Shown here: piece after piece, positions 1-58,005 of the stretch
Layout of the letters: every line of letters starts with the position of its first letter
Position numbering within the stretch: the stretch's first letter is position 1
Origin: Bacteroidales bacterium
GTDB taxonomy: Bacteria; Bacteroidota; Bacteroidia; Bacteroidales; UBA932
Length of the DNA: 58,005 bases
Direction: 5' to 3'
NCBI GenBank assembly: GCA_017459075.1
Contig: JAFUDQ010000015.1
Coordinates: 1-58,005, forward strand
Made by a program: the position numbers and the translations under genes
The notes under the pieces: generated by a model
Database searches by the model: none
Told to the model about the DNA's origin: nothing
What the model saw: the letters and a program-made list of their open reading frames with translations, nothing else

Positions 1-44
1 AGGTTCTCGCCCATCGGCTTGCGGTATATTGTAGTTTTCTGCAT
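1..44 (-). CDS. 5' end of a truncated minus-strand gene
   Basis: Reading the minus strand from an ATG at 44 gives an open frame (starting MQKTTIYRKPMGEN) that runs off the window edge. Only 14-15 codons are present, so the family cannot be named. Support comes from a good Bacteroidota promoter about 20 bases upstream (66-96, minus strand). The gene is divergent from the fimbrial operon that starts at 157. Confidence 0.45.
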   Translation of the reverse strand, partial: MQKTTIYRKPMGEN

Positions 45-65
45 GATTCTGTATGATTTCTACTA

Positions 66-96
66 CAAAGGAACGACTTTTTACTGAAATATCAAA
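66..96 (-). promoter_or_regulatory. Bacteroidota promoter firing leftwards
   Basis: On the minus strand TTTG (96-93) is followed after 19 bases by TTCCTTTG (73-66), close to the TTTG / TAnnTTTG consensus. It would serve the minus-strand gene starting at 44. No matching -7 box faces the fimbrial operon at 157. Confidence 0.5.
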
Positions 97-156
97 GTAA
101 ATCTCTAATTGTTAACAAGTTAATTTATAGAACATCCCTAAAACGTTAATACAGTC

Positions 157-1402
157 GTGTTATCGCTGGTTGTCAATATGATTCTCCTTCTGTCGGAAGG
201 AGCGTTCGCTGTTGAATCATTACCTGATACAACAGCGGTTGTAAGCGTGCACAGAATGTATTTCCCCGTTAACAGCTCGCTTCTGAGCGACGATTACCTT
301 ACAAATCGTAACGATGCAGCTGTCCTTGCAGATTATATCGGTGGACTTGATTTTGAGCGGATTGACTCTGTTCTGGTGACAGCTTATGCATCCCCCGAAG
401 GCCCTTATCAGCGCAATATGAAACTCAGTCAGGAACGATCCACCGCGTTTGAAGCCCTTGTTCCTCGCTATTTTTCTTCGTTGGGGGGGTAAACTAAAAG
501 TAAAACCCGGAGGGGAGGCCTGGGCTCCGCTACGCGACCGGGTGGAATCCGACACGCTGCTTTCGCCTTCAGCCAAAAGCAGGATTCTCAGCATCCTTGA
601 CAATCCATCCACCAGCACAGAAACCAAGAAATGGCGTCTGCGGCACAGACTGGGAAATGACCTCTGGAAAGACCTCCTGAGCCGGCATTTCCGCTATCTG
701 CGCTGTTTTGAAATAAGAATATTCTATTCACCGGCAACAAAGGAAGAAGTTATCCCCACCGAAAAATTGTCGGAGGAAAAACCGGATACTACTACCGTAT
801 CCATCGTCCCAACAGCTCCTGTTCAACCCGTAAAAGTCTCTTGGGAAGAGATTGAGCGCGTGCCTATCCTGGCCGCCGGAACCAATCTCCTCTCAGATCT
901 TGCGCTTTCTCCTACTCTCTTTATTGATTATCCAATCGGCAAAAAATGGAGCATTTGGGGCGAATATACATTCCCATGGTGGCTTACGCCCGGAAATGAC
1001 CGAGCATGGCAAATTCTGAAATGGGACATCGGCCCTCGCTACTGGTTCAACTCCGGCAGGGAAGATGAACCCATGGACGTGCTCCTGGGACATTACCTTG
1101 CCCTTGACCTTGCGGCAGGTTATTATGACATTGAGCCGCACCATAAGGGGTATCAGGGCGAGTTCCAGACAGCCGGACTGGAATATGGCTACGCCTGGCG
1201 CATCTGGGACAACTGGCGCCTGGAAGCCTTCGTAGGCGTAGGCTGGATGGGCACTCATTACCGCTATTACGAGGCCAATGAGGGCGACGTAAAACTGTAT
1301 TACAAGCACAATGGCAACTTCACATGGTTCGGCCCAACCCGTCTTGGCATCAACCTGAAGTATGTCTTTCACAAGAAAAGGAGGATTGTGCACTATGAGT
1401 AA
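157..1402 (+). pseudogene. OmpA-like/DUF3575 fimbrial-locus protein, frameshifted (locus A)
   Basis: Two overlapping frames together encode one protein of about 414 residues related to the intact gene at 31653-33110. The first part (157-489) carries the OmpA-like segment with ASPEGPYQRNMKLSQERS. The second (from about 488) carries the DUF3575-like beta-barrel part with WSIWGEYTFPWW and a C-terminal WFGPTRLGINLKYVF. The break lies in a run of seven G (483-489): seven give TAA at 490, six would read straight through. The start is uncertain; GTG 157 follows an in-frame stop closely, and the leader (MLSLVVNMILLLSEGAFA) has no positive charge, so the true 5' end may be lost. It is followed with an 8-base overlap by a DUF5119 gene. 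Sequencing error, decay and slipped-strand phase variation are all possible. Confidence 0.75.
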
Positions 1403-2423
1403 GAGGTTAAAATACACCCTGCTTGCCATGGGTCTGGCTATGCTCCTCCCGCTTTCCTGCATCCGGCGCCCGCTGTGGTACCCTGACCAGGACCTTTCCG
1501 TCATTGTGAAGGTGCTCTGGCAGGTAGACGTCTACCCCGAAGGAATCAAGCCCAGCGGTATCACGCTCTACTTCTTCCGTGACGGAGAGTTCGTGAAGAA
1601 GGAAACTACTGCCAACGTCGATTCCTGCGCCGTGCAGTTGGAGCCGGGCCGATATCGCCTTTTCATGATTTCGCAGAGCGAAGAGGAATTCGGCCGCATG
1701 GAGTTCGCGAATATGACGGACTTCGACCGTGCCAGCGTGAGCGTTGCGGAGACCGAGACCAAGTGGTATACCCGTGCGGATGATGAGAATCTGATTACGA
1801 ATCCGGAGCCGATGGTGGCGGGTGTTTCAGATTGGTTCGAGGTTAGCGACTCCTACTTCCAGACTAAGGCTAAGGCCGATGTCAAATACTATACGATTCG
1901 TGTGCCGGTGTATCCGCAGAGCATCGTTTCGCAATATTGGGTGACAATTTATTCGGCCAATGCCGATGTCCTGCGGTCTGTCCGTGCCAGCACTTCCGGT
2001 ATGGCCCGGACCTTCGAGCTGACCCATGACCGCACTGCTGCCGATGAGGCGACGCAGTTCATTACGGAGTGGTCGCTGACTATGGATGACCCTTTGACGA
2101 GGGTGGGCCACTTGGACGGGAAGATTACCACCTTCGGCTTCCCGAATGGCGAGCTCCCCAGCCCGCAGCGTGATTCTACGCTGAATGTGAGTGTGCTGCT
2201 GGTCGATGGTAAGACGATTGAGGATTATGTGTTCAATGTTGGCGACAAGATTACTGGCGGCACTCCTCCTACCGGCTTCCGTGCGTTGTACAGGCTGATT
2301 TTTGGTAGTGTTGAGGCGCCGACGATTCATCCTCCGGATGTGTCTCCCGGCGACGGTGCCAGTGGTTTTGATGCGACTGTCGATGACTGGGGCGATGGCG
2401 GCGATATTGATGTGAATATGTAA
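1395..2423 (+). CDS. DUF5119-type fimbrial lipoprotein (FimB/Mfa2-like), locus A
   Basis: This 342-residue protein begins with a lipoprotein signal peptide (MSKRLKYTLLAMGLAMLLPLSC), placing the lipidated Cys at residue 22, followed by IRRPLWYP, typical of the DUF5119 family found in Bacteroidales fimbrial operons. It ends TVDDWGDGGDIDVNM, a tail style shared with the locus B paralogue at 33107. ATG 1395 is preferred over earlier in-frame starts because it begins the signal peptide and overlaps the preceding stop (1400-1402), so the two genes are translationally coupled. By analogy with FimB/Mfa2 it is probably an outer-membrane anchor or assembly subunit, which is an inference. The frame is intact although both neighbours are broken. 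Confidence 0.8.
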   Translation: MSKRLKYTLLAMGLAMLLPLSCIRRPLWYPDQDLSVIVKVLWQVDVYPEGIKPSGITLYFFRDGEFVKKETTANVDSCAVQLEPGRYRLFMISQSEEEFGRMEFANMTDFDRASVSVAETETKWYTRADDENLITNPEPMVAGVSDWFEVSDSYFQTKAKADVKYYTIRVPVYPQSIVSQYWVTIYSANADVLRSVRASTSGMARTFELTHDRTAADEATQFITEWSLTMDDPLTRVGHLDGKITTFGFPNGELPSPQRDSTLNVSVLLVDGKTIEDYVFNVGDKITGGTPPTGFRALYRLIFGSVEAPTIHPPDVSPGDGASGFDATVDDWGDGGDIDVNM

Positions 2424-2466
2424 GTTATTAAAAAACAATATATTAATTCTTTAAAATCATTTTATT

Positions 2467-2685
2467 ATGAGAAAACTTCTTTTATTTGCTGCTTCGGCGG
2501 CTGCCGTTCTGAGCGCTTGCTCCAAGAACGAAGTTCATCAGGCGCCGCCTACAAGCGATGCCGTTTCATTTGGTGTGTATGTACCGCAGACCAAGGCTGG
2601 TAGAGCAGGCCAGACTACAACTGCATCCATTCAGCTTGCTGAAGGCTCAGGAGGTGGATTTGGTGTCTTTGCTTATTACATGATA
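2467..2685 (+). pseudogene. Truncated fimbrillin (major subunit) of locus A
   Basis: The start at 2467, 43 bases after the DUF5119 stop, opens a fimbrillin lipoprotein: signal peptide MRKLLLFAASAAAVLSAC with Cys at residue 18, SKNE, the processing-region motif QTKAG, then SGGGFGVFAYY. Similarity to fimbrillins stops near residue 71 (base 2679). From there the same frame runs on to 3204 only because it reads antisense through the convergent PAP2 gene. The remaining roughly 300 codons expected for a fimbrillin are absent, so this is the left part of a recombination breakpoint at about 2680-2690. The expression signals and lipobox remain while the variable body is gone. Confidence 0.75.
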
Positions 2686-3660
2686 GGATGTTCCAGAAGT
2701 AGTGCTCTTTTTGAATATCCTGTTCAAAAGAAGGTAAACAAGAGGGGCGGTGATGAAGCCGGCAATTACGTCAATTACGTAGTGGGCGCGGATGAAAATA
2801 GTTGCGCAGCAAAGGAAAACCCAGAGGGGAGTGAGCACAGCCAAAAGCCCTTTGCTGCGGGCTTTTACAGCCATGACCATAAGAATTGTACTGACTCCCA
2901 CATGGCTGCTGGGGAAAGAGGCCACTGGGCGCTCCCCGCTGTCGCGAACGACAGCGAGGGTTTTATAGAAGAACCCCTCCTTCCATCCCGGTGGCTCAAG
3001 CATATCTATATTGCTGTTAAACCAGTCACCCACGGGGCGGAAATCCCCTGCGTATGCAGCATCCAGGCCAATGGCGTTAAAGTAATACTGCGGGCCGGCC
3101 ACGGGCAGGAACATGAATACCAGATAATAGGTAAAAAAGGCCCCCAGAATAATTGTAGCGCATTTTTCAAAGCCGGCCGGGCGGGCAATGAAATAATAAA
3201 TTAGCACAAGCGCAATCATGGGGAAGTAGAAGAAATATCCCATGTAAAAGCACTCGCTAAGGAATTTGGAAGTGCAAACCTCAGAGAAAAGAAGGGCCGG
3301 CTGGCAACCGAAGATATGCTGCTCCAGAACCGCGAAAGGGTAGTCGGCATTAGGAAAAATCCTGCAAATCCCGTACAAGTCCGGATACCAGAAAGCCAGC
3401 AGGCCAACCTGAACAGCTACGCGAAGCATCAAGGTTAACTTGACGGGAAACCTTCTGTAAAGATAAAACCCGCAGCCAACAACTGCAAGGGCCCCGGCAC
3501 GAAGCAGAATCATCTGTGCAATATCGGTCATCCGGGAACCGAAGATTAGCATTACTATAGATGTGAACGCAACGTAACCAACTGTAAGCCATTCAATTGG
3601 CAACAGCTCCTGACGTGGCGCCTCACTCTTCAGCAAAAAATCTTTAAGGCTCTTGAGCAT
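2647..3660 (-). CDS. PAP2/AUR1-like membrane phosphatase or phosphotransferase
   Basis: This 337-residue polytopic membrane protein has the PAP2 motifs SFPSSHVG (248-255) and RAHYVIDVIAG (291-301), whose histidines and aspartate form the acid phosphatase/phosphotransferase site. The layout resembles the AUR1-type inositol phosphorylceramide synthases that Bacteroides carry near a CDP-alcohol phosphatidyltransferase, and such a gene sits at the head of this operon. It is the last of six co-directional genes, 26 bases after the SDR. Its last ~19 residues (2650-2706) are low-complexity and partly antisense to the truncated fimbrillin, so its native C-terminus was probably replaced at the breakpoint. 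Plain lipid-phosphate phosphatase activity is the alternative. Confidence 0.75.
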   Translation of the reverse strand: MLKSLKDFLLKSEAPRQELLPIEWLTVGYVAFTSIVMLIFGSRMTDIAQMILLRAGALAVVGCGFYLYRRFPVKLTLMLRVAVQVGLLAFWYPDLYGICRIFPNADYPFAVLEQHIFGCQPALLFSEVCTSKFLSECFYMGYFFYFPMIALVLIYYFIARPAGFEKCATIILGAFFTYYLVFMFLPVAGPQYYFNAIGLDAAYAGDFRPVGDWFNSNIDMLEPPGWKEGFFYKTLAVVRDSGERPVASFPSSHVGVSTILMVMAVKARSKGLLAVLTPLWVFLCCATIFIRAHYVIDVIAGFITAPLVYLLLNRIFKKSTTSGTSYHVISKDTKSTS

Positions 3661-3686
3661 AAGTCTCTCAGGCTAGATGAATAGTT

Positions 3687-4496
3687 TTAACAGTACAGTT
3701 TCCCTACAAGCCACATTATCATTTTGGTAGGCAGAAGCTTGGCCAGAACCTCAATCGCCCTGTAGTCAAAGCGGGGTGTTACGTTAAGGCGCATCTTCCT
3801 CTTTTTCAGCTGTTTATAAATGGCTTTGGCAATCTTCTCCGGCGGCATGCCGTTTTGCTCGTCCTTCTCCATCTTGGCCACAGAACGCTTCATAGTGTCG
3901 GTGTACGCACCGTCGTATGCCTTAGCCGTATATTTACGGGCAGATGTGAAACCGGTCTTTGTATCTCCCGGCTGCACGCTGCAACACTGGATGCCGAAAG
4001 GCTTAACCTCCAGCGACAAGGCTTTTGTAAGCATCAGCAAGGCCGCTTTAACGGAAGAATAATAGGCCTGGAAGGGGATAGGGATGAAGGCTGCAACGGA
4101 AGTGACCGTGATGATTTTTCCAAAGCCCTGCTGCCTGAAAACGGGCAGGCAGGCGTCAATAGTCTTCACGCTGCCAAAATAGCAGGTCTCAAACTGATAG
4201 CGGGCCTCCTCTATGGAAGTATCTTCCACCGCACCGGCGATTCCGTTTCCTGCATTGCAGATTACGGCGTCAAGATGGCCTTCAAGACTGATGATGTGTG
4301 AAACCGTCTCCTTCACAGCCTCTTCGCTGTTAACGTCCATCACCAGTGGCACAATGTTGTCATTTTCCGGAGCCTTGCCGCTTCTGGAGGTAGCATAAAC
4401 CTTGATACCCTTGTCTGCCAGCATAGCTGCCGTTGCGGCGCCGATTCCGCTGCTGCCTCCGGTAAGAAGAACCACGGTGCATTGTTTCTTAGCCAT
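3687..4496 (-). CDS. Short-chain dehydrogenase/reductase
   Basis: This 269-residue classical SDR has the Rossmann motif TGGSSGIG (12-19), the NAG motif at 81-83, a catalytic Ser near 133 and the Y146-SSV-K150 pair. The C-terminus is hydrophobic, suggesting membrane association. The overall form resembles 3-ketodihydrosphingosine reductases, which make the sphinganine base of Bacteroidota sphingolipids; neighbouring lipid genes fit that, but SDR substrates cannot be read from sequence. It lies 13 bases downstream of the BaiN-type flavoprotein and 26 bases upstream of the PAP2 gene in the same operon. Confidence 0.75.
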   Translation of the reverse strand: MAKKQCTVVLLTGGSSGIGAATAAMLADKGIKVYATSRSGKAPENDNIVPLVMDVNSEEAVKETVSHIISLEGHLDAVICNAGNGIAGAVEDTSIEEARYQFETCYFGSVKTIDACLPVFRQQGFGKIITVTSVAAFIPIPFQAYYSSVKAALLMLTKALSLEVKPFGIQCCSVQPGDTKTGFTSARKYTAKAYDGAYTDTMKRSVAKMEKDEQNGMPPEKIAKAIYKQLKKRKMRLNVTPRFDYRAIEVLAKLLPTKMIMWLVGKLYC

Positions 4497-4509
4497 ATCC
4501 TTATCTTAA

Positions 4510-5748
4510 TTATTTGTTATTCAATTTATTGCCGATGCTGCCGGCAACCGTAAACCCAGTAGTCCAGGCTGCCTGCAGGTTGAATCCGCCGGTTATGGCG
4601 TCAATATCCAATACCTCGCCGGCAAAATACAGCCCTGCGTACCGCCTGCTCTCCAGCGATGCCGGAAAGACCTCTCCAAGAGCGACCCCGCCGCAGGTTA
4701 CAAACTCCTCCTTGAAGCGGGCCCTGCCTGTAACAGGGTAGCAGTCACTAAGAAGGGCGGAACACAATCTGCCTGTCTGCCTGGAACTTAGCTGTGCAAA
4801 TTTAGTATTTTCTTTTATACTTGCCTTATCTAAAATGAATTTCCATAGCCGGGAACTTAATTTTTCCGGGTGCAGGGCCGATATCTGCCGCTCAGGAGAT
4901 GCAACTGACTGTCTTTCAATCCAGGAGCGGATATCCTGCTCGCTGCTCCCGTGCATCCAGTTTACAGCCACGGTACCCTTGTAGCCGTTTTCAGACAGGA
5001 CCCTTGCCCCATGGGAAGACAGCTTGAGAACCGCCGGCCCGCTGAAGCCCCAGTCAGTTATAAGAAGGGGCCCTTCTGCGCTTAATTTGGTGCCTTGCAG
5101 GCTGATGGAGGCATCCTTCACCACCGTGCCGGCAAGGCCGGTAACTGGCGAATCGGTCTTAATGGTAAAAAGGGAGGGCACGGGTTTAACCAGTTCTATA
5201 TCAAGGCCTTGGAATAGTTCCTGCATCCTGGCGGAAGAGAGGCCCCCGATAGTTACAACTACGGCATCGGCCCTGAAAGAAGGTCTTCCTTCAAAATGAA
5301 GGATGAAACCGCCGTAAGGCAAGGGCTCGATGCTTCGCACCGGAGCTTCCGTTTCAACGGATACGCCGCCTCGCCTCAGGCAGGAGAGCAGGGTCCCCAC
5401 TATCTGCATCGCATCCTGGGATTTTGGAAAAACGCACTCATCGTCCTGAAGGACAAGGTCAACGCCGTGGGCGGTGAACCAGTCGCAGGCATCGGTGTTT
5501 GAAAAACCGGCCAGAAGACGCTTCATAAGGCGTGCTCCTCGGGGATATGCCTTCTGGGTGGAAATGCCTCTGAATGAATTGGTTAGATTGCATCTGCCGC
5601 CACCCGTCACCGCAACTTTTGCAAGCGGACGCCGTCCTGCTTCAAATACAGTTATCCCGGCGTCTGTGCCGCGCTCGGCCAGAACAGCTCCGCAAAAACA
5701 GCCGGCCGCCCCTGCCCCTATAATGGCAATTTCCGGCCTCCGGCTCAT
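4510..5748 (-). CDS. BaiN/RdsA-type (HI0933 family) FAD-dependent oxidoreductase
   Basis: This 412-residue flavoprotein opens with the dinucleotide-binding motif IGAGAAG (10-16) and has the family's GGGRCNLTN and a C-terminal GEVLDIDAITGGFNLQAAW segment that completes the FAD site. HI0933 proteins are widespread and mostly uncharacterised; BaiN acts on bile-acid intermediates in clostridia, which is not evidence for that reaction here. Its ATG overlaps the acyltransferase stop by four bases (ATGA), so it is translated with the lipid operon. Confidence 0.8.
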   Translation of the reverse strand: MSRRPEIAIIGAGAAGCFCGAVLAERGTDAGITVFEAGRRPLAKVAVTGGGRCNLTNSFRGISTQKAYPRGARLMKRLLAGFSNTDACDWFTAHGVDLVLQDDECVFPKSQDAMQIVGTLLSCLRRGGVSVETEAPVRSIEPLPYGGFILHFEGRPSFRADAVVVTIGGLSSARMQELFQGLDIELVKPVPSLFTIKTDSPVTGLAGTVVKDASISLQGTKLSAEGPLLITDWGFSGPAVLKLSSHGARVLSENGYKGTVAVNWMHGSSEQDIRSWIERQSVASPERQISALHPEKLSSRLWKFILDKASIKENTKFAQLSSRQTGRLCSALLSDCYPVTGRARFKEEFVTCGGVALGEVFPASLESRRYAGLYFAGEVLDIDAITGGFNLQAAWTTGFTVAGSIGNKLNNK

Positions 5749-6605
5749 AATGAAATATCGTTTCTGAATTCAAATTTATCAGGGATCGGCATATTGTAAA
5801 CCTTGCCCCTTAGCATGTCGCTCAGCTCCTGGATGTCTTTGCAGGCCTTCTGCTCCTCTACGGAAACGGGTTCGCCAATAATCAGCCTGACTCTCTTGCC
5901 GCCCTTGTTGATAACTTCCTTGGGAAGGCGCATGGCGCGAAGCGTGTGGCTGAGCTTCCCGAGTCTGTAGAAGGTATTGGAATTCCTGTCCAGGAAACGT
6001 ACCGGGAGCACGGGAACTGAGGCCTTTTTGATTACCTTGATAATAGCCTCCTGCCACGGCCTGTCAAAGACCTGGCCGGACTTCTTGTCAAGGTTGGAGG
6101 TGGCTCCTGCCGGGAAGACTCCCAGCGGCAGGCCGCTCCTGACCTGGTCCAGCGCCTGCTTTATACCCTGAATGCTTACTGCCGACGCCGCCTTGCGCTC
6201 CTTACCCGTAGGGGTTACGTTTATGAAGCTGGGAGACATGTATTCCAGTATGGAAATAAACTGGTTTACAATTATCTTGAATCCTGCCCTTGCGTGCCCC
6301 ACCAAATCTACCAGGATGATGCCGTCAAGGCCTCCGTAGGGATGGTTGCTTACAACGATGAAGGGCCCGTCAGGGAAATCCGTCAGGTTCCTGAGCCCTG
6401 CTACCTGATAGTTGACCCCAAGCACGGAACACACATTGCGGGCAAAATCCGGCCCTCGGGAACCATCGGCCCCGCTGGCTTCATAAACCTCTATGAATCT
6501 GTTCAGGGAAAGGGCCTTCTTCATGATTTTGGCGGTGAAGCGCCCAATCGGCTTCCCGAAGAAGGGGTGCATTTCCTGCAGCTGCTTATTGTCCAGAAGT
6601 GGCAT
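5745..6605 (-). CDS. Lysophospholipid/glycine-lipid type acyltransferase
   Basis: This protein of about 286 residues carries the PlsC-type motif SNHPYGGLDG, the 'NHPxGGLDG' variant seen in hemolysin-like and lipid O-acyltransferases of Bacteroidota such as the GlsA class, and a later FPAG motif. It would transfer an acyl chain to a lyso-lipid at the inner membrane. ATG 6605 is chosen because the homologous region begins MPLLDNKQLQEMHPFFGKP; the upstream in-frame extension overlaps GtrA and is arginine-rich. It overlaps the end of GtrA by 20 bases and the next gene by four. Exact acceptor is unknown. Confidence 0.75.
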   Translation of the reverse strand: MPLLDNKQLQEMHPFFGKPIGRFTAKIMKKALSLNRFIEVYEASGADGSRGPDFARNVCSVLGVNYQVAGLRNLTDFPDGPFIVVSNHPYGGLDGIILVDLVGHARAGFKIIVNQFISILEYMSPSFINVTPTGKERKAASAVSIQGIKQALDQVRSGLPLGVFPAGATSNLDKKSGQVFDRPWQEAIIKVIKKASVPVLPVRFLDRNSNTFYRLGKLSHTLRAMRLPKEVINKGGKRVRLIIGEPVSVEEQKACKDIQELSDMLRGKVYNMPIPDKFEFRNDISL

Positions 6606-7068
6606 CGTCCTGTTCCTCCTTAGGTTCTTCCTGAATCGGCGTCTTCTTGCGGAAGACCACCCACTCGTTAAGTGCAAAGTTAATTCCTCCCGATATGCAC
6701 AGGGCTGGTATCTTGCATATTAGCACATCCCATCCGAACCACCAGCTGAATAGCAGGATGGCTCCCTGCTGGATGAAATAACCGCCTGTGGAAGACAGGT
6801 TATACCCCAGGTAATGCCTGAAGAAAGACTTTACCGAACGCTGCGAAATCCTGTCCCGCCATACAAAAAAGTATGCGCAGGCAAAGTTCGCCAGCACGGC
6901 GCATTCAAATGAAATCAGGTTGGAGAAAATAAACTGTCCGGCGTAGGTGCCGTTAAGTACAAAACGAGAGAAAATCCAGAGCACAACCATATCCACCACA
7001 AAACCGGCAAGGGTTGATGTGGAGAAGGCTATGATGCGGATAATCAGCTGTTTGTACTTATTCAACAT
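6586..7068 (-). CDS. GtrA-family membrane protein
   Basis: This 160-residue protein has four predicted membrane helices and the GtrA fold features: a first helix ending in FVVDMVVLW, a central YFFVWRDR loop and a final helix before WVVFRKK. GtrA proteins are thought to move polyprenyl-linked sugars across the inner membrane. The charged C-terminal tail (EEPKEEQDD) is cytoplasmic. It overlaps the preceding CDP-alcohol transferase by 11 bases, so it may assist in moving or modifying a lipid headgroup made by the operon; that link is an inference. Confidence 0.8.
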   Translation of the reverse strand: MLNKYKQLIIRIIAFSTSTLAGFVVDMVVLWIFSRFVLNGTYAGQFIFSNLISFECAVLANFACAYFFVWRDRISQRSVKSFFRHYLGYNLSSTGGYFIQQGAILLFSWWFGWDVLICKIPALCISGGINFALNEWVVFRKKTPIQEEPKEEQDDATSGQ

Positions 7069-7759
7069 TCTTCTTCAGGGGGTCTGCTTTGGCATACTCG
7101 CGGCCGTCTTTAATAAGGCTGCCAAGGTATGCAATCATAATACCGGCGAAGAGGAAAATTCCTACGAAGTCAAGCACTGAGAATACGTAAACATCGTTGA
7201 AGGCGTTTACTTCAAGACGATATTCCCTGAGCCAGGGGATGAAGAACCAGAGCGTGTTCACGATAATCATGATAACCCTGAGTTCTGTGGGCCCCATCTT
7301 TCCGTAGGTCAGTTTGAATTCACCCTTCAGATGTGCGCTGATATAAACGTAAACGCTAATGAGCAAATATGCCACGAGGCAGAGGATTGCTATGTCAAAC
7401 TGCATGAAAGGGGACATTCCTATACCGATAATCATGAAGGACTCATTGATGCAGTCTACGGTATGGTCGATGAAGAAACCGTAAATAGGCCTCTGCTGCT
7501 TGCGTACGCGGGCCAGAGTGCCGTCCAGGGAGTCTCCGTACCAGTTGAGAATCCATCCTGCGGTTGCGAGCCAGAGGAAGGCCGGATTTGCAGAAAGGGC
7601 GTAGCCTACGGCGATAACAACGGCTCCGAGGAAGCCGATGAACGTGAGCGTGTCCGATGTCATCCATTTTGGCTGCCTTTCTGCCAGCCATATGAGGGCT
7701 TTCTTCTCTGCAGCATTAAGAAGTGATGTTTGTATTCTTACTGATTGTTCTTTTGCCAT
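7058..7759 (-). CDS. CDP-alcohol phosphatidyltransferase
   Basis: This membrane enzyme of 233 residues has the complete family signature: D76, D79, G80, A83, R84, G94, D98 and D102, spaced D-x2-DG-x2-AR-x9-G-x3-D-x3-D. The family displaces CMP from a CDP-lipid or CDP-alcohol to make a phosphodiester lipid. With the AUR1-like PAP2 gene in the same operon, a role like phosphatidylinositol-phosphate synthase is attractive, but no inositol-phosphate synthase gene is in the window. ATG 7759 (MAKEQS) is preferred over an upstream in-frame ATG at 7795 because the latter lies inside the promoter. It heads a six-gene operon. Confidence 0.85.
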   Translation of the reverse strand: MAKEQSVRIQTSLLNAAEKKALIWLAERQPKWMTSDTLTFIGFLGAVVIAVGYALSANPAFLWLATAGWILNWYGDSLDGTLARVRKQQRPIYGFFIDHTVDCINESFMIIGIGMSPFMQFDIAILCLVAYLLISVYVYISAHLKGEFKLTYGKMGPTELRVIMIIVNTLWFFIPWLREYRLEVNAFNDVYVFSVLDFVGIFLFAGIMIAYLGSLIKDGREYAKADPLKKNVE

Positions 7760-7792
7760 ATCCTTAGTTTTAAATGTTATATTCTCAAAAGG

Positions 7793-7800
7793 CAAATTTA
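7793..7800 (-). promoter_or_regulatory. -7 box of the lipid operon
   Basis: The minus strand reads TAAATTTG here, a perfect TAnnTTTG match 34 bases upstream of the ATG at 7759. No convincing -33 TTTG was seen. It stands back to back with the fprA promoter. Confidence 0.5.
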
Positions 7801-7815
7801 ATAAAACTTTTTAAT

Positions 7816-7823
7816 TATATTTG
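7816..7823 (+). promoter_or_regulatory. -7 box of the flavodiiron gene
   Basis: TATATTTG matches TAnnTTTG and lies 33 bases before the ATG at 7857, in the divergent intergenic region. Confidence 0.5.
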
Positions 7824-7856
7824 CATTATCAGTATAAGAAATAGATTTTAACACTT

Positions 7857-9035
7857 ATGAAACAATTATCAGAGAATCTTTTTTACATCGGAGTCGATGA
7901 CCTTGACCTTGATCTCTTTGAAAGCCAGTATCCCGTTCCCGAAGGGATGGCCTATAATTCATATCTACTTAAAGGACAGAAAATTGCGATACTTGATACC
8001 GCAGACGCAAGGAAGGCTGATGAGTGGCTTGCCAATTTGCAGGAAGCCCTTGCCGGGGCCCAGCCGGACTATCTGGTAATCCATCATCTGGAGCCTGACC
8101 ATTCCGCAGTAATTGCAAGAGTAATGGAACTTTATCCCGGCCTTACAGTCGCCTGTTCTGCCAAGGCGGTCCAGATGCTGGCGCAGTTCTTCCCGGAGGC
8201 TGACTTCAGCGGCCGCACCCTGGCCCTTAAGGAAGGGGAGGCGCTTGACCTTGGCGGCCGCAGCCTGAAATTCCTGGGCGCCCCCATGGTTCACTGGCCT
8301 GAGGTTATGGTATCCTATGACAACGTCAGCGGCACCCTTTTCAGCGCCGATGCCTTCGGAAAATTCGGAGCCCTGTCCAAATGCGGATTCTTTGGTGAGG
8401 ATGAGGAAGACTGGGCCTGCGAGGCCAGGAGATATTATTTCAATATCTGCGGCAAATACGGCACCCCTGTCCAGACCCTCCTCAAGAAAGTATCGGCCCT
8501 TGATGTAAAGGCGATAGCTCCCGCACACGGGCCCATCCTCCGGAAGGAACTTGAAAAGTATATCGGCCTATATAATATATGGAGCAGGTATGAGGCAGAG
8601 AAGGAAGGTGTGCTGGTAGCTTATGCATCCATCCACGGAGGCACTGCAAAGGCTGCCAAAGTGCTTGGAGAGATTATTGCAGCTAAAGGCTTGAAAGCCA
8701 AGGTGATAGACGTCGCCCGTATGGAGGTGTCGGAGGCTGTGGAAGACGCTTTCTCTTATAACAAGGTGGTGCTGGCAGCATCGTCTTATGACGGCGGTCT
8801 CTTCCCTCCGATGTATGATTTCCTCCATCACCTTCAGGACAAGGCATGGCAGAAGCGCCGCATCGGCATTGTAGAAAACGGCTCATGGGCACCGTGCGCC
8901 GGCAGGATAATGAAAGACATGGTCTCCGGCTTTAAGGAGATGGAGGTTCTGGAGCCGGTTGTCACCCTTAAGAGCGTTATGAAGGAAGATGACAAGGCTG
9001 CCCTTGAAAATTTGGCAAACGAAATAATCAAATAA
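7857..9035 (+). CDS. FprA-type flavodiiron protein
   Basis: This 392-residue A-type flavoprotein has an N-terminal metallo-beta-lactamase-like domain with the di-iron motif H77-x-E79-x-D81-H82, a bridging aspartate in SADAFG, and a C-terminal flavodoxin domain from about residue 255 (VAYASIHGGTAKAA) that binds FMN. Such proteins reduce O2 to water or NO to N2O in the cytoplasm of anaerobes. It has its own promoter and is followed after two bases by an S9 peptidase gene, so the two may be co-transcribed without an obvious functional link. Confidence 0.9.
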   Translation: MKQLSENLFYIGVDDLDLDLFESQYPVPEGMAYNSYLLKGQKIAILDTADARKADEWLANLQEALAGAQPDYLVIHHLEPDHSAVIARVMELYPGLTVACSAKAVQMLAQFFPEADFSGRTLALKEGEALDLGGRSLKFLGAPMVHWPEVMVSYDNVSGTLFSADAFGKFGALSKCGFFGEDEEDWACEARRYYFNICGKYGTPVQTLLKKVSALDVKAIAPAHGPILRKELEKYIGLYNIWSRYEAEKEGVLVAYASIHGGTAKAAKVLGEIIAAKGLKAKVIDVARMEVSEAVEDAFSYNKVVLAASSYDGGLFPPMYDFLHHLQDKAWQKRRIGIVENGSWAPCAGRIMKDMVSGFKEMEVLEPVVTLKSVMKEDDKAALENLANEIIK

Positions 9036-9037
9036 TT

Positions 9038-11848
9038 ATGAGAAAGGTATTTACAGCTGCGGTAGCCATTCTTTTGGCAGGTGCTGCGGCAATGGCCCAG
9101 AAGCCGGCCATGACTCATGATGTCTATGATTCATGGCAAAGAGTGACCGGTACCGCGCTCAGTCCGGACGGTGTTTTCCTTTCATGGTCCGTTCTTCCGC
9201 AGGAAGGTGACGGGACTCTTTTCATCAAGCGAACCACAGACGGGAAACTGCTTGAAATACCCCGCGGCGACGGCCTTAAGATTTCTCCTGCGGGAGACTG
9301 GGCTTACTGCCTTGTAAAACCTGCCTTCCAGGACACAAGAAAGGCCAGGATTTCCAAGAAGAAAAAGGAGCAGATGCCAAAGGATTCCCTCGCAGTTATC
9401 AACCTTAAGAATTTGGAAATCAAAAAGTTCGCCGGTGTGACTGGCTTTAAGACCGGCTTTGACGCCATGCCTTACGTGGTGTATTCGCTGGATAAGAAAA
9501 CCGTCATCCTTGACCCTTCTTCACAGTGGGCCGATACCCTTAAAAACGTTGATTCCTACACTCTCAGCCGTGACGGACAGAACCTTGGACTCATATTCAA
9601 GAAAGAGAAGAAAGACAGCCTTTCCCGCAGGGAAGTAGTCCTTTACAACCTTGCCACAAGGACGCGTACAAGTGTGCATCAGGACTGGAAGTTCTATGGC
9701 TCAATGAATTTCAGCCGCCAGGGTGGCGAACTGGTTTTCCTGGCTTCGCAGGATTCCGTTTCCACAGAGCGTGGGGGAGACCGCCACTGCGCAATTATGC
9801 TGTCTGACGGAGGCCCCGCCCGTGAGCTTGTACCGGCTTCATATAATGCCGATGGCAATATCTTCAATCAGAATGCTGCTCCGGTTTTCTCTGCTTCCGG
9901 AGACAGGATTTTCGCCGGAACAGCGCAGTACACCGCCCCCAAGGACTCATCAATAGTGGATTTTGAATCCGCCCGCCTTGATATCTGGAACTGGGACGCC
10001 ATTCTTACCCCTCCTATGCAGAAGGTAATGAAAAGCCGTCTTGAGAAATATGTAAGCCCTGCCGTCATCAGTACTAAGACAGGGGAGGTAACGCCCCTTG
10101 GAACAAGCTTCGCTGACAGGGTAAGCCATTACGGCAACGGCGACGGTGCCTGGGCTCTTGTTGTAGACCGCTCCCCCTACCAGCTCTCTGCTTACTGGGA
10201 TTCAAATCCTTACAACGATGCTTACCTGGTATCTTTGACCGATGGTTCCCGCCGCAAGATTCTGGAGAAGGTTGCAGGCTCTCCGAGGCTATCTCCTGCC
10301 GGAAAATATGCTTACTGGTACGATTGCGATGACCTTCAGTGGTATACTTATGACCTTGCTACCGATGAGATTGTGTGCCTTACGGCAGACTGCCGCACCA
10401 ATTTCTACGATGAAGAGGATGACCATCCGCATTATCCCGGTCCTTATGACGGAAGGCCTTCATGGACAGAGAATGACGAATACGTTCTTATCTGCGACAG
10501 GTACGATGTGTGGAAATTCGCTGCAAACGGCAGCTCCATCGAATGCCTGACAGATGGCGAAGGACGCCAGAACAACGTACGCTTCCGCCTTGCGGACCCT
10601 GTTGACCACAGGATTAATCCCGCGGACATGCGCCTTGGCGCCGCCCATGTGTGGGCCCTTGGCGAGCCTCTTTATTTCACAACTTATGACGAGGGTACAA
10701 AGGAAAACGGCTTCGCAAGCATTCCTTCCGTAAAGCGTTCTGTGCCCCAGTGGTTCAGGAACGGCTTCGTTTACGGTAATGTCGTGAAGGCGGAAAATGC
10801 TGCCGTGGTGGCCTTCCAGAAGGGTAATTTCCGTAATCCTTATGACCTTTACCTCTATGCCCCTAAGGCCGGAAAGAAGGGCTATCCCGCCGCTTTCAAG
10901 GTGACTTTGGACAAGGTGTTCTCCGGTGCCACCAAGCTCACTTCCATCAATCCCCAGCAGGCTAACTACCGTTGGGGTGACGTGCAGCTTGTTCACTGGC
11001 AGGCTTATGACGGAACTCCGCTGGACGGTTTGCTCTTTGTCCCGGACGATGTGGCCGAGGGTACCAAGCTTCCTCTTATGATTTACTTCTATGAGAAGTA
11101 CTCTGAGTCTTTGTATTCTTACAGGCAGCCTGCTCCTTCACGTTCTACCGTGAATATCCCCATGTACGTGAGCAACGGTTATGCAGTGTTCATTCCAGAT
11201 ATAGTTTATGAGTCCGGCCATCCCGGAGAGAGCGCTTACAATTGCATCTGCTCCGGTGCAGAGGCCATGTGCGAGCAGTTCTCCTTCATAGATAAGGAGC
11301 GTATGGCTATCCAGGGCCAGAGCTGGGGAGGATACCAGGTGGCTTACCTTGTTACCCGTACCGACATGTTCCGTGCCGCAGGAGCAGGTGCTCCCGTTGG
11401 CAACATGACAAGTGCTTACGGCGGAATCCGCTGGGAGAGCGGTGTTGCCCGTGCAATGCAGTACGAGCACGGCCAGAGCCGCATCGGCAAATCCCTTTGG
11501 GACGAAGGCGGCCTTGACCTTTATGTAGAAAATTCCCCCGTATTCTTCGTAGATCATGTGACCACTCCGGTTCTCATTATGGCCAATGATGCCGATGGTG
11601 CAGTGCCGTGGTACCAGGGTATAGAATTCTTCAGCAACCTGCGCCGCTTTGGTAAGCCGGCATGGCTTCTTGAGTATAATGACGAGGCTCACAACCTTCG
11701 CGAGAGGCGCAATTGCAAAGACCTTTCCCGCCGCCTGCAGCAGTTCTTTGACCATTATCTTAAGGATGCCCCGATGCCTGCGTGGATGAAGTCCGGCATT
11801 CCTATTACCCGCAAAGGACAGTACTATGGCTTCGAGCCAGCTGATTAA
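9038..11848 (+). CDS. S9 family (prolyl oligopeptidase/DPP-type) peptidase
   Basis: This 936-residue protein has a Sec signal peptide (MRKVFTAAVAILLAGAAAMAQ) and no lipobox, so it is probably periplasmic. A long beta-propeller-like region is followed by an alpha/beta-hydrolase domain. The likely catalytic triad is S762 in GQSWGG, D853 in ADGAVPW and H885 in DEAHNL. S9 enzymes release dipeptides or cleave short peptides. Its start is two bases after the flavodiiron stop and it ends 110 bases before DUF4332. Confidence 0.9.
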   Translation: MRKVFTAAVAILLAGAAAMAQKPAMTHDVYDSWQRVTGTALSPDGVFLSWSVLPQEGDGTLFIKRTTDGKLLEIPRGDGLKISPAGDWAYCLVKPAFQDTRKARISKKKKEQMPKDSLAVINLKNLEIKKFAGVTGFKTGFDAMPYVVYSLDKKTVILDPSSQWADTLKNVDSYTLSRDGQNLGLIFKKEKKDSLSRREVVLYNLATRTRTSVHQDWKFYGSMNFSRQGGELVFLASQDSVSTERGGDRHCAIMLSDGGPARELVPASYNADGNIFNQNAAPVFSASGDRIFAGTAQYTAPKDSSIVDFESARLDIWNWDAILTPPMQKVMKSRLEKYVSPAVISTKTGEVTPLGTSFADRVSHYGNGDGAWALVVDRSPYQLSAYWDSNPYNDAYLVSLTDGSRRKILEKVAGSPRLSPAGKYAYWYDCDDLQWYTYDLATDEIVCLTADCRTNFYDEEDDHPHYPGPYDGRPSWTENDEYVLICDRYDVWKFAANGSSIECLTDGEGRQNNVRFRLADPVDHRINPADMRLGAAHVWALGEPLYFTTYDEGTKENGFASIPSVKRSVPQWFRNGFVYGNVVKAENAAVVAFQKGNFRNPYDLYLYAPKAGKKGYPAAFKVTLDKVFSGATKLTSINPQQANYRWGDVQLVHWQAYDGTPLDGLLFVPDDVAEGTKLPLMIYFYEKYSESLYSYRQPAPSRSTVNIPMYVSNGYAVFIPDIVYESGHPGESAYNCICSGAEAMCEQFSFIDKERMAIQGQSWGGYQVAYLVTRTDMFRAAGAGAPVGNMTSAYGGIRWESGVARAMQYEHGQSRIGKSLWDEGGLDLYVENSPVFFVDHVTTPVLIMANDADGAVPWYQGIEFFSNLRRFGKPAWLLEYNDEAHNLRERRNCKDLSRRLQQFFDHYLKDAPMPAWMKSGIPITRKGQYYGFEPAD

Positions 11849-11863
11849 ATCGGTTAAATTTCT

Positions 11864-11895
11864 TTTGGAATTCTGAACAGGATTCAGTAAATTTG
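11864..11895 (+). promoter_or_regulatory. Promoter of the DUF4332 gene
   Basis: TTTG at 11864-11867 is followed after exactly 20 bases by TAAATTTG (11888-11895), a full Bacteroidota promoter. The ATG at 11959 leaves a leader of about 55-60 bases. Confidence 0.65.
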
Positions 11896-11958
11896 AGCGA
11901 CTTTATTTTAAGAACATATAAATAACTTATTCAATAACAACTTTTAAATTAAACGATT

Positions 11959-12366
11959 ATGGGTTACAATGTTGTTGACATCCAGGGCATCGGTCCTGTA
12001 TACGCAGAAAAGCTCATCGCTGCAGGTGTTGCTACTGTAGATCAGCTTCTTGAAAAAGGCAGCACCCCCAAGGGCCGCAAGGAACTTGAGGATACCACCG
12101 GAATCTCCGGCAAACTCATCCTCACATGGGTTAACCATGCAGACCTTTGCAGAATCAAGGGCATAGGCCCTCAGTTCTCTGAGCTTCTTGAGGCAGCTGG
12201 TGTTGATACTGTTGCAGAGCTCGCACACCGCAATGCAGCTAACCTTGAGAAAACAATGCTTGAGGTTAATGAAAAAGAGCATCGCACAAAGAGGGTTCCC
12301 ACCGCAGCAGAGCTCCAGAAGATGATTGACCAGGCTAAGGAACTTCCCAAAGTCGTTCAGTATTAA
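11959..12366 (+). CDS. DUF4332 helix-hairpin-helix protein
   Basis: This 135-residue cytoplasmic protein contains two helix-hairpin-helix-like units, IQGIGPVYAEKL (8-19) and IKGIGPQFSELL, typical of DUF4332, which usually binds DNA non-specifically through the backbone. The family has no settled function. It has its own promoter and a strong terminator immediately downstream, so it is a monocistronic unit. Confidence 0.8.
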   Translation: MGYNVVDIQGIGPVYAEKLIAAGVATVDQLLEKGSTPKGRKELEDTTGISGKLILTWVNHADLCRIKGIGPQFSELLEAAGVDTVAELAHRNAANLEKTMLEVNEKEHRTKRVPTAAELQKMIDQAKELPKVVQY

Positions 12367-12389
12367 TCTTTAAGGGTTAAACCCGCAGT

Positions 12390-12424
12390 AAAGAGGTCGG
12401 CCAAATTTTTTGGTCGACCTCTTT
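12390..12424. terminator. Bidirectional terminator hairpin
   Basis: Arms 12390-12402 and 12412-12424 pair over 13 bases with one mismatch, around an A/T-rich loop containing a T run. It separates the convergent DUF4332 and DUF3943 genes. Confidence 0.7.
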
Positions 12425-12427
12425 GTG

Positions 12428-13765
12428 TTAAAGGGTATATCTTAGGCCCAGGCGGAATTCCGTGGTGCGGGCCTTTGAGTCCGGATAGTATTTGTAGCGG
12501 GAGTCACGTCCAAGACGGGTGGCGGAGAGTCTCAGGCCCCAATGTCCGGTAACGTTTATGTCAAGTTCCGGAGAGAGTACGAAGGCCCAGGAATAGCCTT
12601 TGTCTCCCATTGTATCTGTGTAGAGGGGGTCAAGGACGCCTGTTTCTACATCTGTCCTGGCGGCGGAAGTGTAGTTGCCCCAGGTGTTGAGGTAGAATAC
12701 TTTCGCCTGGAAAGAGAGCTTTATCCTTTCCCATAAATTAATGGAAGTCAGGGATTTAAGGGCAAAGCCGCTGCCCATGTTGTAATGGCGCTCGATTATG
12801 AAGAGGTTGGGGTTTTCTACTGCGCCAAGGGCTATGATGTCTGCGAACAGGGCTTGCTGCAGGGTAGCGCTGCTGCCTTCCTGGCGGAACATCAGGCCGG
12901 GGCCTGCCGCCACGGTCTCAGAGAAATTGAAGAGGGGATTCGCCTCATCTTCACGGGCGTACCTGTTGTGATAGAAATCGTATTGCTGCCATATGCCAAA
13001 GAGGGCGCTGGCGTTTTCGCCGGTCTCCAGTTCTTTGCCCCAGAGCCGTCCTGTTATGCTCATGGCGCCAAAAAGGGGCTGGGTGTTGGATGAGCCAAGG
13101 TGCATCGTTGTGCTCCCGAAGAAATAATCAAAGGGACGGTCTTCGGAGGCGTCAAAGGCGTCTCCGTATTCAAGGTCAAGGGACAGAGTCGGATAATGAC
13201 CGCCATGGGTGATATCGGCACCATCGGCCATAAAACGGTCTCCAAGTGTAAGGTTGAGGGTGAGAGGAAAGCGGCTCCTTGAATTGCGGTGTAGTACATA
13301 ATCAAGCCCGCGGTGCATAACTTCTCCAAAGGCGGCGCCTGTGAGTGAGGTGGCAAGGAGGTCGTTAAATCCCGGCGGCTCTTTTTCTGCAAATAATTCC
13401 CAAATAAGGCTTCCGGCGGTGGAAAAAGGCAGTGACTGCCAGAAGTTAAAGCCGCTCATTCGGCTGGCCAGAAAGTAGAGGCCGCCGTTAAAGGGGTGCC
13501 CAAGGTGATTGGTGGCAAGGCGGTCGCTGTCCCAGACAAAGCCGGTTTTGAAGTTGTTCTTTATTGTTTTTGCATTAATCTTGGCGAATTCGCTTTTTTG
13601 AATATATCTGTCATAGGCCCAGACCGCTCCGTTAATGGCTATGGTGTATCCTGATGCGGCCCAAACACTTGGCCTGGATTGCAGTGAATCGCAGTAATCC
13701 GTGGTTTGGGCGGAAAGCCTTGAAGCAGAAAAAGCAAGCAGTATTATCAGTAAAAAGTTCTTCAT
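12428..13765 (-). CDS. DUF3943 outer-membrane protein
   Basis: This 445-residue protein has a signal peptide ending in LSAQ and then the DUF3943 pattern, including ATNHLGHPFNGGLYFLASR and an SLIWELFAE segment. The C-terminal half is rich in alternating aromatic strands and ends FRLGLRYTL, as expected for an outer-membrane beta-barrel. Function is unknown. It converges on DUF4332 and is divergent from the SUMF1-fold lipoprotein; a TAnnTTTG box on the minus strand (13779-13772) lies only six bases before its ATG, so any leader would be extremely short. Confidence 0.75.
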   Translation of the reverse strand: MKNFLLIILLAFSASRLSAQTTDYCDSLQSRPSVWAASGYTIAINGAVWAYDRYIQKSEFAKINAKTIKNNFKTGFVWDSDRLATNHLGHPFNGGLYFLASRMSGFNFWQSLPFSTAGSLIWELFAEKEPPGFNDLLATSLTGAAFGEVMHRGLDYVLHRNSRSRFPLTLNLTLGDRFMADGADITHGGHYPTLSLDLEYGDAFDASEDRPFDYFFGSTTMHLGSSNTQPLFGAMSITGRLWGKELETGENASALFGIWQQYDFYHNRYAREDEANPLFNFSETVAAGPGLMFRQEGSSATLQQALFADIIALGAVENPNLFIIERHYNMGSGFALKSLTSINLWERIKLSFQAKVFYLNTWGNYTSAARTDVETGVLDPLYTDTMGDKGYSWAFVLSPELDINVTGHWGLRLSATRLGRDSRYKYYPDSKARTTEFRLGLRYTL

Positions 13766-13811
13766 TCATTGCAAAAATACAATAATTCTTAAAAATTCCA
13801 TCTTAAATGAC

Positions 13812-13819
13812 TATATTTG
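13812..13819 (+). promoter_or_regulatory. -7 box of the SUMF1-fold gene
   Basis: TATATTTG matches TAnnTTTG, 23 bases before the ATG at 13843. Confidence 0.5.
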
Positions 13820-13842
13820 TTTGATTGAAAATAATTTATGCT

Positions 13843-15135
13843 ATGATAAAGAGAATACTTAACACATTGGTCCTGGTTGCCGCAGCTGTAATGGTGGCAG
13901 CCTGCGGAGGTTCTGATAATTATCCGTCGATAGTTGATGTTCAGCCGTCTTATACCGTTGGCAACGTTACTTTCAATATGAAGTCTTCTGAAGGCGGATT
14001 TTTCACTTTCAGGATGCTTCGCACTGGCCGGAAGGTAGAGAATGCCGATGCCTTTGAGGAGGTTATGGTTAATGGCTATTCTATTATGGAAAAGCCTGTA
14101 AGCCAGGCGCTTTGGGAGGCTGTAACTGGCAGCAATCCTTCTGCTGTGAAGGCGGCTGACCAGCCTGTTACCAATGTTTCCTTAAGTGATTGCGAGTCTT
14201 TTGCCAAGAAGCTTTCAAAGACTCTTGGAATCAGGTTCATTGTGCCTACGGAGGTTATTTATGAGCATGCGGCTTATACCGGCCTTTTTGCCCAGGATTT
14301 GAAGTATTCAGAGTGGGTGTCAGACAAATTCAAGGAGGGCACTACTATGAATACTTGCCGTACGGTTTCGTCCAGGAATGCTTTTCCTTCTGCAACCAAG
14401 TCCGGTGCCCTGACCGTCCGTCTTGCTGTTGTCAGCGGTTATCCTGTTCCTCAAAGGTATGAGCTGGCTTTAAATGGCGATGTTTCCAGCCGCGAGCATG
14501 TGTGTGCCAATGAGAAAATCACCGTTGGAAGTGAGACTGTCGTTATGAAGGCTGTGAAGGGCGGTACTTTCCAGATGGGGGACCGTACCGGCAGCGGGGC
14601 TGATAATGAGCCTGCTGTGACGACTGCTACGGTAGAGGATTTTGAGATTGCTGATGCTGAGGTGACTGCGGGGCTCTGGCTTGAGGTTATGGGCTGGCTT
14701 CCGCTTGGAAACTATCCTAATGAGCTTAAGAAGCCTGTTGTGAATGTTTCATGGTATCGTGCGCAGGAGTTTATCCTGAAGCTTAACGAGCTTACTGGCA
14801 GGCAGTTCCGTCTTCCGTCCGAGGCTGAGTGGGAGTATGCTGCGCGTGGTGGCCAGAATGATGGTAACACTTTGTTCAGTGGCAGTGCTTATGCGCGTTT
14901 TGTGGCCGTTAATCTGGATAATTCTGTGAAGGGGGCTCCGGCGAATGTTCGTTCTTTGAATGATAATGAGCTTGGGCTGTATGATATGTCAGGGAATGTT
15001 TGGGAGTGGGTTAATGAGGGTGTTGTGCGTGGCGGTAGTGCTGCCAGCCCTTACAAGGTTTGCACGGTTAGTCACAGGACTGTTGTTCCCAAAATCAATA
15101 TTAAAAGTACATTTGGTTTCCGTTTAGCAATCTAG
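13843..15135 (+). CDS. Lipoprotein with two FGE/SUMF1-fold domains
   Basis: ATG 13843 opens the lipoprotein signal MIKRILNTLVLVAAAVMVAAC; an upstream TTG in frame adds residues without a better leader. Two formylglycine-generating-enzyme-like domains follow. The first (about residues 35-200) is diverged: EKPVSQALWEAVTGSNPSA and QPVTNVSLSDCESF. The second (about 230-430) is more typical: FQMGD, LPSEAEWEYAARGG, LYDMSGNVWEWV, RGGS and a terminal GFRLAI. The paired catalytic cysteines of true FGE are not seen, so a binding or structural role at the cell surface is likelier than sulfatase maturation. Tandem arrangement suggests internal duplication. Confidence 0.8.
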   Translation: MIKRILNTLVLVAAAVMVAACGGSDNYPSIVDVQPSYTVGNVTFNMKSSEGGFFTFRMLRTGRKVENADAFEEVMVNGYSIMEKPVSQALWEAVTGSNPSAVKAADQPVTNVSLSDCESFAKKLSKTLGIRFIVPTEVIYEHAAYTGLFAQDLKYSEWVSDKFKEGTTMNTCRTVSSRNAFPSATKSGALTVRLAVVSGYPVPQRYELALNGDVSSREHVCANEKITVGSETVVMKAVKGGTFQMGDRTGSGADNEPAVTTATVEDFEIADAEVTAGLWLEVMGWLPLGNYPNELKKPVVNVSWYRAQEFILKLNELTGRQFRLPSEAEWEYAARGGQNDGNTLFSGSAYARFVAVNLDNSVKGAPANVRSLNDNELGLYDMSGNVWEWVNEGVVRGGSAASPYKVCTVSHRTVVPKINIKSTFGFRLAI

Positions 15136-15138
15136 CAA

Positions 15139-15984
15139 TTGTTAATAAGGGTATATAGTTTTTCGGGGGTGTACCGGGAACGGGAGTATGGGTTTCCGGC
15201 GGGGGCTGAGTGCGTTGATTTTACGGGGTTAGGGGGTACGTCCTGCTATTGTGATGAGGCGGCAAGGGAGCAGATTTTGAGATTCCTCGACTCCGCTCGG
15301 AATGACACCTGTCATTTCGACCGAGGGGAGTCCGCCTGTCATTTCGAGCGAGGGGAGTCCGCCTGTCATTTCGACCGAGCGAAGCGAGTGGAGAAATCTC
15401 TAAATTTTATTGACTCCGGAGACTACCACTACGTATCGGCCCTGATGCTCGAAGGAATCCGTGAGCCATTCTCTCTGGTGCTGCTGGACAATCACCCGGA
15501 CATGCAGTCTCCGGCTTTCGGCGGAGACATCCTGAGCTGCGGCGGCTGGGTCCGATGGGCCCTTGAAAGAATGCCCATGCTGCAAAGGGTCATAATAATA
15601 GGAATCGACCCTGAACTTGCAGGGGAAACAGAAGGCTTCGGTGACCGTTTGACAGTGCTTCCACGGGAAGAAAAGGACAGCGGAAAGGAACAATTGGCCG
15701 CCCTGAAAACATGGCTGGAAGCCTCTCAGGAGCCGGTTTACCTGTCCGTTGACAAAGACGTCCTGGCCCCGGAATTCGCGTCCACAGACTGGAGCCAGGG
15801 AACGATGACACTTGATACCCTTCTTGAAATTTGCGGCACCGTCGCCGGCAGCGGAAGACTGCTCGGAACTGACGTCTGCGGGGAACTCACGGCCGCCAAG
15901 GGAGGTGCCGAAAAAGATTTCATTAAGAACTCTGACGTAAACAATAAGATATATCAAAATTTATTTCTATATTTGAAGGATTAA
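15139..15984 (+). CDS. Arginase/ureohydrolase-fold protein with an in-frame repeat insertion
   Basis: This 281-residue frame carries arginase-fold metal motifs: LDNHPDMQ (116-123, like DAHxD), SVDKDVL and a late GTDVCGE. The usual N-terminal GDHS motif is not seen. Residues about 50-88 (HFDRGES, HFERGES, HFDRAKRVEKSL) are not arginase sequence; they translate the dispersed TGTCATTTCG repeat inserted in frame. The start is uncertain (TTG 15139 is the first in frame after the previous stop). Whether the protein still folds is unclear. The gene may instead be a remnant kept open by chance, but the downstream frame is long and well conserved. Its 3' end contains the promoter for the glycine cleavage genes. 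Confidence 0.6.
   Translation: MLIRVYSFSGVYREREYGFPAGAECVDFTGLGGTSCYCDEAAREQILRFLDSARNDTCHFDRGESACHFERGESACHFDRAKRVEKSLNFIDSGDYHYVSALMLEGIREPFSLVLLDNHPDMQSPAFGGDILSCGGWVRWALERMPMLQRVIIIGIDPELAGETEGFGDRLTVLPREEKDSGKEQLAALKTWLEASQEPVYLSVDKDVLAPEFASTDWSQGTMTLDTLLEICGTVAGSGRLLGTDVCGELTAAKGGAEKDFIKNSDVNNKIYQNLFLYLKD
15285..15405. repeat. Dispersed TGTCATTTCG repeat, in-frame copy
   Basis: Three TGTCATTTCG units (from about 15309, 15339 and 15365) follow an inverted unit (ctccgctcggaatgacac) and end in GAGAAATCT. Related copies lie at 21641-21720, 29683-29722 and 55036-55145. This copy is translated within the arginase-fold gene. Confidence 0.8.
15968..15975 (+). promoter_or_regulatory. -7 box for lplA and the glycine cleavage genes
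   Basis: TATATTTG matches TAnnTTTG and lies at the very end of the upstream gene, 45 bases before lplA. A short hairpin (15978-15985 with 16002-16009) sits in the leader. No glycine riboswitch was recognised. Confidence 0.5.
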
Positions 15985-16020
15985 AGAAATGAAGTAATTT
16001 TTTTAATCCGCAAGGCATTA

Positions 16021-17082
16021 ATGAAGCATATAGCTTTACCTGAAAATGGTCAGAAAAGACTGGTCTGGTATCTGGCAATGGAAGAATTCGTTGCCGCACA
16101 CCTGACCGCCCTGGTCCCGCCTTCAGAAAGGGGAGAGAGGGAAGCCTTCTTCATCTGGCAAGTACCCCCAACTGTAATCTTCGGCCGTAATCAGGTAATG
16201 GAAGCCGAGGTCAATCTGAATTACTGCAAATCCCACGATGTCAAGTTCTTCCGTCGCAAAAGCGGTGGCGGCTGCGTGTACGCAGACCTTGGCAACGTGA
16301 TGCTCTCTTACGTCTGCGACGGAACCGACGTCGCCTTCACCTTCAGCCGTTTCCTTAGCCAGGTGGCCCTTTGCCTCCGCCGTCTTGGCGTCGATGCGCA
16401 GGTTAGCGGAAGGAACGACGTAATGATTGGCGAACGCAAAGTCTCCGGCAACGCCTTCTCCCTTCTCCCGAAGGGCAGCATCGTCCATGGAACAATGATG
16501 TATGATGTTGATTTTGAGGCGCTTGTGGCCGCAATCACCCCTTCGCATGGAAAAATCAGCAGTAAAGGCGTAAGCTCCGTTCGCAGCCACGTCACCAACC
16601 TTAAGGAAGAATTGGAAGCTGTCCGCAAGCCAGTGGGGCTGGAGGCCTTCAAACGCCATCTTATCAGCTTTTTCTGTGCCGATGCTGCTGGAAAACTTGA
16701 TGAGGTTGTGCTGTCGGAGGCTGATATGGCAGAGATTGACCGCATAGAACAGACTTATCTTGACCCTGCCTTCCTGGAAGGGAAGCAACACAGCTACAGC
16801 GTGTCCTTCGGCGGCCGCGTAGAGGGCGCAGGAGAGGTTAAGGTAGTCATCGGTCTTAATAATGAAATCATTGGTTCAGTGCGCCTAGAGGGCGATTTTT
16901 TCCAGACAAGGGAGAGTGCGGCGGAAGAGCTGGAGGCTGCCATCAAAGGGCTGCCGCTGGAGGAGGATGTCATCGGCAAAGCGCTTGAAAATAAAGATTT
17001 GGGAATAATGGGACTGTCGGCTGAAAGCCTTCTTGGACTGCTGTTCCCGGAAAAATCGGCAAATAGTATTAACAACAAATAA
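16021..17082 (+). CDS. lplA: Lipoate--protein ligase
   Basis: This 353-residue protein is of normal length for LplA and has the lipoate-binding segment FFRRKSGGGCVYADLGN and the catalytic lysine region GERKVSGNA. It activates lipoate with ATP and attaches it to a lysine of GcvH and other lipoyl domains. It lies four bases upstream of gcvT, directly tying lipoate salvage to the glycine cleavage system encoded next. Confidence 0.9.
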   Translation: MKHIALPENGQKRLVWYLAMEEFVAAHLTALVPPSERGEREAFFIWQVPPTVIFGRNQVMEAEVNLNYCKSHDVKFFRRKSGGGCVYADLGNVMLSYVCDGTDVAFTFSRFLSQVALCLRRLGVDAQVSGRNDVMIGERKVSGNAFSLLPKGSIVHGTMMYDVDFEALVAAITPSHGKISSKGVSSVRSHVTNLKEELEAVRKPVGLEAFKRHLISFFCADAAGKLDEVVLSEADMAEIDRIEQTYLDPAFLEGKQHSYSVSFGGRVEGAGEVKVVIGLNNEIIGSVRLEGDFFQTRESAAEELEAAIKGLPLEEDVIGKALENKDLGIMGLSAESLLGLLFPEKSANSINNK

Positions 17083-17086
17083 CACT

Positions 17087-18190
17087 ATGGAAGAGAATCT
17101 GAAAATTACCCCGCTCTACGACAGCCATGTTGAGCTTGGAGCAAAAATGAGCCCTTTCGCCGGCTACATGATGCCTATTCAGTACAGTGACATCACAACT
17201 GAGCATCTTGCAGTACGAGGTGCCGTTGGTATGTTCGACGTTTCCCACATGGGAGAGGTCTTCATCAGCGGCAGGGACGCCCAAAAATATGTTAACCACA
17301 TCTTTACCAATGACATCCGCCCTATGGCAGACGGTCAGGTGCTTTACGGAATGATGCTTTATCCTGATGGCGGCACCGTAGACGACCTTCTGGTTTATAA
17401 GGAGTTTGAGCCGGACAAATACCTCCTGGTTATTAATGCAGCCAACATTGACAAAGACTATGCTTGGATGCTGGAGCAGGCTGCCGGTTACGATGTTGTA
17501 GTTGACAACCAGTCTCCTCTTTGGGGCCAGATTGCTGTCCAGGGCCCTGATGCAGAGAAAACCATTATGGAAGTACTTGGTTTCAAGGAAGCCTCAGAGC
17601 TTGGTTTCTATACTTTCCGCAATTACGAGGTTGACGGAAAACGAGTTATCGTAAGCCGTACCGGTTATACCGGAGAGGATGGTTTTGAGGTTTATGCAAC
17701 TCCGGAGCAGACTGTCGCTTACTGGAAGCAGCTTCTTGCAGCAGGCGTAGTACCCTGCGGTCTTGGCTGCCGCGACACCCTTCGCTTCGAGGCCGGTCTT
17801 CCTCTTTATGGAGACGAGCTCAGCGCAGACATCAGCCCTGTAATGGCAGGTCTTGGAATGTTCTGCAAGATGGATAAAGAAGAGTTCATCGGCAAAGACG
17901 CCCTTGCTGCCCAGAAGGCAGGTGAAATCTCCAAGAAGCTTGTTGGTATAGAGATTGAGGACAAGGCTATTCCGCGTGCCGGATATCCCGTTGAGCTTGA
18001 GGATGGCACTGAGGTTGGCGTTGTTACCACGGGTTATCACTCAATTTCCCTTGATAAGAGCATTTGCTTCGCCCTTGTAGACAAGGCTTACGCTGCCCTT
18101 GATACTCCGCTTTGGATTCACATCCGCAAGCGTGTTTTCCCGGGCAAGGTTGTCAAGAAGCGTTTCTATCAAACAAGATATAAAAAATAA
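17087..18190 (+). CDS. gcvT: Glycine cleavage system T protein (aminomethyltransferase)
   Basis: This 367-residue protein begins MEENLKITPLYDSHVELGAKM and shows the GcvT features MFDVSHMGEV, IVSRTGYTGEDGFEVY and GLGCRDTLRFEAG. It moves the methylene group from the aminomethyl-lipoyl arm of GcvH to tetrahydrofolate, releasing ammonia. ATG 17087 is preferred because conserved sequence begins there and upstream codons overlap lplA. It is followed by an unusually long perfect hairpin and then gcvH. Confidence 0.95.
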   Translation: MEENLKITPLYDSHVELGAKMSPFAGYMMPIQYSDITTEHLAVRGAVGMFDVSHMGEVFISGRDAQKYVNHIFTNDIRPMADGQVLYGMMLYPDGGTVDDLLVYKEFEPDKYLLVINAANIDKDYAWMLEQAAGYDVVVDNQSPLWGQIAVQGPDAEKTIMEVLGFKEASELGFYTFRNYEVDGKRVIVSRTGYTGEDGFEVYATPEQTVAYWKQLLAAGVVPCGLGCRDTLRFEAGLPLYGDELSADISPVMAGLGMFCKMDKEEFIGKDALAAQKAGEISKKLVGIEIEDKAIPRAGYPVELEDGTEVGVVTTGYHSISLDKSICFALVDKAYAALDTPLWIHIRKRVFPGKVVKKRFYQTRYKK

Positions 18191-18251
18191 AACATATGGT
18201 CCAGAGGGCTAAAAATAAGGGTCCATGCCCTCTGGACCATATGTTTTATTT
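18185..18251. terminator. 25-bp perfect hairpin between gcvT and gcvH
   Basis: Arms 18185-18209 and 18227-18251 are exact reverse complements over 25 bases with a 17-base loop, A-rich on the left and T-rich on the right. It resembles a strong bidirectional terminator, but gcvH has no visible promoter after it, so partial termination or RNA processing is possible. Confidence 0.6.
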
Positions 18252-18294
18252 CAATAATAACTGATTAATTATAAACTAAATAACTATTAAAACT

Positions 18295-18672
18295 ATGTCA
18301 AAAGTACTTGAAGGACTCCTTTACAGCGAGTCACACGAATGGGTAAAAGTTGAAGGCGACATCGCCGTTGTAGGTGTTTCTGACTTCGCTCAGAAAGAAA
18401 TGGGTAACATCACTTATGTAGATATGCCCGATGTAGACGACGACGTAATCGCAGGTGAAGACTTCGGTGCACTTGAGAGCGTAAAAGCCGCCAGCGACCT
18501 TATCAGCCCTGTATCAGGAACCGTTGTAGAGGTAAACGAGGCACTTGAGGATGAGCCGGAGCTTATCAATGCCGATGCTTACGCAAACTGGATCATCAAG
18601 GTTAAAATGAGCGACGCTTCAGAGCTGGACAACCTCCTTGATGCAGCCGCATACGCAAAAATCACAGAGTAG
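18295..18672 (+). CDS. gcvH: Glycine cleavage system H protein
   Basis: This 125-residue lipoyl carrier has the standard length and the lipoylation motif GALESVKAASDL, where the lysine carries lipoate, plus the starting SESHEWVKVEG. It shuttles the aminomethyl group between P, T and L proteins. It lies three bases upstream of gcvPA. The 43 bases between the hairpin and the ATG hold no TAnnTTTG box, suggesting it depends on read-through from gcvT. Confidence 0.95.
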   Translation: MSKVLEGLLYSESHEWVKVEGDIAVVGVSDFAQKEMGNITYVDMPDVDDDVIAGEDFGALESVKAASDLISPVSGTVVEVNEALEDEPELINADAYANWIIKVKMSDASELDNLLDAAAYAKITE

Positions 18673-18675
18673 GCT

Positions 18676-20004
18676 ATGGCAGGCTTCGCATATTTTCCTC
18701 ACACAGAGGACGATATCCGTGCAATGCTGGACCGCATCGGCGTTGGGTCATTGGATGACCTCTACGCCGATGTTCCTAAGGACTTCGTCTACAAGGGTGA
18801 GTACAACCTGCCTGACGCAATGTCAGAGCAGCAGGTTCGCGACTTCTTCGCCGGCCTGGATGCCAAGGATACCAAGCTGAAGGTGTTCGTTGGCGCCGGT
18901 GCTTACGACCATTACACTCCCTCTGTGATTCCTTACCTCACCCAGAGGTCGGAATTCATTACCGCATACACCCCGTATCAGGCAGAAATCTCCCAGGGAA
19001 CGCTTCGCTATATATTTGAGTATCAGACTACTGTATGCGAGCTCACCAGCATGGACATCAGCAATGCATCCATGTACGACGGCCCTACCGCGGCAGCAGA
19101 GGCAGTTCGCATGGCCATCGCCTGCGCAAAGAAGAAACCCCGCGTTCTGCTTTCAAAGGGACTCCTTCCCAATGTGCTCAAGGTAGTGGAAACTTATTCC
19201 AAGTTCTATGGCAATCCTCTCGGATACATAGAGTTGGAGAACGGCCGCACCAGCATTGAGAGCCTCCGTAAGGAGCTCGCTACCGGCGACGTTGCCGGAA
19301 TCATCGTCCCTGCAATCAACAGATATGGTATCATAGAAGACTATGCCGGCTTTGCAGAGCTTGTGCATGAGAACAAGGCCATCGTTGTTGAATATTGCGA
19401 CCCTTCCGCCCTTGCAGTCATTAAGACTCCGGGTGAATGGGGCTTCGATGTTGCAGTTGGTGACGGACAGGCTCTTGGTATTCCGCTTTGCTATGGCGGC
19501 CCTTATGTTGGCTTCATGGCTTGCCGCAAGGATTATGTTCGCAAGATGCCCGGCCGTATCGTAGGCCAGACTGTTGATGCCGATGGTAAGCGTTGCTTCG
19601 TTCTTACCCTCCAGGCCCGCGAGCAGCATATCCGTCGTGAGAAGGCTACCAGTAACATCTGCTCAAATGAGAGCCTGATGGCCCTCTGGGTAACTGTTTA
19701 CGCTTCCCTGATGGGCCCCAAGGGGCTCAAGAAGGTTAACGGTCTTAGCTATGCCGGGGCGCATTACCTGCACGATGAGCTTCTTGCCACAGGTAAGTTC
19801 CAGGAAGTGTTCCCGGACGCTCCTTTCCTTAAGGAGTTCGTGCTTAAGCCGCTTGTTCCCGCAGAGAAACTACAGCAGAAGCTTCTTGACGGAGGTTTCT
19901 TCGCAGCTCTTCAGACAGAGGAAGGCTACGTTAGCTTCTGTGTAACTGAAAAACGCACAAAGGCAGAGATTGACGCCCTTGTTGCACTTGTAAAGGAGGT
20001 ATAG
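18676..20004 (+). CDS. gcvPA: Glycine dehydrogenase (decarboxylating) subunit 1
   Basis: This 442-residue protein is the N-terminal half of the split P protein, beginning FAYFPHTEDDIRAML and containing VFVGAGAYDHYTPSVIP and NASMYDGPTAAAEA. It pairs with gcvPB, which starts three bases after its stop, to form the PLP-dependent glycine decarboxylase. The split form is the common bacterial arrangement outside the single-chain type. Confidence 0.95.
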   Translation: MAGFAYFPHTEDDIRAMLDRIGVGSLDDLYADVPKDFVYKGEYNLPDAMSEQQVRDFFAGLDAKDTKLKVFVGAGAYDHYTPSVIPYLTQRSEFITAYTPYQAEISQGTLRYIFEYQTTVCELTSMDISNASMYDGPTAAAEAVRMAIACAKKKPRVLLSKGLLPNVLKVVETYSKFYGNPLGYIELENGRTSIESLRKELATGDVAGIIVPAINRYGIIEDYAGFAELVHENKAIVVEYCDPSALAVIKTPGEWGFDVAVGDGQALGIPLCYGGPYVGFMACRKDYVRKMPGRIVGQTVDADGKRCFVLTLQAREQHIRREKATSNICSNESLMALWVTVYASLMGPKGLKKVNGLSYAGAHYLHDELLATGKFQEVFPDAPFLKEFVLKPLVPAEKLQQKLLDGGFFAALQTEEGYVSFCVTEKRTKAEIDALVALVKEV

Positions 20005-20006
20005 CT

Positions 20007-21419
20007 ATGAAGTACTACGATAAACTTATATTCGAACTCTCCAAGGAAGGCCGTACCGGTTATTCCCTTCCGGAGAATGAGTTTGGCCGCTGCCTTTGCT
20101 GTGAGCTCCCTGCAAATCTTAAGCGTGCAGAGGCTCCCAAGCTCCCCCAGGTTAGCGAGATTGACGTTGTACGTCATTATACCAATCTTTCCCAGATGAA
20201 CTTTGGCGTAGATACAGGCTTCTATCCTCTTGGCAGCTGTACCATGAAGTACAATCCCAAGATTAATGAGGAAGTTGCCGCCATGCCCGGTTTTAACGGC
20301 CTGCATCCGCTTCAGCCGGCTTCTACCGTTAAAGGCGCCCTTGAGGTTTATGAGGGAATGGACAAGGCTCTTGCCGCTATTACCGGCATGGCTCACTTCA
20401 CCTTCCTGCCTTGCGCCGGTGCCCACGGAGAGCTTACCGGTCTTATGATTATGCGCCAGTACCACATGAGTCGTGGCGATGCTGCCCGTACAAAGGTTAT
20501 TGTCCCTGACAGCGCCCATGGTACAAACCCGGCAAGTGCTGCCGTCTGCGGTCTTGAGATTGTTGAGGTTAAGTCCAATGCCAACGGTCTTGTTGATGTA
20601 GAGGACCTTAAGCCGCTGCTTGGCCCTGACATTGCCGGTATCATGATGACTAACCCTAACACTCTTGGCCTCTTTGAGAAGGAAATCAAGGAGATTGCGG
20701 CCCTTGTTCATGAGTGCGGTGGCCTTCTTTATTACGATGGCGCCAATATGAACCCTCTTCTTGGTGTTGTCCGCCCCGGAGACATGGGCTTTGATATCAT
20801 GCATCTTAACCTTCACAAGACCTTCAGTACTCCTCACGGTGGCGGTGGCCCCGGAAGCGGCCCTGTAGGTGTTGCAGAGCATCTTGCAAAGTTCCTCCCG
20901 GATACCCGCGTTTCTGGCTTCAACGGTAACTTTGGTGTTATCCTGCGTGCTTATGCATATATTCTTATGCTTGGCAAGCAGAATATCAAGTTTGCCGGCA
21001 AGTTTGCTACCATGAGTGCCAACTATATCAAGGAGAGCCTTAAGGATAAGTACAAACTGCCTATCCCGTCCATCTGCAAGCATGAATTTGTTTACGATGG
21101 CCTTATTGACGATGGTGCTGCCAAGGCAGAAGACGGCCATGGTGCAACTACCCTTGATGTTGCCAAGAGGCTTCTTGACTTCGGGTTCCATGCTCCTACA
21201 ATCTACTTCCCGCTTCTGTTCCACCAGGCCCTTATGATTGAGCCTACGGAGACTGAGAGCAAGGAGACGATTGATGAGTTTATTGAGGTGATGAGGCGTA
21301 TTGCCGACGAGGCTGCGGAGGATCCTATGATTCTGCGCGGAGCCCCGCACAATACTCCTATCCTCCGCCCGGACGAGACTACGGCTGCCCGCCAGCCCAT
21401 CCTTAAATTCGGTGACTAA
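20007..21419 (+). CDS. gcvPB: Glycine dehydrogenase (decarboxylating) subunit 2
   Basis: This 470-residue PLP subunit has the cofactor lysine in HLNLHKTFSTPHGGGG, as well as FYPLGSCTMKYNP and AHGTNPASA. With GcvPA it decarboxylates glycine onto the GcvH lipoyl arm. It closes the contiguous lplA-gcvT-gcvH-gcvPA-gcvPB run; the L protein (lpdA) follows 3.3 kb further on after a TonB receptor pair. Confidence 0.95.
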   Translation: MKYYDKLIFELSKEGRTGYSLPENEFGRCLCCELPANLKRAEAPKLPQVSEIDVVRHYTNLSQMNFGVDTGFYPLGSCTMKYNPKINEEVAAMPGFNGLHPLQPASTVKGALEVYEGMDKALAAITGMAHFTFLPCAGAHGELTGLMIMRQYHMSRGDAARTKVIVPDSAHGTNPASAAVCGLEIVEVKSNANGLVDVEDLKPLLGPDIAGIMMTNPNTLGLFEKEIKEIAALVHECGGLLYYDGANMNPLLGVVRPGDMGFDIMHLNLHKTFSTPHGGGGPGSGPVGVAEHLAKFLPDTRVSGFNGNFGVILRAYAYILMLGKQNIKFAGKFATMSANYIKESLKDKYKLPIPSICKHEFVYDGLIDDGAAKAEDGHGATTLDVAKRLLDFGFHAPTIYFPLLFHQALMIEPTETESKETIDEFIEVMRRIADEAAEDPMILRGAPHNTPILRPDETTAARQPILKFGD

Positions 21420-21424
21420 TTCCA

Positions 21425-21550
21425 ATATAGGGAGTGTTGTCTTTCAGGACTCTACTGTTTGTGCGTGAGCAACCGGGGCCCCTAAAAATTTCTATTTTTT
21501 GGGGTTTTCTACGGGGGTGGCACGACCTTGAAAGACAACACTCCCTATAT
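21425..21550. repeat. 22-bp perfect inverted repeat, 82-base spacer
   Basis: Bases 21425-21446 and 21529-21550 are exact reverse complements. The element starts six bases after the gcvPB stop. The spacer holds a GGGGCCCC palindrome and a T run followed by GGGG but no gene. It may be a terminator-like RNA structure, a small non-autonomous element or a short invertible segment. The rest of the 312-base gap to 21732 holds only this element, a dispersed repeat and no recognisable gene. Confidence 0.75.
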
Positions 21551-21640
21551 AGTTTATCCGCACGAGGTCGTATGGCCATGGGTGGCCACGGGTTTCAGAT
21601 AGTATCCTTTGGCTCAATATATCGTAGACCGAAGTTACAT

Positions 21641-21720
21641 TTATGTCATTTCGACCGAAGACCGAAGGATTCTTTTTGTCATTTCGACCGAAGACCGAAG
21701 GTCGTAGCGGAGAAATCTAA
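21641..21720. repeat. Dispersed TGTCATTTCG repeat, intergenic copy
   Basis: Two units of TGTCATTTCGACCGAAGACC are followed by GTAGCGGAGAAATCT, the same family as the repeats at 15285, 29683 and 55036. It ends about 12 bases before the DUF4249 start. Confidence 0.8.
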
Positions 21721-21731
21721 ACAATTGCACA

Positions 21732-22637
21732 ATGTTTAAAAAATACATTTTACCAATTCTTGTAGCCTTAATGACTTACTCATGCGTGGATGATGTCGAT
21801 TTTTCTGAAGCGTTTGAGAAAGAGATTGTTGTAATGTGTACACTGAACAATGTGGATGATGTTCAACATTTGTACATGCATTACAACAAGTCTGTTGAGG
21901 CTGACGTTTACGAACCTTTGAAGGGAGAGGTAAAGGCTGTTGTGTATTTGGACAATGACAGAAGCAATGAGGTGATATTTGAACGTATCTCCGATTTAGA
22001 ATGGACCGCGAATTATCATATAGCTCCGGAAATCGAAGATGAAACATGGGAGTTCCCTTTTCTGTTCGGTACAAAAACTATAACTTTTAGACATATAAAT
22101 ATTCAAAAAAAGGATCTTTATTTAGAAATCTCCATTGATGGAAAAAAAGTAGCTCATTCACATACTACAATTGCTCCTACATTATTTAATTCTTCCGTAG
22201 AATATGGTTTTAATCAGGTACATTCGTCTGAGAATTATGTTTTCTGGTTTGTTAATTATGATGCAGGAGTCTTTTCCGAAAAAGTTACATTGACTGATAC
22301 ATTTCCGGAACCTATTGAGCCAGCAAAACAGGTCAGAAATGATGGCATTCAGAACCTTGATGGCTTTAGTTTGATTGGAACAAATGAGTATTATTTTGGC
22401 GCACGATTCGAAGGGAATGCAGGCGGCAGCGTACCTGAGAATCAGTTATTTATACCATCGACTGAGTATGACGAATACTTGAAATCTCTCATATACCGGG
22501 CAATACATATAGATCCTGATGATCCGGCAAAACAGATGAATGACTATAAAGTCAAATCAAACATCACCGGTGGTACAGGCGTGTTCGGTGTTTATTATTT
22601 GATATCGTCCCCTCCACCTAATCCATATGATGTATAG
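21732..22637 (+). CDS. DUF4249 lipoprotein
   Basis: This 301-residue protein begins MFKKYILPILVALMTYSC, a lipoprotein signal with the Cys at 18, and matches the DUF4249 layout: an early EIVVMCTLNN strand, central beta-rich region and a DDPAKQMNDYKVKSNITGGTGVFG segment split between residues about 265 and 290. DUF4249 proteins are paired with TonB-dependent receptors in Bacteroidota and are presumed surface partners for uptake. Its stop overlaps the receptor's first possible start codons. Base composition is visibly more AT-rich than the gcv genes upstream, hinting at a separate origin. Confidence 0.8.
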   Translation: MFKKYILPILVALMTYSCVDDVDFSEAFEKEIVVMCTLNNVDDVQHLYMHYNKSVEADVYEPLKGEVKAVVYLDNDRSNEVIFERISDLEWTANYHIAPEIEDETWEFPFLFGTKTITFRHINIQKKDLYLEISIDGKKVAHSHTTIAPTLFNSSVEYGFNQVHSSENYVFWFVNYDAGVFSEKVTLTDTFPEPIEPAKQVRNDGIQNLDGFSLIGTNEYYFGARFEGNAGGSVPENQLFIPSTEYDEYLKSLIYRAIHIDPDDPAKQMNDYKVKSNITGGTGVFGVYYLISSPPPNPYDV

Positions 22638-22641
22638 TGAT

Positions 22642-24708
22642 ATGCGAAAATATTGTATCTCAATTATATTGGTTTTTTCTGTAATATCGGCTTTTGGACA
22701 GGGAGGAAATAATGGTGATTGGACAGAGAAACTTGATAGTTCTGTAGTTAACGCAAACAGGGTGCGTACACTTGGCAGTCATTACCATGCCACTCCTGGA
22801 ATAACGGCAAGAGTACTCTCTGTCACCGGGGAAAACGATATTCTTAAAATTGCATCTGGTAAGGCAGGTGTATTGCAGGCAGTAGGTGGAACAAACGGCT
22901 ATTTTGTAAGGGGTGCCGGGAACGGTAACAATCATATCGAACTGGCCGGAATCCCGGTTTACCGCAATAATCACCTGATGGGACTTGTATCTATCTTCCC
23001 TTCTCAAATGATTGAAGAAATGTCTTTTGCGAAAGGCGGTTTTTCCGGGGCGGCGGGTAATTATACATCTTCAATTACTTCTATTTCTTTGAAATCGTCA
23101 CAGGCGGAAAGAATCAAAGGGAGTGTATCTGCTTCTCCTTACATGGAGGGTGCCTATTTGGAGGTCCCAATCTTTAAAAGCCTGACTTTAAGGGCTTCGG
23201 CCAGGGGTTCTGCTACGCCATCTGTCCTGGGTGCCCTAAACAGTTATTCAAATATTGCTGTAGGTTTTGACTTGGAAGATGTGAGCGGATATGCATACGA
23301 TTTAATGAGTACACTGTCATGGAATCCGTCTGACGTTTTTTCTGCAAACATGTTTTTTTTGAAGGCTGGCGATAAGTTTTTCTACGATTTTTCAGATAAG
23401 GGACATCAATACAGGTCCTGGGAAAGTTTGTTCGGAATAAACATGAAATTGCAGACCGGAATCGGCGTCTTTGATTTCAACGGCTTTTCTACTATTGATT
23501 TTGCATCATCGGCCGAAAGTAATAAGTTTTATCTCATTAATTCTTCCCGGTATGTCAATTATCTGGGGATGGAAAGTCGTAATACAGAAAAGGGCGTTCG
23601 ACTGAAGTTTGACAGTCGCTCCTATGGTATTTTCTCTTATGGTTTGGGCTTAGAGCATAATACCAGAAAAATGGATTACATTTCAGGTATCAGGGCCGGA
23701 ATCTCGGACAATAAATTATCTTCATTCTTTGGCAGTGTTTCTTTCACAGAGCCAAATTTGTATGATATCAAAGCCAGCATACGGCATAACAATTATAAGA
23801 ATAAAGATTATAGCAACAGCTACGATGACATTCATTTGAAGGCCGATGTGTTTGCATATAAGCAGTTTGGCTTTGAATTAACTTACGACAGGAATTCGCA
23901 GTTTTTTCATGTTTTGGAAGGAGTTCCAACCGGATGGAATCAAGATTTGATGTATGCGGCCGATGAAACTTTTCCATTGGAGACTTCAAAGCAGGGTTAT
24001 GTAGGATTATTTGGAGAGTTAACAGTAAACAAAAATTTGTTCCTGGAATTCTCCGGAGGTTTTTACACAAAACAAATGGATGGCCTGGTGTCTTTTGTTA
24101 AGGCTTCCCATGTATTTGGGGTGGTAGACGTGAAGGATGAGCAGGAACTGGATGTGGGCAAGGGCAAATCAAAGGGTTTTGAACTCTCTGTATCGGCCCG
24201 CACAGGAAGATTTAGTTTAGAGACAGCATATACTTATTCAAGAACGCATCGGCAGTATCCGGCAATAAATGAAGGGCGTGAATTCTTTTTCCGCTTCGAC
24301 CGGCCGCATGTTCTTAATGCAAATGCCTCTTACGTGACGCATAAAGCCAAAACATCAAGGTTTAATCACTCCCAGAGAGCCAGCCTGGCCTTGTCTTACG
24401 AGGCAGGAACGCTGATGACATACCCTATAGGACAGTATGTCGCTTTATTGCCGAATATCCAGGGTAAGCTTCAGGTAATTGATGTTTATGGTGATGTGAA
24501 TAATTTCCGGCTCCCGTACTGCTTCAGAATTGATGCCGGCTATACTTTTTCATGGGAAAAGGATGGTAAAGGGTATGATTTGACATTCTCCGTCTTCAAT
24601 CTGACTAACCGTCATAACCCATATCAGTATTTTATTCATGATGGCCGATGGAAGCAATTGTCAATCATGGGTATAATGCCGTCATTAAATTTTATTGCAA
24701 GATTTTGA
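22642..24708 (+). CDS. TonB-dependent receptor
   Basis: This protein of 688 residues has a signal peptide (MRKYCISIILVFSVISAFGQ), a plug domain with VNANRVRTLGSHYHATPG and GNGNNHIELAGIPVYRNNHLMG kept in two parts, and a beta-barrel ending in LNFIARF with the terminal Phe needed for BAM insertion. No carboxypeptidase-like N-terminal extension is present. Starts at 22627 or 22630 are possible but overlap the DUF4249 stop; 22642 gives the cleanest signal peptide. Substrate is unknown. lpdA follows 19 bases later. Confidence 0.85.
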   Translation: MRKYCISIILVFSVISAFGQGGNNGDWTEKLDSSVVNANRVRTLGSHYHATPGITARVLSVTGENDILKIASGKAGVLQAVGGTNGYFVRGAGNGNNHIELAGIPVYRNNHLMGLVSIFPSQMIEEMSFAKGGFSGAAGNYTSSITSISLKSSQAERIKGSVSASPYMEGAYLEVPIFKSLTLRASARGSATPSVLGALNSYSNIAVGFDLEDVSGYAYDLMSTLSWNPSDVFSANMFFLKAGDKFFYDFSDKGHQYRSWESLFGINMKLQTGIGVFDFNGFSTIDFASSAESNKFYLINSSRYVNYLGMESRNTEKGVRLKFDSRSYGIFSYGLGLEHNTRKMDYISGIRAGISDNKLSSFFGSVSFTEPNLYDIKASIRHNNYKNKDYSNSYDDIHLKADVFAYKQFGFELTYDRNSQFFHVLEGVPTGWNQDLMYAADETFPLETSKQGYVGLFGELTVNKNLFLEFSGGFYTKQMDGLVSFVKASHVFGVVDVKDEQELDVGKGKSKGFELSVSARTGRFSLETAYTYSRTHRQYPAINEGREFFFRFDRPHVLNANASYVTHKAKTSRFNHSQRASLALSYEAGTLMTYPIGQYVALLPNIQGKLQVIDVYGDVNNFRLPYCFRIDAGYTFSWEKDGKGYDLTFSVFNLTNRHNPYQYFIHDGRWKQLSIMGIMPSLNFIARF

Positions 24709-24727
24709 TTTATAATATAATAATACC

Positions 24728-26110
24728 ATGAAACTGATAATTATAGGAGCGGGGCCGGGCGGTTATGAGACCGCAGTGGCTGCTGCAAAAAAGGGAATTG
24801 AGGTTGTTATTATTTCTGAGGGGCCTGTTGGGGGAACCTGCCTTAACGAGGGCTGTATTCCAACCAAGAGCTTCTGCCGGAATGCAGAGGTCCTGGAGGA
24901 CCTTGCCGCTGGCGAAACCTTTGGTATCCAGAACCTTAACTATGGCTTTGACTTTGGAAAGGTGGTCTCCCGCAAGAATGAAGTCGTTGGCCAGCTGAGG
25001 CAGGGCGTAGAGTTCCTGCTGGGTGGCAAGGGCATTACTCTTCTGCGCGGAAAGGCTTCTTTCAAGGATGCAAAGACTGTAGTTGTTTCTTCTGAAGACC
25101 CTGCGGTTGACGGTACGGAGGTTACGGGTGACAATATCATCATTGCAACTGGTTCCTATTCTGCCAGCCTGCCAATCCCCGGCGCAGACCTTGAGGGGGT
25201 TATTACCTCCAAGGAAATACTTGACCTTGAGGCGTTTCCGGGCAGGCTTTGCGTCATTGGTGCAGGCGTCATCGGCCTTGAATTCGCATCCATATTCAAA
25301 AGCTTTGGTTCCGAAGTCAAGGTGGTTGAGTTCTGCAAGGAGATTCTTCCCCGTTTTGATACCGACCTTGCAAAGCGCCTGAAGCAGGCTCTTGGTAAGA
25401 GGGGCATTGAAATTGAAACGTCGGCAGGTGTGCAGAAGATTGAGCAAACGCCTGAGGGACTGAAGGTTACATATGTCAAGAAGGAGCATACGTATGAGAT
25501 TCTGGCAGACAAGGTGCTGATGGCCGTTGGCCGCCGGCCTTCCGTAGGAGCCGTCAATCTTGCCGACGCTGGCGTGGAGTTCACTCCTAAGGGCATCGTC
25601 GTAGACAAGGATATGCGTACCAATGTGCCTGGCGTTTATGCGATTGGCGATGTTACCGGAGGTTATATGCTGGCTCACGTTGCAACTTTCCAGGGTCTTC
25701 GCGCCCTGGCTGCAATGACAGGGGAGTCTTGCGATATTGACCTTGGTATTGTTCCGGCTGCTGTATTTACAAACCCTGAAGCCGCTACTGTAGGCAAGAC
25801 TGAGGATGAGCTCAAGGCCGCCGGTGTTCCGGTGAAATGCCTGAAGTCTTTCTTCCGTGCCAACGGCAAGGCTCTTTCCATGAATGAGCCGGAGGGTTTT
25901 GTGAAGCTGATTGTAGCAGGGGAGGGGGCCGATGGTTACGCTCCAGGCCAAATTCTGGGCTGCCACCTCTTTGGTGCCCACAGCGCGGATATCGTGCAGG
26001 AAATAGCCGCCCTTATGAACCGCAAGGCCACTTTGGCCCAGTTCCAGGCAATAATCCACGCACATCCCACCCTTGGCGAGGTCCTTCAATCTGCCGCCCA
26101 TAGCGCGTAG
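24728..26110 (+). CDS. lpdA: Dihydrolipoyl dehydrogenase (L protein)
   Basis: This 460-residue flavoprotein has the FAD motif GAGPGG (7-12), the redox disulfide C38-LNEG-C43, an NAD motif GAGVIGLEFAS and the C-terminal active-site pair HAHPTLGE. It reoxidises the lipoyl arm of GcvH using NAD+. No promoter was recognised in the 19 bases before it, so it may be transcribed with the TonB receptor or from within that gene. Other lipoyl complexes could also use it. Confidence 0.95.
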   Translation: MKLIIIGAGPGGYETAVAAAKKGIEVVIISEGPVGGTCLNEGCIPTKSFCRNAEVLEDLAAGETFGIQNLNYGFDFGKVVSRKNEVVGQLRQGVEFLLGGKGITLLRGKASFKDAKTVVVSSEDPAVDGTEVTGDNIIIATGSYSASLPIPGADLEGVITSKEILDLEAFPGRLCVIGAGVIGLEFASIFKSFGSEVKVVEFCKEILPRFDTDLAKRLKQALGKRGIEIETSAGVQKIEQTPEGLKVTYVKKEHTYEILADKVLMAVGRRPSVGAVNLADAGVEFTPKGIVVDKDMRTNVPGVYAIGDVTGGYMLAHVATFQGLRALAAMTGESCDIDLGIVPAAVFTNPEAATVGKTEDELKAAGVPVKCLKSFFRANGKALSMNEPEGFVKLIVAGEGADGYAPGQILGCHLFGAHSADIVQEIAALMNRKATLAQFQAIIHAHPTLGEVLQSAAHSA

Positions 26111-26155
26111 GTATGTCTTGCAGGAACCCACATTGAGTATCAGCTACTTACGCAT

Positions 26156-26184
26156 TTTAACTCTGAAAAAATGACGGAGTTAAA
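26156..26184. terminator. Hairpin between lpdA and the HAD gene
   Basis: TTTAACTC (26156-26163) pairs with GAGTTAAA (26177-26184) around a 13-base A-rich loop. It lies between convergent genes. No T tract follows, so terminator function is tentative. The rest of 26111-26261 shows no gene. Confidence 0.4.
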
Positions 26185-26261
26185 TCACGTAACTAATTGA
26201 TAATCAATAGTAGTGTGCGCGCCGAGGTTTTGCGAATGACTACGGAGTGTAGCCGGGAAGG

Positions 26262-26876
26262 TTACAGGAGGTTGTCGATGGGGATGGTCCAGTCGGAGTT
26301 GCCTTGGGGGCACATGGTGTGGAGGCCGAGGGCGGCGGCTGCGGCGGTGTTGGCGGGGCTGTCGTCTACGAAGAGGGTTTCGGCGGGGGCCAGGTGCTGC
26401 TCGTCAAGGACGCGTTGGAAGATTTCCGGGGCGGGTTTCATGAGGACCATGTCGCAGCTGAAGTAGAGGTGGTCGAACCAGTCGTCCATAGGATGGCCGT
26501 TCGAGAACTCCGGGCTGTGGGCCCAGGCGGTGATGTAGGGGTTGGTATTGGAGAGGAGGAAGAGGCGGTAGCCGCGGCGGCGAAGCTCCGCCAGCTTGTC
26601 CAGGTTCTTCTGCGGAAGCCTCTGGATGAAACCCTTCCAGGCATACTCGCACTGAGCATGCGTCAGCTCCTTGCCAATAGCCTTGCTAAGGCCGGCACGG
26701 AACTCCTCGCAGGAAATAAGTCCGCCCTCCAGCTGGCCAAAAAGACCATTCTGGTGGAAAGGGTCCAGCCAAGTACGGGCATCGGCAACGCCCAAAGCCT
26801 CAAAACGGCGGATAGGCTCTTCTGTACTAAGGTCGAAGACCACCCCGCCCATATCGAAAATGATATTCTTAATCAT
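26262..26876 (-). CDS. HAD-IA family hydrolase
   Basis: This 204-residue protein opens IIFDMGGVVFDL with nucleophile D9; the second motif residue is Gly rather than Asp, as in YihX-type sugar-phosphate phosphatases. Motif II is LLSNTN, the motif III lysine is in MKPAPEIF, and motif IV is FVDDSPANT. It probably dephosphorylates a small phosphorylated metabolite in the cytoplasm. It is nine bases downstream of the CNNM gene and likely co-transcribed. Confidence 0.85.
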   Translation of the reverse strand: MIKNIIFDMGGVVFDLSTEEPIRRFEALGVADARTWLDPFHQNGLFGQLEGGLISCEEFRAGLSKAIGKELTHAQCEYAWKGFIQRLPQKNLDKLAELRRRGYRLFLLSNTNPYITAWAHSPEFSNGHPMDDWFDHLYFSCDMVLMKPAPEIFQRVLDEQHLAPAETLFVDDSPANTAAAAALGLHTMCPQGNSDWTIPIDNLL

Positions 26877-26885
26877 CGGAAAAAA

Positions 26886-27932
26886 CTATTTCTTAATCTT
26901 CTTCGCAGGGGCGGAACGCTTCTTCCAGCGGTCCAGCGCCAGCTGCTGCATATCGCGTACCTCATCCCTCTCATCCACAATCTCATTGCCCATGATAGTC
27001 TCAATCACATCCTCCAGCGTAAGTATGCCCTGGAAGCAGCCGTACTCATCAATTACTACGCTGATAGGCTCGTCCTTTGAAATCATCTCATCCCAGATAA
27101 CATCCAGGGTGGCATCCTCAGAGAAGCTGGCAATGTTGCGTCGAATCTCACCCAGGGTAACGTCAAATTTATCATCGGCAATAAGCTGAAGGGCCTCCAT
27201 TCTAAGGATGTAGCCGGTGATGTATTCATCGTTGTCTGAATACACCGGAATGCGGCTGTGATGCATGAAACGCTTGTCCTTATAAAACGCCTTCAGCTTC
27301 ATGGATTCCGGGGCGATGGCAGCCACAACGCGCGGCGTCATTACATCGCTGGCCGTAGTCTCATCAAGGGCGATGATGTTCTGGATAACCTCGTTCTCAT
27401 CCTCATCAAGCTCACCCGACTCCTCGGCAACATCGGCCATTGCACTAACCTCTTCACGGGAGATGGTAGCATCCGACTCCTCCGGAGAAATGTGCTTCTG
27501 AAGCCACTCTACGGCCACAACGATAGGGTAGAGGCAGATGATTAGCCCGTGGATGGCCGCGGTCGCAAAGCCCATCAGCGACTTCCAGTGAGCGGTGCCG
27601 ATGGTTTTGGGAATAATCTCTGAGAATATGAGAATAAGGACGGTGGTGACGATGCTCACAAGGCCGAACCACTCGGACCCGAAGACCTCCGTGGCCTGCT
27701 TGCCAACGCCGGCTGCGCCGATTGTATTGGCAATGGTGTTGAGGGACAGAATAGCCGCAAGCGGGCGGGATGGTTCCGTTTTGTACTGCTTCATCCTGAC
27801 CGCCGGCTTGTATCCCTCTTCTTCCTTCATGGTAATATACGAAATTGGCGTACTCATGAGCGTCGCCTCCAGCACTGAGCAGAGGAACGAAATGAGCATT
27901 GCCCCAAGAAGGAATACAAACAGTAGAACCAT
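26886..27932 (-). CDS. CNNM/hemolysin-C family membrane protein with CBS domains
   Basis: This 348-residue protein has an N-terminal DUF21 transmembrane domain (about residues 1-170, several hydrophobic helices including VLLFVFLLGAMLISFLCS) followed by a CBS pair (about 190-330, with DVMTPRVVA and VVIDEYGCFQGILTLEDV). The family includes Mg2+/Co2+ exporters such as CorC-like and CNNM proteins. The C-terminus is lysine-rich (WKKRSAPAKKIKK), and the usual CorC-HlyC domain is absent. It has its own promoter and precedes the HAD gene. Confidence 0.85.
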   Translation of the reverse strand: MVLLFVFLLGAMLISFLCSVLEATLMSTPISYITMKEEEGYKPAVRMKQYKTEPSRPLAAILSLNTIANTIGAAGVGKQATEVFGSEWFGLVSIVTTVLILIFSEIIPKTIGTAHWKSLMGFATAAIHGLIICLYPIVVAVEWLQKHISPEESDATISREEVSAMADVAEESGELDEDENEVIQNIIALDETTASDVMTPRVVAAIAPESMKLKAFYKDKRFMHHSRIPVYSDNDEYITGYILRMEALQLIADDKFDVTLGEIRRNIASFSEDATLDVIWDEMISKDEPISVVIDEYGCFQGILTLEDVIETIMGNEIVDERDEVRDMQQLALDRWKKRSAPAKKIKK

Positions 27933-27952
27933 AAACTAATAATTTCAGCCTG

Positions 27953-27983
27953 CAAATATAGTGTGTTTTTGGCACTATACCAA
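27953..27983 (-). promoter_or_regulatory. Promoter of the CNNM gene
   Basis: On the minus strand TTG (27983-27981) precedes TATATTTG (27960-27953) by 20 bases. The ATG at 27932 gives a short leader. Confidence 0.55.
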
Positions 27984-27990
27984 TAGGAGG

Positions 27991-29670
<1,680 letters not shown>

Positions 29671-29682
29671 AGTTTTCAGATT

Positions 29683-29722
29683 TCTCGACTTCGGCCTGTC
29701 GGCCTCCGCTCGAAATGACAAA
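29683..29722. repeat. Dispersed TGTCATTTCG repeat, inverted copy
   Basis: On the minus strand this reads TGTCATTTCGAGCGGAGGCC ... GTCGAGAAATC, the same family as the other three copies. It occupies the space between the nucleoside kinase stop and ettA. Confidence 0.75.
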
Positions 29723-29735
29723 AAGTCAATTGCTT

Positions 29736-31406
29736 TTAGTAAGTAAAGCTGCTACCGCCGAGGAATTCACGAAGCATGGAGGTCGGCGGAATCTCGCGGT
29801 CAGAAACCGGGCTAAAGTAATGAATAAACTTTAGCAGGCGATGCGCCTCGCTATACTCCGGACAATTCTTCGGAACACTCGCAAGGATAGGCTCCGCATG
29901 ATTCCTGAGGACCGCAAACTCAATAAGATAAGCGGAATTAAACATGGCATCCGCATTCTCCTGGTAAGGATAAATCCACTTCTCCTCTGCCGCGCGAACC
30001 ATAGGCCACTGGCTGATGGAAGCACGGGCCGTGAAAGCACCCTTGTTGTAATCACGAACAATACGACGCAGCAAACGGTTGTCACTCGTAGGAATCCAGT
30101 TATGGTAATCCAGCGCCGTACTCGTAAGGGTATTGATGAAAATCTTGAACTTGTTCTTGTCATCAATTCCGGCGGTAAGGGCTGGGTTAAGCGCATGGAT
30201 ACCCTCCACAAGAAGAATACTGCCCTCATCCAGCTTCAGCTTCTTGCCTTTATACTCGCGAAGCCCCGTGACAAAATTATATTCCGGTACCGCAACCTCC
30301 TGGCCATCAAGTACTTTCATAAGGTCAGCCTGCATCATCGCATGGTCAACGGTATCAAAGTTGTCAAAGTCAAAACTGCCGTCAGGGAAGCGCGGGGTAT
30401 CCTCACGGTTCACAAAATAATCGTCAGTAGAAACAGAAATCGGCCGCAGGCCGCAGGCCTTAAGCTGCACGCTCAGTTTCTTGCAGAAAGTAGTCTTTCC
30501 GCTGCTGGAAGGGCCTGTGATAAGAACCACGCGTACGTTATTCTCCCCTCGGTACCGGCGGTCAATCTCTTCCGCAATCTGGATGATTTTCTTCTCCTGA
30601 AGAGCCTCGGCAACCTGGATAAGCTCGCTCGCCTGACCATTGCGAAGAGCCTGGTTAACATCGCCAACAGTGTTAAGGCGCATGATAATGTTCCAGCGGA
30701 GGTTCTCATTGAACATCTCAAAGGTCTTGGGCTGGTCTATGGCCTGGCAAAGTTTTGCGGGGTCGTGCCTGTCCGGAAGAAGCAGGAGGAAGCCTGTTTT
30801 GTACTGCTGAACTCCCCATACTGTAAGGTAGCAGGTAGAGGGGACAAGGCGGCCGTAATAGTAGTCAGGAGTGTCTCCAAGCTTGTAATAGTCCATGTAA
30901 ACCTCTTCGTTGGTCTCCAGGAGCTTAACCTTGTCTTCATAACCGCTTTCGCGGAAGATTTTGAGAACCTTCTCAGTCTGTACATCGTACCTGTGGAAGG
31001 GCATGTCTTCCGCCACAATCTCCTTCATCCTTTTTTCAAGGGTGGCAAGGTCCTCTTCGCTTAGCAAAGAGTCATCGGCCTTGTAAAGATGGAAAAAATA
31101 TCCGCCGGAGATTGGGTATTCCATATAAAGCTTGCAGCCCGGGAATACATCTACGGCGGCTTTGTACAGGAGGAAGCACAGTGAGCGGCAATACACGCGG
31201 CGTCCGCTTTCTTCCTTAATGCTTACAAATTCTATGTCCTTGCTTTTGTAGACCTTGAATTTAAGGCCCTGCGAGACGTTGTTTACTTTTGCCGATACTA
31301 TCGGGTAGGGTTTTTCAAATTCGAAGTCTCCCAGCATCTGGAGAAGCGAGGTGCCCTCTGGATATTTCCTTGAGGTACCTGTGTTTTTGCAATAAACTTG
31401 AAGCAT
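29736..31406 (-). CDS. Nucleoside (uridine-type) kinase with TGS and threonyl-tRNA-synthetase-like N-terminus
   Basis: This protein of 556 residues has an N-terminal TGS-like and ThrRS second-additional-domain-like region (MLQVYCKNTGTSRKYPEG, then FHLYKADDSLLSEEDLATL in the following part) and a C-terminal P-loop kinase domain with GPSSSGKTT, STDDYFVNR and LVEGIHALNP. This architecture is common in Bacteroidota and phosphorylates nucleosides with ATP or GTP. ATG 31406 is preferred because conserved sequence begins there; the longer frame crosses the -7 box. It has a very good promoter and shares a co-directional unit with ettA. Confidence 0.85.
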   Translation of the reverse strand: MLQVYCKNTGTSRKYPEGTSLLQMLGDFEFEKPYPIVSAKVNNVSQGLKFKVYKSKDIEFVSIKEESGRRVYCRSLCFLLYKAAVDVFPGCKLYMEYPISGGYFFHLYKADDSLLSEEDLATLEKRMKEIVAEDMPFHRYDVQTEKVLKIFRESGYEDKVKLLETNEEVYMDYYKLGDTPDYYYGRLVPSTCYLTVWGVQQYKTGFLLLLPDRHDPAKLCQAIDQPKTFEMFNENLRWNIIMRLNTVGDVNQALRNGQASELIQVAEALQEKKIIQIAEEIDRRYRGENNVRVVLITGPSSSGKTTFCKKLSVQLKACGLRPISVSTDDYFVNREDTPRFPDGSFDFDNFDTVDHAMMQADLMKVLDGQEVAVPEYNFVTGLREYKGKKLKLDEGSILLVEGIHALNPALTAGIDDKNKFKIFINTLTSTALDYHNWIPTSDNRLLRRIVRDYNKGAFTARASISQWPMVRAAEEKWIYPYQENADAMFNSAYLIEFAVLRNHAEPILASVPKNCPEYSEAHRLLKFIHYFSPVSDREIPPTSMLREFLGGSSFTY

Positions 31407-31432
31407 TTTGGCCGGTTTTTTTATTAAAGATG

Positions 31433-31464
31433 CAAATTTAGTACATGGCAATCGTTTTCGCAAA
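31433..31464 (-). promoter_or_regulatory. Promoter of the nucleoside kinase
   Basis: On the minus strand TTTG (31464-31461), 20 bases, TAAATTTG (31440-31433): a complete Bacteroidota promoter 27 bases before the ATG at 31406. Confidence 0.65.
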
Positions 31465-31480
31465 TCAATTTTTCAGCTTC

Positions 31481-31510
31481 CTTCCGGCCTCTTCAGGCTA
31501 AGGCCGGAAG
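31481..31510. other. Perfect 10-bp stem hairpin
   Basis: CTTCCGGCCT (31481-31490) and AGGCCGGAAG (31501-31510) pair around a 10-base loop. It lies between the divergent nucleoside kinase and fimbrial locus B. With no clear gene ending into it, it could be a transcript-blocking or regulatory structure. Confidence 0.45.
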
Positions 31511-31614
31511 AGGAGAGTGTCGGATTTTCTCTTTTGATATCAATATTTTCTAACAAAACGTTTTAAACGGCGCTCAATCGCATTTTTTGCGTTACACTTA
31601 TCTAATTATTTTAT

Positions 31615-31622
31615 TAATTTTG
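31615..31622 (+). promoter_or_regulatory. -7 box of fimbrial locus B
   Basis: TAATTTTG matches TAnnTTTG and lies 30 bases before the GTG at 31653. A weak TTTG at 31586-31589 is 25 bases upstream, wider than usual. A perfect palindrome AAAACGTTTT (31555-31564) lies further upstream. Confidence 0.55.
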
Positions 31623-31652
31623 CACCCGGTTTAGTTAAGAGTAAAATATTCA

Positions 31653-33110
31653 GTGAGGAACGTAGTAATAGTTTTATCTGCTATTCTTACGGGTGTCTTT
31701 ATGGTTTGCGGGAGCAGCGTTGCTGCGGCCCAATACTTGGACACCCGCAGTACTGCGTCTGATTCCCTGAAGTGGCAGCTCCCGAAAGATTCAAACAAAG
31801 TCAGGACTACAATCCACTTTAAGCCGGGAGAGGTCCTGGGCGGCAGCCACGGGAAGCTTTCCTTGCCGGATATCGCCCTTAACCAGAACATCCAGGGAGA
31901 GAAACGCATCTCTGTATCCGACTCCCTGCGTACGGGAGAGTTCACCATATTCTTCCGTCACAATCGCACAGACATCGACACAAATTATCTTTGGAATACG
32001 GCTCAGCTGGCACTTCTCCGTCATTTCCTCGGGGGAGACATCGCCAGGGATACAATAACTGTTTACGCATTCGCATCGCCTGAAGGCCATTACGGACACA
32101 ACGTATGGCTCTCAAAGAAGAGGGCGGAAACTGCACGTGACTACATCCTTACTCACTCTGAACTACAACCTGATCTTGTGCAGATCTGCTACTTGGAAGA
32201 GAACTGGCCGGCGCTTCGCCAGGCAGTCAGGAATTTCTATCACGGGGACAATCGGGAGGCCCTTCTGGTTGTCCTTGGCGATGCCGGTCTTGATGATGAG
32301 GTTCGCAAGAAAATTATCATCGACCTTGATGGTGGCAAAACGTATAAGTATCTGATTGATACGCTTATGCCTCCTATGCGAAGCGCTATTGTTTGCGCTG
32401 CTTCCAGGGTTGTGCCTGCTATTGAGGCCGATATCCCCGTCACTGCGCAGACGGAGCTGGAGTCTCCCGGCATCAGGGAACCCCGCCACGTTGCGTACGG
32501 AGAAGAGGATGGCCTGCGGAAGCGCACCATCGTCGCCCTTAAGACCAATATGCTTTACGACCTTGCCACGGTGCTTAATTATCAGATTGAGTTCCCGATT
32601 GGCAAGCAGTTCTCTGCGGTCTTTGAGGAGTATACGCCATGGTGGGTTATGCATAACAACCGTATTTGTATCCAGTATCTGACTTTGGGTGGTGAGGCAC
32701 GCTGGTGGTTTAAACCGGAGCCTCGTCCGGAGTCGGAAGACCTGATGCTCAGGGATGTGCTGGTGGGCCATTACATCGGCCTGTATGGTCTCTGGGGCAA
32801 GACAGACCTGCAATGGGACAAAAAGGGTACCTATCAGTGCAGGGGTATTGTCAGCGCCGGTGTTACCTATGGTTATGTGTTCCCAATCAGCAAGCACCTG
32901 AATCTGGAGCTGTCGGCCAGTGTGGGTTATGCCCGCATACCGTATCAGCATTACAATCCTTCAGAGGATTGGCAGATTCTGTGGCGCGACCGCTCAAAGG
33001 TGGGCGTCCGTCATTGGTTCGGACCTACCAAAATTACAGCTACCCTCAGCATACCTATCGTGGTGAGCCGCAGGGTGAAAAAACAGTCATGGAGGACGGA
33101 ATGGCAATGA
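31653..33110 (+). CDS. OmpA-like/DUF3575 fimbrial-locus outer-membrane protein (locus B)
   Basis: GTG 31653 starts a signal peptide (MRNVVIVLSAILTGVFMVCGSSVAAAQ). The 485-residue protein has an OmpA-like segment around YAFASPEGHYGHNVWLSKKR and a C-terminal DUF3575 barrel-like part with FSAVFEEYTPWWVMHNNR and WFGPTKITATLSIPI. Proteins of this type head fimbrillin operons in Bacteroidales; an assembly or anchoring role in the outer membrane is inferred. It is the intact counterpart of the frameshifted gene at 157-1402. Its TGA overlaps the next ATG as ATGA, so the operon is translationally coupled. Confidence 0.85.
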   Translation: MRNVVIVLSAILTGVFMVCGSSVAAAQYLDTRSTASDSLKWQLPKDSNKVRTTIHFKPGEVLGGSHGKLSLPDIALNQNIQGEKRISVSDSLRTGEFTIFFRHNRTDIDTNYLWNTAQLALLRHFLGGDIARDTITVYAFASPEGHYGHNVWLSKKRAETARDYILTHSELQPDLVQICYLEENWPALRQAVRNFYHGDNREALLVVLGDAGLDDEVRKKIIIDLDGGKTYKYLIDTLMPPMRSAIVCAASRVVPAIEADIPVTAQTELESPGIREPRHVAYGEEDGLRKRTIVALKTNMLYDLATVLNYQIEFPIGKQFSAVFEEYTPWWVMHNNRICIQYLTLGGEARWWFKPEPRPESEDLMLRDVLVGHYIGLYGLWGKTDLQWDKKGTYQCRGIVSAGVTYGYVFPISKHLNLELSASVGYARIPYQHYNPSEDWQILWRDRSKVGVRHWFGPTKITATLSIPIVVSRRVKKQSWRTEWQ

Positions 33111-34171
33111 AAAGGCGTGTAAATCATATACTTGCATTGCTTGCGGCGTTTATTATGGCGCTGCCTCTGACGGGCTGTCATTTCAGGAAGCTGCAAGACC
33201 CGTCCAACTCTACCTATGTGCGGGTTTATGTTGACGAAGTCATTAAAAACGTGAACACAGGCTTCTACAACCCTGATTTTGTGCATCCGGAGTACAAGCG
33301 GCCGGAGATTCTGCGAATTGGTCTTTTTGACCATTCCGACGGGCATCTTGTGAGCGACCGCTACCTTCGTGGCCAGGGCGATGACGAGCGCGGGCATTAT
33401 TATGACGGCTACATTACCGCCGCCCCCGGAACCTATGACTTCGTGGCTTACAACTTTGGTACGGAGGCGACCATCGTGGGTTCCGAGTACGATTTGTCAT
33501 CCATGACCGCCTACACCAATGAGATTTCACCGAGCCTTCGCAGCCGTTTTAAGGCCGATGGCAACGTGACTGTTCCTATCCGTTACGATGCCGACCATTT
33601 GTTTGTTGCGAATGGCGATGGTATCAAGGTCAAGACCCATATGGGGCCTGACACCCTGCGCAGCAATACCGGAGAGCCTTTCTTCAGGGCTTCCAGTGTT
33701 GTTCAGTCCTGGTATTTGCAGATTGGCGTTGTGGGCAGCCAGTGGGTTGCTTCCGCCGTCTGCGTGCTGGACGGAATGGCATCATCTGTCCGCCTTAAGG
33801 ACAGGGATTTTGCCAATTCCGACGAGACTGCCCTCTACATGGAACTTCTGTCGGGTACTTATCCGGATAACTTCTATCCGGGCCTTACGGATTTCCATTG
33901 CATTTACACCACATTCGGTACCTTTGGCAAACTGCCGAATGCTACCAATAACCTGGTGGTTACTTTTGAATTTATTACAACCTATGGTAAGCGTTTTGAG
34001 GTGCCGATTGACATCACCGAGGAGTTTTTCAAGCCCGATGCCACCAACCATCAATGGCTTATCATTTCAAAAATCATTGAGATTCCAGAGCCCGAAGGCG
34101 GCGGTGGAGGTGGCGGCATGAACCCCTCTGTGACCGACTGGGACGACGTAAAAGCAGATATTATTATTTGA
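33107..34171 (+). CDS. DUF5119-type fimbrial lipoprotein (FimB/Mfa2-like), locus B
   Basis: ATG 33107 overlaps the upstream stop (ATGA) and begins MKRRVNHILALLAAFIMALPLTGC, a lipoprotein signal with Cys at residue 24. The 354-residue protein has the DUF5119 beta-rich body and ends NPSVTDWDDVKADIII after a glycine run, matching the locus A paralogue's tail pattern. It is presumed to anchor or cap the fimbria made of the fimbrillin that starts 129 bases downstream. That 129-base leader to the next gene has no -7 box, so the fimbrillin depends on the operon promoter. Confidence 0.8.
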   Translation: MKRRVNHILALLAAFIMALPLTGCHFRKLQDPSNSTYVRVYVDEVIKNVNTGFYNPDFVHPEYKRPEILRIGLFDHSDGHLVSDRYLRGQGDDERGHYYDGYITAAPGTYDFVAYNFGTEATIVGSEYDLSSMTAYTNEISPSLRSRFKADGNVTVPIRYDADHLFVANGDGIKVKTHMGPDTLRSNTGEPFFRASSVVQSWYLQIGVVGSQWVASAVCVLDGMASSVRLKDRDFANSDETALYMELLSGTYPDNFYPGLTDFHCIYTTFGTFGKLPNATNNLVVTFEFITTYGKRFEVPIDITEEFFKPDATNHQWLIISKIIEIPEPEGGGGGGGMNPSVTDWDDVKADIII

Positions 34172-34299
34172 CGTCCCTCATTGGCGTCTTCCAGGGGCCA
34201 GGCTCCGGGAAACAGGGTCTTAAGGAATTGAAAGACAAATATTTGACAATAAATACAAACAAAATAAACAACAAACAATTAATTAAAAATTCAAACATT

Positions 34300-35442
34300 A
34301 TGAAAAAAGTCCTATTTTTTGCAGCCATTCTGGGCGGTGTCCTCGCTGGTTGCTCCAAGAATGAAATTGAAAGCAGCAACCCCCAGCTGATTGCTTTCAA
34401 TACCCCCGTCGTAGGCAATGCCACGAAGGCCGCGGTTGGTATTATTGAGAATAAAATTTACCCTGACGATCGTCCCTTCGATGTTTGGGCTTTGTATTCA
34501 GAAGCAGCAATTACAAACCTTAGTGGATATGATGCTGCAACAAAAACAAATTATTTCGAGAAAAAGACTTTCACCTACAACAATGGTGCTTATGCCTACA
34601 CAGCAAATGCTTATTGGCCTAAAAAACCCGGTGCAAAGCTTACATTCCATGCTTTATCTCCTGTGCTTACCGAGACTGTAGCGCATCAGTGGGTTGCCAC
34701 ATCGGCACCTAATAACTTTGTTGGATTCAAAGTAACAGGTTATTCTGTTGAAGATGACGCTGCATCACAGAGAGATTTGATGTACAGCGATATCGCTTTT
34801 GATAAAACATCATCAGATGAGGCCGTAGATGACGTCGCTCTTCATTCAGGAGATAGTTATACAGGTGTTGACATTACTTTCCGTCATGCATTAGCAAGCA
34901 TCCGTTTTAAAGTTAAGCTTGCAGCTGAAGATATTTCAACAACAAAATACCAGATAAAGAAGATTTATCTTTATGGTCATAAGAACAAGGGTGATTTCTT
35001 AGAGAATTTGAATACAAACGGAACCGCTTCCGAACCCTATCCTACATGGACAGCAACAGGATCTGAAATAATTGAATCTGCAAAGAAAGAAATCACTCTC
35101 CATCAGGCTCTGACAGATGTACCGGTAGATGGTACAGAATTGAATCTTTATACTGCTGGCACTGGTACATACATCGTTATGCCACAGGACCTGACTAGAG
35201 TAAATCTTTATGTTGAGTATACTGAGAAAGTCGGTGATTTAACAGCAACAGATCTTACTAAAACAATTCCTCTTACAAACCTTGGCGGAATAGAGACTGG
35301 CGACGCTGAAGCAACTAAAAACAATTGGATTCCTAACCGTCGTTACACATATACTCTCGTAATCAGTAGAGATCAGATCAAACTTGACCCCGCTGTTGCT
35401 AACTGGACTGATGTTGAGGTAACTTTACCTACGAATCTTTAA
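34300..35442 (+). CDS. Expressed fimbrillin of the invertible locus (variant 1)
   Basis: ATG 34300 begins MKKVLFFAAILGGVLAGC, a lipoprotein signal with Cys at residue 18, then SKNE and the ATKAA motif at 41-45. The 380-residue protein has the usual fimbrillin marks FDVWALY, TFHALSP, DLMYSDIAF, FRHALASIRFKVKL and the C-terminal RDQIKLDPAVANW. Codons 4-45 lie wholly in a 126-base repeat that recurs inverted in the opposite-strand fimbrillin at 35601-36671; beyond codon 45 the two differ at DNA level. It is the third gene of locus B and would form the pilus shaft at the cell surface after lipid-dependent export and proteolytic maturation. Confidence 0.9.
   Translation: MKKVLFFAAILGGVLAGCSKNEIESSNPQLIAFNTPVVGNATKAAVGIIENKIYPDDRPFDVWALYSEAAITNLSGYDAATKTNYFEKKTFTYNNGAYAYTANAYWPKKPGAKLTFHALSPVLTETVAHQWVATSAPNNFVGFKVTGYSVEDDAASQRDLMYSDIAFDKTSSDEAVDDVALHSGDSYTGVDITFRHALASIRFKVKLAAEDISTTKYQIKKIYLYGHKNKGDFLENLNTNGTASEPYPTWTATGSEIIESAKKEITLHQALTDVPVDGTELNLYTAGTGTYIVMPQDLTRVNLYVEYTEKVGDLTATDLTKTIPLTNLGGIETGDAEATKNNWIPNRRYTYTLVISRDQIKLDPAVANWTDVEVTLPTNL
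34309..34434 (+). repeat. 126-bp inverted repeat, left copy
   Basis: These 126 bases are identical to the reverse complement of 36546-36671. The match begins one codon after MKK and stops abruptly at both ends (A/C before, G/A after). It encodes the end of the signal peptide, the lipobox and ATKAA. Confidence 0.97.
34366..34401. other. 10-bp dyad inside the inverted repeat (candidate crossover site)
   Basis: ATTGAAAGCA (34366-34375) and TGCTTTCAAT (34392-34401) form perfect arms around 16 bases, within coding sequence. The same dyad is at 36579-36614 in the other copy. It could be a recombinase binding site; the spacing is not that of a classical hix site. Confidence 0.4.
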
Positions 35443-35490
35443 CATTTTCCAAGGCTTACTAAGAAATAGCTTTAGTAAGGATATCTAAGA

Positions 35491-35541
35491 AACGCGTTGA
35501 CACGTTCTGGCTTTGGGTGCCAGTTTTCGTGTCAACGCGTT
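35491..35541. terminator. Nested hairpin between convergent fimbrillins
   Basis: AACGCGTTGACACG (35491-35504) pairs perfectly with CGTGTCAACGCGTT (35528-35541). Inside the loop CTGGC and GCCAG form a second stem. It sits between the two fimbrillin 3' ends, so it could terminate transcription in either orientation of the cassette, although no long T tract follows. Confidence 0.6.
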
Positions 35542-35600
35542 AATAGTTAGGTGTTTATCGCCCTAAATAATTAGAGCTATTCCAGTTTAAACAGAATCAG

Positions 35601-36671
35601 TTAGATCTTTGGTCCATCAACATCTACATTATTCGTTTCCCATGTCTCGACAGCAGGGTCTAGTCTGATTTGATCACGACCAATGATAATTGTATAAGTA
35701 TATATCTTACCCGGATCCCAAGTCGTCACGCTGCTTAGGTTATGGAGTTTAACATTATCAGCTTGGACAGACTGCGCGGTTAACCCACCTATTTTTTCTG
35801 TATAGTCAATAGTGACACTTACATCAGTTGCGGGATCTCCATATTCAAGGTCCTGTGGAAGAACGATATAAACTCCTGTTGAGCCATCATAGAGAGCAAG
35901 TGGAGAAGCATTGACAGGAACATTAACACCCGTATTATGTAATTCTAGTGTAACTGACTGGTCTTTTGCTATAGGTGCAGTTTGTCCTGACCATTGAGGA
36001 GAAGCATATTCATTGAAAGCACCTACTGTTCTATGATTGAATAATTTAATACTAGTAATCTGGTAAACCGTACTAGAGACATCAGCTGCTTCAAGTTTAA
36101 CTTTGAAGCGAATAGCCGAAAGGGCATGCTTGAAAAGAATATCGTTTCCTTCGTAGTAGTGAAAAGGATCACTATCTGAAGCTTTATCCGTTTCATTGCT
36201 CTTGGTCTGATCATATGCGAAATCACTATACATTAAATCATCCTGATTAACGGTATAGTAAGGAATAGAGATACCAGCTGTTGATTTTACCCAACTATTT
36301 TCAGCATTTGTTACTCCTGCTGGAGAAAGCGCTTTGAATGTTAGATAGCCATTCTGCTTAGGCCAAAACGCACCAGAATTAACATAGGATGGATGTTCTG
36401 AATTTCCGTTATATGAAAATTCTATCTTTTTAAAATACTCATATTGATTAACGCCCGTTGCATCTAAATCACCGTTAAGTTTATTATCTGTGAATAGAGC
36501 CCAAACATCAAAAGGAATGCTAGTCGGATATTCATTAGTGACTATCGCGGCCTTCGTGGCATTGCCTACGACGGGGGTATTGAAAGCAATCAGCTGGGGG
36601 TTGCTGCTTTCAATTTCATTCTTGGAGCAACCAGCGAGGACACCGCCCAGAATGGCTGCAAAAAATAGGAC
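35601..36671 (-). CDS. Silent fimbrillin cassette (variant 2), lacking its own start
   Basis: From the repeat edge at 36671 the frame encodes VLFFAAILGGVLAGC and ATKAA identical to variant 1, then a different body of about 310 residues with FDVWALF, LTFKALSP, DLMYSDFAYD, FKHALSAIRFKVKL and a C-terminal RDQIRLDPAVETW. The frame extends upstream to an ATG at 36797, but those 42 residues are neither hydrophobic nor signal-like, no TAnnTTTG box faces this way between 36672 and 36950, and no operon partner precedes it. It is therefore read as a stored, unexpressed copy that inversion would bring behind MKK at 34300. A fortuitous translated gene cannot be excluded. Confidence 0.75.
   Translation of the reverse strand, partial: VLFFAAILGGVLAGCSKNEIESSNPQLIAFNTPVVGNATKAAIVTNEYPTSIPFDVWALFTDNKLNGDLDATGVNQYEYFKKIEFSYNGNSEHPSYVNSGAFWPKQNGYLTFKALSPAGVTNAENSWVKSTAGISIPYYTVNQDDLMYSDFAYDQTKSNETDKASDSDPFHYYEGNDILFKHALSAIRFKVKLEAADVSSTVYQITSIKLFNHRTVGAFNEYASPQWSGQTAPIAKDQSVTLELHNTGVNVPVNASPLALYDGSTGVYIVLPQDLEYGDPATDVSVTIDYTEKIGGLTAQSVQADNVKLHNLSSVTTWDPGKIYTYTIIIGRDQIRLDPAVETWETNNVDVDGPKI
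36546..36671 (-). repeat. 126-bp inverted repeat, right copy
   Basis: This is the exact reverse complement of 34309-34434. Read on the minus strand it supplies the lipobox and ATKAA of the silent fimbrillin. Confidence 0.97.
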
Positions 36672-36895
36672 GATTTCGGTGGAACAATCCCATAATAAAC
36701 AGATATCCACGGTAATCCTGTTCTCGAACCCTATGTGTTTTTGCGGTTGTAACTGGTGTCTCTTTTGCCGTTTCATAAGATTCGTAAAAATCTTCATAAG
36801 AATCGTAAAAACTTTTTCCAGTTGAAAAATATGAATTAGAAATGCTGGAGTAGCTTTTATAATCAGAAAATTTTTGGTGAATCAGAAATAATCCA

Positions 36896-36903
36896 TAAAT
36901 TTG
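36896..36903 (+). promoter_or_regulatory. Rightward -7-like box
   Basis: TAAATTTG is a perfect TAnnTTTG match, with TTTTTGG about 20 bases upstream. It points away from the silent fimbrillin, towards a terminator hairpin 52 bases later and the small gene at 37077. It may be a remnant promoter or drive a short RNA. Confidence 0.4.
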
Positions 36904-36954
36904 CACCATATATGAATGAATACAGCCCTTGTGGCTATATGAAAACTACAAATT

Positions 36955-36990
36955 AAAAAAGCATTTCAGCCCAAACTGGAATGCTTTTTT
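36955..36990. terminator. Intrinsic terminator hairpin
   Basis: Arms 36955-36969 and 36976-36990 pair over 15 bases with one G-U-type mismatch, A6 on the left and T6 on the right, giving a terminator for either direction. Confidence 0.7.
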
Positions 36991-37076
36991 AATAGTGCAA
37001 ATAGAAGATAGGGGTTGAAGGAGTACTGCAGCACCCTCCCGCAGATCTTTTACAAGTTTTCATAATATATTCATTC

Positions 37077-37223
37077 ATGAAAAAGATCACGCGTTTGACG
37101 GTGAGCTTTAAACTAGAGTTCGAGGCTCCCAAACTTGTCAGAGTGAAGGCGTATAAACGCATTCAACATGGCAAGGTAGTGAAGGTCCGCTCATACTATC
37201 GCCGCATTTGGGAGCGGCAATAG
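37077..37223 (+). CDS. Small basic 48-residue protein
   Basis: ATG 37077 to TAG 37223 encodes a 48-residue, lysine- and arginine-rich protein (MKKITRLTVSFKLEFEAPKL ... YYRRIWERQ) with beta-like alternating residues. No family is recognised. It lies between a terminator and a PD-(D/E)XK transposase fragment, in a remnant-rich region. The good codon regularity and clean start make it a plausible real small gene, but function cannot be assigned. Confidence 0.4.
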   Translation: MKKITRLTVSFKLEFEAPKLVRVKAYKRIQHGKVVKVRSYYRRIWERQ

Positions 37224-37311
37224 TTGCTGAACGGTTCTTCATGTAATAACTTCTTATTCGACCGGAGACCCCGGGGAGAGTTTCGACTCTCCCTTTTTTA
37301 TATACCATCGA

Positions 37312-37644
37312 ATGGAACATATGAAGAATCGGCCGCCACAACTAAAGGAAGAAATCTTCAAACTCTTGTTTGAATCGGCGGAAATTGCTAATTTTACGCC
37401 GGAAGAAAAAGCAAAGTACGAAAGGGACATGACAACGGAACGAGATATACGTAATTACATCTCCTGCGCCAGACAGGAAGGGCGTGAAGAAGGACTTGAG
37501 GCTGGGAAAAAGGAAGGTATCAAAGAAGGTGTAATTAACACAAAGATTGAAATTGCAAAGGCATTGTTTGCAAAAGGCATCGGCTTGGAAACTATCGCCA
37601 GCTGCACTGGGCTTTCTATTGATGAAATAGAAAAGTTGAAGTAG
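37312..37644 (+). pseudogene. C-terminal fragment of a PD-(D/E)XK (Rpn/PDDEXK_2) transposase
   Basis: The 110-residue frame has the characteristic C-terminal part of these proteins: RDMTTERDIRNYI, the charged helix with EGREEGLEAGKKEGIKEG, and a final IEIAKALFAKG ... LSIDEIEKLK. Full proteins are about 300 residues and hold the nuclease core upstream, which is missing here. It is read as a mobile-element remnant between the inversion locus and its possible recombinase. Confidence 0.75.
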
Positions 37645-37683
37645 TAAAGTACTTAGTGAATCAAACGCTAGAAAATATTTGCC

Positions 37684-38285
37684 ATGAAGATTTTCCTGTT
37701 CGCGTATTTTATTATCTCGTTGTCCTTTTATGCCAGTATCAGCATGCCAGGAACTGTTTTTCAGCCCCATGTGCCGAATGACGAAAGTTTGGAGAACGGC
37801 CATGAGTGGGTGGATCTTGGTTTGTCTGTGAAATGGGCGACATGTAACGTGGGTGCAGTGCTCCCTGGTGATTACAGCGATTATTTCGCTTGGGGAGAAA
37901 CTAGTAAGAAGAGCGAGTATTCATGGGAGACATACAGATGGACTGATAAAGAGTTTTATGAGCTGATTAAGTATTGTCCGTCCGATAAATATGATTATTG
38001 GGTCGATTCAGGTAATCCCGATAATATAACTCAGTTGGATATGTCTGACGATGCTGCCCGTCAGAACTGGGGCGGTAGTTGGCATATACCTACAGAAAAA
38101 GAATGGACGGAACTTTGCGAAAAATGTGATTGGACGTGGTCTGCCCAGGATGGTCATGAGGGCTACAGAGTGTCCAGCAAGAAGACAGCCCTGACTATGG
38201 ATGGAATGTTGAATTCTATTTAGAAGGGATTAATGTCTCTCTCAGTTGCCGATTCAATGGTCTATCTGTTCGTCCCGTAATCTGA
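37684..38285 (+). pseudogene. FISUMP-domain secreted protein, internally deleted and frameshifted
   Basis: A hydrophobic N-terminus (MKIFLFAYFIISLSFYASIS) precedes a FISUMP-type domain: EWVDLGLSVKWATCNVGA, YFAWGET, WHIPTEKEWTEL, EGYRVSSKK. The in-frame reading stops at 38221-38223. In the +1 frame the expected C-terminus follows, DYGWNVEFYLEGINVSLSC, then FNGLSVRPVI to TGA 38283-38285. The segment usually found between (FLPAAGY ... WSSS) is missing, so a deletion of roughly 30 codons with a frame change has occurred. The last two proteins of the fimbrial array carry related C-terminal domains, so this may derive from a tip protein. Confidence 0.7.
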
Positions 38286-38470
38286 TTCTTTGGAGAGAAC
38301 TTAGCGCTTAACGTTTAGTTAAAAGCGGTGAAGGTGGAAATCGTGGCAGACCTTCCCCGCAAAATGCTGTCTGGTTTGCTATAGTGGTGAAGGTCTGGGT
38401 ACTTTGAGTCCACATTCCCCTCTGTGCATATTATATCAGAAAGGAAAAAGCGGAAAACCCTGGGTCTTCA

Positions 38471-38546
38471 GGTGCAGGAAGGGCGGTTTTGCACCGCGAG
38501 AAGGGAAAAAAGTTGGTGCGGGGTGCAGGAAGGGCGGTTTTGCACC
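38471..38546. repeat. 25-bp direct repeat with dyad ends upstream of the recombinase
   Basis: Bases 38471-38495 and 38522-38546 are identical 25-mers whose ends are mutually inverted (GGTGCA ... TGCACC). They are 51 bases apart, about five helical turns, and lie 43-118 bases before the recombinase -7 box. They could be an operator pair or recombination subsites. Confidence 0.75.
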
Positions 38547-38588
38547 TGGCTGGCAAGGGGGACTGAGGGGCTTAAGGGGAAAAGTCTG

Positions 38589-38596
38589 TAATTTTG
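38589..38596 (+). promoter_or_regulatory. -7 box of the recombinase gene
   Basis: TAATTTTG matches TAnnTTTG and ends only seven bases before the ATG at 38604, so the transcript would be leaderless or nearly so. No -33 TTTG was seen. Confidence 0.45.
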
Positions 38597-38603
38597 CGGA
38601 AAA

Positions 38604-39206
38604 ATGAATTACGGGTATATCAGGGTGAGTTCTGACAAACAGACTGTGGAGAATCAGCGGTTTGAGATTAACAATTTTTGCGCCCGGGAGGGGATGAAGA
38701 TTGACGGGTGGATTGAGGAAACTATCAGTGGTACAAAGGAGTATCGGAAAAGGGCTTTGGGTAGGTTGCTGCGCCGGGTCCGTAAGGATGACCTGATTAT
38801 TTGCGCGGAACTGTCGCGGCTTGGACGAAGCCTTTTCATGATTATGGAAATCCTGAATCTGTGCATGGGAAGGGAATGCCGGGTGTGGACTATCAAGGAC
38901 GGCTTCCGTCTTGGCGATGATATCCAGTGCAAGGTCCTGGCTTTTGCCTTTGGGCTGTCGGCGGAAATTGAACGCAATCTCATCAGCCAGAGAACCAGGG
39001 AGGCTCTTGCGAGGAAAAAGGCTGAGGGCGTGCGTCTGGGCCGCCCCAAGGGGACAAGGAACTCGCAGGCGAAATACAAACTTTCGGGACGGGAGGCCCT
39101 GATAAAGCGGCTGATGGCCCAGGGGTGTTCCCAGCGTTCTATCGCGCGGCGCCTTAATGTTGATCGTGGTACCCTTGCGCGCCACCTTTCCAGGATTCAT
39201 GGCTAA
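38604..39206 (+). CDS. Serine recombinase of the Mpi-type DNA invertase family
   Basis: This 200-residue protein opens MNYGYIRVSSDKQTVENQRF with the nucleophile S9 in the YIRVS motif, has the resolvase/invertase core (ISGTKEYRKR, LIICAELSRLGRS, FGLSAEIERNLISQRTREAL) and a C-terminal helix-turn-helix (QRSIARRLNVDRGTLARHL). Length and N-terminus fit the Bacteroides 'master DNA invertase' Mpi family, known to flip surface-polysaccharide promoters in B. fragilis. It lies 1.9 kb from the right fimbrillin repeat and immediately before the nine-gene fimbrillin array. Its real targets are not shown by the sequence. Confidence 0.9.
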   Translation: MNYGYIRVSSDKQTVENQRFEINNFCAREGMKIDGWIEETISGTKEYRKRALGRLLRRVRKDDLIICAELSRLGRSLFMIMEILNLCMGRECRVWTIKDGFRLGDDIQCKVLAFAFGLSAEIERNLISQRTREALARKKAEGVRLGRPKGTRNSQAKYKLSGREALIKRLMAQGCSQRSIARRLNVDRGTLARHLSRIHG

Positions 39207-39291
39207 CCGGACGCAGGACTATCAAAAAATCCTTTTTGAGTACTTAATTTGGTGTTTTTTGCGCGAAAAAGGTCAATGATTTTCGCTGTTT

Positions 39292-39323
39292 TTTGGTTTA
39301 ATTGCAAAGATTGAGTACCTTTG
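39292..39323 (+). promoter_or_regulatory. Promoter of the nine-gene fimbrillin array
   Basis: TTTG (39292-39295) is followed after 20 bases by TACCTTTG (39316-39323), a complete Bacteroidota promoter. The ATG at 39424 leaves a leader of about 93 bases. No other clear promoter was seen until 53573. Confidence 0.65.
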
Positions 39324-39423
39324 CTAAATTATAATATAATTATAATTTGTTGCAAAAAAACGAAAGACTTTGGGTGCTGCTAAAAATATAAGATGTGCTA
39401 AGAACACAAGACGTTATTAACGC

Positions 39424-40338
39424 ATGATATTTAGGTTTGGACATATAGGGGTTTTGGTGGCTGCGATATTGCTATCCGCTTGTTCCAAGGATGACAGGTC
39501 CCAGGACAATACGCGGGTGGAATTGCAGTTCGTCCCCATTATGCAAAACCTTGTGAAATCCGCACCGCAATCCGAGTCCCAATCCGAGCCCACTTTCCCC
39601 CGAGATATCGTCCTTGGAGTACATGCGTGGGAATACGAACCATCCACGTCGGCAGAGAACGGAGCACCGCTACTTAGCAACGCCACAGTGGCATTCACAG
39701 AAGGGGAGTGGCAGCTGTCAAACGAAGCCTGGTGGCCCTCGGACGGCAAACTGCTGGCAGTAGTGGCCTATGCTCCATACACAGCAACATCGGCTTATGT
39801 AAAAGGCAAGGGCATCTGCTGGGAAGGGGTAGACCTTGGCAACGAAGACACGCCGGACCTCCTGTACAGTGAGCTGCACAGCGGCCTTCGCAGCGGCATC
39901 GGCACAGTAAACCTGCCAATGAAGCACTCACTCTCAAGCATAGACTTTGCCCTTAAGCATAATGCGGCGGAAGGGGAGAGCGTGGCAATAACATCCCTCA
40001 GGGTAGAAGGCCTTCGCTGGAAGGGAAGCTTCCAGTCCCAGCCTCAGCCTACATGGTCGGCAGAAGGGGATCCGCAGGGCAAAACCTTCTTCAGCGGCAG
40101 CAGAGTCCTGAATTACGAGTCCGCCGTTGTGGGAAGCACCCTGCCTGTTATACCGCAAAGCCTGGCCGGCGGCAGCGTAACCATCGGCATAACAAGTACA
40201 AGGGAAGGCTTTGCCGACAGTTATGAACTTACCGGCAAGTTGCCAAGCACGTACCTTGAGAGCGGACGGCATTACACGCTCACCATTGCCATTAATGCCG
40301 ATAAACTTGATTTTGTAATTGATATTGTTAGAAATTGA
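39424..40338 (+). CDS. Fimbrillin-family lipoprotein 1 of the array
   Basis: This 304-residue protein begins MIFRFGHIGVLVAAILLSAC with the lipid Cys at 20, then SKDD. Fimbrillin marks are WWPSDGKLLAVVAYAPYT, LLYSEL and MKHSLSSIDFALK, and a C-terminal ESGRHYTLTIAINADKL strand. It is shorter than the others and lacks a TKA motif near the start. It leads the array, with a stop overlapping the next gene's likely TTG start. Confidence 0.8.
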   Translation: MIFRFGHIGVLVAAILLSACSKDDRSQDNTRVELQFVPIMQNLVKSAPQSESQSEPTFPRDIVLGVHAWEYEPSTSAENGAPLLSNATVAFTEGEWQLSNEAWWPSDGKLLAVVAYAPYTATSAYVKGKGICWEGVDLGNEDTPDLLYSELHSGLRSGIGTVNLPMKHSLSSIDFALKHNAAEGESVAITSLRVEGLRWKGSFQSQPQPTWSAEGDPQGKTFFSGSRVLNYESAVVGSTLPVIPQSLAGGSVTIGITSTREGFADSYELTGKLPSTYLESGRHYTLTIAINADKLDFVIDIVRN

Positions 40339-42011
40339 TTAGCAGGCCTTCATATGGTGTTTTGACCGGAGCTGTCCTTAAGATGGTGTCCGCAGTGGCG
40401 ATGCTTGCCGGCCTCCTGGCTTCCTGCACCAAGGACTCTGCCAGCAACGAGGCTCCGCTTGAAGTGGGCTTTGCGAATCCGGTAGTTGAGACTGGCCGCA
40501 CCAAGGCTCTCTCAGACGCTGCAACCAAGGCCCTCTCAGACGCCGCAACCAAGGCTGTTGCCGGGGAAATTCCGGCCACTTACTCCATAAAGGAAGACTT
40601 CAGGGTATGGAGCTGGTATTCCACTAATACACTTTCCCGTCTGGACGCCACTACAAATGGCTCTACTGCCAACGGAACATATTTTTTTGAGAATATCAAA
40701 GCCTTCCATACAGGCTCCAGCCTTGACTTTACAGAATATTGGAGGCTGACTCCTGCGTACTACTGGCCAAAGGCCGGATACCTTAGTTTCCATGCGGTTT
40801 CCCCTGCGGATTTTGCTTCCTATTGCAACCCTGCTTCAGGAGACAAATTTGAGCATAACTGGGGCTCTTCCGCTGCCCCCGGACTTAAGCTCTACGGCTA
40901 CACTGTAGAGGATGATCCCACAAAGCAGATAGACCTGATGTACAGCGACTTTGTCTTTAACAAGCGCCGCAGCGACTATAACGACAACAATCCGTACGAC
41001 GATAAGGAGGGTGACGATAAGGAGGGTGACGATAATACGAAGTACGTTTACAACGGCGTAAATGTGCTGTTTCATCACGCCCAGAGCTCTGTTCACTTTA
41101 AGGTTGGCCTTGACCGCGATTATGAAATTGTAGGTGGCAGGATTCGTCTTTTCCTTAAGAAACTGGAGGTGCTTTACCCTTACAAGAAGGCCGATTTCTC
41201 TGAGAACAGAAAGCCTGACAACTTGAAAAATGAATATGCCTCCGGCAGCGGCCCCGTCTGGTCCAACCAGCAAACGGAAAAAGACTCATACGTGCTTTAC
41301 AACAAGGGCAGCATCACCGGCGGTACCCTTAATGCATTCAATGATATCGCCATGAAGACCAATGGCACATGGCATGTCGCCCATAACATCAATATCGAAA
41401 AAGGTGTTGAGATTGTATTCCGCCGTGGCGGAAGCTGGGAAGACGTCCTTGGGCATATCAAGGGCCAGGCCCCGCCGTACGTCCGTGGACAGGAATTTAC
41501 TGTTACCGATGCCGGAGGAACTGAAATAAACATCCTGGACAGCGGAACCTACGACATCCTCCTGAACCCGGGTGAAAAGAAGGCCCGAATCATTGAAGCC
41601 CAGCCGGAATCGGCATACGCCGCCTTTACTTATGACAGCGAATGGGGCATCCATTACACCCTCGGCTTCAAACCTACCACAACGGCCTACGACCTTGTAG
41701 ACGGAGACACTTACGGCAACAAGTACATCGGCGGAACATCGCTTCTTATGATACCGCAAGACCTTGATCATACCGCCGCCTCAGGGCACAAGGTTCAGGC
41801 CAGGATTACCTATAGCGTGAAGGTTGGAAATGTAGAGGTAGAGACCACTGTGACAAAGGACCTTCCCGGCCTGCTGGACTCCGGAAGCACTGCCATAAAT
41901 TCATGGCTTCCGGGGCGTAAATACGTGTATACCATAACTTTAGGTATGGATAAGATAATTGTAGACCCTTACGTAACGGCGTGGGTGAACGTAGATGACA
42001 TCGGCAAATGA
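40335..42011 (+). CDS. Fimbrillin-family lipoprotein 2 of the array
   Basis: This 558-residue protein is the longest simple fimbrillin here. The first in-frame start is TTG 40335, which overlaps the previous stop; ATG 40383 is the alternative and gives a shorter leader without positive charge. The lipobox is LLASC, followed by two copies of TKALSDAA and a third TKA, encoded by 24-base tandem repeats at 40500-40547. Fimbrillin marks include YYWPKAGYLSFHAVSP, DLMYSDFVFNK and VLFHHAQSSVHFKVGL. A second tandem (DDKEG twice, 40998-41027) lies in a surface loop. C-terminal GRKYVYTITLGMDKI closes the family fold. Confidence 0.85.
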   Translation: MISRPSYGVLTGAVLKMVSAVAMLAGLLASCTKDSASNEAPLEVGFANPVVETGRTKALSDAATKALSDAATKAVAGEIPATYSIKEDFRVWSWYSTNTLSRLDATTNGSTANGTYFFENIKAFHTGSSLDFTEYWRLTPAYYWPKAGYLSFHAVSPADFASYCNPASGDKFEHNWGSSAAPGLKLYGYTVEDDPTKQIDLMYSDFVFNKRRSDYNDNNPYDDKEGDDKEGDDNTKYVYNGVNVLFHHAQSSVHFKVGLDRDYEIVGGRIRLFLKKLEVLYPYKKADFSENRKPDNLKNEYASGSGPVWSNQQTEKDSYVLYNKGSITGGTLNAFNDIAMKTNGTWHVAHNINIEKGVEIVFRRGGSWEDVLGHIKGQAPPYVRGQEFTVTDAGGTEINILDSGTYDILLNPGEKKARIIEAQPESAYAAFTYDSEWGIHYTLGFKPTTTAYDLVDGDTYGNKYIGGTSLLMIPQDLDHTAASGHKVQARITYSVKVGNVEVETTVTKDLPGLLDSGSTAINSWLPGRKYVYTITLGMDKIIVDPYVTAWVNVDDIGK

Positions 42012-43132
42012 GAAAGTTCCTTTCATATCTTATGCTGATGGCAGTTGTTGCCGCCTCCTGTTCCAAGAATGAGGTGACGACGCCGGACCGCCGTGTGCCG
42101 GTATTTTTCAATCCCCCGGTGATAGGCCAGGCGACGAAGGGGTATATAGAATCTACTGAATATCCTACCACCGCTGAATTCCATATCTGGGGCTATTTTA
42201 CCGATGCGGCCGATGTCAATCCGGCCTCGGCAGGTGACCATGGCCAGGAATACTTGGCAGGGGAGAGATGCACTTATATGCAGATAGACGGAGCCGGTCC
42301 TAAATACTGGCTGCCCCATTACACTTACGATACTGACAAGACAGGTTATTATTACTGGAAATCAGGTATTGGCTATATCACCTTCCAGGCCCTCTCTCCT
42401 TACGGTCTCTCCGGTGTGAGCCATGACTGGGTAACTGGGCTCGCAATTGATGATTTTACTATTGACGAAACCGTTGCTTCGCAAAAGGATATTCTTTACA
42501 CCAACTATACGAGCCCTCAGCGAAATCCGTACGATGAAACCGCAGGAGATTTGGGCCCGGATAAAGGAGTCGATATTTGTTTCAAACATGCTCTTTCCGC
42601 CGTCAGGTTCCAATTCAGGGAACTGAAGGATTATGCCACGGAAGAAAGCAGTACTATCAAAATCAAAAAGATAGAACTTCTGAACGCATATTCAAATGCC
42701 GATTTCGCTGAAAACAGGGCAACATCGGCATTGAATACGTATTCATCCTCTCCGGCCTGGACGAACATTAATTCAGAGCATGACTATGTCATTTACGAAA
42801 ATGCAACAGGAGTCACTCTTACATGGGTGGCCGGTGAAGCTGTTATCACTGATGTCCTGGGCAATGTGTTCATGTCTATTCCCCAGAATCTGGATCACAG
42901 CTCAGAGGGTTTGCGACAGGTTAGCGTTCGCATAACCTATACCATAAATGACGGGGAGAATAACACTGTGGCTGCATCTCTGGCCGGGCTTAAGGCCGGG
43001 ATCACTCCGATTGACTCATGGGAAATGGGGAAACGGTATACTTACGTAATAACCGTAGGCTTGAATAAGATATTGTTCGACCCTGTGATTACTGACTGGC
43101 TGACGACGGCAGATAACTACATAATGTTCTGA
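42008..43132 (+). CDS. Fimbrillin-family lipoprotein 3 of the array
   Basis: ATG 42008 overlaps the preceding TGA as ATGA. The 374-residue protein has the signal MRKFLSYLMLMAVVAASC, then SKNE and QATKGY. Fimbrillin marks are FHIWGYF, YITFQALSPYG, KDILYTNYT, ICFKHALSAVRFQF and MGKRYTYVITVGLNKILFD. It is likely a shaft or accessory subunit. It is chained by a one-base overlap to the next gene, so these proteins are probably made in fixed ratio. Confidence 0.85.
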   Translation: MRKFLSYLMLMAVVAASCSKNEVTTPDRRVPVFFNPPVIGQATKGYIESTEYPTTAEFHIWGYFTDAADVNPASAGDHGQEYLAGERCTYMQIDGAGPKYWLPHYTYDTDKTGYYYWKSGIGYITFQALSPYGLSGVSHDWVTGLAIDDFTIDETVASQKDILYTNYTSPQRNPYDETAGDLGPDKGVDICFKHALSAVRFQFRELKDYATEESSTIKIKKIELLNAYSNADFAENRATSALNTYSSSPAWTNINSEHDYVIYENATGVTLTWVAGEAVITDVLGNVFMSIPQNLDHSSEGLRQVSVRITYTINDGENNTVAASLAGLKAGITPIDSWEMGKRYTYVITVGLNKILFDPVITDWLTTADNYIMF

Positions 43133-44283
43133 TGATGAAAGAGAGAATCTGTCATATCGTTTTGTTGCTTGCTGCCGTGCTTCTGACGGTGGCTTGTGGG
43201 AAAGATGCGCCTGAACGTAAAAAGGGAGACCAAATCTCTTTCAGCAAGCCATCCATTCAAACCAAGATGCTTGTAAACCAGGCTGTTTCCGGAACATCCT
43301 ATCCTTTCGCAGAGAATTTCACTGTTTATACGGGAAAATCAGCCTCTGAGTGGGCTGTAGACGGCATCGTTCCCGGAGATATGGACTATCTGATGAATGG
43401 AATTGACTGTGGATACGCCGGTTCCGGTGCCTCATGGGACCCCGCATCCGGCGCAAGTGGTACAGCATATTACTGGAGTGAACTTGGTGATAAGAATAAA
43501 CTCACTGCGCAGGCCTATTCACCTACCGGAGCGGAAGCGTCAGAGCATTATTTCAGTGGCGGAGGCCTTGCACATTCATGGACAAATGGCTTTACTTTGA
43601 CAAACTTCCAGTCACCGGAAATCGGCAGTCAGTTTGACCTGATGTTCTCTCCAAGGTCTTATAATTATGAGTCGTCCACCAAAGGCGGCCATGTAGACCT
43701 TACTTTCAGTCATGCCCTTTCACAGGTTTTATTCATGGTTGCCCTTCACGGCGATTTTGATACTCATACCAAGGTATATATCAAGGGATTGACTGTAAAG
43801 AATCTTTTCTGGAAGGGTACTTACGAGCAGGGCCTTAAAACTGCCCGCGAGGCTGTGGATGCCACTCCGTACAATACCGGATTTCCCAAATGGACTCATT
43901 CGGATACAGAGAAGGATTTTGCTGTTTACAGCAGCGTGACCGGTGTACAGCTTGAAAAATCCGTAGACCATGTTGGCACCAGCGGATGGTTCCTCCCAGA
44001 AAATGTGTTTTTGCCCTTGCCGCAGAACCTTACCCATGACAGGGTTGACCCTGCAGAAGATACTGAGGTAACACTTGGAATTGACTATGCCTTCGCTGCC
44101 GAGGACGGTACCATCATTGATGAGCACAGGGAGTTCCTCCTTAAGGACGTGACTGATAATCCCGTCTGGGAAATGGGTAAAAAATATGTGTATCGAATTT
44201 ACATCCAGCCTAACAGTGTATTGGTTTCAGTGAAGATTATAGGCTGGGATGCTGTTACAACTATTGATATTCCAGGTTCATGA
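43132..44283 (+). CDS. Fimbrillin-family lipoprotein 4 of the array
   Basis: This 383-residue protein starts with MMKERICHIVLLLAAVLLTVAC, Cys at about 22, and ISFSKPSIQTKM near the mature end. Marks are LTAQAYSPTGA, DLMFSPRSY, LTFSHALSQVLFMVAL, FLPLPQNLTHD and MGKKYVYRIYI. Its aromatic, calcium-free beta-sandwich style matches fimbrillins, with no additional domain. Start and stop codons overlap those of both neighbours. Confidence 0.8.
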   Translation: MMKERICHIVLLLAAVLLTVACGKDAPERKKGDQISFSKPSIQTKMLVNQAVSGTSYPFAENFTVYTGKSASEWAVDGIVPGDMDYLMNGIDCGYAGSGASWDPASGASGTAYYWSELGDKNKLTAQAYSPTGAEASEHYFSGGGLAHSWTNGFTLTNFQSPEIGSQFDLMFSPRSYNYESSTKGGHVDLTFSHALSQVLFMVALHGDFDTHTKVYIKGLTVKNLFWKGTYEQGLKTAREAVDATPYNTGFPKWTHSDTEKDFAVYSSVTGVQLEKSVDHVGTSGWFLPENVFLPLPQNLTHDRVDPAEDTEVTLGIDYAFAAEDGTIIDEHREFLLKDVTDNPVWEMGKKYVYRIYIQPNSVLVSVKIIGWDAVTTIDIPGS

Positions 44284-45536
44284 GAATTGTAAGACACATA
44301 TATGCATTTGTAGCAGCTATACTGCTCCTGACAGCCCTTTCTTGCAGTAAAGAAGGTGGCCGGGAACCTTCGCTGCCAAAAATGTCAGGTGATGAAGTCG
44401 TTTTTTATGTTGGTTCAGCAAACAGCCCTCAGAGCAAGGCTGCTGCCCGGCTTACAAGCGGCGACTCCCTTATGACATACGGCGGCGGTTTTGCCATTTA
44501 CGGAGCATATCACACGGCACCATCGTTCCCCGGAACGACGGAGAATAAGCCGCAATCGCTGTTTTACAATATCCCTGTAGAAAGGGACGATGAAGTTATT
44601 CCTCCGAGCGATGCCAGCGTTGACGCCCACCCTTGGCATACTGTCCCGACAATTTACTGGCCTTATGTGGGCAAGGTGTCTTTCTTTGCCTATGCACCTT
44701 ATAATGCCGACAGGGATTCCCTTGTGGTGACCACCCGTTATGACACAGCGGAATATCCCCAGCTGACATTTACTCCTAACCCTAAGGCGACAAAGCAAGT
44801 TGACTTGTTGACGGGAATTGCCCTGAACAAGACAGGTGCAGAAGGTGAGGCTGTTTACCGTGTAGGGAAAGGATATGTAGATATGGACCTTTACCACCAG
44901 CTTACATGGATAGACTTCAGGGCAAAGGCAAGTTACGAGGGTACGACCGAGCAGTTTAACTCCTGGCTAAATTCAAATTTCGGAAGTGGTACTTGCGTGG
45001 GCGTTTCAAGCATTACACTAACCGGTATACTTTCAAGTAATACAGGTACTTACGCAGACCCTTCAAGCGTAACAAGGGGTTTTACCTGGGAAAATCCGTC
45101 ATATGATGCTTCTAAATATAACGGCGAATACATACTCAGCGTTGAAGGCGGTGAACTTAAAAGCCCAAGTCATGCTCCGCTTGCATCAACGGAAAGTTTT
45201 AATGAAGGCTATACCGTTATCGTTGAAGGTGACGGGGATGGAAACAATACTGAAAACGGGCTTTTATACCTTCTCCCACAGACCTTGCCTTCTACAGCCC
45301 GCCTGAAGGTAGAGTACGGTATTTTTAAAACAGATTCAGGTGACCCTCTTATGCTGTATTCCGCGTCATTTAATATCGGAGACCTGCCTGACGGTAAGAA
45401 TATCTGGGGCCCGGGAAAGCATATAAGGTATCAGCTGACTCTTCCGCTTACGGAAATCAGCAAAGCTACCATTACCGCAAATGTAACTGATTGGGAAATC
45501 GGACACAATTATGACCATGGTACATATCTGGAATAG
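44280..45536 (+). CDS. Fimbrillin-family lipoprotein 5 of the array
   Basis: This 418-residue protein begins MRIVRHIYAFVAAILLLTALSC with Cys at 22 and SKEGG. Family marks are YGGGFAIYGAYH, IYWPYVGKVSFFAYAPYN, KQVDLLTGIALN, MDLYHQLTWIDFRAKA, LYLLPQTLPS and GPGKHIRYQLTLPL. It overlaps gene 4 by four bases and gene 6 by about 20. Confidence 0.8.
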   Translation: MRIVRHIYAFVAAILLLTALSCSKEGGREPSLPKMSGDEVVFYVGSANSPQSKAAARLTSGDSLMTYGGGFAIYGAYHTAPSFPGTTENKPQSLFYNIPVERDDEVIPPSDASVDAHPWHTVPTIYWPYVGKVSFFAYAPYNADRDSLVVTTRYDTAEYPQLTFTPNPKATKQVDLLTGIALNKTGAEGEAVYRVGKGYVDMDLYHQLTWIDFRAKASYEGTTEQFNSWLNSNFGSGTCVGVSSITLTGILSSNTGTYADPSSVTRGFTWENPSYDASKYNGEYILSVEGGELKSPSHAPLASTESFNEGYTVIVEGDGDGNNTENGLLYLLPQTLPSTARLKVEYGIFKTDSGDPLMLYSASFNIGDLPDGKNIWGPGKHIRYQLTLPLTEISKATITANVTDWEIGHNYDHGTYLE

Positions 45537-46656
45537 AAATATTTGGCATATCGCCTTGTCTGTTATCTTTGTCGCATCCTGCAGCAAGGCAGGTGAGCCT
45601 GTTGTCCCGTCGGAAGATGTGCAGTCAATGGTTTCAGTTTCTGCGGGAGGACCGGAAGACGGACCGGAAGTGAAGGCTCCGGTAATCGGAACAAAACCAT
45701 CTTCTTTTGGCATGATGCTGGTTGAAGCCGGTACGTATAACTCTTATCAGGATTTCACTTCCAATGTGGCCGTGACTGCCCGCGACAACGATATTGACAT
45801 TAACAATACTTTATGGAACTTCTGTTATACTGGTTCACGTACATGGTTTAAGGAATTTTTCTTTATTAACAAGAAGGACGGAAGCAATAACGATGTAAAC
45901 GTTGATGTATATGCTTATGCGCCCTTTAATGGCAATCTTACCCCTGCACTGTTGACAGCAATCCCGTATACATTTGACTCTCAGGATGATATAATGTGGG
46001 CAGACCAGAATCAGGCAGGCTTTACTTTCCCTGGTGACGGCTTGTCCGCAGCGGGTTATAAGAACCGTGATATCCATGTAAATGGCGAACATAAGTACGT
46101 GCAGTTTGATTTTAATCATATCCTCTCCCTTATCGCGCTCCAGTTCAAATTAAAGAATACAGAGCATCCTTATGACGATAATTCCGGAAGCAATGCTACA
46201 ACGTATCTTCTTACAGGAGTAAGATTTACGGCAAAGAACGGGACTGTTGTTAAAACCGGTACCATGAATGCCCTTACCGGGGCTTTTACAAAAGGAGAGG
46301 TTAATTCAGGTACATTCGTAAAAGAATGGAGGGGAAGGGAGAGCAATCCGCTATTGACTATTTCTTCAGGCACAGAATATTCCAGCCCGTTCTATATACT
46401 AGTTTGTCCGGATTCTTATATAGATCCAAGTCATCATTATACTGACGGAGATTTTACGATAGAGCTTGAACTCTATACACAGGAAAAAGGTTATCTGCCA
46501 TATTCGACAGTGACAATCAATGCCGCCGATTTGGGGGGCAACGGCCTGGAGAAAAACAAGAAGTACACTTTCAGTTTCACTTTTGACAATCATATCCATT
46601 TTGACGGTGCAAAAACCGAGGACTGGACAGATGAATATTTGGAGTATGGTATTTAA
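45511..46656 (+). CDS. Fimbrillin-family lipoprotein 6 of the array
   Basis: ATG 45511 (or 45517 two codons later) begins MTMVHIWNRNIWHIALSVIF, lipobox VASC at about residues 21-24. The 381-residue protein has VYAYAPFNGNLTP, DDIMWADQNQ, VQFDFNHILSLIALQFKL and KNKKYTFSFTFDNHI. It is more diverged from classical fimbrillins than its neighbours and begins with FGMMLVEAGTYN rather than a typical IWxY strand. Overlaps exist on both sides. Confidence 0.75.
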   Translation: MTMVHIWNRNIWHIALSVIFVASCSKAGEPVVPSEDVQSMVSVSAGGPEDGPEVKAPVIGTKPSSFGMMLVEAGTYNSYQDFTSNVAVTARDNDIDINNTLWNFCYTGSRTWFKEFFFINKKDGSNNDVNVDVYAYAPFNGNLTPALLTAIPYTFDSQDDIMWADQNQAGFTFPGDGLSAAGYKNRDIHVNGEHKYVQFDFNHILSLIALQFKLKNTEHPYDDNSGSNATTYLLTGVRFTAKNGTVVKTGTMNALTGAFTKGEVNSGTFVKEWRGRESNPLLTISSGTEYSSPFYILVCPDSYIDPSHHYTDGDFTIELELYTQEKGYLPYSTVTINAADLGGNGLEKNKKYTFSFTFDNHIHFDGAKTEDWTDEYLEYGI

Positions 46657-48055
46657 AGGGTTAATATACAGGTGTTTATCCTTTGCTGTTGTGGCAGCGC
46701 TTGCCTCTTGCAGCAAAGGAGGAGCTGATGTTCCGGGGTTCCCTGAAGACGGAGCCCCTAGGGAGGTCCTTATCCCGGCTTTTACCAAGGCTGCATCCAC
46801 CGTTGTACCGGAGTTTGACGTTAGTGATGCAACGTCGCTGAGAACTTTCCGTACCGTACTGTTAAATACAGACTATCCCTGGCGTAAATATGAAGCACAG
46901 GGCACGTATTGCAATATCTATCAGCATCCGGAAGCTTCAGACAGGGAAAGGTGGTACCATCCCATTCATTGCGATGACAGCGGAAACCCCCTTACAGATT
47001 CTTCCCCCGGAACAGGTATTACATCCTGGACCAAACCCAGCTCTACATACCTTGCAAACGGCTCAGTGCCGGAGTATACAAAAGATGCGTCCGGCGAGAC
47101 TTGGGGCAATTCCAAATATGGCCTTTGGGCCGCTTCACCGGAGGCATACCGTCTTGTGATGGTTTCACCTGCCAGGAAGCTTACCCGTTATTTGCTCAGG
47201 GACTCAGAAGGAAATCCCCTTGAGGATGCAGAGATAAACTACCGTTACGGCATTCATCAGCTGAGAAAGAATGACGAAGTCCTTATTTCACCATGCACCC
47301 CTGTCAGTTTGCGCGGAACCTATCTGGCGCATTTCAATAAGGGCTACCAGTATGTTTACAAGCCTGATTTTGATAATTCTGATTCGGCGGACGATGATGA
47401 CCTTACGCTGCTTGACCATCGCAGCCAGCTTTCCGTCAAAACCTATGTAGACGAGGCCCTGGACCATGTGCACATAAACAAGATTGTCCTGTCCAATACC
47501 ATTACTGAAGGAATATACCTGCCCATTGATGAAGTAACCGGAAACCCCCGCTGGATTTATGACTGGGACGGAACTGCACATATCTTTGAGAATACCGGCA
47601 TGCTGACCGTGGATGAGTATGGCGATGACAGCAATTATGCTCTTAAATCAGATGTGGTGCTGCATTACAAGAATGATTCTGGTCAAGTTAATGACCCTAT
47701 TGACGTCTTTAGTAATTATTACCTTCTTTCCCAGAATTATTCAGAACTTAATGCCAAGGGACTTGCCGTACATCCGGTGCCAAAACTGAATGTATTCCTT
47801 CTCAGTGACCTTGAAGAAGAAACTTCGGTAGAGATTCCACTTTCCTGGAATTTCCAGCCGCAGCATCATTACCACCTTACCCTTCGTATTTCCACCTGGT
47901 ATCTTTATGTATATGTCAAAGGTTCCAACTGGGATGATGAGGCTGAAGAAGACTTCGCTTTTGGCATGCGGCCGGATATTATTATCCGTCTTGACAATCC
48001 TTTGATTTCAGGTGCAAATTGGGATGACGGAGGAAGCCATGACGGAACAATTTAG
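46646..48055 (+). CDS. Fimbrillin-like lipoprotein 7 of the array
   Basis: ATG 46646 overlaps the preceding stop by 11 bases and begins MVFKGLIYRCLSFAVVAALASC, lipobox Cys at 22; a longer upstream frame would read through gene 6. The 469-residue protein has a FRTVLLNTDYPWR segment, YGLWAASPEAYRLVMVSPA, NKIVLSNTITEGIYLP and a C-terminus NPLISGANWDDGGSHDGTI. That acidic-tryptophan tail resembles the tails of the DUF5119 lipoproteins in loci A and B, so it may be an anchor or minor subunit rather than shaft. Confidence 0.7.
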   Translation: MVFKGLIYRCLSFAVVAALASCSKGGADVPGFPEDGAPREVLIPAFTKAASTVVPEFDVSDATSLRTFRTVLLNTDYPWRKYEAQGTYCNIYQHPEASDRERWYHPIHCDDSGNPLTDSSPGTGITSWTKPSSTYLANGSVPEYTKDASGETWGNSKYGLWAASPEAYRLVMVSPARKLTRYLLRDSEGNPLEDAEINYRYGIHQLRKNDEVLISPCTPVSLRGTYLAHFNKGYQYVYKPDFDNSDSADDDDLTLLDHRSQLSVKTYVDEALDHVHINKIVLSNTITEGIYLPIDEVTGNPRWIYDWDGTAHIFENTGMLTVDEYGDDSNYALKSDVVLHYKNDSGQVNDPIDVFSNYYLLSQNYSELNAKGLAVHPVPKLNVFLLSDLEEETSVEIPLSWNFQPQHHYHLTLRISTWYLYVYVKGSNWDDEAEEDFAFGMRPDIIIRLDNPLISGANWDDGGSHDGTI

Positions 48056-48074
48056 ACCAGGAGGTCCTTGCAAG

Positions 48075-50702
48075 ATGAAGAGAATATCAACATATATTTT
48101 AGTTTTGTGCGCCATGGCAGTTCTGCTGTTAGGGTGCGCAAAGGAGCAACCTGTAAACATCGTCCAGGAAGATGAGGAAGGTAGTTTTAAGGAACTGCCG
48201 CTTAATTTGTGCATTGGTGGGTTGGAACAGGGAAACATTGCGACAAAACTTTCTGCCACCCCGGAGGATGAACCAAACAGTCAAGTGACCATTGAAAACG
48301 TATGGGTGGTACAGTTCTCCGGCACCACGGATGGCTCCGTCATGGCCAGAACCCCTTATTATATCGGTGATTATAAAAATGACGGCACCTCTACCGTAAA
48401 ATTGAATACAGACGTAGGAGGGGAGAGCCTGATTTTATTTTTGGCAAATACCTTCGACCCAAGCCTGATTCTTGGAACTAATGGCAAGACAACTCTTGCT
48501 GAATTCAAGAAAAAGTACATTCCTATTACAAGTGAGGCTTCTTTGTTCGGAATCAGTGACGGGAAATATTACCAGCGCCTTAACGGAACTACCACTGCTA
48601 CAATCACAACTTCTACTACAGAAGTCGGTACTGTGGGAGAGCCTGTTCACCTTTACAGGAATATGGCAAGGCTGGATATTAATGTAAAGTCTTCAAATGC
48701 GGCTATCGTAATCAATTCCGTTCAGCTTTGCAGTGTGCCGGAATATGATTACTTATATGTAAACAGGTCTTTGTCTGCTCCTTTCCCTACATTAGTTCAA
48801 TCTACAATTAGTTATGAATCGGTTGCTTACACCTCTGGAGCAGATGCCGGCGATAAAGGGAAACAGTTCCGTTTTTATGTTCCGGCAAATCTGAGGGGCA
48901 CCGGAACGGCCACAACACCGGGACTTAAAGGAAATCAGGCTCCAATGGGCGCAACCTATGTAAGAATAGATGCAACTTATACCAACTCCTCATTAGGAGA
49001 TAAGGAGGAACAGGTGCGATACTACTTCCATCTTGGAGGTGATTTCGGGGGTGAATCCGGTGCTGTTGATTACAACATAGAACCGAATCATCTTTATACA
49101 TATAATCTGAATATTACACAGGTGGGAACTCCTGCAACAGATTCACGCGTGGAATATTTCACTGATGTGGATTTTACGGCTTCCTCTTACGAGAGAGCGA
49201 ATTGCTACATGCTTCATGTTCCTGCGGATGACTCAAAGAGCGTAGATTTTACCTTCCCTGTAGACAAGGTGAACCTTTTCTGGGATGATGCAACTTACAG
49301 TACAAAACTGGATAACCCGTCAGAAAAGATTTTCGTAAGGGAGTATAATGAAAATAATTATACTGCGGCACACATGGTTATTGGTGATGATACTCCCTGG
49401 GTTGCCGAACTGCTTTGGTCAGACTTTGACCCTACCGGGGGTAGAATCGAGATTCTGAATATCAACAACCTGGATGAAGATGGTAATGCCGGCAGTACCC
49501 CCGGAGCCGGAAAAGGAACCAATGCTTCAGGAACCGGAAAATTCAAGGTCCGTGTTAAAGGCGGCGTCAGCGGCAATGCTGTTATAGGAGTAAGGAAAAA
49601 ACTTCATTGGTCAAAGGCTGGTGATAGCGGAGACATTCAGTGCTATGTTTGGAGCTGGCATCTGTGGATAACGGATTATAATCCTGACCAGAATACCGGA
49701 GGATTCGAGTCCGGAAAGTATATTTATAAGGTCCCCGGAGGCAAGGTTTTCCGTATATCAGATGCCGGAAACGCTATTATGGACAGGTCCCTTGGTTCTA
49801 CTTACAACCCTGTACTGCCGGAATTCAGAAGCGTCTTGGTTGACGCCGAGGCAAAAAGGGACGCTCGCCTTGGCCTATTCTATGAATTCGGCCGCAAAGA
49901 CCCGTTCCCCAATGACAGGAACATTTACATAAAGGGCAGCGGAACTCCCACAAATGGCTTTACTGACATTACCAATGGTACTGATGCCGAGAATATCCTT
50001 GCTACAGACAATAAAATCAGTAAGGTGAAGTTGTCTTTGTTGCAAAGAGACCGTCATGCTTTCCTGTATACGGTAAATACAATTCTGAATGTTCCATTCT
50101 CTATCAACCACCCGTTGACGTATATCTACGAAGCCACGTTTTGGAATATGGGAGCTGCCTCCGGAGAACAAGGCCTTACTCAGAATGTGTACGACAGGTT
50201 TAATCCTATAAGTATTGACGCCACTATCCTGTGGCAAGACCCCAAGGCTAAGGACCGCACTACTGCCAATTCTTTGGGAATAAAGAAATCTGTGTTTGAT
50301 CCTTGTCCCGGTGGATGGCGTCTTCCGGAAGCTGGTGAAATAAGTGCAGTTATGGGCGGATGGACAATGTCTCAGCATGTGAGTCCGGCCAATTATATAA
50401 GTCCTATGGAAGTGACATATTCATACGGAAAATATCTTTGGCCCCAGCCTATGCCTTCTTCCCCTGTCGGCTCTGATTTTGACAACGCCTCGTTATTCGT
50501 GTTTGAGGGATACCTGTCTTTTGACAACCTGTCAATCCAGGGTTATTATCATATGGATAACAGGCAGGCTCACGTCTGGTCTTCCACTCCTTCTGCAACG
50601 CAGAAGACAAGGGCATGGGCATTCAATATGATTGGAGACGAGATATCCGGGGCAGAGCACTTCCGCTCCCAAGGCTATGTAATACGCTGTATCAAGCAAT
50701 AA
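48075..50702 (+). CDS. Large tip-adhesin-like lipoprotein 8 (DUF4906-like, FISUMP-type C-terminus)
   Basis: ATG 48075 follows a good ribosome site (GGAGGT, nine bases before) and begins MKRISTYILVLCAMAVLLLGC, Cys at 21. The 875-residue protein has an N-terminal fimbrillin-like region with VWVVQFSG and LYRNMARLDINVKSSNAAI, a central DUF4906-like region with WVAELLWSDFDPTGG and YVWSWHLWITDYNPD, and a C-terminal FISUMP-like domain with GLFYEFGRKDPFP, VFDPCPGGWRLPEAGEI, VWSSTPS and YVIRCIKQ. The layout suits an exposed adhesin at a fimbrial tip; ligand is unknown. It is a sister of the next gene. Confidence 0.75.
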   Translation: MKRISTYILVLCAMAVLLLGCAKEQPVNIVQEDEEGSFKELPLNLCIGGLEQGNIATKLSATPEDEPNSQVTIENVWVVQFSGTTDGSVMARTPYYIGDYKNDGTSTVKLNTDVGGESLILFLANTFDPSLILGTNGKTTLAEFKKKYIPITSEASLFGISDGKYYQRLNGTTTATITTSTTEVGTVGEPVHLYRNMARLDINVKSSNAAIVINSVQLCSVPEYDYLYVNRSLSAPFPTLVQSTISYESVAYTSGADAGDKGKQFRFYVPANLRGTGTATTPGLKGNQAPMGATYVRIDATYTNSSLGDKEEQVRYYFHLGGDFGGESGAVDYNIEPNHLYTYNLNITQVGTPATDSRVEYFTDVDFTASSYERANCYMLHVPADDSKSVDFTFPVDKVNLFWDDATYSTKLDNPSEKIFVREYNENNYTAAHMVIGDDTPWVAELLWSDFDPTGGRIEILNINNLDEDGNAGSTPGAGKGTNASGTGKFKVRVKGGVSGNAVIGVRKKLHWSKAGDSGDIQCYVWSWHLWITDYNPDQNTGGFESGKYIYKVPGGKVFRISDAGNAIMDRSLGSTYNPVLPEFRSVLVDAEAKRDARLGLFYEFGRKDPFPNDRNIYIKGSGTPTNGFTDITNGTDAENILATDNKISKVKLSLLQRDRHAFLYTVNTILNVPFSINHPLTYIYEATFWNMGAASGEQGLTQNVYDRFNPISIDATILWQDPKAKDRTTANSLGIKKSVFDPCPGGWRLPEAGEISAVMGGWTMSQHVSPANYISPMEVTYSYGKYLWPQPMPSSPVGSDFDNASLFVFEGYLSFDNLSIQGYYHMDNRQAHVWSSTPSATQKTRAWAFNMIGDEISGAEHFRSQGYVIRCIKQ

Positions 50703-50705
50703 GCA

Positions 50706-53525
50706 ATGAGAAAGATATTTATCATATTATCATGTATTTGGACGGTCTTCTCCTGTATGAAGGAAGAGCGGCTGGTTCTTACTTCCGATGGCTTTGAAGA
50801 AAGGGAACTGGTGCCGCTGCACCTTAAACTTGCTGTAGAAGACTATGTTGATGTTGTTGACGGCATTGTTTCAGCGGAGACTAAGGCCGCGGGTACTTTC
50901 GCGTATGATACGGTTACAGCCAATGACCGTACAATATATAATCTCTGGGTCTTGGAGTTCGAGCAGGAAGGCGACCAGTTCGTCCTCAATGCCCAGCCTA
51001 CATATGTGGCTGATTACCCCGGTGTACTGGCAAGGAATGAAACCGTAGGTGTCCCTGCTTCACGCCGCTACTGTACACTACTTTTCATGGCAAATACCGG
51101 ACTCCCGGAAATGACATTTTCTCCCGGAACCACTTTGGAACAGTTTAAGGAGGCGCGTTTCGCTGAGATTGACCATCAGTCAGACCTTTTCGGCTGGGAT
51201 GAACATGCAGGTCTTTATGCCCCTCGTTTTAACGGAACTTATGAGACTTACGTGAACACTTCCGTGCATTCAATACCGGGAACGGCAGATAAAGAAGACC
51301 GTGATACATGGATCCCCCTGCGCCGGGCAATGGCAAGAATCGACATTAATCTTGTAAATGCCAGCTTGCAGAGTACGGCAGTGCCTGTAGACCAGCGCAT
51401 TACAATTACCCACGCGCGAATAAACAATGTGCAGAACAAGAGTTTCTATTATACCAATTATGCTGATTATGAGACCAGTACAACACTGAACCGGCCTATG
51501 ACGGCTGCTCCTTTGGATGCAACCGTGTATGGTTATGACTGGGACCTTAATACCAGCAACCTGACTCATTGGAGCAGCAGGATGATATCTTACAGTAACT
51601 GGTATAAGAACGGAGAACCGTACACTATTGGTTCAAAGACCTTCCCGGAGGCTTTTGCCGATGGTGCTGCACCGACTGAGGCTTCTGCGCGCTTCTTCCT
51701 GCCCGGAAACCTCCGCCCTGAGAATGTGCTTGAAGCGACATCCGTTACCCTTACCGGTTATTATGAGAAAGACGGAAACCGATTTGAGGTTTCTTACGAT
51801 ATTCCTATTCGTGAAAGTATAGGCGGCGGAAAATTTATTTATGCTGTTCGTCCTAATCACAAGTATACTTTTAATGTGACTATCAACCGTTTGGGAGATA
51901 CCGATGTGGACGAGTACGCCGACAACGGAATCGTAGATTTCACAAACAAGGAACTGGCAAACTGTTATATCCTCAATCCTTCAAATATAGAAGATGTCAA
52001 TAAGGTATTCATATTTCCTGTTACAAAAGTCAATAAGTATTGGGGAGATCCAAAATACGCTGGAAATCAGAGGGTTATTACCTCCAATTATCCTGCAGGT
52101 GCCAAAACCGGAAGTGAGGTCGCTATTGGGGAGAACGATGTATGGCAGGCCTTTATACTTTGGTCTGACTTTGATATCCGCGACAAGGTCTCTATAGTGG
52201 ATCTGCATCATCTTAATGCAGATGGAACTTCCGGAGGAAGTGAGCCGGGTATAGGTGTTGGGGCAGATGCTTTCTCGACGGGTTGTTTTGCCGTTAAAGT
52301 GAGGGGTAATACAAAAGGTAATGTTGTAGTTGCCGTTAAAAGAAAAATAGGAAACGTATCCGGTTCAAAAGATTTTATTTTATGGAGTTGGCATCTATGG
52401 ATAACAGATTATAATCCGGATGCGGAGGTTAATATTTCTCCAGATAAGTACCTGTACCAAGTTAATGGTGGAAATGTATTCCGTGTGAATAATTACCAGT
52501 TTAATACCGGAAAATATAGGAAATCTTATTTGATGGACAGGGTGTTGGGGTGTATCTACGATCCAAGGGATTTGAGTACTGAATACAGGGGAGCAACATA
52601 TCTGGAGGATTTAAGCCCTATTTCAGAATCTGGAATGAGAAGTGGCGTGGGCTTCCGGTATCATTTCGGGAGGAAAGACCCTATCCCGCATGAGTTTGTA
52701 AAAGAGATTTATTACTACTACCAGGATTTAGGGGGCGGAAAATTTGGCCCTAATTATGAAAATCCTGTAAAAGTGACAGGCAGTATCAAAAACCAGACAA
52801 GTAACTGGCTTCAGATATTCAGAGGTTTCTCTCGTCTATGGGGTAATTATAATATGCTTCAAAACACGCTGTATTCCATAGAGGGAGTTGATAATAGCAA
52901 TCAAGGACAGTTCAGTATGGTGAATTCGGTTATCATGTATCCGCTTATGCATTGGGGTGGTGACGGCTTCAATAATTGGACTACGAATGATGTATATGAT
53001 CCTAGTGTTAATGATGAGAATATTATGTGGCAGGACCCTTATTTCTACCAAAGGGAGGATGATGATGCTACAAATAACCTTGGATATAAGAAATCGATAT
53101 TTGATCCTTGCCCTCCGGGGTGGACCATTCCTTCTATAGAAAAGGTTAACAATACAGTCCATTATTATTTGGAGGGTATAGATGAAGGCGTATTGAATTT
53201 GTATAAATATTGGAAGCCTGAAACTATTGACGGCCAACTTCGTGGCGTACTTTATTGGCCTGATGGACGAGAAATTCCGAATGCGGAGATTACAACCAAT
53301 AAAATTAGGACAGCGGTTTTTATCCCCCGAATTGGTATGGTTAAGATTCATTTAATCCACGGTACTGAAAATTCAATCAGAGAATATCTTGGTAATCCTG
53401 GTGGCGGTGGCAGTCGATTGCACGGATATTTGGTAGAATTGTCCGGTAGTCAGGTGCGTCTTTTAAATGATAAGCGAGGAAATGCCTATCAGGTCCGCTG
53501 CGTCAAGAATGTGCGGCCGGAGTAA
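50706..53525 (+). CDS. Large tip-adhesin-like lipoprotein 9 (DUF4906-like, FISUMP-type C-terminus)
   Basis: ATG 50706 lies three bases after the previous stop and begins MRKIFIILSCIWTVFSC with Cys at 17. The 939-residue protein mirrors gene 8: LWVLEFEQEG, RRAMARIDINLVNAS, DVWQAFILWSDFDIR, LWSWHLWITDYNPD, GFRYHFGRKDPIPHE, IFDPCPPGWTIPS and a terminal VRCVKN. The 3' half is markedly more AT-rich than the 5' half, which may mark a swapped receptor-binding module. It ends the array; aspA follows after its own promoter. Confidence 0.75.
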   Translation: MRKIFIILSCIWTVFSCMKEERLVLTSDGFEERELVPLHLKLAVEDYVDVVDGIVSAETKAAGTFAYDTVTANDRTIYNLWVLEFEQEGDQFVLNAQPTYVADYPGVLARNETVGVPASRRYCTLLFMANTGLPEMTFSPGTTLEQFKEARFAEIDHQSDLFGWDEHAGLYAPRFNGTYETYVNTSVHSIPGTADKEDRDTWIPLRRAMARIDINLVNASLQSTAVPVDQRITITHARINNVQNKSFYYTNYADYETSTTLNRPMTAAPLDATVYGYDWDLNTSNLTHWSSRMISYSNWYKNGEPYTIGSKTFPEAFADGAAPTEASARFFLPGNLRPENVLEATSVTLTGYYEKDGNRFEVSYDIPIRESIGGGKFIYAVRPNHKYTFNVTINRLGDTDVDEYADNGIVDFTNKELANCYILNPSNIEDVNKVFIFPVTKVNKYWGDPKYAGNQRVITSNYPAGAKTGSEVAIGENDVWQAFILWSDFDIRDKVSIVDLHHLNADGTSGGSEPGIGVGADAFSTGCFAVKVRGNTKGNVVVAVKRKIGNVSGSKDFILWSWHLWITDYNPDAEVNISPDKYLYQVNGGNVFRVNNYQFNTGKYRKSYLMDRVLGCIYDPRDLSTEYRGATYLEDLSPISESGMRSGVGFRYHFGRKDPIPHEFVKEIYYYYQDLGGGKFGPNYENPVKVTGSIKNQTSNWLQIFRGFSRLWGNYNMLQNTLYSIEGVDNSNQGQFSMVNSVIMYPLMHWGGDGFNNWTTNDVYDPSVNDENIMWQDPYFYQREDDDATNNLGYKKSIFDPCPPGWTIPSIEKVNNTVHYYLEGIDEGVLNLYKYWKPETIDGQLRGVLYWPDGREIPNAEITTNKIRTAVFIPRIGMVKIHLIHGTENSIREYLGNPGGGGSRLHGYLVELSGSQVRLLNDKRGNAYQVRCVKNVRPE

Positions 53526-53572
53526 AAAACGGGATTAACTGTCAAATTTTCGGTTATTTAAAAAATAATCAA

Positions 53573-53580
53573 TATATTTG
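53573..53580 (+). promoter_or_regulatory. -7 box of aspA
   Basis: TATATTTG matches TAnnTTTG, 42 bases before the ATG at 53623. Confidence 0.5.
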
Positions 53581-53622
53581 TAATCTACTGAAAATAACAA
53601 GTTACAATTTAATAATAACACT

Positions 53623-55035
53623 ATGTCAGAAAACAAGTACAGGGTCGAGTCCGACCTTCTTGGTGAACTCCAGGTTCCCGCCGAGGCTTACTACGGTGTA
53701 CAGACACAAAGAGCCATCAACAACTACAAGATTTCCAACACCAAAATGAGCGACTATCCGGATTACGTGGTAGCAATCGCTTATGTAAAGTGGGCTGCAG
53801 CAGCCGCCAACGGTGAACTGGGCGTATACGACAAGAAGATTGCCGATGCCATCTGCGCAGCTTCAAAGGATATCGTAGACGGTAAATACCAGGACCAGTT
53901 CCCGGTAGATATGATGCAGGGTGGCGCCGGAACCTCAGTTAACATGAACGCAAACGAGGTTATCGCCAACATCGCCCTTGAAAAACTGGGCCACGGCAAA
54001 GGTGAGTATCAGTTCTGCTGGCCTAATGACCATGTAAACTGCGGACAGAGCACCAATGACGCATATCCTACCGCCATCAAACTTGGTGTCGTAAGGATGA
54101 ACAAGCGCCTCATCGCCAGCCTCAAAGACCTTGTAAAGGCTTTCCGTGCAAAGGGTGACGAGTTCAAGGATGTTATCAAGATGGGCCGTACACAGCTTCA
54201 GGATGCCGTTCCTATGACAGCCGGCCAGGAGTTCTATGCATTTGCAAACACTCTTGAGGATGAGATTGCAAACATCGAGCAGAATCTCAAATACATGTAT
54301 GAGATTAACATGGGCGGTACCGCAATCGGAACCGGTCTTAACGCAGTTCCCGGCTTTGTAGAGCTTTGCGCAAAACGCCTTGCAGAGCTTACCGGCGAGC
54401 CTTTCCGTCCTGCACGTGACCTTGTTGCTGCTACCCCTGACACCGGTGACTACGTAGCATATCATGGCGCCCTCAAGCACCTTGCAGTCAAGCTTTCAAA
54501 GGTTTGCAATGACCTTCGCCTCATGGCATCCGGCCCTCGTTGCGGCCTTCATGAGATTAATCTTCCTCCGATGGCTCCCGGTTCTTCCATCATGCCCGGA
54601 AAGGTTAACCCTGTTATCCCTGAGGTAACAAATCAGGTTTGCTTCAAGGTTATCGGCAATGACACCGCAGTTGCATTCGCAGCAGAGGCAGGTCAACTTC
54701 AGCTGAACGTTATGGAGCCTGTTATCATGGAGTGCATGGTAGAGTCTATCACTTGGCTTGCTAACGCAATGGATACCCTTCGCGTTAAGTGTGTAGAGGG
54801 TATCACCATCAATGCAGAGCATTGCACAGAGATGGTTAAGAATAGCATCGGCATTGTTACAGCCCTTAACCCTTACATTGGTTACAAGACCAGTACTAAG
54901 GTTGCAAAAGAGGCTCTTGAGACAGGCCGCAGCGTTTATGACCTGGTTCTTGAGCATGGCTACATGTCAAAGGAGAAACTTGACGCCGCCCTTGACCCCG
55001 CTGCCATGACCGAATCCCACGAGTACATCAAATAA
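53623..55035 (+). CDS. aspA: Aspartate ammonia-lyase
   Basis: This 470-residue protein has the fumarase/aspartase signature GSSIMPGKVNPVIPE, the substrate loop residues in CGQSTNDAYPTA and GRTQLQDAVPMT. The VIPE ending of the signature loop and the N-terminal ESDLLGELQVPAEAYYGVQT favour aspartase over fumarase C. It converts aspartate to fumarate plus ammonia, feeding fumarate respiration in anaerobes. It is monocistronic with its own promoter; its stop codon abuts a tandem repeat. Confidence 0.9.
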   Translation: MSENKYRVESDLLGELQVPAEAYYGVQTQRAINNYKISNTKMSDYPDYVVAIAYVKWAAAAANGELGVYDKKIADAICAASKDIVDGKYQDQFPVDMMQGGAGTSVNMNANEVIANIALEKLGHGKGEYQFCWPNDHVNCGQSTNDAYPTAIKLGVVRMNKRLIASLKDLVKAFRAKGDEFKDVIKMGRTQLQDAVPMTAGQEFYAFANTLEDEIANIEQNLKYMYEINMGGTAIGTGLNAVPGFVELCAKRLAELTGEPFRPARDLVAATPDTGDYVAYHGALKHLAVKLSKVCNDLRLMASGPRCGLHEINLPPMAPGSSIMPGKVNPVIPEVTNQVCFKVIGNDTAVAFAAEAGQLQLNVMEPVIMECMVESITWLANAMDTLRVKCVEGITINAEHCTEMVKNSIGIVTALNPYIGYKTSTKVAKEALETGRSVYDLVLEHGYMSKEKLDAALDPAAMTESHEYIK

Positions 55036-55145
55036 TTGTCATTTCGAAAACTATATTGTCATTTCGAAAACTATATTGTCATTTCGAAAACTATATTGTC
55101 ATTTCGAAAACTATATTGTCATTTCGACCGAAGTGGAGAAATCTC
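55036..55145. repeat. Four tandem 20-bp units plus dispersed repeat end
   Basis: TTGTCATTTCGAAAACTATA occurs four times in perfect tandem (55036-55115), then TTGTCATTTCGACCGAAG and GAGAAATCT complete a dispersed-repeat copy. It starts directly after the aspA stop and its last bases supply the first codons of the next gene. Confidence 0.9.
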
Positions 55146-55555
55146 AAATATTTGACCCGTTACGTAAAAAACATGTCGCACTCACTCCTGAGGAGGGGGT
55201 GCGACAGTGGTTTATAGGCATTCTGCACGAAGACTGCGGCTACCCTTACCACCTGATGCGCAGTGAGGTGGCCTTCCGCTTCGGAGAAGATGTTGGTGGC
55301 CTCTCCGGCGCTTCCCGCAAGCTTTACCGGGCCGATGTTGTTGTGTATGAGCCGGGAACTCTCAAGCCCTTCATTATCGTTGAGTGCAAGCGACCTGAGG
55401 TTGATATCACCAGTGATGCGGCCTTGCAGGCCCTGCGCTACATTTCCGTTCTGGAGGCTCCATGGGTGGTGCTTACCAATGGCACCAAGACATATGTTTT
55501 CCATCGCTCAGATAATACCTATATTCCGGAAAAAACACTCCCACACTACAAATAG
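55133..55555 (+). CDS. Solitary HsdR N-terminal-type nuclease domain protein
   Basis: From GTG 55133 the frame gives 140 residues with IFDPLRKKHVALTPEEGVRQ, D68 in YRADVVVYEP and the E84-C-K86 motif, the PD-(D/E)XK core of type I restriction R-subunit N-terminal domains. Stand-alone proteins of this kind are common in Bacteroidales and have no known partner genes; none are adjacent here. Homologues usually start with a short extra N-terminal segment, which has been replaced by the dispersed repeat, so the start is uncertain. The stop lies inside a terminator hairpin. Confidence 0.7.
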   Translation: MEKSQIFDPLRKKHVALTPEEGVRQWFIGILHEDCGYPYHLMRSEVAFRFGEDVGGLSGASRKLYRADVVVYEPGTLKPFIIVECKRPEVDITSDAALQALRYISVLEAPWVVLTNGTKTYVFHRSDNTYIPEKTLPHYK

Positions 55556-55571
55556 TGCGGGAGTGTTTTTT
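55530..55571. terminator. Strong intrinsic terminator
   Basis: Arms 55530-55542 and 55559-55571 pair perfectly over 13 bases (A6 ... T6 ends), with an inner CACT/AGTG stem. It overlaps the end of the HsdR-N gene and separates it from the convergent operon at 55589. Confidence 0.8.
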
Positions 55572-55588
55572 GAAAAGCGTTGATACTT

Positions 55589-56476
55589 TTACAGTAAGAA
55601 TCCGAAAGAATAGTATCCCATCTTGGGGCCTTTTACGCCATCGAAGATTGTCGCCGGCTGCCAGCGGAAGTATAGCGGAATTCCAAGTACGTCTGTGCTT
55701 ACGTGAAGTCCTACGCTGAAGCCGTTGGGATCAAGGCCGCTGATTTTGTGGGTAACCATGTCTCCGTCGGGGAGGTAATAGCGGGTTACGGCATTGGCGC
55801 TGTAGTTGTAAATGAGCTCAGGGCCTACTGTAATGCGTGTTTTGTCTTTTCCAACCTTGAAAGTGAACAGCATCGGAACCACGAGGGAATTGATGTAAAG
55901 ACGTGAATGCTTAAGCTCGCAACCGTCAGGAAGAGTGCTTACGATAAGGTTGCCGTTTTCCTTCTCCCAGAAAGAGCCTTTGCCGGAACAACGTATCGTG
56001 CGGCGGTCTCCACCGATACCTGCTGCAATTTCCAGCCAGCCATTTGCAGCCTCGTACTTAAGACCAAGGAAAATCGGAACATACCAGTCTCCAAGGAACA
56101 TGGCCTTTTTGCCAACTCCGGGATCTCGGTCAAATGTTCCGCCCCATCCAAGGCCGAGGTTGGGAATAAGACTCAATGTCCACTTGTCTTTTTTAGGAGC
56201 CGGCTTCTTTTCTGAATACTTGCTAAGGAAGGTATCAAATTCAAGCTTGTTGCTTATTGAAGTGGACAGGTTCGTACCCTCTTCTCCCAAAGAGATGGAA
56301 GACACGTATTTATAGTCCTTGTCTCCGTTTTTGCCGATGATTTCCACAGTTTGCAGTGAATCTGTCTTTGTGACAATCACCTTCTCAGGATTTACAACAA
56401 TCACTGAATCTACTTTCTGGGCATAAACCGTTGCCGATGCAGCCAGGGCTGCGATTACTAATACTAACTTTTTCAT
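55589..56476 (-). CDS. Outer-membrane beta-barrel protein of a sigma-factor operon
   Basis: This 295-residue protein has a signal peptide MKKLVLVIAALAASATVYAQ and, from about residue 95, alternating beta strands (WTLSLIPNLGLGWGG, WLEIAAGIGGD, ITVGPELIYNYSANAV) ending YYSFGFLL, consistent with a PorT-like or similar small barrel. No function is assigned. It is the last of four co-directional genes behind an ECF sigma factor, 12 bases after the preceding gene. Confidence 0.65.
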   Translation of the reverse strand: MKKLVLVIAALAASATVYAQKVDSVIVVNPEKVIVTKTDSLQTVEIIGKNGDKDYKYVSSISLGEEGTNLSTSISNKLEFDTFLSKYSEKKPAPKKDKWTLSLIPNLGLGWGGTFDRDPGVGKKAMFLGDWYVPIFLGLKYEAANGWLEIAAGIGGDRRTIRCSGKGSFWEKENGNLIVSTLPDGCELKHSRLYINSLVVPMLFTFKVGKDKTRITVGPELIYNYSANAVTRYYLPDGDMVTHKISGLDPNGFSVGLHVSTDVLGIPLYFRWQPATIFDGVKGPKMGYYSFGFLL

Positions 56477-56488
56477 ATCTATAATTTT

Positions 56489-56941
56489 TTATTTTCTAAA
56501 CATAGCTTTAAGTTCCTCTATTGTGGCATCTCCCGTCATCCACACGACGATTACCTTGTATTTCTCATCCTCAAGGGGTGTAACCTTGTAGCAAATGTAC
56601 GTGTTTTTGTTCTTGGGGGAGATGCGGACGGTCCTGAAAAGGATGTAAGTCGGTAAGTCTCCTTTGTACTCTGTCTCTATGTCCGTCGCATTATTTGCAT
56701 CTTTCAGGACGTCGGCAGCAATCTTGCGAAGGACATCGGCATCGCATACTGTGCTTATGCTGTGGTACCTGTTAAGCTTGTATGCAGTAAGGTCACTGCC
56801 CTTTACGGTAACCTCGGAGGCATCGGCCTTGGAAAAATACCTCCCGGCAAAGATGTTGTCTATTGCATAGCCATCCTGGGCATGCAGGGCCGCCACGGAT
56901 ATAATTCCAAGAAGCAAGGTTATTAAAATTTTCTTTTTCAT
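56489..56941 (-). CDS. Secreted small protein of a sigma-factor operon
   Basis: This 150-residue protein has a signal peptide (MKKKILITLLLGIISVAALHAQ) and a compact alpha/beta body with FAGRYFSKADASEVTVKG and CYKVTPLEDEKYKVIVVWMTG. It resembles the small periplasmic DUFs found in Bacteroides sigma/anti-sigma operons (DUF4252- or DUF6108-like), but I cannot fix the family. It lies 18 bases after the anti-sigma gene. Confidence 0.6.
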   Translation of the reverse strand: MKKKILITLLLGIISVAALHAQDGYAIDNIFAGRYFSKADASEVTVKGSDLTAYKLNRYHSISTVCDADVLRKIAADVLKDANNATDIETEYKGDLPTYILFRTVRISPKNKNTYICYKVTPLEDEKYKVIVVWMTGDATIEELKAMFRK

Positions 56942-56959
56942 ATATAGGCTCCTTTTTAT

Positions 56960-57361
56960 CTAAAACAGTTCTTCAAGGTCTTTCTGTGCACTGAAAGAAG
57001 ATGAAAATATATCTTGCAAGTCATTCTTCATACCGCTCATAACTACTTCATTGTCAGTTATTTTCTCTCCGTTAATCCAGCTTTCGCATACATCCCTTTC
57101 CCCTCTGAAAATATAGCCGGCGGCAACAAGGAGAAGCACTGCTGCAGCAGCTGCGAATGTGGCTTGGAAGCTGCGCCTGCGCCTTGCGGCTTCACGAACC
57201 CTCCCGCGTCCTGCAGCAAAGAGACCCAGCACGGCTTTAAGGTCTTCGTTTTCTCCTTCAGGACTCTGCGCAACAATGCTGCGCAGCAGGGCCTCTTCTT
57301 CCCTGGTGCTCTCTCCGGAAAAATACCTCTCAGAGAGTATTTCAAGCATTTTGTTTGTCAT
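56960..57361 (-). CDS. Putative membrane-anchored anti-sigma factor
   Basis: This 133-residue protein has a cytoplasmic N-terminal helix region (LSERYFSGESTREEEALLRSIV, read in two helices), a basic stretch (REAARRRRS) and one membrane helix at about 65-86 (FAAAAAVLLLVAAGYIF), then a short periplasmic tail. It overlaps the sigma gene by four bases. No FecR domain follows, so signal input differs from TonB-coupled systems. Anti-sigma function is inferred from position and topology. Confidence 0.65.
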   Translation of the reverse strand: MTNKMLEILSERYFSGESTREEEALLRSIVAQSPEGENEDLKAVLGLFAAGRGRVREAARRRRSFQATFAAAAAVLLLVAAGYIFRGERDVCESWINGEKITDNEVVMSGMKNDLQDIFSSSFSAQKDLEELF

Positions 57362-57834
57362 AGTTCCTGTTTGTTATATATTTCACGTATCTTTTTTCTT
57401 GCCCTTGAGAGCTGCATCCTTACCGCCGCCTCTTCCATTCCCAGCTCCTTTGCTATGTCTGTTATCTCAAACCCCTCGTACTCTTTGCGCCTTATTATCA
57501 ATTGCTGCACCTGAGTTAACTGCTCCGATATTATATTCTCTACTATCCTCAGCTGCTCTTTTTTCTCATATTGCGGGAACTCTTTCAGTTCCCCTCCTCC
57601 CAGCGGAACCTTTGGCCTTAGGTGCCTTAGTTCGTCAATTCCGGTGTTCCTAACCGTCCTTGCCAGCAGTGCCTCCGCTTCTTTTTGGTTTGCGGGCCGA
57701 TATTTCTTTGCCCACAGCTTGTAGAATGCTTCCTGCAGCACATCGTCGGCAGCATCGGCATCAGGAATCATTGCCCTGGTGCGTCCCAGAAGTTTGCTTC
57801 TGAGTGAGGTATATGCGCTTGTCAGAAAGTCCAT
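57358..57834 (-). CDS. ECF-type RNA polymerase sigma factor
   Basis: This protein of 158 residues has region 2 (DAADDVLQEAFYKLWAKK) and region 4 (EITDIAKELGMEEAAVRMQLSRARKKIREIY, split here as EITDIAKELGMEEAAVRM then QLSRARKKI). ATG 57834 (MDFLTSAYTS) is preferred over a start 12 codons upstream. It heads a four-gene operon with an anti-sigma candidate and two envelope proteins, which are likely its targets or sensors. Confidence 0.85.
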   Translation of the reverse strand: MDFLTSAYTSLRSKLLGRTRAMIPDADAADDVLQEAFYKLWAKKYRPANQKEAEALLARTVRNTGIDELRHLRPKVPLGGGELKEFPQYEKKEQLRIVENIISEQLTQVQQLIIRRKEYEGFEITDIAKELGMEEAAVRMQLSRARKKIREIYNKQEL

Positions 57835-57889
57835 CTGCACTTTTGTTCTTTGTTTTTGTATTAGTAACAATACTTCGGTAAATTTTAAT

Positions 57890-57919
57890 GTTTAGGAGCC
57901 GCAAGGCGGCAGGCTAAAC
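57890..57919. other. Hairpin upstream of the sigma operon
   Basis: GTTTAG ... CTAAAC enclose a second stem GCCGC AAG GCGGC, forming a 30-base hairpin. It may terminate a gene entering from the right edge. I see no gene in 57920-58005. Confidence 0.5.
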
Positions 57920-58005
57920 GAAAACATACAGTTTAACAACAAAAGTTCATTGAAAACACTGTCAATAACGACCGCTCAGAAGGCTGCTGAGAGTGGGTGC
58001 AAATG

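Follow-up and report, generated by a model that had tools for sequence, protein, structure and literature searches.

Gut and oral Bacteroidota carry adhesive fibres known as type V pili. The pilin of Moraxella is a type IV pilin, and the inversion of Moraxella bovis flips about 2 kb and leaves the N-terminal part of the pilin constant, with an invertase (Piv) that is not a serine recombinase. This pilin-gene inversion is on record (Marrs 1988, as listed in PMC11868660; this and the following papers are cited from their accessible parts). In Bacteroides fragilis, SusC/SusD shufflons are rearranged by Tsr0667 (PMC4747536; PMC5729914), and inversions in SusC and restriction genes are known in Bacteroides (PMC12632263; PMC4747536; PMC5729914). 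Within-gene inversions and surface-protein inversions are both named in PMC12632263, where variation of tip pilins by diversity-generating retroelements is also reported. Moreover, fimbrillin genes are enriched near some groups of invertons (PMC11892184).

Here we describe a fimbrillin locus in a 58,005-nucleotide stretch of DNA from a Bacteroidales bacterium, which as a whole is called the window below. The original prediction, made from the sequence of the window, knew of no fimbrillin system of this form. No report of an inversion exchanging a type V fimbrillin body was found in the open-licence literature searched. Pilin-gene inversion as such is known in Moraxella bovis (accessible part of PMC11868660). 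Because the Moraxella pilin inversion and the Bacteroides SusC and restriction inversions are on record, the novelty is narrowed to the type V fimbrillin.

Anatomy of the pilin locus

The pilus operon and the repeat-bounded segment within it consist of the following features.

31653..33110, plus strand: OmpA-type gene (OmpA is our own label) with DUF3575, first of the pilus operon (PF12099, 95.9 bits)
33107..34171, plus strand: DUF5119 gene directly upstream of the pilin (PF17145, 37.7 bits, cut-off 27)
34300..34308, plus strand: fixed start ATG AAA AAA (MKK), outside the putatively invertible segment
34309..34434, plus strand: left 126-bp inverted repeat, codons 4-45, with signal peptide, Cys18 lipobox and pro-region with Lys43
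34435..35442, plus strand: body 1, the pilin that the assembly shows in reading position; 39% identical to body 2, best solved match 4qb7
35479..35556, no strand assigned: strong hairpin between the convergent bodies, possible two-way terminator (-40.4 kcal/mol)
35601..36545, minus strand: body 2, headless alternative pilin without internal stop (Mfa_like_1, 60.3 bits, cut-off 27)
36546..36671, minus strand: right copy of the 126-bp inverted repeat, matching the left one in every base
39424..46656, plus strand: five further fimbrillin-like lipoprotein genes (39424, 40335, 42008, 43132, 44280) and a sixth at 45511, with PF13149 in all six

The two repeat copies are letter-for-letter identical and the sequence flanking them differs at both ends, as had been noted. 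Each copy lies towards the 5' end of the coding sequence of a fimbrillin gene, and the bodies of the two genes differ; the left gene (34300-35442) codes for 380 aa. In ten order-2 Markov versions of the window, the longest exact inverted repeats were only 15-22 nt. The 126-nt repeat occurs in its own genome (2.32 Mb in 53 contigs) in two copies, both at the 34309-36671 locus, and not in the three or more repeats and bodies that make up a shufflon. A 148-nt repeat query against 400 genomes of the genus, including its own, matched six of them, and the five other matches covered just 29-43 nt at 81-90% identity, so that an orthologous switch was not found among the 400 by way of the repeat. Elsewhere in the window, a perfect 22-bp inverted repeat (21425-21446 and 21529-21550, 82 bp apart) precedes the gene at 21732 and is possibly an invertible promoter or a transposon-like piece.

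The two copies are read in the same frame and share one operon start, which is the layout of an intragenic inversion switch. When the segment was inverted in silico, MKK was fused in frame to the second body, as predicted, giving 359 codons with no internal stops against 380 in the present state. The original prediction also gave a start to the left gene alone. Only the left copy lies behind the start of the pilus operon, but the right frame remains open for 42 codons past the repeat and reaches an ATG at 36797. Thus the right body is not strictly startless, although a start at this ATG would place 42 residues ahead of the repeat-encoded signal peptide, leaving it far from the N-terminus.

The repeats have a GC content of 54.0%, the two bodies one of 39.8% and 38.2%. 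The bodies have 140 residues in common, of which 77 differ in codon, whereas none of the 126 bases of the repeats differ. This contrast indicates either that recombination keeps the arms the same or that one arm is a recent copy.

The whole arrangement could in principle be an artefact of assembly or binning, which we regard as very improbable. The genome is in 53 contigs with an estimated contamination of 8.16%, and a second contig copies 6,958 bp of the window exactly. However, two distinct bodies with a common 5' segment must both exist, and misassembly could mix up only their orientation, that is, present the other state; moreover, the duplicate contig covers 39581-46538 and not the repeats. 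That separate 6,958-bp contig, an exact copy of 39581-46538, reflects either redundancy of the assembly or a mixture of strains.

Two pilin bodies and their maturation

Body 2 has a frame of 314 codons without a stop, and Pfam gave no match to body 1 at E 0.001. We built AlphaFold models of genes 1 and 2 on the eight fimbrillins of the window and compared them with solved structures. Model confidence was moderate, with a mean pLDDT of 70.4 for gene 1 and 61.1 for gene 2. The best solved matches of both models were fimbrial proteins of Bacteroidota, with 4qb7 first (E 2.3e-11 for gene 1 and 1.1e-10 for gene 2; TM-scores of 0.50-0.60, on moderate models), and a profile search against the sequences of solved structures gave no match at E ≤ 0.01. 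As modelled, both bodies fit the type V pilin fold. The hairpin between them (35479..35556) has a z of -6.93, and none of 200 shuffles was as stable.

Trimming of several fimbrial proteins of P. gingivalis takes place behind an arginine at positions 43-54, for which lysine can stand in in mutants (accessible part of PMC4789730). Judged from sequence, Cys18 and Lys43 in the repeat-encoded part are placed as expected for a lipoprotein signal and a basic cut. The Lys43 column is invariant among five pilins of the locus, not among all eight. In the model of gene 1, residues 1-9 and 11-51 are below pLDDT 50 and the folded part begins after them. Taken with the published trimming, the position of the repeat suggests that its product is probably the portion removed, and that the two bodies are two mature pilins. 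An inversion would thus probably exchange the whole mature pilin, judging from this position.

An Mpi-family invertase beside the segment

A gene that was absent from the earlier sequence-only reading lies downstream of the right repeat.

38604..39206, plus strand: Mpi-family serine DNA invertase, likely switch enzyme (NF009949, 317.8 bits, cut-off 272)

The match to NF009949 (master invertase Mpi) spans residues 1-197, the Resolvase domain scores 115.5 bits and residues 3-192 of the protein can be aligned to a solved DNA invertase. Its RVSS segment is aligned to RVST of the solved enzyme, and the serine of this segment is presumably the catalytic one. The gene starts 1,932 bp past the right repeat, outside the segment, with its 5' side facing the repeat. 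Just upstream of it, GGTGCAGGAAGGGCGGTTTTGCACC occurs twice (38471-38495 and 38522-38546), 51 bp apart. The same genome has a second Mpi, 77% identical to the first, with a methyltransferase-type match 15 bp after it. In a tree of Mpi proteins (114 rows, bootstrap not settled) the Mpi of the window has no supported place; it is outside a supported 14-row set that contains four Mpi genes near pilus operons, and the rows closest to it along the tree are linked to methyltransferases or cut off.

We consider it likely that the locus is a two-state pilin switch, in which the Mpi of 38604-39206 flips 34309-36671 between the 126-bp repeats and exchanges the pilin body. The serine invertase would recombine both inverted repeats and the 2.36-kb segment would turn round, leaving the upstream region, the ATG and the MKK codons in the pilus operon. 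The repeat would give the signal peptide, lipobox and pro-region in either state. The body behind it, equivalent to the mature type V pilin, would be exchanged, and the other body would wait on the opposite strand without an operon start. The hairpin between the bodies may stop transcription from both sides.

Mpi-linked switches in other genomes

With the Mpi model, 207 of the 400 genus genomes matched at E ≤ 0.001 and 52 were above the cut-off. We took 59 Mpi regions, comprising 57 above the cut-off (all those listed outside the own genome) and two below it; one more region, taken on other grounds, is not counted among them. In 11 of the 59 (L040, L049-L054, L059, L060, L063 and L064), exact inverted repeats of at least 18 nt connect a methyltransferase gene with a headless body convergent to it. 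The full genes sampled carry an Eco57I methylase domain and TaqI-like specificity domains, and the short bodies sampled carry a specificity domain; the methyltransferase and outer-membrane labels were confirmed on 10 sampled genes. In six other regions (L042, L066, L078, L081, L083 and L084), such repeats join two SusC-type outer-membrane genes, which are divergent with Mpi in between, so that this layout is unlike that of the window. In most of the methyltransferase loci no more than about 40 bp separate the 3' end of Mpi from the silent body; in L059 and L064 the two are more than 1 kb apart.

In a named collection, 429 relatives were confirmed and the best 80 of the 429 were analysed. A methyltransferase match lies within 3 kb of Mpi in 51 of these best 80 and a SusC-type match in four; in 14 the sequence stops within 300 bp past Mpi with no such match up to there, and 11 have none. 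At least 22 of the best 80 Mpi are identical to one in the genus set, and thus the two sets overlap.

Opposite orientations of one comparable segment are seen between two other genomes. L059 (6113-8334) and L064 (5765-7986), which come from these genomes, carry a 2,222-bp methyltransferase segment in opposite orientations at 100% identity, and their flanks are colinear with 95-97% identity. Between L060 (35-1828) and L063 (10316-12109), the end pieces of a methyltransferase switch are inverted relative to the flanks and the middle piece is not, a pattern that suggests exchange between two or more pairs of repeats. We infer that the adjoining Mpi made the changes in both pairs.

Many contigs (L043, L044, L055, L067 and similar) stop within about 100 bp of the 3' end of Mpi. 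Such stops at the edge of a likely switch site are as expected if inversion breaks the assembly. In L135, Mpi lies between two divergent small-protein genes (9104-9592 and 10794-11243) whose starts carry a 22-bp exact inverted repeat, a possible further kind of target of an Mpi-type switch.

The edges of the methyltransferase switches were compared with the repeat of the window, which points to the following site.

34309..34326, plus strand: candidate crossover site at the outer repeat edge, with a mirror copy at 36654-36671 on the minus strand (suggestive only)

Against a matrix of methyltransferase-switch edges of four classes, this edge ranked 18 of 115,976 positions (p = 1.6e-4). The alignment of the edges was anchored by hand and uses, by inspection, a reading frame other than that of the main methyltransferase classes. 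When classes were held out, p ranged from values at which no position scored better up to 0.036, and the motif was weak in two held-out classes (p 0.006-0.036). The resemblance is therefore suggestive only. A 36-nt dyad inside the repeat, seen by eye, was also considered as the crossover and set aside as a less favoured candidate; the outer edge was preferred to it by analogy alone.

The segment might instead invert by general homologous recombination at the 126-bp repeats, with Mpi serving another site or being a relic, an explanation that we find unlikely. Perfect identity over 126 bp would permit such recombination in principle, Mpi is 1.9 kb off and reversed relative to the methyltransferase loci, and the crossover is only a candidate. 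On the other hand, the linking repeats in related methyltransferase loci are as short as 19-32 nt, which indicates that long homology is not needed by design there, and the resemblance of the repeat edge, suggestive as it is, also argues for the invertase.

Related pilus loci

Apart from the own genome, 34 genomes of the genus had fimbrillin matches, and we took 20 pilus loci from these. The matched pilin genes are co-directional in all 20. In 18 they follow OmpA-type and DUF5119 genes of like direction, which are absent from the compared stretch in the other two. No Mpi match at E ≤ 1e-3 was found in any of the 20 stretches, and exact inverted repeats with copies at least 100 nt apart did not reach 20 nt in any of them, the longest being 19 nt. 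The first pilin of the window is followed by the next after 3,981 bp (35443-39423), an interval that contains body 2, a truncated Rpn-type piece, an ORF without assignment and the invertase. We read it as an inserted switch module.

The original prediction had proposed that related genomes be compared for the opposite arrangement, and none of this locus came to light by the repeat or by fimbrillin profiles. Neither that arrangement nor an orthologous switch was found with the fimbrillin profile at E ≤ 1e-20 in the 400 genus genomes, of which 35 (own included) had matches; no genome had more than four candidates scored, and a convergent pair was listed only for the window. A further set of 388 relatives, overlapping the genus set, gave matches at E ≤ 1e-30 in seven (own included) and no opposite arrangement. 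In a scan of named genomes, which possibly did not include the own genome, the fimbrillin profile confirmed none of 143 pattern matches. Among 141 Mpi loci scanned (L010, L040-L099 and L103-L182), four have fimbrillin frames at E ≤ 1e-5. In these four no swapped body was seen, and the exact inverted repeats observed were scattered and no longer than 13-15 nt; no second fimbrillin switch was found among the 141.

Mpi-family genes do adjoin type V pilus operons in L079 (4129-4713), L085 (9808-10392), L087 (9786-10370) and L090 (9795-10373), from four genomes of the genus, and these Mpi are 62-65% identical to that of the window. The position of the invertase in L079, L085 and L087, immediately upstream of an OmpA-DUF5119-pilin operon, suggests ON/OFF control; in L090 it lies beyond the end of the operon.

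These comparisons bear on the possibility that nothing switches at all, and that body 2 is a frozen, never expressed by-product of duplication or gene capture. The single known orientation, the lack of any relative with the arrangement and the gene pieces between body 2 and the Mpi gene are all consistent with this. We nevertheless think it quite unlikely, since body 2 is stop-free over 314 codons and clearly a fimbrillin, identical repeats stand beside saturated bodies, and the gene for an invertase lies near. A capture of very recent date would likewise account for the intact body 2 and the identical repeats.

Discussion

The two-state switch that was originally predicted gains from the anatomy, the nearby Mpi, the like layouts elsewhere, the opposite states of L059 and L064, and the identical repeats. 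A constant lipobox and maturation region with a body that is exchanged fits the coordinates as well as the trimming reported in the accessible part of PMC4789730, as far as sequence can tell. What counts against the switch is that a single orientation is known, and that the orientation and distance of Mpi are unlike those of most methyltransferase loci. Further points against it are the lack of a second fimbrillin switch among the Mpi loci scanned, the weakness of the edge motif, the unsupported place of this Mpi in the tree, the estimated contamination of the assembly and the moderate confidence of the models. As for its origin, we lean towards the view that an invertase with its nearest relatives mostly beside restriction-methyltransferase switches was recruited to a type V pilus operon, where it would swap the whole mature pilin with the crossover and all shared sequence in the cut-away pro-region, leaving no trace in the fibre. 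This gut bacterium can probably swap its surface fibre by inverting about 2.4 kb. With a whole pilin exchanged by inversion within the coding sequence, a single clone would be able to alternate between two types of fibre and so vary its surface, and one invertase design would serve unrelated defence and surface genes.

The locus shares with Moraxella bovis that an inversion would exchange two pilin genes. Unlike the type IV pilin and Piv of Moraxella, however, the window combines a type V fimbrillin with an Mpi-family serine invertase, and so is not of the Moraxella type. With the SusC/SusD shufflons of Tsr0667, also from Bacteroidales, it has in common that alternative surface-protein genes are, or here would be, brought behind one expression site; those shufflons involve several gene pairs with repeats around the start codon, whereas the window has two bodies and a repeat across the pro-region. 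The invertons of PMC11892184 likewise tie DNA inversion to type V pilus genes, but there nearby genes are regulated, and the accessible part of that paper describes no exchange of pilin bodies. The Mpi-methyltransferase switches of the genus and other Bacteroidales (L040-L064 and L104-L178) also have a full gene and a convergent headless body, an inverted repeat inside the coding sequence and a related invertase near. In those switches the target is the specificity part and the 3' end of Mpi mostly abuts the silent body, whereas in the window the target would be a pilin, and the invertase is farther away and turned round.
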